Assembly: GCF_001625215.2 (NCBI RefSeq)
Contig: NC_030385.2
Span: 13,881,135-13,945,134 of the forward strand
DNA length: 64,000 nucleotides
Source: Daucus carota subsp. sativus
Lineage: Eukaryota > Streptophyta > Magnoliopsida > Apiales > Apiaceae
Direction: 5' to 3'
Made by a program: the position numbers and the translations under genes. The notes beneath the pieces are model-generated. The model saw only the letters and a list, made by a program, of their open reading frames with translations, ran no database searches and was not told the DNA's origin. Below are positions 1 through 64,000 of this stretch, in pieces; the first letter of the stretch is position 1, and every line of letters starts with the position of its first letter.

Positions 1-2702
1 ACTAAAGAGTGCATATTCCTTGGTTATAGCCAAGATGAGTTCGGCTATAGGCTCTATGATCCAGTTTCAAAGAAGATTGTGAGAAGCCGAGATGTTATCT
101 TTGTTGAAGATCAGAGTTTGAAAGATGTTGGGAAGGCAGAGTCAGTTCCTCAACATAACAATGATCTGGTTGATTTGGATCCAGTTCCTCCAAGACATGT
201 GGACTCGCAGGTTGGAGACGATGCTCATGATAATGACCAACATGACACTAATACTGATATTCCCGAAAATAGTGACATGGATGATGATGCCCATGAGGAG
301 TCACCGGTACAAAATGTTCCACCATTCGTTCCACTCAGGCGGTCTAACAGAGATCGTCATCCTTCCAACAGGTATTCTGCTGATGAGTATGTTCTATTGA
401 CTGATAGTGGTGAACCTGAATCTTATGCAGAAGCTATGGAAGATGAGCACAAGAAGGAGTGGGTTTATGCCATGCAAGATGAGATGAAATCCTTGTATGA
501 GAATAATACTTTTGAGTTGGTGAAGCTACCTAAGGGAAAACGAGCTTTGAAGAACAGGTGGGTTTACAGAGTGAAGCAAGATGAGCATACTTCACAACCA
601 CGGTACAAAGCTAGGTTGGTCGTCAAGGGATTCAGTCAGAAAAAGGGTATTGATTTTGATGAGATTTTTTCTCCCGTTGTTAAGATGACATCGATTCGTA
701 CGGTGCTTGGTTTAGCAGCAAGTCTTGATTTGGAGGTTGAACAAATGGATGTCAAGACAGCTTTTCTACATGGTGACTTGGACAAAGAAATCTATATGGA
801 GCAGCCTGAAGGTTTTGAGGTTAAAGGTAAAGAGGGGTATGTTTGTAGACTTCTAAAAAGTCTATATGGTTTGAAGCAAGCACCAAGGCGATGGTATAAA
901 AAGTTCGAGTCATTTATGAAGAAGCAAGGCTACCGTAAGACTATTTCTGACCATTGTGTTTTTGTTCAGAGATTTTCAGATGATGATTTTATCATATTAT
1001 TGCTTTATGTGGATGACATGCTTATTGTTGGCAAAAATACTGAAAGAATTTCCCAACTGAAACAACAGTTGAGTAAGTCCTTTGCCATGAAGGACTTGGG
1101 GCCAGCGAAACAGATTCTTGGCATTCGTATTCATCGAGATAGAGTGGCCAAGAAGTTGCATATATCACAAGAGCAATATATTGAGAAGGTGCTTTGCAGG
1201 TTCAACATGGATAAATCTAAAGTTGTTAGTTCTCCTCTTACTACCAACTTTAAGTTAACTGAAAAGGATTCTCCTTCTACGAAGGAAGAAATTGCAGAGA
1301 TGGATGGAGTTCCATATGCCTCAGCAGTAGGAAGTTTGATGTATGCTATGGTATCTACGAGACCTGATATAGCCTTTGCAGTTGGGGTTGTCAGTCGTTA
1401 TCTTACAAATCCGGGTAAGAAGCATTGGGAAGCAGTTAAGTGGATTATGCGATATCTTCGAGGTACTTCCAAATTGGGTCTTACATTTGGGAATGATAAA
1501 CCAGTGCTTATTGGATATACAGATTCTGACTTGGCAGGTGATAAGGATACATTGAAATCCACTTCTGGATATTTGATGACTTTTGCAGGGGGAGCAGTCT
1601 CATGGCAATCTAGGTTGCAAAAGGGTGTTTCACTTTCTACGGGGGAGGCAGAGTATGTAGCAACAACTGAAGCTTGTAAAGAGTTGTTGTGGTTAAAGCG
1701 GTTGATGCAGGAGCTTGGCTTCCCGCAACAACGCTATGTTGTTCTTTGTGATAATCAAGCAGCTATCGATATAGCTAAGCATCCAACATTTCATGCAAGG
1801 ACGAAACATATCGATATGAGGTATCATTGGATTAGAGACGCTCTTGAAGAAGGGTTGTTTGAAGTGGAAAAGGTAGACACCGATGATAATGGTTCTGATA
1901 TGTTGACAAAGTCTTTAGCTAAAGGGAAGCTAAAGGTATGTTGTTCGATCGCCGGAATGGCGAACTCTTTCTCATAGTTAGAAAGGGGGAGATTTGTTGG
2001 GTTTTAGTTTCTACCTATGAGATTAAAAGCCCAATAGGATTACCCTTGTTTTGGCCCACAAGGAGATAAAAATAAAGGGAACCCTATATATAAATATAGG
2101 AGGATATTTGTCAAAATAAGTAAGAGAGAAAATAGGCAAAAGAGAAATATTGTGTGAAAATTCGCAGGAAATTTTCTGGTTGCGCTGGCTGCCTTGTTTT
2201 TGCGTTTCCCGGAGTTCCAACGGTCGGATCGTCTTGAATTTCGGACAGCATCTTCCTAACACCGATATCTAAATTCTGAACGGTGGAGATCGGATTCGGA
2301 GGTGTATTTGAGGGGCTGGGCAGTAGCTAAAGAGCCGTGGAGAGGCTGAACCTAGCCGTGGGTCTTTGTTCTCTTGTTGTTTATTTGGTTCCATACTTCT
2401 TGACGAGTTATTCCAAGAGTGTGAAGGTGATTGTATTCCTCTAGTTTTATCTAGAGAAGAACTTGGTGTATTACCCATATAATTTGTCATAGTGAATTGT
2501 TTGGGTGGACTACGGTCCCGTGGTTTTTACTCCTTTCATTGAGGGGGTTTTCCACGTATAATTCTTGGTGTCTTATTTATTGTTTATTGTTGCTTTACTT
2601 GTTTGTTTCATCGAAGGTTCATACAAGTAGGGATAAGTATTGTCCAACGAAGGTTAATTCCGCAATTAGTTGTTGCCGTTGTGGTCACTTTTTCCCATTA
2701 CA
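1..2702 (+). mobile_element. Ty1/copia LTR retrotransposon, 3' part (pol end plus 3' LTR)
   Basis: A reading frame open across the left part of the window encodes the end of the integrase region, then a copia-type reverse transcriptase (YVDDM active-site motif near 1006-1020) and RNase H. It ends close to a polypurine tract (about 1980-1992), after which an LTR begins with TGTTGGG. The domain order (integrase before reverse transcriptase) is diagnostic of Ty1/copia. The 5' half of the element lies outside the window, so completeness cannot be judged; the part seen looks well preserved, suggesting a fairly recent fossil. It abuts a LINE tail on its right. What is seen: domains, tract and LTR start. 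What is inferred: the right LTR boundary, placed near 2702. Confidence 0.9.
1995..2702 (+). repeat. 3' LTR of the copia element
   Basis: Begins TGTTGGGTTTTAG directly after the polypurine tract. It contains a TATA-like stretch (about 2083-2098) and a T-rich downstream part typical of R/U5. The right end is estimated at a terminal CA near 2701-2702; no second LTR is present in the window for comparison. Confidence 0.6.
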
Positions 2703-3018
2703 GACTCCCTCTTCCGAGCCATTAGCTCCTGTGACTATAGTCTCTCCGCGGTCTTCTTAAAATTAGTTCGTTATATAACTGCCTCTAATGATTCTGAGCC
2801 TTTTCCATGGGAAGCTCTCAGAACCTCTTTGCCAGAGCATCATCCTTTAGTATTAGCTTAGTTTAATCTAGGGTTAGTATTCATATTATGGCTCAGTTGT
2901 TTTAAGCCAACTTTACTTCTATTTCCATGTTCCTAGCAGTACTAGGTTTGCAACTCTGGGATATGGCACTCGTTCTATTATAATACTACCGGCTTAGCAA
3001 AAAAAAAAAGAAAAAAAA
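2703..3018 (+). mobile_element. LINE 3' end with A-rich tail
   Basis: After the copia LTR comes about 300 bp ending in an A-rich tail (2999-3018), preceded by a motif (ACCGGCTTAGC) that I associate with plant L1-type LINE 3' ends. One frame gives a short C-terminal-like peptide ending in LPEHHPLVLA, resembling the end of LINE RNase H proteins. It is heavily 5'-truncated, possibly because the copia element inserted into it. The family call rests mainly on the tail and is tentative. Confidence 0.4.
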
Positions 3019-3448
3019 GTAGACAAAATTGTTAATTTTCATCAATTAAATATTTAATTTGTGAAATATTTTAAAAATAAAATTAAAGTCTCTCATAAAT
3101 TTTTTCTATATAGTCAACTAAATAAAGTTAATGTAAACGTTTATTTATACTAAAGATATGTTGAAGATTTAATTATCCATGCGTATATTTGATACTAAGC
3201 ACAAGACATTATTAAAAATTTGGTGGTGGGCGATAAAATATATTTAACATTTGTGTAAAGATAGTTGAAAGTGAAAGAATTCATAAATTAAAATTTCCTT
3301 ATAGAAAGAGATCGAAGAAATTTTCTAAAGAAAAGAATACAAATATGGAGTTTTTTCCACTAAATTGCGGATTGATTAATATTAATAAATCAACAATTAT
3401 TGATAAACTATAAATTACCGACTTTTGGTCTAGATATATAATGATAAC
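3019..3448. other. AT-rich intergenic DNA, no gene seen
   Basis: Very AT-rich sequence with no convincing open frame, RNA gene or repeat structure. Its right end supplies the 8-bp target site (atgataac, 3441-3448) of the adjacent hAT-type MITE. Confidence 0.6.
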
Positions 3449-3816
3449 CAATGTTACAGAAATCGGGAATCGGACCTAATCGGCTGAGCTACCGATTCAG
3501 GGATTAATCGGAAATCGGGGATTAATCGGAAGGATTAATTGGAGTGAAAATCGGATTTATTTTAATATTAAAATATTATTTAATATTTAGTTATTATTAT
3601 ATTAACTATTCAGTAGATAATTTATTTACTATATTAAACTCTATAATTATTCATATTTAAACTAATATAGTATTTTAATTTTAATAATTTATAATATATA
3701 CTTTGTTCAGAAATATATGTAAGGATTAATCGGATTTCAAAAATCAAATCAGTGGCCGACCTTGCAGAGGATTAATCGGGGATTAATTGGTTAAATCGGA
3801 GATTTTTAAAACACTG
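3449..3816. mobile_element. hAT-type MITE with 8-bp target duplication
   Basis: A 368-bp element flanked by a perfect 8-bp direct repeat, atgataac (3441-3448 and 3817-3824). Its ends are imperfect inverted repeats: left CAATGTTACAGAAATCGG, right (reverse complement) CAGTGTTTTAAAAATCTCC. An 8-bp duplication with CA(A/G)TGTT ends is the hAT superfamily signature. Both flanks are rich in an ATTAATCGG-like motif (about 3460-3535 and 3720-3800), as expected for subterminal transposase-binding repeats. No coding capacity, so non-autonomous. Confidence 0.8.
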
Positions 3817-3824
3817 ATGATAAC

Positions 3825-4503
3825 ATATATTTATCTTAATCATTTAATAATTTTGATTAATTAATAAAATATAGGAAAGCGGTCATTATAAATTTGTACA
3901 GATTTTATGGGTAACTTTTCTTATCCGAGAAATGTTATATCCAAAACAAACTTTTATATCCAAAATTGAAAAAGCATGAAAAGACGAAATTATCTTTCCT
4001 ATTACTCTTTTTGTTATTATTTTAAAAATTTGCTCTCGATGTAGCATTTCCCCTCCTATCCAGAACAATACAAAAAATGTTCATGGTGAGGTGCACGGGA
4101 GGGCGTGTAATTTTTAAACAAAGAGTCTCGTGCAGTGGGAGAACGTCAGTATGTTGTAAAAACAATTAATTAAACAAATGTGGCCCAGCGACTGTAAAGA
4201 TTATATTACTATAAACAATTGTTATTTCCCAAAAGATTAGATCTGTATCTAACGTCATCAACTGCGACGGCGACAGAGACGCGCCGTATGTGGATGTGTT
4301 GGTCAAGACTCCGGGCTCCCACCAGCTTTAGCTAACGATGTATCTGCCCCGTACAGAGCGGAGTGCGATGATCATACACGTGTTTGCTCATGTCTTGATT
4401 TTGACATGTCATTTTGGTGGTCTACACCTCAGTTACACTGTCCTACTGTTGAATTACCTTAAATTTGTGTTCAATAGCTCATTTGACTGAACTCATTACT
4501 TAT
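3825..4503. other. Intergenic DNA, no gene seen
   Basis: No supported gene. Short open frames here are neither conserved-looking nor preceded by a promoter-like context. Slightly richer in GC around 4080-4400 than its flanks. Confidence 0.5.
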
Positions 4504-4505
4504 TA

Positions 4506-4808
4506 CTCCCTCCGTCCCCCTCAATTGTTTACATTGGAGGGGGACACGGAGACCAAGACAATGTATGAAAAATGAGTAAAGTTAGATGAAAAGTGGGTAA
4601 AGTGGTGGGACCCATCAATATTTAATAATAGATTTGAGATAGTGGAGGAAAGTAGTGGGTGTAATAGTAGTTTTTATTGTTAAATATGAGATAGTGGGGG
4701 AGGATAGTGGTGTAATGATGGAAAAAACTTACTATTTATGGTAATGTAAAGAAATGAGAGGGACATCCCAAAATAGTAACTGTAAAGAAATGAGAGGGAC
4801 AGAGGGAG
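4506..4808. mobile_element. Stowaway MITE (Tc1/mariner type)
   Basis: 303 bp starting CTCCCTCCGTCCCCCTC and ending in its reverse complement (GAGAGGGACAGAGGGAG), flanked by TA on both sides (4504-4505, 4809-4810). CTCCCTCCGT with a TA target is the classic Stowaway terminus. The 3' end carries an extra internal copy of the terminal segment (AAATGAGAGGGACA near 4753-4766 and again near 4789-4802), probably from a local duplication. Confidence 0.92.
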
Positions 4809-4810
4809 TA

Positions 4811-5176
4811 TTATTTAACGTGATTTATGACTTAACGTGATTTATGACTTAACGTGACTTATTTGATAAACTGAAAGTTTAAAATATCTGTTTGGTTAAT
4901 TTTGACTTATCAACAATTTATGGGTTATTAAAAATATAAAAATTAAAATTAATATATTTTATGAGTAACTTATGATTTATTGATAAGTTTTATAAAAAAA
5001 AGTTTAAAAAAATTAAGTAACTAAAAAAAATATCTCAAACTAACTTCTGGCTTTAAATCAGCTTTTAACTTATTTCTGACTTTAAGACGGCTTCTGACTT
5101 ATTACACAAAGAGATATTTTTCAACTTAAAATTGGGTAAAGCTTTAAGCCACAGCTTAAAACTGCCACAAACGGGC
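4811..5176. repeat. 17-bp tandem repeat and possible MITE relic
   Basis: About two and a half copies of a 17-bp unit (AACGTGATTTATGACTT) lie at 4817-4862. The segment ends near 5176 in CCACAAACGGGCTCTAA, which resembles the terminus of Tourist/hAT-like MITEs (GAGCCCGTTTG on the other strand, next to TAA). A matching left terminus is not clear; it may have been disrupted by the Stowaway insertion. Confidence 0.3.
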
Positions 5177-5677
5177 TCTAAGTCTCAATGTTTCAATGCT
5201 GTTTAGCTAATCTTATTTTTTAAAGTAAAATTTTATTTTTGAGAAAAAATAAATCAAATTATAAATTTCTTGAATAAATTTTTATTTCTTATCAAATAAT
5301 GAATATGAAACATTTATTTAATATTTATATCCAAAAAATTTATGAATGAAATATTTTTCTAAAAATTAAGTAAAAAATAAGGACTTTTTCTTTTTAAAAA
5401 AGATTGCCAAACATGCCAATATTTTCACATATTTGAGGAGCTTTAATTATAAATCTTCTTTGCAGTAAAAAACATCTTGGACTCCTCAGACTGATTTAAC
5501 ATGTTTACATCGATAAATTAGAAATTATCAATAAACTTATTAGTATTTTATCAATAAATTAAAAGTTATAAAATAAAATTAATTCATTATTTTATCAATA
5601 AATCAAATTTATAAAATATTTATATCAAATATAACTATTTGTTCATAATTTAATATATATCATCATATAATAGATTA
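5177..5677. other. AT-rich intergenic DNA, nothing recognised
   Basis: Strongly AT-rich with no gene, RNA or element terminus that I can support. Confidence 0.5.
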
Positions 5678-5949
5678 GGGGGTCGTTCAGGTGTTTTTAA
5701 AATAAGTGCTTCTTGCTTAAACTAAATAAGTGAAGTAGAATTTTGAAGCAAGTGATTAGGATTTACATATCATCATAAGACTTATAAGTGATTAAAATAT
5801 TTGAGAAATAAGTAGAATTCATAAAACAGAAACCAGTATTCTCAGCTTCTTATAAATATCTTTTGATATTTTACACAAACGATACGAATAAATATTTCTA
5901 ACTTGTAAAATTAGAAGCCTGGCTTTTAGGCCACGACCAAACACTCCCC
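5678..5949. mobile_element. Candidate Tourist/hAT-like MITE
   Basis: 272 bp with GGGGGTCGTTCAGG at the left and CCTGGCTTTTAGGCCACGAC...ACACTCCCC at the right, forming imperfect inverted ends. The interior contains AAATAAGTG / CACTTATTT-like subterminal motifs. The left flank is TTA, as for PIF/Harbinger insertions, but the right flank is GTA, so the target duplication is imperfect and the superfamily is uncertain. Confidence 0.4.
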
Positions 5950-6590
5950 GTATATGTACAAGTATCATGATTAATGATATTAATGTACCAAAAACCTTTA
6001 AAGAACAATCTAAAAATTACTCCCATCTCAACCATTATTTTAAGGTTTTCCTCTATCCAATTATTTACATTTCAAAATTTATCAAAAATAGCCACCATTC
6101 CCTAATCTTCCCTTTTCCAAACATTACTTTACTTCATTATCTTCGTTTTATACATTAAAAACTAACAAGTCTCACCACTTCTCCCACTTTTTTTCCATTT
6201 CTACTATTTTATACATATTTTTTAATATTAAATTTATTAATCAGGGTATGTAAATAACTCATAGAATTTTTTTGATGTGGCATCCAAATATTTGAAGGTC
6301 CCATATAAAATGTATACAAAAAAGGTTTGTGAAAAATAATATAGAGTAGTTAATAAGAAAAAAGAAAAAGGAGTGAGAGTTGAGACGAGATGAGTGTGGT
6401 TATAACGGAAGCTCACATTCACATCCACCTTGTAAGTTGTAAGGTGATTGAGCACCTTTTCATCATTAAACCTCCCAACTCAATACAGTATCCTCTCTCA
6501 CTCTCCTCCTCCACCACCTATAACTTAACTTCTCACCCAAAACCCCAAACATATATATGCTATAACCACCCGGAGCCGGTAGTGTGAGTG
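5950..6590 (+). promoter_or_regulatory. Upstream region of the SCL4-like gene
   Basis: AT-rich DNA leading to a pyrimidine-rich stretch (about 6489-6516, CTCTCTCACTCTCCTCCTCC), typical of plant 5' leaders or Y-patches just upstream of a transcription start. TATA-like sequences lie near 6341-6350 and 6551-6557. No start site can be fixed by eye. Confidence 0.35.
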
Positions 6591-6602
6591 ATGCGTGGAT
6601 AG
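6591..6602 (+). promoter_or_regulatory. Minimal upstream ORF (4 codons including stop)
   Basis: ATG CGT GGA TAG sits 27 nt upstream of the GRAS start codon, inside the probable 5' leader. A minimal uORF this close can reduce initiation at the main ATG. Whether the transcript includes it depends on the start site, which is not known. Confidence 0.5.
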
Positions 6603-6629
6603 TCAACACCGGCGACTACTGGCCGGAGA

Positions 6630-8342
6630 ATGGCATATATGTGTACTGACAGTGGAAATCTCATGGCTATTGCCCAGCAAGTCATCAAACAAAAACAACA
6701 GCAAGAGCAGCAGCAACACCAGCAGCATCTCTCTCCCTTTGCTCTCTCTCCATGCTCTCAAATCTTGTCCAATGCTCCTGCTTATGGCTTCTCCGCTCCT
6801 CCTTTTCCTGACCCGTTTTTACCCGAAGGAACCGAACCGGTTTTTCACTTTCCTAGTCTCGACCCGCACAATCAGTCCTTCCGCTTCACCGATTTTGGTA
6901 ACGGCCCGGGCGGCGAGTTTGACTCGGATGACTGGATGGAGAGTTTGATAGGCGGTGCAGACTCCACGGCCAGCTCCAATCTCCAATCGGGATGCGACAC
7001 GTGGCAGAACTCTTCGGAGTTTAATCTCTACGCCGCCGCTGCCGCAGATCCGTTCCCTCCCTCTCCCGATCTAGACAGCGTTCATGTTATTTTCCCAGAT
7101 GTTTCCAAAACTGCCCCTGCTCCACCTCAGTGGGTCCCGCTTCCGCCACAAACGACCGTTGAAGCAGTTAACAAAAACGACGACGTAGTAGCCGTTGCAT
7201 CTGCCAGCTCACCTGAACAGATATCGACGAAGCCACTGCTCAACGCTGTAATCGACTGCGCTAAACTCGCCGAGTCCGAGTCTGACTCGGCAATCAAGTC
7301 ACTGATTCGACTCAGAGACTCCGTCTCGGAGACCGGCGATCCAACTGAGCGAGTTGCGTTTTACTTCACTGAAGCTCTTTACAGTAAGCTCTCCGTCTCG
7401 AAAACGCCAACAATCTTCGAAACGACGTCGGAGGAGTTTTGCTTGTCGTACAAAGCCTTAAACGACGCCGTTCCTTACTCTAAGTTCGCTCACTTAACTG
7501 CAAATCAAGCAATTCTAGAAGCTACGGAGGAGGCCACGAAGATACATATCGTTGATTTCGGAATTGTTCAGGGAGTCCAGTGGGCCGCTTTGTTGCAGGC
7601 CTTAGCCACCCGGCTTGCTGGTAAGCCGGAGAAGATTCGAATATCTGCGATTCCGGCGCCGGCTTTGGGAGATTCTCCGGCAGCTGCTATGAATGCTACC
7701 GGTAACCGATTGCGCGAATTTGCGAAAGTGCTGGACCTGGATTTTGAGTTTGAACCGGTTTTTATACCGGTCCAGGAATTAAACGAGTCGAGCTTTCGAG
7801 TTGAGCAGGATGAAGTGATTGCTGTTAATTTCATGCTGCAACTGTATAATTATTTAGGGGAAACAAATGATGTAGTCGAATCTGTGTTAAAATTGGCGAA
7901 ATCATTGAACCCGAAGATCGTGACCTTAGGCGAGTATGAAGCTAGCTTGAACCGAGTTGCGTTCTTCCCTCGGGTGAAAAATGCGTTGAAATACTACAGT
8001 TCTTTGTTTGAATCACTCGACCCAAACTTCACACGAGACTCCCCGGAGAGGCTTGAAGTGGAAAGACTACTGCTCGGGCGGAGAATTGCAGGTGTAATTG
8101 GACAATCAGAGGACGCTGGAACGAGACGAGAGCGGATGGAAGGGAAAGAGGAATGGGGAATGCTGATGAAAAAAGCGGGGTTTGAGGCTGTAGGATTGAG
8201 CCATTACGCAGTAAGCCAAGCGAAGATACTGCTATGGTACTGCAATTACAGTTCGAGCTATTCGCTGGTTGATTCACCTCCTGGTTTCATTTCGGTTGCT
8301 TGGAATAATGTACCTTTGCTCACTGTTTCTTCATGGTGTTAA
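6630..8342 (+). CDS. SCL4: SCARECROW-LIKE 4/7-type GRAS transcription regulator
   Basis: Intronless 570-residue GRAS protein, a nuclear transcriptional regulator of the SCL4/SCL7 subfamily. The N-terminus [17 protein letters not shown] and the Gln-rich run after it (about residues 21-33) match my memory of Arabidopsis SCL4, as does the acidic DDWMESLI motif (100-107). The middle is Pro/Ser-rich and variable. The GRAS domain runs from about residue 202 to the end: LHRI (about 205-290), the VHIID motif as IHIVDFG (305-311), LHRII, PFYRE, and a SAW motif ending [11 protein letters not shown] (559-569). The length is typical. The start is chosen because the subfamily-specific N-terminus begins there; a tiny uORF lies 27 nt upstream. 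SCL4 itself versus SCL7 cannot be separated safely. Nothing looks broken. Confidence 0.95.
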
Positions 8343-9216
8343 GTTAATTTGGATTATGATATGCTTAGACATTTGTTTTGGATGGTTTAGTTGTTTTGTT
8401 TAGGTAGACATGGAACTATATGTATACTTTGATTTTGCCCTTTGGTGGTGGTGGTGGTAAATTATGAAGCCTTGCTTAGTAATGTAACTTTAAGACTTGC
8501 AAGCTATTTTTGAATTACAGTATTAATTTTAACATTACAAGGAGAAGGAGCTAAGGTATAACATATACGACTGATTTATTTGGAGCAAACAGGTTTAAAC
8601 TAGCTGCCGATATATATGGGAGACATTGATCTTCCACTTTGGTACACACATAGTTGAATGAATTGAAGTGTGATTGTCATAAATTTGATCTCATGTTGGA
8701 CCGTCTGTATCTGTACGCAATGAAGTTTGTATATGCAAATGTGCACTCCATTGCATTCCGAGTCTCGTTTGTTGCTTGTACGGTTTGTTAAACCCTGGGT
8801 TTATTTGTGCGACCGGCAAAAATGTCTTGGTCCTTCATCACTGGTGATTTTGCCCAAATATATTTCTTTGCCTTTTGTTTCTTTGAGCTGATACATACAC
8901 ATTCTTGATGCAAATTCTTAGGTGAGATTGAGATCACCCTTTTATGCATAGATATGATTTGGAGATATATAGGAATAATTTGGTTGAATATCAATAGAAA
9001 AAAGGGTACTTTTAAAGTAAAATTAAGGATGTGCGTTTATCAATTTGCTCCTTTTTTCATGATTTGTTATACCGTAAAATCGATGGTTCGAAATGTGTAA
9101 CAGATCGCAATTTTTAATAGCCACCGTAACATGGTACTATTTTCAAACTGCTAATTATATGTTGGAAAATATGGCGACAAATAGACTGTGCATGTCAGTC
9201 AATCAAGTAGAGTACT
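8343..9216. other. 3' UTR and intergenic DNA after the GRAS gene
   Basis: T-rich sequence after the stop includes a short GGTGGT run (8443-8458), likely 3' UTR. Beyond about 8550 I see no gene. The region ends at the 10-bp target site of the first MULE (9217-9226). Confidence 0.5.
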
Positions 9217-9226
9217 GATAAAAATA

Positions 9227-9430
9227 GGCTCCGTAACCAATTTGTTCGACCACTTTTCAAAAGTAACCAATTTTTTTTCATGCTTTCAAAACTAACCAGT
9301 CTAAATGAATCGAGAAAGAACGACCCGAGTGGGAGAGTTTTGCAAGTTAGGGGCGCGCTTTGAAAACGCGACCCAAGCTTGAAAAAGCCACATAAGGGTC
9401 GCGTTTTCAAACAGCGACCCAAGCTGTTTA
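9227..9430 (+). repeat. Left terminal inverted repeat of the PMD MULE
   Basis: Matches the reverse complement of the right end over about 200 bp with small gaps; both share TTGTTCGACCACTTTTCAAA and CTTTCAAAACTAACCAGTCT. The inner half contains alternating GGGTCGC / GCGACCC motifs next to TTTTCAAA, forming local palindromes. Confidence 0.85.
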
Positions 9431-11859
9431 AAAACCACCATCAAAACCCTACCCACAGGCCACAGCATACAATCAAGCATAAAAACTGAGAAAAAAACGG
9501 AAGAGCGGCGGAAGAAAGAAAGAGGGCAGCCGGAGAGCGGAGTCCGAGAGGGTCGACGGAGAGCTGAAAAGGGAGGAAAGGGTCGCCCAAAGTCTGATTT
9601 TAAGCTTCAAATCAACCCCGATTAGCATTAATTTGAAGGTATTATCCTAATCTTCTCTCAAGATTTGTGTATATATGTATGTATAATGCCTTGATTTTAA
9701 TTAATTTGTTGTATGATATACTAGAATTTGCATGCTTCAGATTTCATATGAGATTTGATATGAAACCGTTTAACAATTTAGAGATTTTAGGATTTTAAGA
9801 TTGTAGGATTTGTACTTGTTAAGAATTTCTAAATTGGATCTTTAGTCGAGAAAATGCCCAAAATATTAAATTTTATGGATGTGGTTGCCCTAAATATCAC
9901 TTATCGGTAAAAGCGTCCTATTTATCCACTTAAACACGCATATGTCATATGCGTATATAAATTTTTTTTAGTAGCGCTCATTCTTCAGAAACAATTTGCA
10001 TACTCAAAAAAAAAAAGTTGCATACTCAGCTTTCATATGTCTCTTCCTACTATTCTCTCAAACGCCAATCGAAGCCCATACTTCCTTACCTATATCACAG
10101 ATTAATATGCACACAGATGGGTCCACTGTGAATACGTGATTACATGTATTTGTTTACACGTAAACTTTGAACATGCATCTGATGACATTAGACTGCGCGC
10201 GTGAATAAGAATATATATAAAAGGGCAATTAGGACCAGAAGTCACCCACGCATTTATACGATGCGTATCGAAGAAGCACGCATTTATATAATGCGTATCG
10301 CATTAAAACAATGTGTATGTAAATAAATTATTTAAAAATGAAAATGTTTTACCACTGTATTTTGCTGCAACACGCATCTTGTACATGCGTGTACTGTGAT
10401 GCGCATTTCTCATGTGCGCATTCGTTTGGTTAGTTTGGATACGCTTCTGTGCCGTAGTCATTTTGGACATATTCTTTTAAAAATATGTTATTATTGACTT
10501 TCACCCTCTTTAGTCTAAGTTCATGATTTTAGGATTTTAAGATTTTTAATTCGAATTAAAATATACTTAATAATTATGAGATTTTAAGGAATTTTTAGGG
10601 TATTTTTAGAAATTTTTAGGAATTTTTAGGCATTTTTAGGAATTTTTAGGAATTTTTAGGGTAATTATATGTTTTTAACTAATTTTTAGGATAATTTAAC
10701 ATAATTCGAATTAATATTAAAATTCAAATCAAAATATTAATATTATAATATTCGAAAACATAGTATTCATATTTTAATTCGAAAAACATAAAATTCGAAA
10801 AACATAATATTAAAATATTAATATTATAATATTAAAATATTAATATTATAATATTCGAAAAACATAATATTCAAATTAAAATATTAACATTAAAATATTA
10901 AAATTCGAAATTAAAATATCAAATGAAAAACATAATATTCGAAATATTAATATTGTAATTAAATATTAATATCTGAATTTAGATTTTAAATTATGCTTAT
11001 TTTAGGCATTTTTAGGGTAATTATGAGATTTTAACTAATGTTTAGGGTAATTTAACATAATTCGAATTAATATTAAAATTCAAATTAAAATATTAATATT
11101 ATAATATTCGAAAACATAATATTCATATTTTAATTCGAAAAACATAAAATTCGAAAAACATAATATTAAAATATTAATATTATAATGTTAAAATATTAAT
11201 ATTATAATATTCGAAAAACATAATATTCAAATTAAAATATTAATATTAAAATATTAAAATTCAAAATTAAAATATCAAATGAAAAACATAATATTCGAAA
11301 TATTAATATTGTAACTAAAATATTAATATCTGAATTTAGATTTTAAATTATGCTTATTTTGACTTAAAATATAAATATTTAGATTTTAAATTAAAATATT
11401 AATATCTGAATTAAAATATAAATAATAATATGCTATAATATACGAATATAATATATTCGGAATTAAAATATTAATATAATATTCATAAGAAAATATTAAC
11501 ATATATAAATTATCTATTTGAATTAAAATTTCAAAAAAAAAAAATATATCGAACTAAATCACTTTTAACACATTCGAATAAATATATAAATATAATTGAA
11601 CTTATATAAATACATTATTTGAATTAAATTATCCAAAAATATAAATATATCGAAAAAAATTCACTTTTAACATATTCGAATATATATATATAAATAAAAT
11701 ATTTGAATTAATAAAAAACTATAAAATCGGAATTAATATATATATATGGGATTTGATATGAAATTTAGAAATTTGAGTTTAATATATGGGTACTTGTTAG
11801 GAATTTTTAAATTGAATTTTTAAATTCGAATTAAAATTGAAATTTATTTGTTGGCGCAG
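9431..11859. repeat. AT-rich repeat region inside the MULE
   Basis: No gene. It contains: a G+A-rich stretch (9481-9600) like a 5' leader; a cluster of ACGCAT/ATGCGT motifs (about 9940-10440); a short tandem array of an AATTTTTAGG unit (about 10575-10665); a tandem duplication of a 356-bp AT-rich unit (about 10640-10995 and 10996-11355, anchored by TAATTTAACATAATTCG at 10692 and 11048); and a direct repeat of a GATTTGATATGAAA...TACTTGTTA(A/G)GAATTT segment at about 9750-9835 and 11750-11815. Confidence 0.7.
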
Positions 11860-14384
11860 ATGGATCCCGTAGTTTACCATCCCGGCCCAATCGATGACAG
11901 TTTGTTGACATTGCAGACGGATCACAGGTCTGAGGCGGTGTGGAACATGAGAGAGATAATGACCTGACTTATTGCTATTTATTAGAATAAAACGTCTGCT
12001 TTATGATAAACTACTGACACATTTTGTATTTTAATTGTGCCAGCCACGAGAGGATTTGGTAGTGAGGGGCAACTTCGGTGATTATTGGAACACAGTTAAA
12101 AATCACCGGCCGCATGTCTCGATAGTGACTGCCATCACGGCCGCGGGTTTTGGATGGATTTTCAGGCTGGGGAAGGTCAGGCATGACAGGGGGGTGATCA
12201 CAGCCTTCATTGAGAGGTGGCGTCCAGAGACGCACACTTTCCACTTTTCATTTGGCGAGGCCACCATCACACTGGAGGATGTTCATCACATTCTCGGCTT
12301 ACGGACCACTGGCCGACCACTTATCCTGCACGGGTACACCTCCACTCCAGCTCAGAGGGCGGCTTTGGTACGAGATTTACTTGGACTGGCTCCTGACACC
12401 GCTGATTTGAGGAAGGACAATTTGAAGATCCGGTGGTTGATTACACACTTTGGTAGATGTCACCGGTTGGACGAGTTGGCTGGTGATTTTGGTGCGCAGT
12501 CTATCTTTCACATTAGGGCACACCTACTTTGTGTGATCGGATCGTTGTTTCCACATGCCAGCGGGAACTCTGTGCCGCTAAGCCTTCTTCGGTTACTAGA
12601 TGACCTGGAGAGCCTGGGTGGTTATAGTTGGGGTAGTGCTGTTCTTTCCTACACATACAGGAAGATGTGTGATGCAAGCAGAGGAGTCAAAGACTTCACT
12701 GGGTATGCCACATTACTTCAGGTACGCATGAAAGTACCCTCTTTAATCCCATTACTGTCATTTAGTTTTAACAAATTGTCTTCCCATACAACTTGATGTG
12801 CAAATATATGTACTTTGATACCAGGTGTGGATATACGAGCGGTTCCCTACGATAGCTCCACATCTCAGGTCTCAACCCCAGTTCACTTACCCACTTGCGC
12901 TTAGGTATGTAATATGCTACTCTTCTCATAAACGCATTCAATTATTGCACATGCACTACTTCTCGTCCTTAATCTAAACATTTTGTTGTAGGTGGGTGGC
13001 TTCAGTGACCCGTACTCAGGTGCCGGACGCTCAGAGTCGTATGACCCGGTACGAGTTGGATAACATGGGTGTGGAACAGTTTTTGTGGTGGCCGTATGCA
13101 TATTTAGCTGATGAGTTTCAGCCCGATCAGACATTGTACTTGCGGTGGACAGCTCCCACCCCTTTGATGTACATGGCATATGTGGAGTGGTGTTATACTG
13201 ACAGGGTCACGAGGCAGTTTGGGTTCGTTCAGGACATACCCACATCCTCCCCACGTAGGAATCATCAGGACTTGCACGACGTCGTCAACGAGTCCATTGA
13301 CTGGCAGGGCGCCAGGGAGACATACATTCATTACTGGGATACGTCCCTTACCCGAGCTATGACATCTCCGCCATTCATTTTGGGCAATGGTTGCTCTCCC
13401 GCATACATGCCTTGGTACCTCCAGGTTACACATAGATACATGGTTAACCCATTGTTCTGGCGTAGAGCGGATGCTTTTCAGGGGACACAGGGCGCCACAC
13501 AGTCATTGGTAAACAACTACTTTTACTGTCTTCCACAATTACTTTTGTTCTACTGCATATGTTATGTCATCTAGAATGTATTCTCGGCCTGACTTCTCTT
13601 TGCATGTTTATGTTTGGTAACAGGAGGAGCAGCTTCTAGAGGTGGACTCTGCCATTGACCCTGCTGCTCCCGATCTCAATCGGGCACAGAGTCTGCTACA
13701 GGGGGTGATTGCTCGTGTCAGGGGTCACGGAGGCCCTCCGACACGCAGAGGTCGGCGTCCTGTCACACCAGTTGAGCCGGAGCCTGGCACTTACTACACT
13801 CATGTGGGCAGTAGTAGCTGGTCGCACCATGTTGGCACCTCTACTGCGCCAGATAGGGATGCACGGGCTCCTTCAGGGGCGGGGGAATGGCCCCGTTGGA
13901 CCGAGGTGGCAACTGAGACTACAGGGGATGACTACGTGGGTGGTGAAGGTGGTTTTGCGGTGAATTTAGGGGATGACGAGGACACCTCTCCTAGTGGTGG
14001 GCACACACATGTTTCTCCTCCACTTCAGGAGTCATACCAGTTTGCTGATCGAGATGTTTATCGTCCTGACATGTCATTCCTGACCGATCAGTACACCACA
14101 CCTCCGCTACAGGCCCCGGTCCCGTCATTTGGTAGCCATCCTACGTGTTCGGGGCACCTGCGTTTCCAGTTACACCGGCAGGGGTGAGGTCCACTCCTAC
14201 TCCTGTACATATGCATAGTTTTGGTGCGTACGCTGGTGAGAGTAGCCCGTGGGCAGTACGAGATCAGTCGGAACCCGAGAGGCCGTCCCAGCCTGAGCAG
14301 AGACAGCAGCCACCCAGAGATGCAAAGGGGAAGGGCAGGAGATGTCACACGGGCAGCCATATCTTCGGGCATAAGAAGAAGTAG
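11860..14384 (+). CDS. Plant mobile domain (PMD, MAIN-like) protein in the MULE
   Basis: Encodes a PMD (aminotransferase-like, PF10536-type) protein, a family known from MAIN/MAIL nuclear proteins and from transposons. Probable exons: a short first exon from ATG 11860 (peptide MDPVVYHPGPIDDS, then RSEAVW); 12044-12721 with the hallmark ITAAGFGWIFRLG, TFHFSFGEATITLEDV and HILGLRTTGRPL; 12825-12904; 12992-13508 (EQFLWWPY); and 13624 onward. Introns 2-4 have clean GT-AG borders in phase. The donor of the first exon is not clear. The long last exon is low-complexity, Pro/Ser/Gly-rich. Its basic tail (KGKGRRCHTGSHIFGHKKK) lies in a different frame from the upstream part, so there is either one frameshift near 14130-14160 or another splice. 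Function is unknown; nuclear and silencing-related by family analogy. Confidence 0.75.
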
Positions 14385-15329
14385 TTTATGTCTTTTGAGT
14401 TTATGTATTTTCAGTTTGTAGTTGCGTTGTTTGCTTATGTATGTTTATTTGGTACTTGTTGCTTATGTATGAACACTTGGTAGTTGTTGCTGCTTTTCAG
14501 TTTAGGTGTCATTATGTATGTAAACATTATTGCATAACATCAGTTTTATTCCGACAAACAATGACAAAGCCACATAAACATAATAAGCGTCAACGTAACA
14601 CTTAAAATGCCACTCAAACATAGCATATTTAAAATGACCTTATATATCTCATATTTTAATTACGCCTAATTTTCTGGAAGTAAAATTACGCAAGAGAAGA
14701 AGGCATGAAACACTCAAAATATATTTCTTCGTATGAAAATCAAATATTTAATTGCTAAGTACTCCAGAGAGATACATAACCAAAAAGAAGAACCTAACGC
14801 TCCCTTAAAAGTTAAAACCGTTTCTGTACTCTACATAAATGTTCATTACACTCATAACTAAATGCTAATGCCATATTGTGACAAAAAGAAATTACGCCTT
14901 GCCATAACATATGGAGAAATCTGATAAGAAGAATCTAGTGTTTACACAATTCCAACCAAAACAAAAATGAAGCTCACTTCAAGATCCGTTCATCCGGTAA
15001 AAAAGCGAGGTTTTTTCAAGATTATTGTCTTTGTGCACGTATTTTGTGGATGCAAGATGTTTCCGAAAGAATTTGTGAAAGAACAAGGTCATCTCTCCGA
15101 TACATATTTGCTAATTAATCTGCTGGGTCAACATAAACATTCTTGCATAACATCAGTTTTATTCCAACAAACAATGACAATGAAAAACACATTAACATGA
15201 AAAACACGAGATAACAACATTTGGAACACTTATAAAGATAGATAGAGATGTGCATAAGTTAAAAAACATTGAAAGACAAACACATAACATGAAAAACATC
15301 AAACATCCTCAGCATCCCATCGAGATCCA
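14385..15329. other. MULE interior without a supported gene
   Basis: AT-rich. It contains a diverged direct repeat: CATTATTGCATAACATCAG at about 14525 and CATTCTTGCATAACATCAG at about 15137, each followed by TTTTATTCC(G/A)ACAAACAATGACAA. Short open frames here lack recognisable motifs. Confidence 0.5.
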
Positions 15330-15623
15330 TCACCCTTCATGGTCTTCTTCAATTTTTTTTACTCTTTCAGCATGCTTCGTCTCCATTTCTGCAATTTCCA
15401 CTGCCTGAGACCATTTGAGGTCACTTATTTCCTCAGAAAGTTTGTTGATGACCACAGTTGACCGGGTGTCTAGCCGCTCATCTAGCCATACTAAGTAACC
15501 ACAACCACTAGCGCCGTTAGGACATTGCAACATCCGTCTACCAACGTCGGGACCGTTGTCATGACAAACTCTCTTAACAAGGACTTTGTCACAGTAGCAC
15601 TTATCGACAGCAACGGAATCCAT
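15330..15623 (-). CDS. Small GRF-type zinc-finger protein
   Basis: 97-residue ORF starting MDSVAVDK. Residues about 9-48 fit the plant zf-GRF (PF06839-like) pattern: CYC, then C..NGPDVGRRMLQC, a further C, then GYLVWLDE. The tail is a charged, probably coiled-coil segment (KLSEEISDLKW to the end). No membrane segment. It lies antisense to the PMD gene and in tandem with a paralogue at 15842-16174. GRF zinc fingers bind single-stranded nucleic acid in characterised proteins; a role in transposition is inference. Confidence 0.7.
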   Translation of the reverse strand: MDSVAVDKCYCDKVLVKRVCHDNGPDVGRRMLQCPNGASGCGYLVWLDERLDTRSTVVINKLSEEISDLKWSQAVEIAEMETKHAERVKKIEEDHEG

Positions 15624-15841
15624 AAATGTTATAATGTGTTTGAGATAGTGATGAAGGTGAGATGATGAGGGAGGGACTTATTTATAGGTGAAAATGATAA
15701 GTCCATCAGTTTAAAATATTAAAAAATAAACAACTTAATACATAAGACTGGGTTCGTAAAGTGGGGAAGGACAATGTATTATTGTAAGTACATAATAAGA
15801 AACACAACAACACATGCATGTTACTAGGACATGAACTTAAA

Positions 15842-16174
15842 TCAACGTTCGTTTTTATTTTTTGAACCCTCCCCTTTCTTTTTTCCCTTCACAGATTTAA
15901 CTTCTTCATCATGCCTCTCCCTAATCCTCTCCTTTGCAAAGTGATGATCCCATATGAGGTCGCTCATCTCCTTAGTCATCTCAGTAAGCACTGCAGTAGC
16001 ACGCGCCTCAAGTGGGTCATCGATCCAAAACATGTATCCGCACCCCTCTGGCCATAGTGCACACCGGGACATCATTCTTCCAGCATTAGGCCCAGTCCCT
16101 CGATAAGTACTATGAACGGCAAGCCTTTCACAGTAGCACGTATCCCCTTGAACAACCTCACCTATTGGATCCAT
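15842..16174 (-). CDS. Second GRF-type zinc-finger protein (paralogue)
   Basis: 110 residues starting MDPIGEVVQGDTCYCERL. Same architecture as the ORF at 15330-15623: CYC, GTGPNAGRMMSRC, GCGYMFWIDDPLEARAT, then a shared EMTKEMSDLIWD-like coiled coil and a Lys-rich tail (KSVKGKKKGEGSKNKNER) that could be a nuclear localisation signal. The two ORFs share the same order and spacing of cysteines, pointing to tandem duplication within the element. Confidence 0.7.
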   Translation of the reverse strand: MDPIGEVVQGDTCYCERLAVHSTYRGTGPNAGRMMSRCALWPEGCGYMFWIDDPLEARATAVLTEMTKEMSDLIWDHHFAKERIRERHDEEVKSVKGKKKGEGSKNKNER

Positions 16175-16314
16175 GTAATTAAGATTTGTTTAAAAAGTGT
16201 GAACAAGTTTTCCACTATTTATAAGGCCAATTTCCCAAGTACGCTCCCTTCATACAAATGTTTACTCACCATATTACCATTATTGCGGAAGAAAATAATG
16301 GAATCTCTGTCATG

Positions 16315-16700
16315 GGTGCATTATAGGCTTCACATGGCTACAGTCTCCGAATTTCTGCAAAAAATAATTCACATGAGTGCATTACACATGAGTACAGTCT
16401 CTGAATCTCTGCCAAAAAGACCATGTCATTTACTTTTATCATGGTTACAGTAAACGAATCTATGCGGTTTCACATGGGTGCATTATAGGGGTTCACATGG
16501 GTACACTTTCACATGGCTACAGTCTCCGAATTTCTGCAAAAAAATAATTCACATGGGTGCATTATAGGGTTCACATGAGTACAGTCTCCGAATCTCTGCC
16601 AAAAAGACCATGTCATTTACTTTTATCATGGTTACAGTAAATGAATCTATGCAGTTTCACATGGACCGATTCAGACACCTTCACCACTATACTCAAGTAG
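16315..16700. repeat. Two copies of a 179-bp unit rich in TTCACATGG
   Basis: CACATGGCTACAGTCTCCGA recurs at 16331 and 16510 (period 179), each followed by AATTTCTGCAAAAAA, TCACATG repeats, and a CATGTCATTTACTTTTATCA block. TCACATG(A/G) motifs recur through the block and on to about 16760. The block separates the GRF ORFs from the next + strand ORF and may act as its promoter. Confidence 0.75.
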
Positions 16701-16889
16701 CTTCACATGGCTACACTCCATGAAAGTTGTGCAACCCTAGCCTTCCAACTCAACTACTTCACATGCCTACAGTGGATTATTAGTCTATATGTACTCATGT
16801 TTATTGAAGGTGTCTACACTTACAACTTCAAACTTAAATCTTCTCATCACGATATGTTCTCATCCTCTAGAATTTGGTTGCTACCACAA

Positions 16890-17312
16890 ATGGATGACGA
16901 CTACTATAGTTTGAGATACACCGATCCCAAAGAGTATTTCGCTAGAGTGCGGCGCGAGTGGGCATTCCGTCTTGAAGAATCGAATCAGTTGCGAAATGAT
17001 CTGACTGGTCTCGGTGCAAAGCTCCCCGTCCGCGATTCTTTAGGCGTGTATCCGGCTCGTAACTTCAACGGTAGTTGGGGTGATTATCGCCGTTTGGTCA
17101 TTGAAGCTGTGAGACTAATAAGGGAAGAGAACAACAGAATGTTGTTGCGTCGTTGTCGTTTCTACATGCTTAAGTTGGTAAAAGATTCGGCAGCTGCTAG
17201 CGGCAGGGAAATGACTTTTGAAGAAGAATGTCAACTTCTTCAAAATCCAAATTACTTGTCCGATGAGCCGATGTCCGATGAAGAGGCAACTGATGATGAT
17301 GATTCCGAATAA
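16890..17312 (+). CDS. Unknown 141-residue acidic protein in the MULE
   Basis: The frame opens further upstream, but the GC-richer, protein-like part starts at ATG 16890 (MDDDYYSLRYTDPKEY), so I use that start. The protein is charged, with Arg-rich helical-looking middle segments (RRLVIEAVRLIREENNRMLL) and a very acidic C-terminus (DEPMSDEEATDDDDSE). No family recognised. Codon use resembles the PMD gene rather than the AT-rich surroundings, supporting it as real coding sequence. Confidence 0.5.
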   Translation: MDDDYYSLRYTDPKEYFARVRREWAFRLEESNQLRNDLTGLGAKLPVRDSLGVYPARNFNGSWGDYRRLVIEAVRLIREENNRMLLRRCRFYMLKLVKDSAAASGREMTFEEECQLLQNPNYLSDEPMSDEEATDDDDSE

Positions 17313-17460
17313 TATATTTTGTTCTTGCTTTTATTTTCAATAAATCTAGTTGTGTGTACTTGCATTATATTTATTTCAATGAAATTGCACTTAGTAAGAG
17401 CATAAACACAACATTACAACTACTTCAAAATCACTCACGTCTAACATATGACAAAATTCA

Positions 17461-17856
17461 TCACGAATACTTTACATACTCGTCAAAATTCAATTTCACA
17501 ATATCTATCACTTTTGCATCGTATTCTGCCCAGCTCTCTTCCAACAATGCTACCCTTTGCTCCTCCGTGATCTGTCCTTTCAAAAAAAAAGTATTTGTAT
17601 CTCTATCTTTTTTGAAGTGATATTCTCGCAACGCCCTGCCTACTCCATACATAACCTCAGTGTCGGTCTCATCCTTGGTCGGCACCCAATGTCTGCCCTT
17701 TCTTTCTTCTCGATATTGCAACAACCGCATCTCCGCAACAAACTTCATCTTCCTCGATGCCCTTTCCGCAGCAATTGAAAGCTCGCCTTTCGTTTGTTCA
17801 TAAGCCCATTCTTCCATCCCCTCGTCTTCCTTTCTCGATCTTTTATGGTTCTCCAT
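17461..17856 (-). CDS. Unknown 131-residue charged protein in the MULE
   Basis: Starts MENHKRSRKEDEGMEEW and is rich in Lys, Arg and Glu, with a probable coiled coil (ELSIAAERASRKMKFVAEMR). Convergent with the ORF at 16890-17312, with 148 bp between the stops. I recognise no family. The early basic cluster could be a nuclear signal. Confidence 0.5.
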   Translation of the reverse strand: MENHKRSRKEDEGMEEWAYEQTKGELSIAAERASRKMKFVAEMRLLQYREERKGRHWVPTKDETDTEVMYGVGRALREYHFKKDRDTNTFFLKGQITEEQRVALLEESWAEYDAKVIDIVKLNFDEYVKYS

Positions 17857-17929
17857 TCAGAGCTTTGTTTGTACGAGTCGATCTAGAATATGTGTGTATG
17901 TGTGAGAATGGCTAAAAACCTAATGGTAT

Positions 17930-18025
17930 TTTATAGAAACATATAGGTTACAAAAATTCACAATTTTATTACTAGCTATGTAATTACAACATTATTAATT
18001 AGATACTTACTAAAACTTGAATTAA

Positions 18026-18068
<43 letters not shown>

Positions 18069-18361
18069 CCTTTTAAATTATACTTCAATATGAGCTTAAA
18101 TATTTAAATATTACAATCTATAATATTATATTATATCATTACATAATATAATAATATAAAATATAATATCACAAATAATGTATAAGAATTATCCGATTAA
18201 TGATTTTATTTTAAAAAAAAATATATCACAAATAATGTATAAGAATTATATGATTTTTTTTATATTATATCATTATATAATATAATATTATAAAAATATT
18301 ATATAATTTTAAAGAAAATTATTATATTATAATTAGGGCTGTTTTTAAGAAATTAGGGCAC
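17930..18361. repeat. AT-rich spacer with (TA)n microsatellite
   Basis: Contains a pure TA run at about 18035-18063 and a repeated AAATAATGTATAAGAATTAT segment near 18173 and 18229. No gene. Leads into the right inverted repeat of the MULE. Confidence 0.7.
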
Positions 18362-18588
18362 ACGACAGGGTCATATTACCCAGCTTGGGTCGCTCTTTGA
18401 AAACGCGACCCCAATGGGGTTTTTTTATGTTTGGGTCGCTGTTTCAAAGCGCGACCCGTGCTGCAAAAATTTTTTCGTTCAGGTCGCTGTTTCTCGGTTG
18501 ATTTAGACTGGTTAGTTTTGAAAGCTCGAAAAAAAACTGGTTATTTTGAAAAGTGGTCGAACAAAGTGGTTATAAATGAGAGGGAGCC
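18362..18588 (-). repeat. Right terminal inverted repeat of the PMD MULE
   Basis: Reverse-complement counterpart of 9227-9430, ending GGGAGCC. It has the same arrangement of GGGTCGC / GCGACCC motifs beside TTTCAAA, with four or five copies between about 18385 and 18490. Confidence 0.85.
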
Positions 18589-18650
18589 GATAAAAATATA
18601 CATAAAATAGTTGATAGTAATTTATTTGTGAATGCTTTAAATATAATTTT

Positions 18651-18764
18651 AGAATGATTTGCATTTTACATCTCTTATCTATGGTCAAAAAATAATCCCG
18701 TATATCTATTTTAGGAAATTGCGTTTTGCATTCCGTATGTTTCAAACCCGATACAAGTTACACC
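18651..18764 (+). repeat. Left inverted repeat of the second MULE
   Basis: Aligns with the reverse complement of 22474-22588 over its length, with scattered mismatches and one small gap. Confidence 0.8.
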
Positions 18765-18980
18765 TTTTTTATGAACTAACGTTAAAATTGACCGCTACCG
18801 ATAGTCAACAGGGATAAAAATGCCTTTTCATTTCTGATTCTACAATCCAATAGCTGTATACCCTCTCGTTCTTAACCCCCATCCCCAAATAAGACCCTAA
18901 CTACTCTAACCTAGCTATCTGAACCCTAACTACCCAAATCAGTTACCACAACACAAGTAGTATAAGAAGTTCAATTGAAG

Positions 18981-21578
18981 ATGAGAGGTCGACTACGAGA
19001 GATTGAATTAGAAAAAGGCAAGGTTTTGAATTACGCTGTTATCTGCAGAGACGTACCAGTCGAAGAAGGTGAGTTTATAGTTGTTCAATGCTATTGTTTA
19101 TATACATCACAGTGTTTATACAATGCTATTGTCCTCGGTGATTAAAGTATGTTGTGGTCTCTTTGTGTTTTTTATTCGACGTGGGCATGTGATTAAAGTA
19201 TGTTATGGTCCCATCGTGTCGCTAAGATTTACAATTATTTATTGTGTAGGAATCTAGGATGTGTACTTGATTATTTGCTCTTTGTTATCTCAGTAATTAA
19301 ATATAGGGTTGGTGACATCTCTCCTTATCGTTAACTATTAAGATAAATTACGGTGGTGTACGTATTTAGCGATGGATTTAAGGATTATTTAGATGAAAAA
19401 GTTGCATACTTTGACTATTGTTCAGCTAGCAATCTGAACAAAAGTGAAGTGGATGCAATGTTGTTGAATTTGAGGTTAAAACTAGGCTGCTATAAATTAT
19501 GATTTTTGATTCCGGAGCAAAAATAGGATGAGGATGTACTAGTTGAATTTAAGACTGATCAAGATGCATCAACATTTACAAGCCTGTTTGAAGATGGATA
19601 TGGTAATTTAGTTACACTCTATGCGGTAGTAGTAGATGATGAAGAAATACAGGAGTATGACTTCTCATGGACCCAATATGAAATAGATGAAAGGGAGAGA
19701 TGGATTTCAGAAATTATTGAAAGGAGTGACATGAGAACAAATTGTGACTTGATTGAAGATATGGAGAAAGATAAGGAAAAAAAAAAGAAGAAAGAAAATG
19801 TACCATTCCACGGTGACACCTCCAACTTTGATTCCACTGAAAGCAAAGCTCCTCCACCAAAAAGATAAAGGAGAATACCCCCTCACACATGTATTCAATT
19901 TTTTAGGGTTTAGTCAATGCTCTTGAAACACAATTTCCCTCTGCAGAACATCGTTTTCGTGTAATGCATTTATACAAGAACCTAGCAAATCTTTACAAAG
20001 GGACTGATATTAGATCACAGTTGTGGTTAGCTGCAAAGGCAAACACTGACTATTGGTTTGATAAGCATATGGGATACTCGAAAAAGGTACATGTCATGAC
20101 TTTAAATTCTTATTTTCTTCACTATTATTAAACATGTCATGACTTTAAATACTTCAACACAGTTACATGTCAGAGCATATGAATGGTTGGCACAAAGAGT
20201 TAGGTCTCAGTGGAGTAGATCAGGCTTTAGGACAATATGCAAATCTGACATGTTTGTCAATAATAATTGTGAGGTTTTTAATAATGCAATAAAAAAATTT
20301 AGAGAAATGGGAATTGTAAACATGTTCAAGGGTATTCATCTTGCATGTATGGAAAGAATTTAAGGGTGGAAAACCAAAATGCGGAGAAGAAATACTGAGT
20401 TTTGCTCAAAGCCTCTAAAAAAATTGCACAAGTAAGTATCTTTAAACAAGTGATTATCTTCATATAATTGCACCTAGCATGTTCTGTTTAATGAATCGAG
20501 AGTTTGTACTTATAGAGCAATGGAGAAAGCTGCAAAAGAAATAATAGTGTGGGATGGGGGTGACAAGTTTCACGTCACAATGTCAGCGGGGGGTCATGAG
20601 ATTGTTGTAAACCTAGCTGAAAATACTTGTGCATGTAGAAAGGGGCAAATCACGGGAATTCCATGGTTTCATGCATGTTCCTGTATTTTTTTTTCAAAAA
20701 CAAAATCCACTAGACTACATGCATCCATGTCATAGGAGGGATCAATGTCTTAAGGTGTATAGTCATATATTAGAGCCAATTAATGGAGAACCTTTTTGGG
20801 ATGAGACTGAAGCAGAGCCTCCACTTCCTTCAATTATTAAAAAGGCACCTGGAAGACCAAAAAAGAATAGGGATAAAAAAGCAGACATTGTGGAAACTAG
20901 GAAGAGTGATCCAACAATGCTAAAAAGAACAGGGACATCTCTGCAATGTTCTTACTGTGGTGAATGGGGTCATAACACCAGTTCATGCCAAACTAGGGTA
21001 AGCATCAAAATTTGACTTGTGATAATGTGGATGATAATGTAACCATGACTGAAGCTGATAAAATAAAAAAAAATCAACCATAGCTTGCAATTATTGTAAG
21101 CAAGAGGGGCACACTGCAAGGACATGCAAAGAAAAGGTAGCTACTGAATATCTCATTTTAAAGATTCAATTTTTATATTTGCTTCAACATAATATATAAC
21201 TAAACAATTCTCATCTTAATTTCTTTTGAAAAGGATGATAAGGAAAGAAGCAGAGAGGCCAAGGGGAAATAGAAATCTACAGAGGTTCCAATACAAGATA
21301 AAGGGAAAAGAAAAGAGAAAATGGTTGAATCAAATGATAAAGCACCTGAAAGCATATCCAGAAAGAATATTGGTATATCAAAATTCAATAGCCAAATGCA
21401 ACTCATGCTGGAATCTTCAAATCTTTTATAGCACTTGGTCAACAGCAGAGGGGACCTCTAGACATTGAAGCTGAGTCATTTGTTGGAAGCAATGGACAAC
21501 AATTCACATCTTTAAGAATATTGGAAGCTGCAAGACTTAGGAAACAAGAGCAGATGGGTCAAAAAGAATCTAACTAAT
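18981..21578 (+). pseudogene. MURA-type transposase relic of the second MULE
   Basis: An N-terminal-like exon starts at 18981 (MRGRLREIELEKGKVL). A further acidic stretch lies at 19527-19868. From 19904 the frame GLVNALETQFPSAEHRF continues through LYKNLANLYKG and LWLAAKANT, typical of the end of the MULE transposase core. Next come a segment at 20160-20363 (WSRSGFRTICKSDMFVNNNC), a SWIM zinc finger at about 20625-20690 (CAC...GIPWFHACSC), a PGRPKKNR motif and two zinc knuckles (CSYCGEWGHNTSSC near 20947-20988, CNYCKQEGHTARTC near 21084-21125). The part that should hold the DDE catalytic core upstream of 19904 is missing, and several frame changes separate the blocks. Not functional as read. 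Confidence 0.75.
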
Positions 21579-21957
21579 TATGTTTTTAATTTGTAGAACC
21601 TTTTGGTCTAATATTCATCAAGACTTTTAGCTCCTTTTGGTATTATCTTGGTTAAGACTCTTGGTTATTTGGTACATCAACTTGGTCCACTGGTTTTTGT
21701 TTTAAGCTACTATTTTGTTATTTTGGTATGGTTTATCAATGTTATTGAGCTACTGAGTTTTTTTCAAATTGGTTGCATTAATTGTGAATTTGTCCTTAAT
21801 TACACAGGGTTACTCAGTTGCATTCATAGTATATAAAACATACAAATTCATTGTATCACTATATTACTCAGAAAATCATTATTTCATTGCGATTTCAGCA
21901 AATCAAAGTTACAGTACACCAAAGATTCACTATGTTACAATACATAAAGCTACTACA

Positions 21958-22307
21958 TCAAAGATCTGCTACTTCGTTATCTCTTTTGCAAATGATATAG
22001 AACACAATCACGACTAAGATGACAATCACTAATTTTGCAGCTCTAATACATCCAAACCACCCGCATCTTTCTCGACTAACCTCCAGCTGCTGTGACAACT
22101 CGTAATTCATGGCTTCCAAAGCATTAATCGTCTTAGTAGACCTGGTATGATTCTTCGCGCATGATCACAGAGTGGTGGTTCCACCCATTTGAAAAATTTA
22201 CACTTGTAATCAACACAACTGATGAATCGACGCCCAACATTTGAGTCAGTCCAATCTATTCTCTCAACCGCCCTCTTTGATGGCATACAAAGGCACATCT
22301 CAGCCAT
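21958..22307 (-). pseudogene. GRF zinc-finger / membrane-anchor gene in the second MULE
   Basis: Starts MAEMCLCMPSKRAVERID. The GRF zinc finger reads CLC, then GRRFISC..YKCKFFKWVEPPLC. In another frame from about 22150 downward it continues as TINALEAMNYELSQQLEV (coiled coil) and a hydrophobic segment KLVIVILVVIVFYIICK, ending at 21958. GRF finger plus coiled coil plus C-terminal membrane anchor is the usual plant architecture, so the two frames belong to one gene with a single frame change near 22150, or an unrecognised splice. It lies antisense to the transposase, as the GRF ORFs do in the first MULE. Confidence 0.65.
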
Positions 22308-22473
22308 GAAGTTGAAGAGATATTTAGGGTTTATAGAAGATAAGATGAAGAAGAAGCATAATTAGGGTTTGGATGTAAAGACCTGATATATAGACAATTC
22401 GAAATGTTTAAAGCCTATTATACCCTTAAAAATTTTAACGTTAATGTCTTAATTGGATGCTAAAACGGATTGA

Positions 22474-22588
22474 GGGTGCAGCTTGTATCGGGTTTGAAAT
22501 ATACGGGATGCAAAATGCAATTTTGCAAAGTAGTTATACAGAATTGTTTTTTGGCCATAGATAAGGGATGCAAAATGCAAATCACTCT
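22474..22588 (-). repeat. Right inverted repeat of the second MULE
   Basis: Counterpart of 18651-18764. It contains GGGATGCAAAATGCAA twice (22505 and 22566), a short internal direct repeat. Confidence 0.8.
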
Positions 22589-22595
22589 TAATTTT

Positions 22596-24318
22596 ACATT
22601 GATTTGTGCCCGTTTTTCTCTCAAGTATAGTAGTAGTGATAAAATATACATATACATGAAATAATTTGTTCAAAATAAAATTAGAAAAATTTATCACTCT
22701 ACAGTAGAATCCTTCTAAAGTGTTTGGAATCAAAACAATTACTGTATTTTTAACGAGATTATCACAGAAAATGAATTTATTTATTCATATCAATCATTAT
22801 ATTGAACCGAGATTTTTATCGATAGAAACATTATCAATTCAAGAATATTAAATTAAAACAAATAAATGAATGAAAAACTACCTAAGATCCTAAGCAAGCC
22901 CCTCTCTCAAATAAAACTATATTTCCCTCTAGCGCCTCTCTCTTGTCGTAGTCGTAGCCGCCTGGGGCTTCCATCGGTTTTCACTAGTGGAAAGCCTCGA
23001 ATCAGTTAACTACTTTGTTTTATTCTTAGTTTTTCTTCTCCGGAAACTTAGATCCAAAGCCATCGGAGATTTCGCTGTCTCTCTTCCAAGCGGGTGGGTT
23101 TCAATCCGATTTCTCTTGTTTTTGTGGTTTTACTTCAGATCTATTCTCGTAGGAATTCTTAGATCTAAAACCATCGGAGATTTCACTGTCTTTCTTCTCT
23201 ATTTCAAGCGGGTGGATTTTCAGTCGGATTTCTCTTGTTTCTGTGGTTCCATCTAAGGTTGTTTTCTCTTCCTGGTGAGAGCTTTGTTTTTCACTTCTTG
23301 ATTGTAAGCGGGGTTTGATTTGGTGATGAAAGTTTGTATGGAATCACAATTCTAGTCGATAACTCAAACGATAGCTCTATCAGGCATGATGAAGAGGGTA
23401 CTAATAAGTCAACGAGAATGCATGAAGCGGGTACTTGTATTTGTATCAGGGCATGATGAAGAGGGTACCAGTAAGTCAACGAGAATGCATGAAGTGGGTA
23501 CTTGCATTTGTATATATATTTTCTTCAAAATATCGTTTAATTGTCTTTTTGTGAGAACAGACGATTGCAATTTACTGTTTGTTCGACTCGATCATCGGTG
23601 TAGATGCCGTATGGCCTTTTATTATTAGATTAACACCGTTGTTTCAAAAATAAATGAATGAAGGGCGTGCATATATTACGGGCCCATATTAAAAGACCCA
23701 AAATTGCTTGCTACTTAATTGCCTGCACTTTTTTCTTATCTTATATTTATTGGTGTTATCAAAATCGCTATGTGTGATCCCTTAAGATATAAAATCGACT
23801 CTATGTCTTATTCTTTTTATTTCTAGAAAGGAATTTTCATGACTTGAATCAATATTTTTTATTCATCATTTGGCTTTATGAACTCAACTAATAATTATGA
23901 GTGAAGAAACAGCTTATCAAGGCAGTCGTAGTGACATTCAATTATCATTTCACTTATTTTTTAAAATCTGAATCTCTGACATTATATCCAGGTCTGATAT
24001 TTCTAGTGAGTTCTTATAGACTAGAGTGACTGCTGGTTCAGATCTTGCCAACTACAGAAGAAGAAAATGACTGCATGCAGTAAATATTGGTGGGACAAAT
24101 TAATGATGAACATGTTCATCTAAATTTGTCAGTGTCAGGATATAAATTCATCATGCAGGACATTTTGGTGAAAGAAATAGTGACCAGCACAGTCATTTCT
24201 TATTGCAACAATGGTAGCTTTCGTACGTAAGATTTGGTTCTCCTGGCCCTCTAAACTTCCTGCTGCATGCTATTGTTTTCTAACACGCTAAAAAGTACCC
24301 GGACTCGCCTGGTGTGTC
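22596..24318. repeat. Intergenic DNA with two local duplications
   Basis: No gene that I can support. A GC-richer block contains a two-copy repeat: CCATCGGAGATTTC followed by AAGCGGGTGG and GGATTTCTCTTGTTT at about 23048-23130 and 23158-23250. A second pair, period 67, starts GCATGATGAAGAGGGTAC at 23384 and 23451, with AAGTCAACGAGAATGCATGA in both. These may be remnants of a 5' leader or retroelement. 23640-24318 holds nothing recognisable. Confidence 0.55.
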
Positions 24319-24321
24319 TAA

Positions 24322-25569
24322 GTGCCTGTGTTGGGGTTGTGGTCCACAACAGCAGTTTTTTGTCAATAAGCTGGTACAAGGTTGTTTGGTAACGTCCAAA
24401 ACAGTTTTTTATAACCGCGCTTTTTGTCTAAAAGCTGCTTTTACAGAAAGCAGGTATACCCCTGCTTTTCACAAAAGCGACCGTTGCCCCCGCTATTACA
24501 AGTCCTGGCATCAAACCCTAGCACATGCAATTATTTTTGTTCTTAAAACAAAACAAGAACAAGCAGTACACACTTGTGAAATACTTTTTTTTATTCTAAT
24601 TTGGATTATTATTGCCCGTTAAGCATTTAAAATTACTTAATACTAAAAATTATTTTATTTTATATTTGAATATAAAAAATAAATGATAAGTAAATGTTGA
24701 AAATATTTCACCTTAATTATATAGTTTTTCAAATAGAATATAGTTTTTAATCATAAATTTTAATAGTTATTCCTACATAATTTTATATTTTAAATATGAT
24801 TTGTATATCATTACTTACTTAATATTTTCTTAGTTTAATGAAAAGATTGACTTTAATAACTTATAAATGAACTTATGAAATATATATTATTACAAATTAT
24901 ATATATATATACACCCATATATATATATATATTAATAAAATATATTCTTTTAAAAACCTGATACATTATTAAAAAAAAGTTAGTTATTTTTTTTTAAAAA
25001 AAAACGGTATTAATAAATTGCAGATGTTAATAAAACATGCAGTACACGTATAAAATATTTTTATTGTAATAATGTATAGTAAACAACAACAAATTACCTT
25101 TTCATTAGGATAAAGCAAGCATCATGCATCCTAATAGCAAGCATCATGCATCCTCCTTCTCCATTACTCCTATAGTGTTTTAGTTGGATTTTGACTCGTA
25201 ATCTTATTGTGTTTTTTTATGGATAATCCTATTGTGTTTTAGTTTGACTTAATTTTTATCTTTTTTTTCCTTTTGAAAACTTAATTTTTATCTTAATTAA
25301 TTTTTTATTTTCTTATTTTATACAACTATAATTTGTTGTTCAATATTTGTCTATAAAATAATAAATAAAATATTATTTTATTTATACATATAACTCCAAA
25401 CAGCAATTTAACAAAAAATTTACCAAACAGTTTGTTTTCAGCTTTTACTCAAACAGCACATTTGAAATCAAATTTACCAAACAGTCTCATCTTTTATAAA
25501 CAACACTTTTTTAAACAGCACTTTTACTCACAGCAACAGCAATTTTCAACAGCAATCCCAAACAGACCC
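24322..25569. mobile_element. Tourist-like (PIF/Harbinger) non-autonomous element, 1.25 kb
   Basis: Flanked by TAA on both sides (24319-24321, 25570-25572). The imperfect inverted ends read GTGCCTGTGTTGGGGTTG at the left and, reverse-complemented, GGGTCTGTTTGGGATTGCTG at the right. Both subterminal regions are packed with AACAGC / GCTGTT and AAAAGC motifs. The middle is AT-rich with no coding capacity. The 3-bp duplication and the GGGTCTGTTTGG-type end indicate PIF/Harbinger. Confidence 0.6.
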
Positions 25570-25576
25570 TAAGAGT

Positions 25577-26139
25577 TGTAGGAAGTATATCACAAGAAAT
25601 TACCTGAAATCAATAATCAACAGTAAAAATACTGAAGAAATATTCGAGGCACGTGAAAACCACGATGTCCTTAAAACAGATTAGCCCTTTTTACGTGGTG
25701 CTTGAAGGTGTTATGGCTTCCGTCTCCTAGGATACAACAAATAGAGGTGATCTAAAGCACTAGAGATCCGCCTCCTACGAATCGAACAAGTATTGCTTCT
25801 ATCTCACAGAAACCGAATCCTAGAAAGCTCTAAGAGGAATGCAAGAAAATGATGTATTTGTGTACTCAACCAATGTGCAAAGGCCTCCTTATATAGGAGT
25901 AAGAATTTTGTAACTTACAACTCAATTAATTTTGTAACCCCCACAATGCAATAAATTTAAATTTGTAACCCACATATAACACTAAAATCATAGTTATTAT
26001 TAGGGGTTACAAATCAATTTCATTGGTTACAAAATTATATCATAAGTTACAAAAATTATCAAATAAATACATGCAAATCAAATATTCAAATAATCAAAAT
26101 CAAATATTCAAATAATCAAATTTATTCAAATATCTAACA
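25577..26139 (-). repeat. 3' LTR of the minus-strand copia element
   Basis: 563 bp, about the same sequence as 29037-29462 plus 30759-30898. Adjoins the polypurine tract on its right. Confidence 0.9.
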
Positions 26140-29100
26140 ATCCCCCACATGAATAAAATTGATTATGAGAAGACACTATGACACGGAGATAGAAGCGCAT
26201 AGGTAGAAACCAACATAGGATAGGTAGGTGTTACCCCTTGAACCTTCCCTTGTAAGAATATATTTACATTTCTAGAATTTCAGTAGTCGCGTTGACCTTG
26301 AACTGCCCTTCTATATTGTGAAATGATGATACATCCCCCACTGGAATCTTTCCCTATATTTGTTCAGTTCTCACTGTTAAGCCCATTTTGGTCCTGAGCT
26401 TTAGCCTGGTTCTGTGAGTTTTTCCCAGAATTAGCCATTATAATTCCTTCTTGAAGCGACCCCACTTCACTCACATAGATGATCTCTCTACCAATACAAA
26501 AATATTATTTGTTTGACTCATACTGATCATTAAAAGCATAGCTTAGCCTTTATCCCACTTATCACTGTCTTTCATCATAGGAATGGACCTAGGAGTAAAA
26601 CCCCCACAGTGATCTCACTAAGCCTTTACAATTAGGTTGTCCCGTTGAACCAAGATCTTGTGATCTCCAGTCAACAAGGTTGGGTTTCCTTTGTACCAAC
26701 TTTTATTATGGGCTTTAGTCCCATTCCTTTCGATGATTTTTCAACTAACTCTCTTGTTAACCCCTTGGTTAGCGGATCCGCGGTGTTATCTTTTGATCTG
26801 ATAAAATCAATCGAGATAACTCCAGTTGAGAGTAGTTGTCTAATGGAATTATGTCGACGACGTATATGCCTTGACATTCCATTATATAGTACACGCTCTG
26901 CTGTACCTATAGCTGCCGTACTATCACAATGTATACAAAGTGGTGGTACCGGCATCTCCCATCTTGGAATATCTTCTAAAAATTGGCGTAACCATTCAGC
27001 TTGTTGCGCAGCTTTATCCAAAGCTACAAACTCAGCTTCCATTGTCGAATTAGTTACGACCGTTTGTTTTGAAGATTTCCACGAGATCGCTCCACCTGCT
27101 AGCGTAAATACATATCCGCCAGTGGACTTCGACCCTTTTACACCATTTATCCAATTAGAATCACTATAACCTTCTAAGATACTTGGATAAGTTGTGTAGT
27201 GCAATCCATAATCACGCGTATACCTTAAGTACCTAAGCACTTTAGTTATCGCTTTCCAGTGATCCCTTCCTGGATTGCTCGTGTATCTGCTTAGCTTGCT
27301 TACAGTAAAGGCAATGTCTGGTCGTGTACAATTCATTAAGTACATCAGACTTCCTATTACTTTTGCATATTATCCTTGGGAAACACCTTCCCCTTTATTT
27401 TTGGATAGATGTAAAGTCGTATCAAAAGGAGTTCTTGACACACTAGAATCATCTTTTTCAAATTTCTCAAGTATCTTATCAACATAATGTGACTGATTTA
27501 ACATAAGTCCACTTGAAGTTCTTAGGATCTTTATTCCTAAAATCACATCAGCTAAGCCCATATCTTTCATGTGGAACCTTGAATGTAATATGTCTTTGGT
27601 AGATTTAACCATCTTGTCATTACTACCAATGATAAGCATATCATCAACATAAAGGCGCAAGATGACATATCCATCTACTGTATCTTTGACATATACACAT
27701 TTGTCACATTCATTGATTTTGAATCCATTTGACAACATAACACTTTCAAATTTTTGATGCCAATCACGAGGCGCTTGTTTTAAGCCATAAATTGACTTAA
27801 CTAACTTACAAACTTTATGTTTCAATCCAGGAACCACAAAACCCTCAGGTTGTTTTATGTAGATTTCTTCATGTAAACCTCCATTTAGAAAGGCCGTTTT
27901 TACATCCATCTGATGCACGTCAAGTTTTCGTAATGCTGCAATAGCAAGTATCATCCTTATGGATGCCATTCTCATCACGGGAGAATACGTGTCAAAATAA
28001 TCAATGCCTTTCTTTTGACGAAAACCTTTAACAACAAGTCGGGCTTTGTACTTATCAACGGATCCATCTATTTTCAGTTTTCGAGTGAAAATCCATCTAG
28101 TACTTAATGGTTTACATCCCGGAGGAAGATCCACTAGTTCCCATGTATGATTCTGCATAATAGAATCAACTTCACTTTTTATGGCCTCTTTCCAAAAAGG
28201 ACCATCCGGACAATGTACAACTTGTGAATAAGTCTGTGGCTCATTCTCGAGCAAATAAGTTAAAAATTCAGGCCCAGATGATTTTTCAACTCTAGCTCTT
28301 TTGCTTCGACGAGGTGTGTCCTCTTTTTCAAGTTCATCCAAATTTTCTTGTTCCTCGTCATCACTATATTCATTTTCAGATATAGTTCACGTGTCCGTTT
28401 TGATGAACTTGAACTTTCTTTGGACTTACGTGGAAATACATGTTCAAAAAATGAAGCATTTCTCGATTCCATTATTGTATTCTTGTGTATATCAGAGATT
28501 TTTGACTCATGCACAAGAAACCTATAAGCAGTACTGTTGTGTACATATCCTATAAAAATGCAATCCACTGTCTTTGGACCGATTTTTACCTTCTTTGGTT
28601 CTGGTACGAGAACCTTTGCAAGGCACCCCCACACTCGCAAGAATTTATAGGAAGGCTTCTTCTGTTTCCATAATTCAAAGGGGGTTTCGAGTAGTACGAA
28701 AACAGAATTACAAGACAAGACAACTAAACAACCAAATTTTATTAGTAAAAAAAAAAAACAATTTTTAAAATAAACAAAACCATGTAAGACAACAAAGAGG
28801 CATGCTGGTTAAGAACACAGTACTATACATACTCACCGGAAATTATAAAACTAATGCGAGCAAAAGTGTACACAACAAAATAAACCAAGTATTATTCAGA
28901 TGCATAACATGTATATCTAGCAAACGGGACCAACACGACAAGTAGAGCACTAAGCATACAAACACGCTACTCTAAATTATTACACTCCCCGACCAAAAAA
29001 AAAACCATATCGAATAAAAGTAATCTGTTTTAAGCTTGTAGGAAGTATATCACAAGAAATTACCTGAAATCAATAATCAACAGTAAAAATACCGAACAAA

Positions 29101-29462
29101 TATTCGAGGCACGTGAAAACCACGCTGTCCTTGAAACAGATTAGCCCCTTCCACGTGGTGCTTGAAGGTGTTATGGCTTCCGTCTCCCAGGATACAACGA
29201 ATAGAGGTGATCTAAAGCACTAGAAATCCGCCTCCTACAAACCGAAAAATTATTGCTTCTATCTCACAGAAACTGAATCCTAGAAAGCTCTAAAAGGAAT
29301 GCAAGAAAATGATGTATTTGTGTACTCAACCAATGTGCAAAAGCCTCCTTATATAGGAGTAAGAATTTTGTAACTTACAACTCAATTAATTTTGTAACCC
29401 CCACAATGCAATAAATTTAAATTTGTAACCCCCATATAACACTAAAACCATAGTTATTATTA

Positions 29463-30740
29463 TTACCTTCTCGTCAGAATGGTTGCATTACTAGTGATTA
29501 TTATGCGGAGTTAGAAAATGTGGTAGTGCATAATCTTATGCAGGAAGATCAGAACAAATGGGACGAAGAGGTTCTGAAAGACTTGTTTAATGATCGAGAT
29601 ATAGAATTAATTCGCCAAGTACCAATACCAGGTCGTAGTAGAGCTGATTCATGGTACTGGATGGTGGAAGAGCATGGGATGTTTTCAGTTAAAAGCTGCT
29701 ATAGATTAATTCGAGGGGAGAGTACCGGGGGGGGGGGGGGAGAATGGATTTTGGAAGCAGTTATGGGGTTTAAAGTTACCTGGGAAGGTGATTAACCTTG
29801 TATGGAGGGCATGTAAAGGAGTGCTGCCTACTACAACGGAGCTAGTTAAACGTATAATGAATGCCAACCCAATATGTTCATGGTGTCATCGGCATGCTGA
29901 AACGCCATTACATGTTCTGTTTACGTGTAGTTTTGCTCAAGAATTGTGGGACCGTGTAGGGATGCAGGAGGTGCTGGGAGTCGAGGACACCACTACGGTT
30001 TTGCAGGTGTTTCAACAGATGTTTAACAGTAGTTCCCGGAGTAAAAAAGTGATGTTGGGATTATTTTGTTGGAGCTTATGGTGGAGGAGGAACTCTTGGG
30101 TATGGGATAGGAAAATTGTTTCGGCCTTTGGAGTTCAATCGATGGCATTGGGGTTGTTACAGGAGTGGCAGTCGAGTCAGGAGGAGTTGGGGGGAGGAGG
30201 GCGAAATCGAGCTAGTAGTGCCAACAGGCAGTGGTGTAAACCTCCAGAGGGATGGATTAAAGTTAACATTGATGCTGCGTGTCATGCTCAGCAAGGGTAT
30301 ATAGGCATCGGGTCTGTGGCTAGAGACGAGAATGGACAGTTCCTTCGGGCTTCTGGACGCAGAATTCAGGGACGATGGAAGCCTAGGGAGGCGGAAGCGC
30401 TAGGCCTAAAGGAAGCTTTATTATGGGTTCGGGAATGGAGAACAAGTAAGTGCGTGTTTGAGATGGATGCGAAGACAGTAGTTGACGCGATTTATGGAGA
30501 TGGCGGAAATTCTTATTTTCATACAATTATAGAAGATTGTGTGGATATTCTTCATCACTTTCATGAAGTGGTAGTTGTTTTTGAGCGTCGATCTGCGAAT
30601 AAAGTAGCTCATGTGCTAGCACAAACCGCTTATTCTATGACAGATCATATGGAGTGGATAGACATCGCTCCTGATTTTATCTGTAATCTTTTAAGTGATG
30701 ATGTTTAATTTATGCAAGTGCTTTTATTCAAAAAAAAAAA
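29463..30740 (+). mobile_element. 5'-truncated L1-type LINE inserted in the LTR
   Basis: About 1.28 kb ending in a poly(A) run (30730-30743, merging with the target site). An 18-19-bp duplication, AAACCATAGTTATTATTA, lies on both sides (29445-29462, 30741-30758). Truncation at the 5' end, poly(A) and long target duplication are hallmarks of target-primed reverse transcription. It carries only the end of ORF2. Confidence 0.9.
29520..30708 (+). pseudogene. LINE ORF2 C-terminus: zinc-binding RT domain and RNase H
   Basis: The first frame (29520-29795) has the start of a zf-RVT domain (DSWYWMVEEHGMFSVKSCY). After a run of 14 G (29727-29740) the coherent frame changes: the typical WKQLWGLKLPGKVINLVWRA motif reads in the second frame, which goes on to CSWCHRHAETPLHVLFTC and an RNase H domain (GWIKVNIDAA, REAEALGLKEALLW, FEMDAKTVVDAI, RRSANKVAHVLAQ) and stops at 30708. 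So one length change in the G run splits the gene; otherwise this C-terminal part is well kept, implying a young copy. Confidence 0.88.
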
Positions 30741-30903
30741 AAAACCATAGTTATTATTAGGAGTTACAAATCAATTTCATTGGTTACAAAATTATATCAT
30801 AAGTTACAAAAAATATCAAATAAATACATGCAAATCAAATATTCAAATAATCAAAATCAAATAATCAAATATATTCAAATTTATTCAAATATCTAACCAG
30901 AGT

Positions 30904-32096
30904 ATGGTACCATTTCTTCCTTTTCTAGCAAAAGGTTTGCTATTAAGCTTGTTATAAATTTTCCGATATAACAAAAAAGCAACAAGGATATAGATATTAT
31001 AATTATTAAACGATTAGCCGACCTTAAGATTTCGAAACTGGTTAGGGCACTTTCGACTGGATAGCCCAATTAAGGATGGCCCAACATGCATACTAATATA
31101 TGGACCTGGTCTAGATAATATATTGGGGTCACTACAGACTGTAACCCCAATTGGGGGCGTTGTAACTACAGACCGTGTAAGAATGAGCTTACGAGCCATT
31201 GCAACCTGTAAATGACGAATTGACGATTAAGAATGCTGTATATGCATAAACTTCATATATGGATCATCTAATGTTCTAGGATAGTGAAAACAAATTATAG
31301 TCGCACCGGACATTTTACATATTTATTTTAAACAAGTTATATATATATAAAATAATTTTAGTTGAATTTCTTTTTCCTTTCCTATCCTTGAAAATTGGAA
31401 TGTATTAAATCTCGAGACTTGGCAAGGTAGAATGAAGATCGCAGAGATATAACTTGTTAGGGTAACAACAACAGGTGTATTTTACTAAGTGGTCTTCAAA
31501 TATGTTGGCATACCAACTTACTCATATATCACATATATATCCTCATTGCAGAGGTCTGTTCCGATCAATATTAAAAATTGTATTCTTCTTAATATAATAG
31601 TATAAAACATCTGCATTTTGTAAAAAAAAAATTATACAAATATTATTAAATATTAAAACTTTTTATAAACATATCTTTAAAAACAGAAATGAACAAGTAT
31701 GCTAGGACAAATTCTTATCTAAAAATATATATATAACTGGCCAAGGGAGCACAAATTCTTATCTAAAAATTATGCAATACAAGACAGAGCACCTAGTTTT
31801 CGGTATTAATGAGGTCAAATTAATATTTTTTTGATAATTCTTTTTCTAAATAAAATTTTTCTGCTCAAGAAGTATTAAAAAAATATTAGAAAGAATGATC
31901 TATATTAAGACCTCGAAGGACCGTATGGTCAATGCCTAAGCCCAACAACTGCATAAATTATATTTTAAACAATTAACATATGTAAATATATACATTTAAA
32001 GACACGTATATTTGCAGAATTAATTAAATTTTAACTTTTTTTGTAGAAATTTAAACTTAAGCTTATAATAAAAGCCTGCGATCTTATCTCCAGGAA
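30904..32096. other. Intergenic DNA, no gene seen
   Basis: AT-rich. One small repeat: ACAAATTCTTATCTAAAAAT at about 31708 and again at about 31750. No gene or element ends that I can support. Confidence 0.5.
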
Positions 32097-32312
32097 CCAC
32101 GTGTCCTCAGACCTAGCACACTTGTCAATCTCCGTGATACGTGTGAAGCTGTGGTAAAACCTCGATCTTGTAGCGTGACAAGGATCTTCGCCGACTTCCC
32201 CTGTTGTTTTGTCTCATCTATATTTTTAGCAATCGGCTCAAATGTATTGACATAACATGATACATCCCCTGGTGCTAGCTATATAGAGACGCAGGAGAAC
32301 AAGAACGATACA
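32097..32312 (+). promoter_or_regulatory. Promoter with ABRE/G-box and TATA box
   Basis: CACGTGTC (32098-32105) is a strong ABA-responsive element/G-box. TACGTGTG (32138-32145) is a second ACGT-core element. A TATATAG box lies at 32280-32286, 27 bp before the ATG, so either the leader is very short or the start codon is further in. The pair of ACGT elements upstream of a TATA box suggests ABA, drought or seed-stage induction. Confidence 0.6.
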
Positions 32313-32983
32313 ATGAATATCGCAATCAAATTATCCCGAACACCCGCACCCAATTCTCTCTTATCTTCATCTTCTTCATCATCGCAACACTTTGGCCGAA
32401 GCCTGACGGCTCCAGGAGGGATTAAGTTCCAACACTCGCAAGCAAAGCCTGATAAGATGGATCAAGCTGATCAGCCCAAAACAAAATCCGAGCATGGGTT
32501 AGTATCTGTCTATATACACATGTTCATGTTAGTTTTAGTATGTATTATGTATAACAGGGGCGGTCCTGACTATAAACGGACAAAACTAGCCCCGACTAAA
32601 CACGGGGGGTGTTATACTGCATGTTTAATTAGTTGTGCTGTGTGTTGATGTGTTTTGGAATTTAAAAAATGAACAGAGATGCGGTGATGAAGGAGTCGTT
32701 TGGAGATGCATACTCTACTAGGTCAAATGATGAAGGTTTTGGTGGTATATACGGCGGGAATGAAGAAGAAGGTGGGCACAAAGTGCATGGCGTCTCTGCT
32801 GGTAATAGCTCAAGCTCAAGTTCTTATTATCCTCTTTTGAACCGAATTTTGTTGGAACAGAAAAATCGAACTTATTCGAGAAATTATATGAATTGTAATT
32901 TTTGATGTGTAGAAGAAAAAGAGTACGAGAAGACGCAGGGAAGTCACGTGGAGGAGAAGGAGAAAGCCCGGAATAAGAAATGA
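32313..32983 (+). CDS. Small hydrophilic, probably stress-induced protein, three exons
   Basis: Exons 32313-32497, 32677-32801 and 32913-32983 have GT-AG borders and join to 127 codons including the stop. The N-terminus (MNIAIKLSRTPAPNS, then a Ser run and HFGRSL) is Arg/Ser-rich without acids, like a mitochondrial or plastid presequence. The rest is polar: DAVMKESFGDAYSTRSND, Gly-rich GGIYGGNEEEGG, and a Lys/Glu tail (YEKTQGSHVEEKEKARNKK). Composition and the ABRE promoter resemble LEA-like, ABA-induced plant proteins. I do not recognise a named family, so the function is inference. The intact phase across all three exons makes the model fairly safe. Confidence 0.65.
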
Positions 32984-33574
32984 ATCGCAGTTGAATAGAT
33001 AGTCTGTAGTCTGAACTCTGTAGACAAGACAACTTTCGTCTTTTGCTTGTACGGTGTATTATTGTTTTCGTAGAAGTATTTGTTCTGGTTCGTTTATTTG
33101 CTTCAAGCCGCCGTTTCTCTTATAACGATTTAATAATCTTACATTTTGACCGGCTGACATTTTGATTTTAAATAGAGATTATTTTGTTGTTGAATTTGGC
33201 ATTGTCCCATTTTTGAAGACGTGATGTCCAAATTTATTATTTTATTTTTAATTAAATTCTGAATTAAATTGATATTATGATTGAATTGTAATTCGGATTA
33301 ATTTGAATTGAATTATATTTTTTTATGAACAATAGGATTTTATTGACAATAAAATACCGGAACACAACCGGACAAATCCTCAAAACTGATAAATACAACC
33401 TGATTGTGAAAAAAAAAACGAGCTACGTAAACAACCGTTTTGTTTTCAAATTGCTTAATAGATAGAATATAAATATTCTTTGATAATAAAAATAATTATA
33501 ATAATTTCTCAACAATCGAGCCTCTCTAATACAAGGAAGAAGGAAGAATACTCTTATTTAAGATATAAGATATG
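32984..33574. other. Intergenic, with an antisense LINE tail fragment
   Basis: 3' UTR-like sequence, then AT-rich DNA. Read on the minus strand, about 33320-33440 resembles a LINE 3' end (TCAATAAAATCCTATTGTTC then an A-run). Too short to classify. Confidence 0.35.
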
Positions 33575-34077
33575 ACATGGTGGGATAGTGAATTCTATGC
33601 TTTCATAGATGGATCATAGGAGTTTCAAGCTAATAGTTCTTGTTTAGCTGGAATAGGGGGATGCATCAGAGACAAGAGAAACAGCCTTCTCTTCATCTTC
33701 TCAGGGCCAATTTCAGCTACTTCTCCTAGAGAGGCTAAAAGAGAAGCTATTGTCCATGTTTACAAAGCATTCTCTACCCAAAGAACAATCCAAGGGAGGT
33801 TACAAATTAACACAGACTGCATCTCTTTAGTGGAAGAATTCCAAAAACAAAGCGCGGGTTTGTTGAAGCTGGAAGGTTCCGAATACTGGCTACAAATGGT
33901 ACAAAATATGAATATCAAGCTTAAGTATATATCAAGGGAGTATCTGTTGGGAGCTCATGATCTAGCAAAACAAGGAGCTAAGAGGGTGGCATCGCTACGT
34001 GCATGGTGTCAAATTCTAATATCATGCAATATTGCTTTCCCTCTCTTCATGATGGCAGCTAATTTTTGTTTCAATTA
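33575..34077 (+). pseudogene. LINE RNase H fragment
   Basis: Translates as a C-terminal LINE-type RNase H: AGIGGCIRDKRNSLLF, SPREAKREAIVHVYKA, INTDCISLVEEF, then ISREYLLGAHDLAKQGAKR. The first conserved segment (FIDGS) is separated from the rest by a stop codon near 33618. Only this domain remains and no poly(A) tail is obvious. An RNase H-type host gene is less likely because the fragment lacks a start. Confidence 0.6.
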
Positions 34078-34481
34078 ATCTCTCCGAAATTTAAATTGCC
34101 AGTTCACATTTATTCAAAATGAGTTTTTATTCCACTGCACAATATGTCAGATATAGTATCTGATTTATTTTCTTTTTGAAACAAAGCAGCGTCTTTGAGC
34201 CCCCAAGCACTGATGACTCGCGTATTTCCAAGATTATGGGGTTTTTCTAGAACCAATAAGGGTGATTTGCGTGAGAAAACCTGCATGGGGAAAATAGAAA
34301 GACAAATGCAATGATTACAGAGGCTATTTATCTATCAGCAATCCTTTGATCAAATCACACTTCTCCATTTTCTCATTTTTAATGAAAACCCTTGTTCTCT
34401 TTTCCTCCCAACATGGCTCCAACGTGGTCTCGTCCCAGCATAGGTTTTGTGAAGATCAACGTCCACGCTGTAACCTACATC

Positions 34482-34740
34482 CAAAACCCATTTCGTCGTC
34501 CAGTAGCGACAACCGTCTTTTTGATTGGTACCGCAGTGGCCCTTTGGTTGGGTATTGGTGCAACATTACCTATTGATAAATCCCTAACTTTAGGTCTTTT
34601 TTAATTTTTAAATTCAGTCAATTTTGAAATAGAATTAAAATATCACGACCTGTGTATCTAGGGAATAATCGCTTCAAACAAAGCGAATTGCCCCTAGATA
34701 CACATCTATTATCTTTCTATTATTCAATTTAATTGGGGAA
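34482..34740 (+). other. petD: Plastid DNA insert: petD 3' end and downstream spacer (NUPT)
   Basis: [20 protein letters not shown] through [15 protein letters not shown] and stop (34602-34604) is the C-terminus of cytochrome b6f subunit IV (PetD), encoded in chloroplasts. After the stop comes the AT-rich plastid spacer with a long inverted repeat. Only about the last 39 codons are present. The left border lies near 34482; the right border is near 34740, before the LINE coding resumes, and is less certain. The frame is open from the LINE upstream part into petD, giving a chance LINE-PetD fusion frame (34392-34604). Confidence 0.85.
34651..34704. terminator. petD 3' stem-loop of plastid origin
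   Basis: TGTGTATCTAGGG...CGCTT/AAGCG...CCCCTAGATACACA forms a near-perfect hairpin about 50 nt after the petD stop. In chloroplasts such an inverted repeat defines and stabilises the petD mRNA 3' end. It is non-functional here in the nucleus but confirms the plastid source. Confidence 0.8.
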
Positions 34741-35895
34741 CCTATCCCGATTTCGAATCTATGAGTTGTGCCAAAGATTCAAAACCCATTTTCGGCTTTT
34801 TCCCTAAATTAATTGAGAAATTCTTTTCTAGAATGATATTCAGGGACGATGAAGGTTTCATTCTAGCTATCATCTCGGGAACCCTAGGACATATTAACAC
34901 TAGGGCTAACGAGCTATGGGTAATCCAGCTAGAGCTTGAACTTGCTTTCAAAATAGGTAAAGATGCTATTGAGTTGGAAACTGAAGCAGCGGACACGCTT
35001 AGAGAGTGGGATGACTGGAAGTGGTTCACGGACCCAAGACACACCAGGCTAGCTGAGCTGCTCAACCAGAGAATAAGTGTGGGAGCCCTCACTATGAGCA
35101 AGAGGGTGATTGTCCCGAATCAGAACATGCTTGCCAAATATCTGGCTGAACATGGTGCAGCCACTAAGTTCAGGGCGGTTAGAATCTACAGGCCTTTTGG
35201 GCGAATCAGTGAACTCTGGCATTTGGACATGAGACTTGGCTACATTAGTGGAATTTTCAGGTGGTGGACGAAGACGAGTACGAAGCGATGCAGCAACAGG
35301 AGATGATGAAGGATGTTCAGGGAGGGGATGCGAGTGCTGGTGTCCAGACAAGCGAGAGTGGAGGCTCTGTTGCTGGTGGCTTGGCTGGGCATGGCGTGGC
35401 GAACGTCGACTAAGGTCCTTCCCTACTCATCTATTATGTTGCATGACTCTTTATCTCCTGTTGCAAGTTTGCATGCTGCAGTTTTCAATTCAACTATTAT
35501 TATTAAGATCCTTATTAATCTAGTTTTTGATTTGAACTGTTCCATTAGCTCTTTGCGTAGAGATTAAGCCAATTAAGGGGTTGTAATTTTCAGATTTGGT
35601 TAATTTTGCTATGGATGTTTAATAGGGCTAGGCCCTGGATGTTTTATTTTTGACGAGAGTGGTTTTTTCCCTCTCAGTTAATGAATGTTGATTATAAAAA
35701 AAAACTGTTTTTATTTGGATCAGACCGATCATCAAACCTAAAACCGACACATTTACCTCTTTTATTTATGCAAAATAATATTTACAGAAAATAGGAATTT
35801 ATTTCGACAAAAAATTATATTGACTTTCAAATTTTAGATAATTGGAAAAAGTTTAATATTAGCTGATTGAACTGAGTATTTGGGTTTAACTAAAA

Positions 35896-38130
35896 CTAGT
35901 CGAGAAGCCGCGCGTTGCGGCATCCCATAAAAATTATATTAACGATTCAAAATTTATATTTGTAGAATAAAATAAATTTGCGACGGGCTATAAAAATTAT
36001 AATAATGATTCAAAATTAATATTTGTAGAATAAAATAAATTTATATTAAAAGCATCTTGATGCAATACCAATATTAATATTTAAAATTGCAAAATTGGGT
36101 TATAATTCATGAGTGAAAAAATGAAAATTAATTTTCACATGCAATTAACGATTTAAAGTACAACAAATCTTAATTTTAATTATGTTTTTCTTAAATAATC
36201 ATGTTCTTCAATGACATTGTCATTACCTTTTACAAACACTGCTTCTTAGACATATACACCACCCTTGCATATAAAAAGCATACAATTTTTCAACATAACT
36301 GATTGAAGACATCTAACCACATACATCGAATGGCCAATATATAATACAGACAGTAAGGTTGTTAGAACATAGGTGTATAAAAGCGTAAAAGATATTGAGA
36401 TGCAATTCTGAAACCATCCGTAGTTTTAATAGAGATAAACATTATGTTCGAGTTGAAGATAGTATAATTATAAAAGAATAACCAATAAACATGTATCACT
36501 AACAGTTAACTTTATTGATGTTTTCATCCATTAATATCATGTCAAGACTATATTTTGTCACGTGTTTGAATTTGTCGACTCCCACATCTGACAAACTCTT
36601 AGTCTTATAAGCCAATCATCTCTATCGTCATGCTAAGCGTCTAGCATAGTGTAATTCATTATTGTATTAGATGGAGAAAATTAATAGGCATAAAAAATTG
36701 ATTATGTTAAATTTTATGATATCTGGCCTCAATTTATAGAGGTTGATTTAAAAAAATACCGGCTTATCAAAAATATTTTCTATTTTCGATATACACCCTG
36801 TTCAAAAATATGGTCATAGCTTTGGAAGAAAAGCAAGCCTTTTTCAGATCAAAATAATTAAAAAAATATCGAATTCTGAGTTGATATTTATTAAGGTAGG
36901 TAGTTTTTATTTTTGATATATTGAAAAGGATACTTTTGAAACTTTTTTCTAATATATCCAAAACTTAAAATAATAATTTTTATTTTTGATATTTTAAAAA
37001 TTAAAACCATAATTTAAAACTTTCTTCCAATAATTTTGATATTAAAAAAGGTAGGTAGATTTTTTTTGATATTTTGAAAAAGGTAGTTCTGAAACTTGCT
37101 TCCAATATATCCGAAACTAAAAACGGTAATTTTTATTTTTGATATTTTTCACCCAAAAATTCCAAAAATTTAGAAAAATAGAACGAAGCTTTTTGACATC
37201 TTTTCCAAAAATATGGACATAGTCTTGCAAGAAAAATAAGCCATTTTCGGTTTCAAAATAATTGAAAAGAACGAAGTTATCTGAGAGGCGCCACTTATAC
37301 GCCCCTCGTTTCTCCTTTATATAAGTATACTAGTTGAGAAGCCGCAGGCGGCCTATATAAATTATATTAAGGATTCATATTTAATATTTGTAAAACAAAA
37401 TGAATTTGCAACGTCTTATAAAAATTATATTAATAATTCAAAATTAATATTTATAGAATTAAATAAATTTCATATCATAAACATCTCGAGTATAAAAAAA
37501 AATACGTGATAGTATATCCTTATCATTAATGTATGAACTCAAATCCACGAGTATATTAGTGTTTTTGATATATAATTTTTCCAGAAATATATAGTCATAG
37601 TCTTGGAAGAAAAAGTAAGCTTTTTTCGTAAAAGTTAACAAAACAAACATGTCGGATGAACAAAACAAATATTATAAAAGAATGATAACAAACTTATATC
37701 ACTAACAATTAATTTATTAACCTTTTCATCCATGCCTTTTTCGGTATCAAAATAATTGAAAAGAAGTTTTGAATACTGATTTGATATTTATTAAGGTAAA
37801 CATTTTTTATTTTTGATATATTGAAAAAGGTAGTTTTGAAACTTTCTTCCAATATATCCGAAACTAAAAACAGTAATTTTTATTTTTGATAATTTTAAAA
37901 TCAGATCATAATTTGAAACTTTCTTCCAATAATCTTGATACTAAAAAAGGTAGGTAGATTTTTTTTATATTTTGAAAAAAAGTAGTTCTGAAACTTGCTT
38001 CCAATATATCCGAAACTAAAAAATATAGTTTTTATTTTTGATATTTTTCATCCAAAAATTCTAGAAAATTAGAAAAATAGAACGGAGCCTACACGCCTCT
38101 CGCTTCTCCTTTGTATAAGTATATTGATGA
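35896..38130 (-). mobile_element. Non-autonomous Helitron A (minus strand), with Helitron B nested
   Basis: Read on the minus strand: the 5' end is TC followed by ATATACTTATATAAAGGAG (interrupted by Helitron B three bases in), and the 3' end is a GC-rich hairpin GCCGC-AACGC-GCGGC followed by TTCTCGACTAG and a host T (35896-35935). Host A and T flank the ends, as expected for Helitrons. The interior is AT-rich with repeated TTTTGATATTTT-type modules and no coding capacity. Confidence 0.75.
37330..38127 (-). mobile_element. Non-autonomous Helitron B (minus strand), nested in A
   Basis: 798 bp. Minus-strand 5' end TCAATATACTTATACAAAGG; 3' end hairpin GGCCGCCTGCGGC, then TTCTCAACTAG and T (37330-37360). 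Ends and interior match Helitron A closely (for example, GAGAAGCCGC plus AATTCAAAATTAATATTT), so both belong to one family. B inserted at the A/T dinucleotide 3 bases inside the 5' end of A. Confidence 0.78.
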
Positions 38131-38417
38131 TTGATTTTTCTTTTTTGAAAATTGATGATGATTGATTTAATACTTCTATTTTCTCCAAAATAAATAAATA
38201 AATTTTAAAAATAGCTAGATATCAATGTAAATTATAATTGCTGTTGCCTCTTTTCTACAGTACTACATACATGCTAATTTTCTGCCCGGAAACATGCTAC
38301 TAATTACAACCTTGCCATCAGCTTTTAGTGGCCAGCATTGTGACACGCAGGCCAAGCTTTCTACTGCCCACGTGCACGCATCCATGACAAAAGCACACGG
38401 AGGATGTAAACACACGG
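38131..38417. other. Spacer before the Helitron genes, probable 5' end region
   Basis: No gene. Candidate Helitron starts (TC after A) occur at about 38221 and 38318 but lack the usual TCTATACTA-like consensus, so none is called. Confidence 0.35.
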
Positions 38418-39431
38418 ACCTAAAAACAATGAAAAAAAAATTAAAAAACAAATAATAGAAACTACACAAAAGAAGAACAGAGCAAGAAGAGGTGGCCAAG
38501 CTTCCGCGCGAAGCTTTCTCGCGGCCTGCAAGGACGATCACCCGCCTGCAATATGTAATATTTTTCTATTTTTTAACATTTCAAATTTCAAATTTCAAAT
38601 TAGAGTTGAGATTAGTACTTTTTATTAGCTATTGCATCTTCTTCCTGAACACGTAGTTTACACTGCAAGCTTTGTAATTTCTTTTCACAGGCCATGGCAA
38701 AAGTATTACTGTTGTTTACTGTCGTCGTTTTCAATTCATCAATGTTTTTCTTCCAGTAGTTTCATTAACTGTGCACGTTTTGCTGTAGGATGAAGACGAT
38801 TCCACGAAGTCATGGCGTCTTTTCACTTCCGAAGATATGGTCCAAGGTATCTTTCTTGGCTCTAATCTGCTTTCTCAAAGTTGTTTACCATCATTTGGTG
38901 GATAATAGTTTTATGTTTACTTCGTCATATCATGTGTATTTATTAGGTTACAAGCCAAAAAGTGTTAGGAAGCGCAAAAATTTTGCAGAGAAAGAGAATG
39001 TCTCTGGGAATTCGTCTAAAAGATTTTCTTTTCCTCTCACTCCACTGACACCAAACAGCTTAGGTAAACAGCACTTATTGATTATAAGTACATACGTTTC
39101 AAGAATGTAGTCTTTTAAATGATATGAAGAATAATTTCTCAAAACCATTCAGGTGAATCACAAACAGCAAATGCAACTCCTGAGACTTTAAACAGTAGGA
39201 CATCCACCTTGGAAGATGGAGGTGCCTTTTCAATCTGTTTATAATCCTGTGTTTATTATTTTTCTTAGATATTATGAATTGCTAACATTAGGTTATATGT
39301 GTATGTTGTTTTCTTAAGGACTTGGCAAGAGGACTATTTTTAATAGGACAGTACAAAATCAAATAGCAACACCAACAACTCCGCTCTCTAACATTACTAA
39401 TGTCTTGGGAAGTCCGCAACTTGCTAATAGG
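38418..39431 (+). repeat. Copy 1 of a 1,014-bp tandem duplication
   Basis: I see no difference from 39432-40445 at any place I compared; the open frames at 38790-39110 and 39804-40124 translate identically. It contains the promoter region and first five coding exons of the Rep/helicase gene. The junctions share GGA (38416-38418, 39430-39432, 40444-40446). The fifth exon of this copy runs into the second unit and stops, so copy 1 alone encodes only a truncated N-terminus. Confidence 0.95.
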
Positions 39432-40445
39432 ACCTAAAAACAATGAAAAAAAAATTAAAAAACAAATAATAGAAACTACACAAAAGAAGAACAGAGCAAG
39501 AAGAGGTGGCCAAGCTTCCGCGCGAAGCTTTCTCGCGGCCTGCAAGGACGATCACCCGCCTGCAATATGTAATATTTTTCTATTTTTTAACATTTCAAAT
39601 TTCAAATTTCAAATTAGAGTTGAGATTAGTACTTTTTATTAGCTATTGCATCTTCTTCCTGAACACGTAGTTTACACTGCAAGCTTTGTAATTTCTTTTC
39701 ACAGGCCATGGCAAAAGTATTACTGTTGTTTACTGTCGTCGTTTTCAATTCATCAATGTTTTTCTTCCAGTAGTTTCATTAACTGTGCACGTTTTGCTGT
39801 AGGATGAAGACGATTCCACGAAGTCATGGCGTCTTTTCACTTCCGAAGATATGGTCCAAGGTATCTTTCTTGGCTCTAATCTGCTTTCTCAAAGTTGTTT
39901 ACCATCATTTGGTGGATAATAGTTTTATGTTTACTTCGTCATATCATGTGTATTTATTAGGTTACAAGCCAAAAAGTGTTAGGAAGCGCAAAAATTTTGC
40001 AGAGAAAGAGAATGTCTCTGGGAATTCGTCTAAAAGATTTTCTTTTCCTCTCACTCCACTGACACCAAACAGCTTAGGTAAACAGCACTTATTGATTATA
40101 AGTACATACGTTTCAAGAATGTAGTCTTTTAAATGATATGAAGAATAATTTCTCAAAACCATTCAGGTGAATCACAAACAGCAAATGCAACTCCTGAGAC
40201 TTTAAACAGTAGGACATCCACCTTGGAAGATGGAGGTGCCTTTTCAATCTGTTTATAATCCTGTGTTTATTATTTTTCTTAGATATTATGAATTGCTAAC
40301 ATTAGGTTATATGTGTATGTTGTTTTCTTAAGGACTTGGCAAGAGGACTATTTTTAATAGGACAGTACAAAATCAAATAGCAACACCAACAACTCCGCTC
40401 TCTAACATTACTAATGTCTTGGGAAGTCCGCAACTTGCTAATAGG
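39432..40445 (+). repeat. Copy 2 of the 1,014-bp tandem duplication
   Basis: Directly follows copy 1 and is continuous with the rest of the gene. This copy provides the promoter, start codon (39708) and first exons used in the model. Confidence 0.95.
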
Positions 40446-43400
40446 AGCACAATCAAAACATCCATCTTGGAAGATGGAGGTACCTTTAAAATCTGTTTAC
40501 AAACCTGTCTTTATTTTTGTTTGTTAGAGATTAAGATTTTATAACATCAAGTTATATGTTTTTTGGTGTTTTGTTAAGGCCTTGCGAACAGGACTATTTT
40601 TGATAGGACAGGGCAAAATCAAATCTCAACCCCAACAACTCCGCTATCTAACATCACTAATGTTTTGGGAAATCCACTACTTACTAATAGAAGCACAGCT
40701 AACTTACATCTTGGGAATGGAACTCAAGAATCAAGAAAAAAGCTTTTCTCCAGCATTTCATCTCATAATGGAAAATTGAATGTCGGTGCTAATTTAACAC
40801 GTACTGGGAACGCTGTGAAGAAAAGATTTGAAGAAACAACAAAAACCCTTTTTCCTGAAAAAGCATCTCAGAATGAAGAGAAGACCAGATATCTGCAAGA
40901 TGATGACATTGGTATGTACCTTATATTCTAATACTTTTAATAGAAAATTTAGCTACACATTTTTTGATTAAAATGTAATTTCTATTTCAGAGTGTTCCAT
41001 TGCTACGGACTGTGTGTTATCTGAAGATTCAGACAGTGAATTCGGTTGTGGTTAGTTATTAATTCATAGTCAACTTCATGTTATAACGTTTGATAGGTTT
41101 CTTTAGTCCATACAAATTACTATGCTCTGACTATCAATTGGACTTTGTTTTAACAGATTCTTCCAGCACTGATGAAGATTACAACACTGACATGGATGGA
41201 CATTCGGACAGTGGTTTTGTTCTCTCCTTTGTGAAATCTTTGTTAATAGTATGCTTGATCAAAACATGAAAATATCCACATCTAACAAAAAAAATTTTGT
41301 CAGGAACCGAAGATCATAGCGAGTTTGATACAGTCAAACTACTTCAAGAGGAATATGTTAGCCTTGGAAGTCCAGAATCTATATGTCCAAAATGTAACGC
41401 ACGACTTTGGAAAGAGGAGCGCACGAATAAAAAAGTCACAAAAAGAAGTCCAATTTTCTCACTGTGCTGCAAGAAGGGAGATGTTAGCCTTCCTCCGACT
41501 CCTCCCACTCCGGATTATCTACTGGATCTCTATACTAATAAGGAAACTGCAGGTTATTTCCAGCGTAGCATCAGGCTATACAATGCCATGTTTGCTTTTA
41601 CATCAACAGGTGGAAATGTTGACCACTCTATAAACAATGGAAGAGGTCCATATGTCTACCGACTAAATGGACAGAACCATCACGTCTTTGGGCAGTTAAT
41701 TCCTGATGATGGCCAACCACCAAAGTATTGTCAACTCTACATTTACGATACAGCCAATGAAGTTAATAATAGACTTCGTTGGGTTAATGTTGAAGATCAG
41801 AAAACAGTTGATAAGAATGTCATTGAAGGTCTTATCAGCATGCTTGATGAGACCAATGAATTGGTTGGGAAATTCCGTATGGCGAGAGACAGATTTGAGC
41901 AAGCTGACTTTATTGATTTAAAGGTAGAACTGAAGGTCTGCAGATCACAGAGTGGCAGAGAAAATCATATATCATCATCTGATGAGGTAGCTGGAATCAT
42001 GGTTGGGAATTCTGACAATACCACTCCAGATCGCGACATAATAGTAGAGCAAAAATTTGGTGGCTTAAAGAGAATATCGTATATTCATCCGAAGCTCATG
42101 GCTTTGCAATATCCTCTTCTATTTCCAAATGGTGAGGATGGTTACCACGATCGGATACCTTTTCAGAGTGCTGACAAGAATGCTCCAAAGGATTCGGACA
42201 TGATTTCAATGAAGGACTACTATTCATACAGATTTCAAGTTAGAGCAAATGAAGGTCTGTTGTAATTAATGAGAAATTATATTTTCTGTCTATTCCCAAA
42301 TCTCAGAATTGCATACAATTTATCAGCTGTGTATTTATTGCAGGCCTGACTCCTAGATTAGGAGGAAGACTTTTCCAACAGTACATGGTCGACGCTTTCT
42401 CCTCAATTGAGCAGACTAGGTTGTGGTGGTTTCGTACTCACCAAACAATATTGCGTAATGAATTGTATACGCATATTTCTGATTCTGTTAGGAAAGGCGA
42501 TGCAAACTCCGCAAATGTTGGTAAAGGTGTGATATTGCCTGCTGGATATGTTGGTTCAAAGCGCTACATGCAGCAAAATTTCCAGGATGCGCTTGCTGTC
42601 TGTCGCCATGTGGGACACCCTGATATTTTTCTCACGATGACCTGTAATTCAATGTGGGATGAAATACTTAAGATGATGACCTATGTGCCTGGATGCATCC
42701 CAGCCAACTGTCCTGATATAATTTCCAGAGTGTTCCGATTGAAGTTAGAGCAACTCACCAATGATATTAAAAAAAAATCGCACTTTGGTAAATGTATTGG
42801 AGGTGAGACTTTTATCTAACTGGATATTCACTTCCTTATGATTCTCTTTTCTAATGTACATATTTCTATTCAATTGCAGTAATGTATGTTGTGGAATTTC
42901 AAAAAAGAGGACTTCCACATGTACACATGCTGATTTGGCTTGACGGAGCATCCAAAAAGTTCTTAAAAGAAAATGTAGACAAATTTGTATCTGCTGAAAT
43001 TCCGGACCCTGAGCTCGATCCAATTGGTTATGCTGCAGTCAAAGCTTATATGATGCATGGTCCCTGTGGTTTGCAGAATCCCAAATCTCCTTGCATGAAG
43101 AATTTCAAGTGTATCCGTCATTTTCCAAAGAAGTAAGATCCCACATTTAACTCTTTCAAATTTTGCTACTAATTTTAAATCATTCAAATCAGCCGCTGTC
43201 ACATACTTACCTTCTTCCACTCTTAATAGGTACTGTGCTAGAACTGTTTTTGATGACAGTGGTTTCCCACTATATAAGCGGCGGAAGCAGAATATTACGG
43301 TTCATGTACACAAGGCTGACTTGGACAATCAGTGGGTAGTCCCGTACAATCGTGATCTATTGGTAAAATACCAATGTCACATGAATATTGAGATATGCTG

Positions 43401-46129
43401 TCATGCACGGAGTATCAAATATCTCTTTAAATATTGTCTAAAGGGGCATGACACTGCAACTGTTCAAATCACTAGACGTCGCAAGAAGAATCAAAATAAC
43501 AGTGCTGCCGAGGTGGTTGATGAGATCCAAGCATATTTTGACGGTAGATATGTTTGTGGTTCTGAAGCAGCATATAGGATCTTTGGCTTTCCTATTCATC
43601 ACAGAACTCTTTCTGTTGAGAGACTTCCATTTCATTTGCCAGGTCAAAAAAGTTGCACATTTCGTGCTAATGAACCTCTGCACAAAGTGCTTGAGCGTGA
43701 GAAAGAAAAGCTTAGCAAACTTGAAGCATTCTTTATGTTGAACACTGTGGATGTTGCAGCACGTTGTTACACGTACGATGAAATACCACAACATTATGTC
43801 TGGCACGACACTCTAAGAATGTGGAGAACGAGGAAAAGAGGCAACCAAATTGGACGACTTTCGTACACGCATCACAGTAGCGGTGAAGTTTGGTACTTGC
43901 GCATGCTACTTACAAAGGTTCGAGGACCTACATCATTCGAACATCTCAGAACAGTTAATGGTGTTGTTTGCCAAACTTTTCGTGATGCCTGTAAGGAATA
44001 TGGATTGCTGGATGATGACAAAGAATGGCATGATGTCCTGGACCAATGTGCAGCTGGTGGACTACCACCACAAATCCGTCAGCTGTTTGTACATATCATA
44101 GTTAATTGCAAAGTTACTGATCTTGCAAGCCTGTGGAATAATCATTGGAAACAGATGGTAGATGACATATTGTTGAAGCGTCGTCTACAAAGTAAAGATC
44201 AGAAACTAATTCTCAATGATATGCAACTACAATTTTATGCGCTTGCAGGTATAGAATCTTCTCTTAACTGTAGCTGAATTTTAGAATATGTCATCCATAT
44301 CTGTTAAGACATATATTTATGTGATTATACAATGTTAATTTGAATTATATGCAACTACGATTTTATGCAACTGTATTTTGTAAATCTAATGTTAACTATA
44401 GGTGTAGATTAAGTAAATGCTATGACAACCATATTTTGTTAAGTGATATGTTGCTGTAATTATTTAATTTTAACTTCAAAATGCAGAAATTGATGATTTA
44501 CTTCGGGCAATTGGCAAGAGCTTGAAGACATATTCTCAGCTGCCGCAACCTCCAGATAGTTACTTGCATCATGGTACAAACAACCTCATTCTTGAAGAAA
44601 CTAACTACAACCTGGCAGAAATGAAGTTGGAACATGACAATCTTATTGCCAACTGCAATCTAGAGCAGTTGAGTGTTTATGAATCAGTGCTAGCATCAGT
44701 TGCTTCTGGTGAAGGTGGCTTATTTTTTGTATATGGCAGTGGTGGCTGTGGGAAAACGTACATGTGGAGAACTCTAATAGCCAAATTAAGATCTCAAGGC
44801 GACATTGTTCTTCCAGTGGCATCCTCTGGGATTGCTGCCACTCTTTTACCTGGAGGCCGTACAGCTCATTCTCGCTTCAAGATTCCAATTGTGCTTGATG
44901 AATATTCAGTTTGCAATATTGGCCACAGTTCAGATATAGCTGAGCTTATCAAGCAGACAAAACTCATTATATGGGACGAGGCTCCTATGCAACATAGGTA
45001 TGCGTTTGAGTGTTTGGACAGGTCACTTAGGGATATTATGAAGTCTGTTGATCCATTACGTGCAGAGTTGCCATTTGGTGGAATCACTGTTGTGCTCGGT
45101 GGTGATTTCAGGCAGATACTACCTGTAATAACCCAAGGAGACAGAGGTGAAATAGTATCTGCCTGCATCACCAGATCACGCCTTTGGTCCATTTGCAAAA
45201 TTTTTTTGCTTACAAGAAATATGCGGCTTAATGAAGGAAAGTCTGAGAAGGAAGTCCAAGAACTTCTGGAATTTGCCAAGTGGGTATTGGATGCAGGCGA
45301 TGGCAAACTGCCTGTTCCAGACAAGAATTTACATCCAGATGCAAAGGAAGATGATATTTTGATTCCTCCACAGTTCTGTGACATTGAGAAACAGAATTCG
45401 GTTGAGAATATGATTTCAAGTACCTTTCCTGATTTTCTGCAGCATTGCCAGGATCCTAAATATTTGAGTCGGAGAGCCATTTTAACACCTACCAATCAAA
45501 CTGTTAGTCATCTAAATTCGCTCATTGTTGACAAGTTGCCTGGTGAATCTTTGTCTTACTATAGCGTGGATAGTGCTGAAGAGTTTGGTGGTACGGAGGA
45601 AGATTTAAACCATGCTTTCCCAAATGAGTATCTCAACTCCATTAACATTCCAGGAATGCCACCTCACCAGCTCAAGTTAAAAGTTGGAGTAGTTGTTATG
45701 TTGATGAGAAATTTGAACCAGACATTAGGTCTATGCAATGGGACCAGAATGATTATCACAAAATGTTTGAGATTTTGTGTTGAGTGCGAAGTTATATGTG
45801 GTTCATTTATCGGCACACGTCATTTTATCCCACGAATGGAGTTATGTCCCAGTGATACAAGGATGCCTTACAAGCTTATTAGGAAACAAATGCCTTTGCA
45901 GATTTGCTATGTTATGACGATCAATAAATCTCAAGGTCAGTCACTTGAAAATGTTGGTTTGTTCCTTCCTAAGGGTGTTTTTACACATGGGCAGTATTAT
46001 GTAGCCATTAGTAGGGTTACCTCTCCGCAGGGATTAAAGATTTTCGTTGATGATGACAGTGGCCAGCCTACCAATGTCACTCAAAATGTCGTGTACAAAG
46101 AAGTTTTCTACGCTTTACCAAATGCGTAG
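39708..46129 (+). CDS. Helitron Rep/helicase (HUH nuclease fused to PIF1-type helicase)
   Basis: Rolling-circle transposase. My model has 13 exons: 39708-39716, 39803-39860, 39961-40077, 40167-40235, 40333-40479, 40579-40911, 40991-41050, 41157-41213, 41304-42254, 42344-42802, 42880-43132, 43230-44248, 44487-46129. All are GT-AG and sum to 5,175 nt (1,724 residues) with no stop. The first exon codes only Met-Ala-Lys. The N-terminal part is Ser/Thr-rich with repeated TPTTPLSNITNVLG. A Cys motif (CPKCNARLW, near 41386) precedes the Helitron_like_N domain. The Rep HUH motif is PHVHMLIWL (about 42915) and the Tyr motif YLFKYCLKG (about 43420). The helicase has Walker A GSGGCGKT (about 44735), IIWDEAP, GGDFRQILPV, and C-terminal TINKSQGQSLENVG and YVAISRV. 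All catalytic motifs are present; it looks functional. Confidence 0.92.
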
Positions 46130-46774
46130 CATCTTCTGTCTAAGTGTTATAGATTTGTAAATTATGGTTTGTACGGATCTATCCCGGTTCATTTTGTTGT
46201 ACTTGACTATCCTTCACTGTAATGTTATCTTACTCTAATCACTACTTTAAACAATTTTGGCTTTATTGTTTATTCACTGCATTGTATTCGCTGTTGTACA
46301 AATTTTGAAAAATCTTGCTTCAATTTTCCTTGAGCAGAGGCAATTGCTCATACATTAGCTACATGTTTTGCCACTATCATTTAATACATTGCTATCAAAA
46401 TGTTGATATGAGGTATACTATTCTCTGAAAGAAAGTAATGCTCGAGCAAACATCTTGCAATTGTAGTGTACCACGATCATCTGCTTCATAGTCCAGAACA
46501 CTAATGCCGAAAGCAATACTGGGAGTGGAAAATGGAAACCAAAAGCAATTACTTTGCAGAGCACTGATGCTACAAGACAACTGATATTTTCAATTATGCA
46601 TCTTATGTCTACTCCTTGAAACAGTGAAGTAAAATGATAGAGCACCAAGATTCTTTATCATGATAACAACCAGCCAAGAAAGGAACAGTGAGGAGTACTG
46701 AGCACTTCAGAGTAATGTAGTAACCCGTGTCTTTAAATTCAAGTTTGCTTCAAACAAACATAATTGACAAAAGC
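46130..46774. other. Spacer between Rep/helicase and first RPA gene
   Basis: 3' UTR-like sequence, then no supported gene. The last 100 bp may hold the promoter of the RPA gene. Confidence 0.5.
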
Positions 46775-47853
46775 ATGGATGAAATCCCATACCAGATGAT
46801 CTCCAACCTACGCCCTAACGCAGCAACTGACTGGAGGCTTCAAGTGCGATTAACAAGAATGTGGAGAAATATTAATCGGAATGCAGAAACAGTTCCGGTA
46901 AACTTTATTTTCGTTGATGCATTGGTAAGTTCAACTATTTCAGCATGCAAATTATACAATCTTGGACTTTTTGATGTTAGTAATTGTAGTTTTCAATTTA
47001 TAGGGCGGACGCATTCATGCATGGATTCCTCCACAACACTTCCAACAACTAGAGAATAATTTTATTGAAGGAGAAACCTATGTTGTGCATAGGTTTGTGG
47101 TTAGGCGATATTTGCCCATGCAAAATGAAAGATGTTTCGAAAATGATATTTATATCCAGTTGAATCATATGACTGAAGTTTTTGTTATTGGAGGTGTGGA
47201 TTACATCCCGCCTCACGTGTTTCAATTCACTGATTTTGATGCTATAGTCGATGCTGCAAGACAAAACCAATACCTTATTGGTGAGTATTTTTTGTTATGT
47301 ATATAGAATGAAATTAAAAATTTCACGTAAATCTAACTCTATGTTTTCTTACTTAGATGTTGTTGGGATTTTGCAAGCAGTTGGACCGCTTACTCCATTC
47401 AGAAACAAATACAATGTCCAAGAAAACTCTATTCAGTTTACCATCAGTGATATGTTGTTAGTATTTTAATTGTTAGTCTCTATTATTTTATAAATTTTAA
47501 AAATTTTAACAACTGATAAATTGTATCAAAAAATGAATAGCACATCCACGAAAGTGGTTTTCTACAATGAAATGGCTCAGTCTTTTGATCAGGCCGTCCG
47601 TGATGCTGTCCGACACCCAATAATTGTTATCATCTCAAGCTGTAAAGCTAAATTCATGCAAGGTACTTATCAATGCACTATATTTATGTTTTCTAACAGC
47701 TTCATAAAAATTTGGTACACTTATGTTTTAGATGAGCCAAAGTTGACGGACTTAACACCGACAAGGTTTTTCATAAATGAAAATAATGAGGCGGTGGAGG
47801 ATCTTAGGAACGCACTGAGGTCTGTAATGCAAATAATTTTATTCCTAAGCTAA
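46775..47853 (+). CDS. RPA70-like protein 1 (truncated, OB folds only)
   Basis: Single-strand DNA-binding RPA large-subunit-like protein. Probable exons: 46775-46924, 47004-47280, 47357-about 47450, 47541-about 47662, 47733-47853. The start MDEIPYQMISNLRPNAATDW is followed by the first OB fold (LTRMWRNINR, FIFVDALGGRIHAWIP) and the second (DVVGILQAVGPL, STKVVFYNEMAQSF, PIIVIISSCKAK). It ends after DEPKLTDLTPTRFFIN with a short tail. The C-terminal zinc-ribbon OB fold present in the two sister genes is absent here, so this copy is truncated or a short form. Splice sites of exons 3-4 are less clear than the others. Confidence 0.7.
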
Positions 47854-48479
47854 ATTCCTTCCTACGATCTTGACAAGAAATGCAATTGTTTCATGCAACA
47901 GGTTGGCTAATTAGTTTCATAACTGAGTCACTGTGATTCAAGCAAGCAATGTCCTTTCTCTGCTCCTTTCAGTTCCTTTCTACCTCAAGTTGGTATTTAT
48001 TTTAAGAAGTTGTTTAAAACTTAAGATGCTTTTACAATTCATCCATGCTGTTATTTGGTCTATTTCAAAGTTCAAGTTTGTAAACTAGATGAATGATGCC
48101 ATGTACTGTATTGTTTTCTATTAACGTATTAAAAAGTGCTACTTTAGAATGTTGGCTTTGTAATTGGTCTGCTCAGCAGATTAATATTTCAGTTCTACCG
48201 GCATATTCGCTTTGCACACTAATGTTTATGAACTGCATTCTTTTTTACTTAACCATATGCAAGATTTTCAAGCAAAAACCAACATTCATTCCAGTAATAA
48301 ACTAATAGAACAATCTCCAGCATTCATACAATCTCAGGCGCAATGACATTAGTGGCCATTACAGTTGAAGATTAAATAATGACATTTGTCACAAAATAAA
48401 TAACCATTGACAAAAGTTATGCATAATAGAATCAACCAGTCTGATCCTAAGCTGTCCATTGGCAAAATGATTCTACTAC
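47854..48479. other. Spacer between RPA 1 and the B3 gene (convergent)
   Basis: No gene recognised. No zinc-ribbon remnant of the first RPA copy can be read here. It contains the 3' ends of two convergent transcription units. Confidence 0.45.
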
Positions 48480-51021
48480 TTACTCTAAAAGAGTAACTCG
48501 GAATGTTTTTTCATGTACGTAGTCCATCTGAATTCTTTGCCCCTCTTCAAACTCATTTCCCACTGTGAAATCAGTCCACCCACTCCCAAGCCTGCACTGC
48601 CTATTCCTCCTCAAGACGGATACATTGTAGACATCATCATCGGAAAGGAGCCTGATGTTTGTACCACTTCTCCAGCTCTTAAACGTAGAGTACAACAGTT
48701 TGGGTAGATACTGCAAAAGAAACAAGAAGTTATCAGTGATATGTAATTATACATTATACCATGTTAAATACAAAATAAAAGTCACATCTTACCAGTCCGT
48801 GACATTTTTTATCAACATGAGAGCGCTTTAAAGTCACTTGGAATGATACAATATTGATATCCTCCACCTCTTCAAAATCAGCCTCCATGTTGTTCTCTGG
48901 ACATGAATGAAAACTATTAAAGCAGGAAATCAGGAAAAAAAGTGTAATTAGAAAAGAACTCTCAACAACCTGCATCTTGATTCACCACCTCTTCCAAAAC
49001 ATAATCCACTGCTGTAAATATGAAATCATAAAATTTGTAAGTCTATGATCCTTTAAGAAGATGGACAAATAAGCAGTACAACTTCAGGTACTATGCCAAA
49101 ACAGAGTAAAATAAGGCCTATTTTTCAATATCAACCGAACCTGGATCTTCGTTGCCAATCTCTTCCATCCCAACATCTGCAACTACAAATTAGACATGAC
49201 ATTATTTTACGACTCTAGGTTGCTTTAAGAATAAAGGCTGAAGAAAAAATAGTTATTAAAATTTATACTCACCACCTACACTGCTGTCTGAGATCATTAT
49301 TACATCTGGCTGTGGCACATTGTTAACTGTTGTCGACTGGATTGTAGACTCACAGTTGTACTTGAATTCCATCCCAGAGAACTTGAATAAGCTAACCGCA
49401 AAAGTTGATGCTTTCACATACTGGAAAACAATCACGTCGTTCTCATCCACCCCATACCGGCGCAAAAAATCCCTCATGCCTGTAAGGAAATTGCGTCGTG
49501 GACAAAATTCGGCATAAGACGAGTCTCCATCTCGAGTAATTAATTCAACCTTTTCTGAGAAACTTGCAGATCCACTTTGCATAAAAACTCTAGGTATTTC
49601 CTGCATTTTTATATCAGAACCACAGTTAGGAAAAATATAATAAATCTCTATAGAACCCAAGTATGGACATACCATCTGCCCGCCCCGTAAGAAGCTTTCG
49701 TTGACAAATTTGAACCAATTCATTACTCCAGTCTTTTTACCACCGCCTGAAATATATCATTAGGTCTTTGCAAGGCAATGAATGGTATGTCATGATTACA
49801 CAACCAAAATATATATCTTACCTGATTTGTTACACTTAGAGAGAATATCATCGTCGTACACACAAATTTCAAATTTCTGTTTCTTTCCTGTCATATGGAA
49901 AACAACAGTGTCTCCTTCCTTCAGTTTCCAAGCCTTTGCTAAGGCATACCACTTTCTATCAAAATACACCTTCCCGTCATCCCATATTAGCTTTAACTTG
50001 CAAACCAGATTTTTGAAGCATAGCTTCAGTTTTTCCATACTTTCATCGAGTCCTAATTTGCGGCATGCTTTTCTTTTCAGAATCTAAAAAGAACAGCTTT
50101 GTCAATGCAGTATATTCTTATGTTACAGGTTCAAAATACCTAACAGACAGTATTAAACTTTTAACTAACCTTATAGTACTCCTTCTTACGCAAATGTTTT
50201 TGGTTTACCACAAGATCATACAGGCCACTCCCATTGTTATAAACATTGTGTGACAGTGTCCCACAAAGTTTGTCGATTTCTAGATCTGAGAACTCAAAAA
50301 AACTACGGTCGGCAGACAAAGCTTCATCAGACTTAGGACTTATCCAGTAGTTAATTTCCACACCATAAGGATTATAAATCTCTAGGTTGAAACTAGGTCC
50401 TCCAACATACTCAAAAATTAACATATAATAGGGTTTTATACAGTAGTAAATCATCATCTTTTCTAAGCCTTCTATCCATGACCTATCCTTACGAAAAAGA
50501 GCATTCCACACAACCTTGCCTGGCACGAGTAACAGTAGCCTCTCAGGCATTTTTTCGCCAAATTCATCACAAAACTCTTTCGGTAAAATCTACAAAAGTA
50601 GAGGTTCACTGATGTAAAAAAAATTTACCAACTATAACATGCAATTTCAACTTATGCAGTAAGCAGTAGCCACTTACAACAATGCCTGGAATATAGTTCG
50701 ACGCGAAATTTTGGCATACAAATTTTGTTTCTTCCTCCACATAGTCAGTATGAAATAGATCTAACAACACACAACAATCAAATTGCAAAGAAAACTTACT
50801 ATAAGCACAGAAAGATTCAAAACAACAAAGGCCTTTCGTATTCTCCCAAAACTTCAGATTATGTATATTGTCACTACGAGAACATACCTTTTCCTTCCGT
50901 GATCGAAGGCCTGAAAATATTATGTAAGCTAATTACTATATATTCATTAAAATTCATTAAAATACACCAAAACTTTTGCAGATTGAAGTACGAGATCGTA
51001 CCTTGAAGACGAAGAAGCCAT
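48480..51021 (-). CDS. Multi-B3-domain (REM-like) protein inside the Helitron
   Basis: Eleven minus-strand exons, 5' to 3': 51002-51021, 50888-50910, 50678-50760, 50170-50589, 49822-50083, 49673-49746, 49273-49600, 49141-49176, 48970-49011, 48793-48896, 48480-48710. All are GT-AG and total 1,623 nt, 540 residues, no stop. The N-terminus MASSSSRPSITEGKD leads to a first B3-like domain (IVILPKEFCDEFGEKMPERL, FEYVGGPSFNLEIYN). A second starts at KLKLIWDDGKVYFDRKWYAL (EGDTVVFHMTGKKQKFEICV). A third is IPRVFMQSGSASFSEKVELI (FQYVKASTFAVSLFKFSG). An acidic linker is followed by a fourth, FQVTLKRSHVDKKC, LPKLLYSTFKSW, GSGWTDFTVGN. Plant B3/REM proteins bind DNA in the nucleus. It lies antisense between RPA genes. 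Its target is unknown; a captured host gene is the simplest origin. Confidence 0.8.
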
Positions 51022-53004
51022 GCAGATTTACTCTGTAGACCTTAGTTGAAGGACCAAATGTGTAGATAGTGAAAAGTCTTCGAGAAAATGATTATGTTGT
51101 ACAGACTTGGGCAAAGTTTATGTCCCTTCGGTTTTGAGTGGCTCAAGAAACGGACACTCATTTACTCCCCGTGCAGTCATTACCAGTTTTTGGGTCTACA
51201 ATTGTGTCCATTTCAGCTGTATCTTTTTTCAACTTTGATCACTTGGCGCTTCATCTGTGTAATATCCGAACTTGGATATATTATAATTTATTTAAGAAAA
51301 TCTTGGTTTAAAATATACATGATTAAACTACTTGAAACAATTAAAATAAATTAGACTTGCAACAAAGAATTACAAAATACATTTTAAAATGAGTATAGGT
51401 AATTTTTTCATGTTTAAAATTCAAAAACTAGATATATCTAAAATAGAGAAGTACATTTGTGCAATGAGGACTAACTTCAACGTCCATTGAACTGTCAATT
51501 TTGTTCTTTATATTAATATTTGTACACAAATATTAATATTTGAGCAAATGTCAATAAAATGAAGAAGTGAAAGTAATTGAAGAATTTTATAATTTATATT
51601 TATTCTTAATTGAACACATTTTTCGTTCTTGCTATTCGTTTTTTGTATAGCAAGAAATTATATATACCATTATTTTTTTAATGTCCCTTTGATTTTGTGC
51701 ACGTAATTAGAGCGAAGAAAGTCCAATTGTCGTGTTAAAGTACGTGTTATTGCTCTAATATAACCAAGTATAAATATGTAATGTAAAATACTAAAATTTG
51801 ATATTTGATGCTAAATATATAACCAAGTATAAATATAGTGCTGTAATTGGCACATAAACATATGAGTGACAAAATACATTAATAATAAAATAATATTGAT
51901 AAATATAGTTATGTATTTTAAGATTATTTGATTAGAATATAACTTTTTATGGATTAATTAGGTTCAATTTTGCATTTATCATTGGATTATAAATTATATT
52001 TTAGCACCAAAAAAAACATTTTCTTTTCAAATTATAAATCAGATATCTCCTTTTTAATATTAACAGTCAAGTTGCTCTAACAAAACTTCAAACATCAAAC
52101 ATACACCGAGTAAATGTACTACTCCAGTAAATGTACCTCAAATTCTCCTCTAGCAATGATCCAAAAACTGATCCAAATTTAAAGCAGTAAATGGTACTGA
52201 TCCAAATTTGGATCACCGCTGTTCACTGATCAAAAATTGGATCACCTACTTTATTATAAAATAATAATTTTATAATTTCTATATCTTTCGTTCATCGAAC
52301 AAATTAATTTGTGATTTAGTTGACCAGATTATTTCTGTCCTCCAAGATAATAAAAATATTGTCCGTAGCTATTCATATCGTTTTGAGATCCTTGAGCTTC
52401 ATCTTCATTTTCTTGATTTTAAGATACTTTGACAGGTGTTAAAAATAATAATTAAATTAACTAATTTAACTAATTAAATAAGTAGTTAACAATAATTTTT
52501 ATTAAATTTAAGTAATATAATATACAAAAAGTAATTTGTTACATAATTTGGATCACGCTGCTGGAGTTCATCAGAAATTTGGATCAAAATTTGGATTAGT
52601 TGGTGATACAAATTTGGATTATGTAATCACAACTGCTAAAGATGGCCTAAAGCACACTTCAATTAGATCCTGTACGACTCCTGTCCGCAGTCACTTTTAC
52701 CATTACAGTGGAAGTCTCCAGCTTCTCCAACAATGCATCCATTATCAGCCATACACCTGTTCCCATCTCTGCTTAACATAGCTGTAAACCCTAAATAATT
52801 GAATACCTGTGACAACATTAAGGAAGACATTACTGATTACAAACATAGCAAGGCAGTTCTCTCCCACATTCAATTGTTGTAATTACTGAGGCTTCAACCA
52901 GGTATGACATCCGTTTAAAGGCACAACTACTAATCTTAATGATTTCTCACCTATTTCTCATATATATTCGTTATTACACTTCATATGTTCTATAGGTTTG
53001 TGCA
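51022..53004. other. Helitron interior without a gene; possible MITE
   Basis: 51022-52080 is AT-rich; the left end should contain the B3 promoter. At about 52140-52650 CCAAATTTGGATCA-type motifs occur in both orientations (GATCCAAATTT on the left, AAATTTGGATCA on the right), suggesting an inverted-repeat MITE. I cannot fix its ends or target duplication. 52650-53004 should hold the promoter of the next RPA gene. Confidence 0.4.
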
Positions 53005-55264
53005 ATGGAACTAAACAAGTTTGACTCTATCAAGAGTTTAACAACAACGCAGTTCGATTGGAAGTGTAGGCTAAGATTACAGTCACTTTGGAAAGGAGTT
53101 AACTACAAAACGAAAGAGTTCTGGGGCTTAAATATGATATTCATTGATGATTCAGTTAGCAAACTAACCTTCACAATTTACAAGTTTAGTCCGAATAGAT
53201 GCTATACATACTAACTATGATGAAACTGCTTTTTCTGTAGAACGATAGGATTCAGGCTTTCGCCAGTACAAAATATTGTAAAGATGTTATTACCAACTTG
53301 AAAGAAGGTAAAATCTATATCCTTACAAACTTTAGAGTTAAGGACTACGTTGGAGACGAAACTTTCCGTCCAGTGCGTAACAACAAGCACATTTATTTTA
53401 CAACGCACACCAAGTTGGAAAACGATGTTGAAGGGGACTTAAAAATAGATCGACATGCTTTCGATCTGTTCTGGCTAGGAGATATGGAGAAACTATCAAA
53501 CGACAATCGATACTTAGTTGGTAAATCTCTTCCTATTTGAAGAATAGGAAATTATTACTCCATTTAGATTCTTTAATAGATTTATAATAAAATTTACTGT
53601 GTTCCTCAATTAGATGTTGTTGGCATGGTGAAAAATGTTCGTTCTATCAAGTCGAACAAAAATGAATCAGAGAAATTGCTGACAAAGTTCGACCTATCTG
53701 ATGGCAGGTATGACGTTTGAATGATTCAGATTATGTAACGTAGTGAATAAAATTATTTTACTTCATGATATTATTTTTTTTAAATCACTAAAGCTGCGCC
53801 GTGGCTGTAACTCTTTTTGACGACTTTGGTGTGGAGTTCCAACAAACTTTAACATGTTGCAAAGAGCCTGAGGTGTATGTAATACTGTGCGCCGCCAGAG
53901 TTACAATTTATGAAGGTGAGATGATAGATACCAATATCACAGTGTTGCACCCACATGAACAAAACTAACCTTAATTACAGGAATGCCAAATCTGACAAAC
54001 TACCCAGCAACAAGATACTATATCAATCCTGGCCACTACAGTGTGCAGCAGATAACTCAGAGGTAAACTAAATACAAGATTCATATGTAGATCAGATGTT
54101 TTTTTAAATAACAATAAATTTACTTTGCTTTTTACCTCCAGGCTTTTTGCAAAGAAAACTGAACCGGTTGAGTCGCCACCACCTGAGGAAATGAACTACG
54201 AAACTATGACTGTGAAAGAAATTCAAAGTCTGGCTTCTGATTCGAAGGAGGTTATTTATATTCTCTGTGACACTATGTTTTGCACTTAACAGAAATTACA
54301 CATTTCTTATTCACGTGGCCTTTTTTCCTTAGATGAAAGTGAAGTGCCACGTCAAAGTTACTAAAGTTGAGGTGGACACGGCTTGGTATTATGCAACATG
54401 CACAAAATGCCCAAATGAAATACAACGCAATGAAGGAGTTTTCAAATGCTTGGACTGTAACAGGATTATACCATACCCTGACAAGAGGTTTAGTTACTAT
54501 TGAAAACTCTAAAAAATAATACAGCCACATAGAACTTATGTTGTTCTCCAATTCTGCAGGTTCCGTGTTTGCACTTTGTGCAGCGACAGCACAGGGTCAA
54601 TTGCTGTTATATTCCTTGACGAAGAAGTTAGTCGGATAATTGACAAGACAGTATTCGATCTTGAGGCTGAAGCTATTCAGGTTAATTATTTGACACAACT
54701 TATTTGTCCAAAAAGATTAATCTTATTATATTACTAATCCTAATTACTGTTGCTTAAAAGGAAAAAAATGAAGACAAGTTTCCAAAGGTGCTGAAGCAGT
54801 TTGAAAACAAGTTGTACAACATAACTCTCAAGGTAACAGACAACAATCTTAAAAAAGGTTCGAGAGTGTATGAAGCAGATGAAATTGTTGACAAAATTGA
54901 GAGTGGAGCAAGCTTTGATCCTTCAGCAAAGATAGACAGTGAAATGCGTGATGAATCTGCAATTAATGTAAGACAATTCCAGTGAAATATATGTACAGTT
55001 TGTTACTAAATTAGAAAAATGTCTAATTTAGTTGTCAACAGCTCGCAGATGACAACACCAACACGCCGCACACTGCAAAATCTTCAACCAAAATAAGGCC
55101 TCGGGTTGATATTGAGAGCGTGACTTTTGATCCTAAAGAAGAGATACCAGAGAAAGCCAGGCATACCGAGAAGAAGATGAAGGTGAAATTTTGTCAAAAT
55201 TGTAATTAAATTTTTACTTCAATTACCATTGTCTAAATTGTTATAATTTCCATTCTTTCAGTGA
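53005..55264 (+). CDS. RPA70-like protein 2, full length
   Basis: Eleven exons: 53005-53154, 53241-53520, 53614-53707, 53794-53915, 53981-54062, 54142-54250, 54333-54487, 54560-54680, 54761-54967, 55042-55182, 55262-55264 (stop only). All phases fit, giving 487 residues. The start MELNKFDSIKSLTTTQFDWK leads to the first OB fold, then the second (DVVGMVKNVRSIKSN, CAVAVTLFDDFGVEF). The C-terminal OB fold has its zinc ribbon: CTKCPNEIQ, CLDCNR. The tail is charged (IESVTFDPKEEI, RHTEKKMK) and could be a nuclear signal. Known role of the family: coating single-stranded DNA; in Helitrons it presumably protects the displaced strand. No start exon ambiguity. Confidence 0.85.
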
Positions 55265-55556
55265 ATGAAACTGCTGCGCTACTTTTGCAAATGGGTGAAA
55301 GCTTTATTAACTTTTGGCTTATCAAGAATTTAAACTACCATGTTTGTGTTGTATAACTTTTTCGACAATTTAAGACTATTTGCTGTAATGATTTGTACTC
55401 TTCCCGAAATGACGTCAAAACTTCAGCCGTCACCCATCTCAGCATGTATTCAATTTGTATTAGCTGGAACAATATTTATTGTTCAACATATGCTTTGACA
55501 GGAGGAGTAAGTTGAGTTCATTTATATTAGATATAACTGCAACACCAAAAAAGTAA

Positions 55557-55585
55557 TGACATATATATATATATATATATATATC
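55557..55585. repeat. (TA)n microsatellite
   Basis: About 12 TA units just upstream of the third RPA gene; may overlap its promoter. Confidence 0.8.
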
Positions 55586-55632
55586 ACTATCACTCACTAA
55601 TTTCTTTACAAAGGTTTACTGGCAAGAACAAA

Positions 55633-57675
55633 ATGTCAAGCAGGTATACAGCTTTGGCCTCAATTACCACAGGAAGCAATGAAGACAAAATCAGAATCAA
55701 AGCTCGGATCATACGTCTCTGGAGAGGTATGACAAAAACAGGAGAACTCTTCACCAGTTTCAACATTTTGCTCCTGGACAACAAGGTAAAACACAGTTCC
55801 TCTTATCTACAATTTCTTAAACAAGCTGATTCTGAAATTTGAAATGCACCGAATATATTGTTTCAGAACGGTATCATACATGCTTTCATACCAGCCATAT
55901 CAGCTCATGACTTTGAAAGGCAAATCAAAGTGGGAACTGTGAACATCATCACAGGTTTCACAGTGCAAGCATACAAGGCTTCAGATAAATTCAGAGTTGT
56001 TCACGGTCCAGTCCAACTGATATTTTCTAAGGATACGAAAATACAACAAGTTGATGACAAAGGAACAAACATCCCAACAGAGATTTTTGATTTTTATGAT
56101 TACAGTCAAGTGAAAGATCATGCTGACCGGACGGATTTCTTGATAGGTTTGGAATTTTCTAACAAAGTGACAAAAAAATCAACAATATAAACTATTATCA
56201 TTGTGCTAATCATGTTTAAAACAGATGTTATCGGGATCATGACAGACCATGAGGTCCATGTAAATGATATCACAAATAGGCATGGAGTACGGCAAGAGCA
56301 GGCCAAGTTTGTCATCACTGATGGAAGGTTGGCATTATTTTGGCAAGCTGTTTTACAAAAATACAAGTTTCCTGCTTTTTTTAACTTAATATGTTAAGAG
56401 TAACAGATCAAATCTGAAGATTACTTTGTGGGATCAGTATGCAAAAGATTTTGTTAAAGCAGTTTGGGAGAAAATGGAAACTCCTGTCATCTTAATTCTT
56501 GCCGGTTGCAGAGTACAGCTTTGGAACAGTAAGCTATTCCAATTGTTCAATTGTCTGACTAATAAAACATAACCTATTTTGAACAATAGCAGTGTAAAAA
56601 TTTTTTACTAGGAGTTTAAGATCATTGTTTTCTGTTTTCTGTGTAGATGAACCAATTATAACACATGTAGCAGCTACAAAGTACTATTTCAATTACAATC
56701 ATCACAGTGTGAAGCAACTTAGGATGATGTAAGCACACCTACTTCTACATTTTCTCATGCAACTTATTTTTCCTGATGTTTTTTTATGTATCCTTTTCAG
56801 GCTTTCTGAACCTGAATTTGCAAAAGCAGTCCGATCCACAAACCCAACAAGGATAGCAGAATTGTTGACAATTGAAGCAATCAGAGCTTTAGGCCCCGAC
56901 TATATTCAGGTAAACAGTATTTATGCTTTCTTTCATATCAACCAAATTTTCGGCCGACAATCTTAACAAAATTAGTTTATGTATAGCGACAAGTGCTCAC
57001 TCATGTCAACATCATTCAAGTAGACGAGAACCAGATTTGGAATATTATGGTCTGCACATCGTGCAATCTCGAAGTTGAAGCCAAAGGAATCCTGTACTTC
57101 TGCTCTGCATGCCAGAGGATTGTTCCATACCCTGAAATAAGGTATGCACAATATAATAAAAATAAATGGACTGTCCATCAAATAGACATTAATAAAATTC
57201 TAAAACACAGATTTCGTTTGGTTGTGCTTGCTTCGGACTCAAGTGGAACAATTCAAGTTGTACTACATGATCGAGAGATTAGACAATTAATTGGCAAGAG
57301 AGCACGCCAGGTTGTGCAAGAGGTAAGGGTGTCATACGATGTGATAAATTTCTTTTCATTATCATCTTTTTCCTTTGATAATTTTGTGATGTCAACAACC
57401 ACCAGAACTCTCTTACTGGGAAATTTCCACAATGCTTCCAGCTTCTGGCTATGAAACCATATACCATCAAACTAACACTAAATGAAGCCAACCTTGTGAT
57501 GAAAAGTATTTTGTACTTTGCAACAAATATCTGTCATGGGTTTAAGATGGAGGAGACAAGAGAGATTGTACAGCAGACAACAACCACAAATGACTTTCAA
57601 GCTACAACTTCCAGTACTCAAATACCAGGCCTTTCCAACCTCAAATGTGAATCCTCAACAGCAACAAAAGAATGA
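55633..57675 (+). CDS. RPA70-like protein 3, full length
   Basis: Nine exons: 55633-55785, 55867-56146, 56225-56327, 56401-56528, 56647-56728, 56801-56909, 56987-57141, 57211-57322, 57406-57675. They sum to 1,392 nt, 463 residues, no stop. Exon phases match RPA 2 over the shared part, showing common descent. The first OB fold has RIIRLWRGMTKTGE and NGIIHAFIPA; the second DVIGIMTDHEV and LKITLWDQYAK. The zinc ribbon is CTSCNLEVEAKGILYFCSAC followed by RFRLVVLASDSSG. The tail is Thr/Gln-rich. Sequence identity to RPA 2 is low by eye, so the copies are old or acquired separately. Confidence 0.88.
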
Positions 57676-57892
57676 ACAACAACAACAGCACTTAAGTTTC
57701 AGCTTGGTCATTACACTACTTTTGTAATGATGATGTTTTAATTTCCAGTTAAATAGCAGGTTCATTAGATTACTCTGCAGCAATCAAGACTTTAACATTT
57801 TGTTAATCAGTTACATTTGTGGAATCAAATGTAATATATCAAATGTAATATATATATTCTATATGGAATTTGCGTTGGAGAATTCTTTTATT

Positions 57893-57926
57893 TTTCGAAG
57901 CCCAGCAACGCGGGCATAAATACTAG
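57893..57926 (+). other. Helitron 3' terminus: hairpin and CTAG
   Basis: GCCC (57899-57902) and GGGC (57911-57915 region) form a small stem around AGCAACGC, followed by an AT spacer and CTAG (57923-57926), then T. This is the usual transposition terminator of Helitrons, about 250 bp after the last RPA gene. Confidence 0.8.
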
Positions 57927-58078
57927 TGTCCCATATGTTCGATAAAATATCGTAATCTCTTCCATTCGGTCAAAGATGATTCAAGAAAATCCTTTTTTTT
58001 TTTGGATTAAACATCATATTCGATATCTGAATTTGATATAGACAAGAATCGGACCGACCCAAACCAGGAAGTGACTTA

Positions 58079-58623
58079 GGTCTCATTTGTTTACTGCTTA
58101 ATGATGCTTAATGAGCTTAACTGACTGATTAATCTCATTTGGTACAGAGCTGACCGAGAGCTGAGCGAAACATATTATGCTGATTCATTCCTCCTTGAAG
58201 TTCTATCTTATCAATTCAGCTGTGTACATCTACCTAGAATTAGCATGATTTGGTTTAGACTTATTTACTTATTCACGTAGATAATAAATAAATTAACAGC
58301 TTTAGAAAAGTATAAATGGATGCTAATTTTGCAGCTTTATAATGTGCAAAAAAGTGTTTTTACAATTTATGAATTAGTTATTATATATTTGCATTAAGCT
58401 TAAAAGATTATTTCATTACTTATTTGTTTATTTAATAATTTTTTTTTATATAATTTTCGTAGCTGAACTAGTTAATTAATGAGAAAATTCGAAAATAAAA
58501 CCATTCAGATATTATTAAAATTTATATGTCAAATGATATTTATTATTCAGCATTCAGATATTTTATTGATTCAGATGTATTATTCAATCAGATATAACTA
58601 GTTCAGATTTGCCAAATGATCCC
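58079..58623. mobile_element. Tourist-like MITE (PIF/Harbinger), 545 bp
   Basis: TTA flanks both ends (58076-58078, 58624-58626). The ends are imperfect inverted repeats: left GGTCTCATTTGTTTACTG, right (reverse complement) GGGATCATTTGGCAAATC. The right half is dense in CAGATAT/ATTCAG motifs. No coding capacity. Confidence 0.7.
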
Positions 58624-59049
58624 TTACTCTCCAACCCATATGATTCGAGAAACTTGCTTCGAGATTGAAAGTCAGTCCGGTAATCAGTGTACTCAGTATT
58701 TATTTGATGTGCACGCTAAACGTGAGGACCGAGCGGTTGTGATGGTGTGTACTCAATATTTTACACGGATGACGCTCTTCTTAACTCACTCGCTCACGAT
58801 AAATAAAAGAATAAACAAACAAGTGGGTCACGCCCCTTTAGTCACACGTAGTAAATGCCATTTTTTGGTAGCAGTAGGCCAGCAGTAGATCCAAACTACA
58901 AACTACAAACTGAATCAATTTATTATTCTGCTACGCAACGCATCGCATTGGTTTCATTGTCAACTCTCCTCTCATTTCCGTTAAAAACATACATTTCATT
59001 TTTACCTCTCCTACTTCTGTCTCATTTTGTGTGTGAGATTAACGTAATT
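58624..59049 (+). promoter_or_regulatory. Upstream region of the SEC14-like gene
   Basis: No gene. T/C-rich stretch at about 58960-59035 resembles a plant 5' leader. Promoter elements are not clear by eye. Confidence 0.35.
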
Positions 59050-61362
59050 ATGCTCCGGAGGTGGCGCCCTCAAAATCTTCAGCAGATTGAAGCGGTAGAA
59101 CAGGCTGACAAGGTAAAAACAATTAAAATATAAGCATAAGAATGAGACTCAATTTTGCCGCACTTGTAAATATAATCCAGGATCCTAGTGTGTAATGTAT
59201 CACATAATTCATACAGGTGAAGGAGCTAAGGACTGCACTGGGACCTCTATCTGGGCATGGCCTCAAATTCTGCTCTGATGCCTGTTTAAGGAGATACCTG
59301 GAAGCTAGAAACTGGAATGTCGACAAGGCCAAAAAGATGCTGGAGGAGACACTCAAGTGGAGATCAACTTACAAACCTCAAGATATTCGTTGGGTAAGTC
59401 AATTATAAGTCACTTGATCACACTCATGGAACTTGCAATTAATTTGGTAATGTATTCATTTTGATGCTTGATCTAGAATATCTTTATCGGGGTTCATTTT
59501 TAACGGATTTTCTAGTATGCCCATGGACACATGCTAGCAACCATTTTTAATTAAGCGGTGGATTTTTATTGGTTCAATGACAGCATGAAGTAGCCCATGA
59601 AGGGGAGACTGGTAAAGTCTCCAGAGCAGATTTTCATGACAGATCAGGGAGAACTGTTCTTATAATGAGGCCAGGGATGCAGGTCAATGCTTGACTAGTC
59701 TAGTCACTCTGCTTGTATATATGCCTTGTTTGTTTAGCAGGATTCTTGGTTACATAGGAACCCACGTTAATTACTTGGAAGTAGGTTCCAACGTGTGGTT
59801 GCGGTGTAACTGGAAAATACAGTGTTTGGTTGTACTGCATATCACATCTGTGACTATATAGTTTTAATAATTTAGATAATATCAGATTAATATATTATAA
59901 ATATATAAATAAATAAATAAAAATGATATAATATGTATTATTAACATTAAATAATAAGAATTTTAACCTAATATAAAAAAAAAACATGATATTTAAAAAT
60001 ATAAAAAAATTATTTAGATGAGATGATATATTAATATAATATTAGTAATATCTAAATAAAAATAATTAAAATATAGAACAAAATTTATGTTTCATAATTT
60101 AAGAAGAAAAATAAATTAAAATATTTTAAGATGGATAAATTTTTATATAAAATAAACATATATAGTAATATATAGTAAATATTATTAAGAAAAAGATATC
60201 TTTTCTATAATTATTGATATATGTGATATGAGTAAATCCTAAATAAAAAACAATATATTATTAAATAAACAATTATGATATGATATTTATTTATAATTTA
60301 ATTTTGCAGGAAGTTGAAGTTACATGGAAGTGTAAGTTACTTTGCTCACTTTTAATATCATACAACCAAACACCGGCACTCAGATGAGTTCCATGGAACT
60401 GTAGGTTACAGCGTTGGGTTACAGCGTACCAAACGAGGCCATATTTGCAACTTTCAACAAAGATTCTTGTTTATGTCTAATGAAAATTTAGATTTTTGGT
60501 TACAGAATACAACATCATCAGATGGTAATGTCCGCCATCTGGTTTACCTGCTCGAGAACGCGATTCTTAACCTCCCTGAAGGCCAAGAACAAATGTCTTG
60601 GTTGGTAGACTTCAACGGATGGTCCCTGAACACTAACATTTCCATTAAAACTACCCGAGATATTATTCATGTGTTGCAGAACCACTACCCGGAGAGACTT
60701 GCCATTGTTGTGCTCTATAATCCACCAAAGTTTTTTGAGGCATTCTGGAAGGTTTGTGCTTCATTCTTGACAATGTACATTTCTGTTGTGCCATCGTTTT
60801 GATATTACCTATGTAGAGTAAAAAATATTTGTTTTTTAGTGCAAATTTCCTTCCTGGTATATCTGTTACCCCTTCTACATTCCCTGCTTCCTCGTTTTCC
60901 CTTCGTGTTTTTCTTCAATCTGGGAAGTAGTATTTGATTGATCTTGAAAGGCACATGGCTAGTATGTTATGTCTCTTAAAAAGTTTTCTTTGAGTTGCGC
61001 CACAACTTTGTTTGATAGATGGAGCAATATGTTTACTGCAGTTTGTTGTTTTTTTTTTGTAAATGGACAATTCTTCGCATCTGCAGGTTGTGAAGTTTTT
61101 TGTAGACCCGAAAACATTTGAGAAGATTAGATTTGTGTACCCTAATAACAAGCAGAGTGCAGAGGTGATGAAGTCCTTCTTTGATGCTGAAAATCTACCA
61201 AGTGAGTTTGGGGGGAAAGCGTCATTGAAATATGACCACGAGGAGTTTTCGAGGCTGATGGCTGAGGAAGATGTTAAAACTGCCAAGTACTGGGGATCTG
61301 ATAACATGCCCTGCAATGATATGAATGAAAAATCAGGCTCTGAGTTAACTCCTGTGGTTTGA
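59050..61362 (+). CDS. SEC14-like (CRAL-TRIO) phosphatidylinositol transfer protein
   Basis: Five exons, 59050-59112, 59217-59393, 59584-59682, 60506-60751, 61087-61362, give 286 residues with all GT-AG borders in phase. The CRAL-TRIO N-terminal helical part (ALGPLSGHGLKFCSDACLRR, YLEARNWNVDKAKKMLEETL) precedes the lipid-binding domain (ADFHDRSGRTVLIMRPGMQ, MSWLVDFNGWSL, VLQNHYPERLAIVVLYNPP, FVDPKTFEKIRFV, LPSEFGGKASL). This matches short, single-domain plant SEC14 proteins of the random-slug-5-like type, cytosolic lipid carriers or sensors linked to phosphoinositide metabolism. No GOLD or nodulin domain. Intron 3 is large because of an AT-rich insertion. It looks intact. Confidence 0.9.
59723..60440. 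mobile_element. Probable MITE in intron 3 of the SEC14 gene
   Basis: Left end GCCTTGTTTGTTTAGCAGG; right end, reverse-complemented, GGCCTCGTTTGGTACGCTG. A second pair, CAGTGTTTGGTTGTA (about 59830) and CGGTGTTTGGTTGTATG (reverse strand, about 60375), is also inverted. The middle is extremely AT-rich. The target duplication is unclear (ATAT on both sides), so the superfamily is not assigned. Confidence 0.5.
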
Positions 61363-61947
61363 CAATTAAAATCCTAGCAAGCTGAATCATTAAAATTTAA
61401 CCAGCTTCATTGTATTTTAAACTTGAGCATGCCTGTATGTTTACATCCTGCAAAATTGCGAGGCCTGATGGCTAAAAGCTTCAGATTTCTCATTTGTAAC
61501 CGAAACACTTTTTCTTAAACTGGTCTGATTTCAGTGCCTGTTGAACGAAATCAATCAAAATAGAGAATGACAAGGCTCCAGTTACTAAGGATATATATCC
61601 ACATGTTAATTCCAACTGAGTGGTGAATTTGTTGAATTGATGAAAGTTAATCACGTTATCAGAACTAAATATTCTCAGCAGCTTGATAGCAAGCATTACA
61701 TGCCAAAAGATATACTCAAAGACAACTACTGCTCCACTGTTTCTGTGAACATGATTGACTATGTCACCATGTACAATATGTTGGAGTTTACCAAAAAGAC
61801 TGCCAAAATGGGGGGATAAAAACCTACCATACTATAAATGTGCACACTGCAAATGATAAACAATCAAGACTTTGAGAGCTTGGTAAAATTCTGGCTCTAG
61901 CCTACAAAATTGCCGTGTGCATGGAATGTGAGCCTATAATACAAGTT
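61363..61947. other. Convergent 3' spacer between SEC14 and Maf genes
   Basis: 3' UTR-like sequence of both genes; no further gene supported. An open frame at 61637-61819 has no recognisable features. Confidence 0.5.
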
Positions 61948-63935
61948 CTAAAGGGCTTCTTGTATGAGCTTTTCTGCGAGAGATTTTGAGAGTCCCATAA
62001 CACTGTCGTAAGTACCTACCTGCATAACCATGGCAAATATTAGATGTTTTTGTTAATTTCACCCGTTAACCTGTAAGTGGCACATATCAACCGTCCAATC
62101 GTGTAGAAGTTCAAATGGGCAGCTAGCTGCTAGCATGTCAGGCAGAGCAAAAATTTTATAAGAGACCGGGGATTAGAGGAGGCCAAATGGAAACCTTCAA
62201 AAAACATGCCATAAAACACAATTTGCGTTGGGCTGATGCAAATACAAGTTCAATACACTATTTACTAAAAGAAAACTTGTCAACACAAATATAAAAAATT
62301 GAACAATAGCCATTGCATACAGTGAGCAAGTCATATAAATCATAATTAGGATAGTAAGCCTGCCCAAGCAAATTAGCATGTTGACACTTACATCCTCATA
62401 CTGTCCTAAAGATATCAGAAAGAGAGAAAAGAGCTAACCAGTGTGTCAATATGGGGTAGAGTCAGTGGATGTTCAATTGTCAAACCACCAGCAACTTTGA
62501 GCATAATTTCCTCCTCGACCTAGCATAGGAAATAACAATCGATGATGCCAATAAGAAAATAATCATAGTATGCAAGTGTCACAAATTTGTGGTTACCAGG
62601 CTATCAATAACTTCATCAGGTATTTCATGAAAATAGACCTGCAACAACAGAGCAGATATAGCAGACCTCAAATTAATATCATCAAGACAAGTAAATACCT
62701 TTATATATAATAGAGATACTATGAAGACTGGACAACATACAAGTTTGAGAAATACTTACCTCGGCCCTATCCCATCCTCTCGTTCTTTTCCCAGTAGTAA
62801 GGTTGCTCACTACAACAGATCCAACTACTGAGGCTTGGCCACCAGAATATCCTGAAAAACAAGTTACACAAGAGTTTTAAATTATGTAAAAATAAAGAAC
62901 TAACAAGGTCAATGAAGCATACCTTTAATAAAATGGCGAGCTTCTTTCTTGTCTGATGGTTTTTCTCTGATTGTCCCTTCATACACCACCACCTCGATAT
63001 CAATTAGTTGTACTGTAAGACTTAATATGGTATATGTACCCAAACGAAAGAAGGAAGAACACAATGAATATTGATTTACGTTTTTCAGAAATGTTTCCAA
63101 TAATTATCACGAAAACATCATTAAAAGTAGGCCATGTACATGCTAAACAAGAAAACTAAATGTCTGGTGATCACTTTACAAAGCCGCTCTAAATTTTTAG
63201 TACAACTAATACACGTAAAGAAGAGCCATTGCCATCGATAGTTCGATACAATGAGCATTGATTGGCCAGTATTACATGAATTAGGCTTATGCAATCTGAA
63301 ATACAGAGCACGCGTAAAACCTTATTACAGCAAAGCAAACTGCATGATTAAAATGTGTACTACTGGCCGGAAACCTATAAATGTCTAGATATAAATTTTC
63401 TGGAACACATAAAAGAAAAGAACAGTTAGGTAACACTGATAGACATGCCCCTTCATCATAGTCTACCAAATAAAAAGGCACTATTAGGCATCTACAGTTC
63501 CTAGTCTGATGTTTGATCTTAGTTGAACAGTATGACTTTGAATCCTTCTTCTTTGTTTTAAAATATTTTTTTATCGTTTTGTTTTATTATTATTAACTGT
63601 TGACATATATTAAAGTATAGGGGAAGGGCATGTAGATGATCATATGGCCATTCCTTAATTATTAAATTGTTTCCATGACAAAAGAACACATAGTCTTGGT
63701 TCTTTCTCTTAATTAGCTACAAATAATACTGTTTGCAATTTGGAAATAATCCTATCGGTTAATCGTTAATCACATTTGGGAAATAAAGTTTTGCCATGAA
63801 GCACAATAATAAATATATAAAACAAATTTGGTAAGAGCATACTGTGTCTGCAGTGATCAACAATGTGGGCTCTTTGGAGCTTGCATCCTCCACGGATTGA
63901 TCCATAGTCTTTAGCCTTGCTATGATAGCATCTGC
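61948..63935 (-). CDS. Maf-like nucleotide pyrophosphatase, C-terminal exons (partial)
   Basis: Minus-strand exons 63843-63935, 62923-62992, 62760-62851, 62597-62638, 62439-62519, 61948-62019 join in phase; earlier exons lie beyond 64000. They read ADAIIARLKTMDQ, LLITADTVVVYEGTIREKPS, FIKGYSGGQASVVGSVVVSN, GWDRAEVYFHEIPDEVIDSL, LKVAGGLTIEHPLTLP and VGTYDSVMGLSKSL, then EKLIQEAL and stop. TADTVV with IREKPS and the SGG motif is the Maf/HAM1-like house-cleaning fold. Bacterial and eukaryotic Maf proteins hydrolyse non-canonical or pyrimidine nucleoside triphosphates to monophosphates, and plants keep them as single-copy genes. The N-terminal P-loop-like GSSS motif should be in the missing part. 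Nothing looks damaged. Confidence 0.88.
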
Positions 63936-64000
63936 CTAAAGTTAAAATCATACAATCAAGTCAAAATTCAACAAACAAATACTCAATTACGAATTACCCT

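Follow-up and report, generated by a model that had tools for sequence, protein, structure and literature searches.

The window analysed here, a 64,000-nucleotide stretch of carrot DNA, contains an element of 19,705 bp that reads TC...CTAG between an A and a T, its ends having been fixed by comparing copies. On the basis of these ends and the genes between them, it is virtually certain that this 19.7-kb element is an RPA-bearing plant Helitron. Its features are as follows.

38222..57926, plus strand: Helitron element, TC...CTAG, between A (38221) and T (57927); copy comparison
38222..38262, plus strand: 5' terminus common to other elements (TCAATGTAAATTATAATTG...); genome matches
38416..39429, plus strand: unit 1 of a tandem duplication, in which the copy of exon 5 hits a stop; self-comparison
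39430..40443, plus strand: unit 2 of the tandem duplication, from which the open RepHel takes its start; gene model
39708..46129, plus strand: RepHel, 13 exons, with the HUH Rep in exons 10-12 and the PIF1 helicase in exon 13; gene model and Pfam
46775..47853, plus strand: RPAa, a short RPA-like gene of 5 exons, 256 aa; gene model and Pfam
48480..51021, minus strand: B3 gene, 11 exons, 542 aa, four B3 stretches in a REM-like layout; gene model and Pfam
52124..52646, no strand assigned: 523 bp with no equivalent in copy 2, probably a small element nested here; gap between aligned blocks
53005..55264, plus strand: RPAb, an RPA70-like gene of 11 exons, 487 aa; gene model and Pfam
55633..57675, plus strand: RPAc, an RPA70-like gene of 9 exons, 461 aa; gene model and Pfam
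57900..57915, plus strand: GC-rich 3' subterminal hairpin (GCCCAGCAACGCGGGC); folding, and conserved at the 3' end in other copies
57923..57926, plus strand: 3' terminus CTAG, followed by T; genome matches

The original prediction had begun the element at 38131 and had left its 5' TC end to be located by copy comparison, which now corrects the boundary to 38222. Homology to a second copy (copy 2, C5:24996478-25015295) starts exactly at 38222 and stops at 57926, and other loci have the same ends. All eight genome matches to the 5' terminus, the window and copy 2 included, start with TC at query position 1 and are preceded by A. Of the 17 matches extending to the 3' end, again counting the window, 16 have CTAG followed by T; the exception, L014, has CTA followed by TT. 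The hairpin-CTAG-T 3' end that had been predicted is present; the folding energy of the hairpin (-4.9 kcal/mol, z -1.22) is not significant by itself. Thus, the element displays the TC/CTRR ends, the insertion between A and T that leaves the target unduplicated and the GC-rich subterminal hairpin by which Helitrons are recognized.

The RepHel model comprises 5,175 nt, or 1,725 codons including the stop, with GT-AG introns and no internal stops, and reproduces exactly the 13-exon gene with HUH, Tyr and PIF1 motifs proposed earlier. The HUH motif FQKRGLPHVHMLIWL (read as HVH) lies at residue 760, the Tyr motif YLFKY at 902 and the helicase motifs GSGGCGKT and IIWDEAP at 1261 and 1338, respectively. 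Pfam searches recovered Helitron_like_N (PF14214; 8.9e-52) and, on exon 13, PIF1 (PF05970; 4.2e-87), which GT-AG introns link to the Rep exons in one open frame, so that a Rep with HUH and Tyr motifs and a PIF1-type helicase reside in the same protein, as in Helitrons. The tandem duplication, perfect over 1,014 bp (38416-39429 = 39430-40443), was absent from the earlier account. Unit 1 reads for 122 codons and then meets a stop, the RepHel model draws on unit 2, and copy 2 has a single unit of this sequence.

RPAb and RPAc each contain DUF223 and Rep_fac-A_C above the curated cut-off, together with REPA_OB_2 below it; both are open frames, in agreement with the two full RPA70-like genes of the original prediction, and place the element among RPA-bearing Helitrons. 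RPAa, a fifth gene missed earlier, has DUF223 and a weak REPA_OB_2 and lacks a Rep_fac-A_C match in Pfam. The 11-exon frame of the B3 gene is likewise open, and the view of a Helitron with all coding exons open is upheld. Among the matches listed, 40 of the 116 Reps in the window's group are followed within 50 kb by an RPA-like match in sense, versus 1 of the 34 in the other group.

Copy 2 carries the same genes as the element in the window, in the same order and between the same two ends, with four of its five genes broken inside. Its joined flanks match at least 41 uninterrupted sites in the genome, with 95-98% identity across the junction and no duplicated target bases; the query combined the joined flanks of copy 2 and of five short relatives, scoring covered the best 40 of 1,334 candidates, and all 41 matches listed belong to copy 2's part of the query. 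Because these flanks match uninterrupted sites, RepHel, the RPA genes and B3 moved as one unit in copy 2. It had been allowed that the RPA and B3 genes might lie outside the boundaries shared between copies; all genes in fact fall inside the ends common to copy 2. Of the copies and empty sites at A/T that had been anticipated, copy 2 and its empty sites were found, whereas this assembly holds no empty counterpart of the window's own insertion site. The damage in copy 2 includes a one-base deletion in RepHel exon 10. A frameshift flagged in its exon 9 was rejected as an alignment effect, since copy 2 lacks intron 8 together with the opening bases of exon 9, and its reading frame continues across the joint.

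Between the window and copy 2, dS is 0.06-0.11, and dN/dS is 0.20 (0.15-0.27) for RepHel, 0.38 (0.17-0.87) for RPAa, 0.26 (0.14-0.48) for RPAb, 0.27 (0.17-0.45) for RPAc and 0.31 (0.20-0.56) for B3, values that place all these genes, B3 included, under purifying selection. Judged from its sequence, with intact frames, purifying selection and closely alike short relatives, the window copy may still move. There is a serious chance, if one somewhat short of even, that it is instead dead despite its open frames, either through silencing or because the 1,014-bp duplication or the nested stretch impairs it. That duplication unit 1 ends in a stop would fit such a loss, as would the dS to copy 2, by which the pair split some time ago, whereas unit 2 yields a complete open gene. 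Further, the short relatives, whose termini match those of the element over about 41 bp (5') and 33-45 bp (3'), are up to 99.7% identical to one another where compared, although their movement may be the work of a different RepHel.

The B3 protein matches PF02362 (3.3e-24) in four stretches and is a B3-domain protein by this measure; REM proteins too have several B3 domains each. A predicted model of exon 4, of middling confidence (pLDDT 66), is closest to the REM protein At1g16640 (1yel), the best PDB E-value being a weak 0.077. Near it are the B3 structures 1yel, 7et6 (two chains) and, at rank 6, 5yzy, all with E > 0.05 and with unrelated folds interspersed in the ranking. A sequence search of the PDB with the B3 protein gave no matches.

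Genes related to this B3 recur at a particular position relative to Helitron Reps across the genome. Among the matches listed, 34 of 49 B3 places are antisense to a Rep and no more than 40 kb downstream of it (17 within 8 kb), none lies downstream in sense and one lies upstream, against a random expectation of mean 0.37 and maximum 4 in 2,000 draws, for which contig C9 was set to 40 Mb (true length, 45.85 Mb). The 49 places are 109 matches reduced by hand, as a rule to one per locus with the other exons of a locus dropped; two of them (C7:33894586 and C7:33909787) are perhaps one element, and some are tandem genes in one element. The Reps in this count were 150 of 168 matches plus 32 rows from a second search, none of them in the first. 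None of the best 120 Pfam B3 hits by score is downstream and antisense to a Rep. By Rep group, with 150 of 151 B3 matches used, the window's group has a B3 downstream and antisense for 31 of its 116 Reps and the other group for 1 of 34; among the matches listed, 85 of the 116 have no B3 within 40 kb. For fifteen of the 49 places, the matches listed include no Rep in the right position within 40 kb; six of these places have an RPA-like match within 40 kb on the opposite strand, one on the same strand and eight neither. In two further families, with three loci each, the spacing from Rep to B3 is nearly constant (6,145, 6,139 and 6,041 bp; 13,368, 13,372 and 13,481 bp). This recurrence of B3 with a Helitron lineage had been overlooked in the original prediction.

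The two genes also share their history. Over 24 elements, selected as those for which both the Rep and the B3 sequence were retrievable, Rep and B3 distances are correlated (Mantel rho 0.675; 0 of 9,999 permutations); E23, in which B3 lies 28 kb from the Rep, differs in position between the Rep and B3 trees. Synonymous distances of Rep and B3 agree as well (rho 0.92 over 16 of 20 pairs, which are not independent), the pairs dropped being E03/E04, with a B3 dS of zero, and E01/E06, E01/E07 and E01/E11, with saturated dS. The median dN/dS over the 16 pairs is 0.235 for B3 and 0.04 for Rep, about a sixfold difference, with B3 values of 0.49-0.74 in the trio E15/E16/E22. B3 domain 1 aligned without an in-frame stop in all 21 elements of one set (which excludes E02, E12 and E23) and in 23 of 24 loci of another set. 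B3 is inherited together with RepHel across much of the diversification of the lineage. Given that its placement recurs, that Rep and B3 distances agree and that it is under purifying selection, B3 is an old standing gene rather than a fresh capture, and we regard it as very likely to be a standing, selected gene of the RPA-bearing Helitron lineage. Taken as a whole, the account of a complete RPA-bearing Helitron with B3 as a standing gene and likely regulator of the element is a probable one.

By the known Helitron route, RepHel would nick at the TC end, its PIF1 domain would unwind one strand, element-encoded RPA would coat this single strand, and the hairpin-CTAG end would halt the process, after which the strand would be joined between A and T. 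The B3 gene, being co-inherited with the transposase, suggests an unrecognised regulator of the element: placement, selection and fold class together make a REM-like DNA-binding regulator the favored, if far from assured, role. Such a protein might bind the element's own non-coding DNA and set the timing of its transcription or its freedom from silencing, most plausibly in reproductive tissue, the site of host REM/B3 activity as generally known for REM genes. A search for enriched words in intergenic DNA gave a single standout, TGATCCAAA/AAATTTGGAT, within 52124-52646; it was dropped as a B3 target since it sits in the stretch absent from copy 2, as part of the nested insert. For the same reason no binding-site array backs self-binding, and a tandem-array search of the element's intergenic DNA found no long, VANC-like array.

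Two narrower versions of this role can be envisaged. The multi-B3 layout and fold class, features of the predicted protein, could tentatively be read as those of an ordinary transcription factor timing RepHel and RPA expression in the reproductive meristem or germline. Alternatively, though this seems unlikely, B3 might maintain the activity of the element, either by countering silencing in the manner of VANC or by serving as a decoy against the REM-guided DNA methylation of the host. Sequence-specific anti-silencing proteins encoded by transposable elements are known (VANC; PMC5735166), and host REM factors are described as recruiting RNA polymerase IV and guiding methylation in female reproductive tissue (PMC12270911). 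The dN/dS of B3, some six times that of Rep yet purifying, could fit an arms race, whereas it is compatible with loose constraint as well, and the binding-site array expected of such a factor was not found in the intergenic DNA. That B3 is specifically an anti-silencing factor is accordingly doubtful. Slightly more doubtful still is the broadest version, that a whole Helitron lineage carries its own multi-B3 REM-like protein which counters or redirects host REM-guided methylation. Such a protein would be the rolling-circle equivalent of VANC, having arisen independently through a single, ancient acquisition of a B3 gene.

By contrast with these versions of a regulatory B3, it is very improbable that B3 is a host gene fragment caught by chance, a passenger of the kind seen in maize Helitrons. 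Helitrons often capture pieces of host genes, and captured fragments are reported in >90% of maize Helitrons (PMC3288121), but the same side and antisense orientation recur in many distinct Helitrons, the Rep and B3 trees are congruent, and exons remain open under purifying selection over large distances. Moreover, domain 1 is distant from the 11 host-like B3 hits sampled (L088-L098; best E 0.09), two of which give weak matches to domain 2 (E 5e-4 and 1e-3). Co-inheritance with Rep refutes chance capture in the main. The still weaker proposal that RPA and B3 are host genes between two separate Helitron pieces and the 19.7-kb element is illusory, which the spread of genes over 20 kb and the antisense B3 might evoke, is practically excluded by the same order and both ends in copy 2 and by the 41 uninterrupted sites. 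Four Pfam B3 hits (L099-L102) adjoin other Helitron Reps and, having no match to domain 1, are maybe other domains or another B3 gene.

VANDAL elements are Mutator-type transposons. Like the carrot element, VANDAL with VANC (PMC5735166) has an additional gene whose product, a DNA-binding protein (a predicted one in the carrot element), changes rapidly; VANC is likened to B3 by description, and its targets are often tandem repeats, of which none was found in the intergenic DNA of the carrot element. The element protein shares B3 domains with host REM/B3 factors (PMC12270911; At1g16640, 1yel) but is transposon-carried and co-inherited. Putative autonomous plant Helitrons are described, in the available parts of two reports, as RepHel with or without RPA (PMC4683698, PMC3288121), the parts being Rep, helicase and RPA in PMC3288121. 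No report of a B3 gene as a Helitron part appears in titles and abstract openings among the matches listed, a set without subscription papers and preprints; the text of PMC12062965 has "Helitron" and no "B3 domain," and that of PMC10949715, on pepper B3 genes, neither "transpos" nor "Helitron." A co-inherited, selected class of extra genes would alter the described gene content of these Helitrons and turn some "B3 genes" of plant annotations into transposon genes; it would also open a direct way into the question of how Helitrons evade silencing or select their tissue. With its mapped ends and its closely similar short relatives, the intact copy in the window is also a concrete system for Helitron mobility. 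In maize, ZmhelB1 and ZmhelB2 similarly combine an intact RepHel with RPA1-like domains but have RPA in the same ORF after the helicase (PMC3288121), unlike the carrot element. Closer in layout is the Mothra sister family of rice (PMC4683698), which has TC/CTRR ends, a hairpin, a target between A and T, RepHel with an adjacent RPA gene and short relatives with common ends; B3 goes unmentioned in the available part of that account, whereas the carrot element has three RPA-like genes and an antisense B3 and measures 19.7 kb against 8-15.5 kb.

In a search of 441,086,747 bases in 11 contigs, where the window is C5:13881135-13945134, homology with copy 2, a second genomic copy of the Helitron carrying the same genes, begins exactly at window 38222, as TCAATGTAAATTATAATTG preceded by A. 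The first 199 bases, used as a genome query, retrieved eight matches including the window and copy 2, all of which start at base 1 and follow an A; the 3' end retrieved 19 matches, of which 17 reach the end, 16 of them as CTAG followed by T and one (L014) as CTA followed by TT. Because these matches place both ends, we set the limits of the element at 38222-57926. The original prediction, 38131-57926, was correct at its 3' end and is superseded at its 5' start, and the 5' TC end sought by comparison of copies lies at 38222 after an A. A dispersed repeat present in dozens of genomic places occupies window 36000-38137 and stops roughly 84 bp short of the Helitron.

38222-57926, Helitron element, 19,705 bp, ends from copy comparison
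Downstream of RepHel, RPAa, short RPA-like gene, 256 aa
48480..51021 (-), B3 gene, downstream of and antisense to RepHel, 11 exons, 542 aa
Downstream of RepHel, RPAb (487 aa) and RPAc (461 aa), both full RPA70-like genes
C5:24996478-25015295, copy 2, 18,818 bp

The RepHel (Rep plus PIF1 helicase) gene reproduces codon for codon the predicted 13-exon model of exactly 1,725 codons (39708-46129, including the stop), which is open throughout with no internal stops; the two full RPA70-like genes and the intact B3 gene were likewise recovered. Its product matches the Pfam profiles Helitron_like_N (8.9e-52) and PIF1 (4.2e-87) and contains readable HUH and Tyr motifs as well as Walker A and Walker B. 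A perfect tandem duplication of 1,014 bp (38416-40443), present as one unit in copy 2, spans the first RepHel exons; its first unit yields 122 codons and then a stop, the open RepHel being supplied by the second, and it is either a recent event or an assembly artifact. A further 523 bp (52124-52646) lacking a counterpart in copy 2 and rich in TGATCCAAA/AAATTTGGATCA words is probably a nested small element. The window Helitron is an unusually complete example of a known element type.

The B3 gene recurs beside Helitron Reps. As a genome query the B3 protein yielded 109 rows, which were pared down by hand to 49 places and compared with 182 Rep rows: 34 of the 49 lie downstream and antisense of a Rep within 40 kb, 26 within 20 kb, and 17 within 8 kb, with none downstream in sense and one upstream, as against a mean of 0.37 and a maximum of 4 in 2,000 random placements. 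The remaining 15 have an RPA-like match within 40 kb on the opposite strand (6), on the same strand (1), or not at all (8). Among 150 control Pfam B3 hits, a downstream antisense position relative to a Rep occurs in none of the best 120 and in 8 among the weakest 30; overall, 2 are downstream in sense and 3 upstream. When Reps were split by the start point of the profile match into the window's group (n = 116) and the other group (n = 34), downstream antisense B3 genes were found for at least 31 and at least 1, respectively, the latter necessarily C1:21670290, 10.7 kb ahead of a window-group Rep; at least 2 of the 116 have B3 in sense. RPA-like matches follow in sense at least 40 window-group Reps versus at least 1 of the other group, and in antisense at least 1 of the 116. 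Among the matches listed, B3 accompanies at least a good quarter of window-group Reps, not the whole group. Rep-to-B3 spacing is nearly constant in two further families of three loci each. The elements at C2:31.36M and C3:41.23M each have two consecutive B3 genes, the second of which (x08b and x07b) form their own tree group.

Distance matrices of Rep and B3 domain 1 (one of the four B3 stretches) correlate across 24 elements (rho 0.675, reached in 0 of 9,999 permutations), 20 nonredundant elements (0.649, 0 of 9,999), and the 12 closest (0.53, 1 of 9,999), pointing to co-inheritance of the two genes. The two trees have most small groups in common, with E23 misplaced; the Rep tree is weak at many forks (3 of 19 starred) and 12 of 23 forks are starred in the B3 tree. 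The synonymous distances of Rep and B3 are similar in size, and the median dN/dS over the 16 of 20 pairs used is 0.235 for B3 versus 0.04 for Rep; extremes are 0.49-0.74 for B3 in one trio and 0.66 for Rep in one pair. Aligned domain 1 is free of in-frame stops in 21 of 21 elements and 23 of 24 loci (L030 has one).

Between the window element and copy 2, dS across genes is 0.06-0.11 and dN/dS is 0.20 for RepHel, 0.26 for RPAb, 0.27 for RPAc, 0.31 for B3 (bootstrap 0.20-0.56), and 0.38 for RPAa, with a wide interval of 0.17-0.87. For the period when both copies worked, these ratios are probably upper limits, since decay of copy 2 has begun: it has one-base indels in RepHel exon 10, RPAb exons 1 and 6, and B3 exon 4, two premature stops in RPAc, and a stop four codons early in RPAa. 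RepHel intron 8 and the opening bases of exon 9 (matching window 41214-41317) are missing from copy 2 and the frame continues across the joint, so an apparent exon 9 frameshift was rejected as an alignment effect.

The flanks of copy 2, joined between A and T, match at least 41 uninterrupted sites at 95-98% identity, each spanning the joint (a lower bound, from scoring the best 40 of 1,334 candidates), which answers the proposed search for empty A/T sites. Most have exactly 180 bases against 180 in the query stretch, and insertion was therefore without target-site duplication. RepHel, the three RPA-like genes, and B3 all lie between the ends common with copy 2, not outside the shared boundaries, and from these sites it follows that they arrived together. 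This genome contains no empty counterpart of the window Helitron's own insertion site. By analogy with the established family, transposition would follow the Helitron route.

The B3 protein matches Pfam B3 in four stretches (3.3e-24) and retrieved no match from the PDB by sequence. A model of its exon 4 (pLDDT 66, built without the exon 3-coded part) appears nearest to the REM protein At1g16640 (1yel; probability 0.99, weak E value of 0.077), followed, also with weak E values, by the B3 domain of TEM1 and that of VAL1 (rank 6), ranks 4 and 5 being occupied by unrelated folds. None of 11 sampled host-like B3 domains matched domain 1 better than E = 0.09, and two matched domain 2 (5e-4 and 1e-3). 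Domain 1 is likewise unmatched by the four Pfam B3 hits adjoining other Helitron Reps (L099-L102). The best reading is that B3 is a putative DNA-binding regulator of the element. That it acts more specifically as an anti-silencing factor is worth testing: VANC is described as a sequence-specific anti-silencing protein coded by transposable elements (PMC5735166), and host REM factors are described as recruiting RNA polymerase IV and so positioning DNA methylation (PMC12270911), but no target-motif array was found in the element's intergenic DNA. The standing B3 gene sets this Helitron lineage apart as a new variant; the literature searched yielded no report of B3 as a Helitron component.

Five short relatives share the window Helitron's termini, their paired 5' and 3' matches lying 3.1-7.0 kb apart. 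Two of these relatives are 99.7% identical across 1,542 bp counted from the 5' end; two other pairs of loci show 98.9% over 1,227 bp and 96% over 1,716 bp.

L110/L111 (C3:37.04M, C3:14.28M), L112/L113, and L108/L109, short-relative pairs, 96-99.7% identical where compared

L108-L113 are probably recently mobile Helitrons; this near identity suggests recent movement of elements that have such ends, perhaps driven by another RepHel. At its 5' end L111 carries three consecutive units of the ten-base start, TCTATGTACA, as though this had been recopied more than once. Elsewhere in the window, a long open frame at 6603-8342 (+) has motifs suggestive of a GRAS protein; two others, at 26671-28386 (-) and 29710-30708 (+), have motifs suggestive of a copia-type reverse transcriptase and of an RNase H-like protein, respectively.
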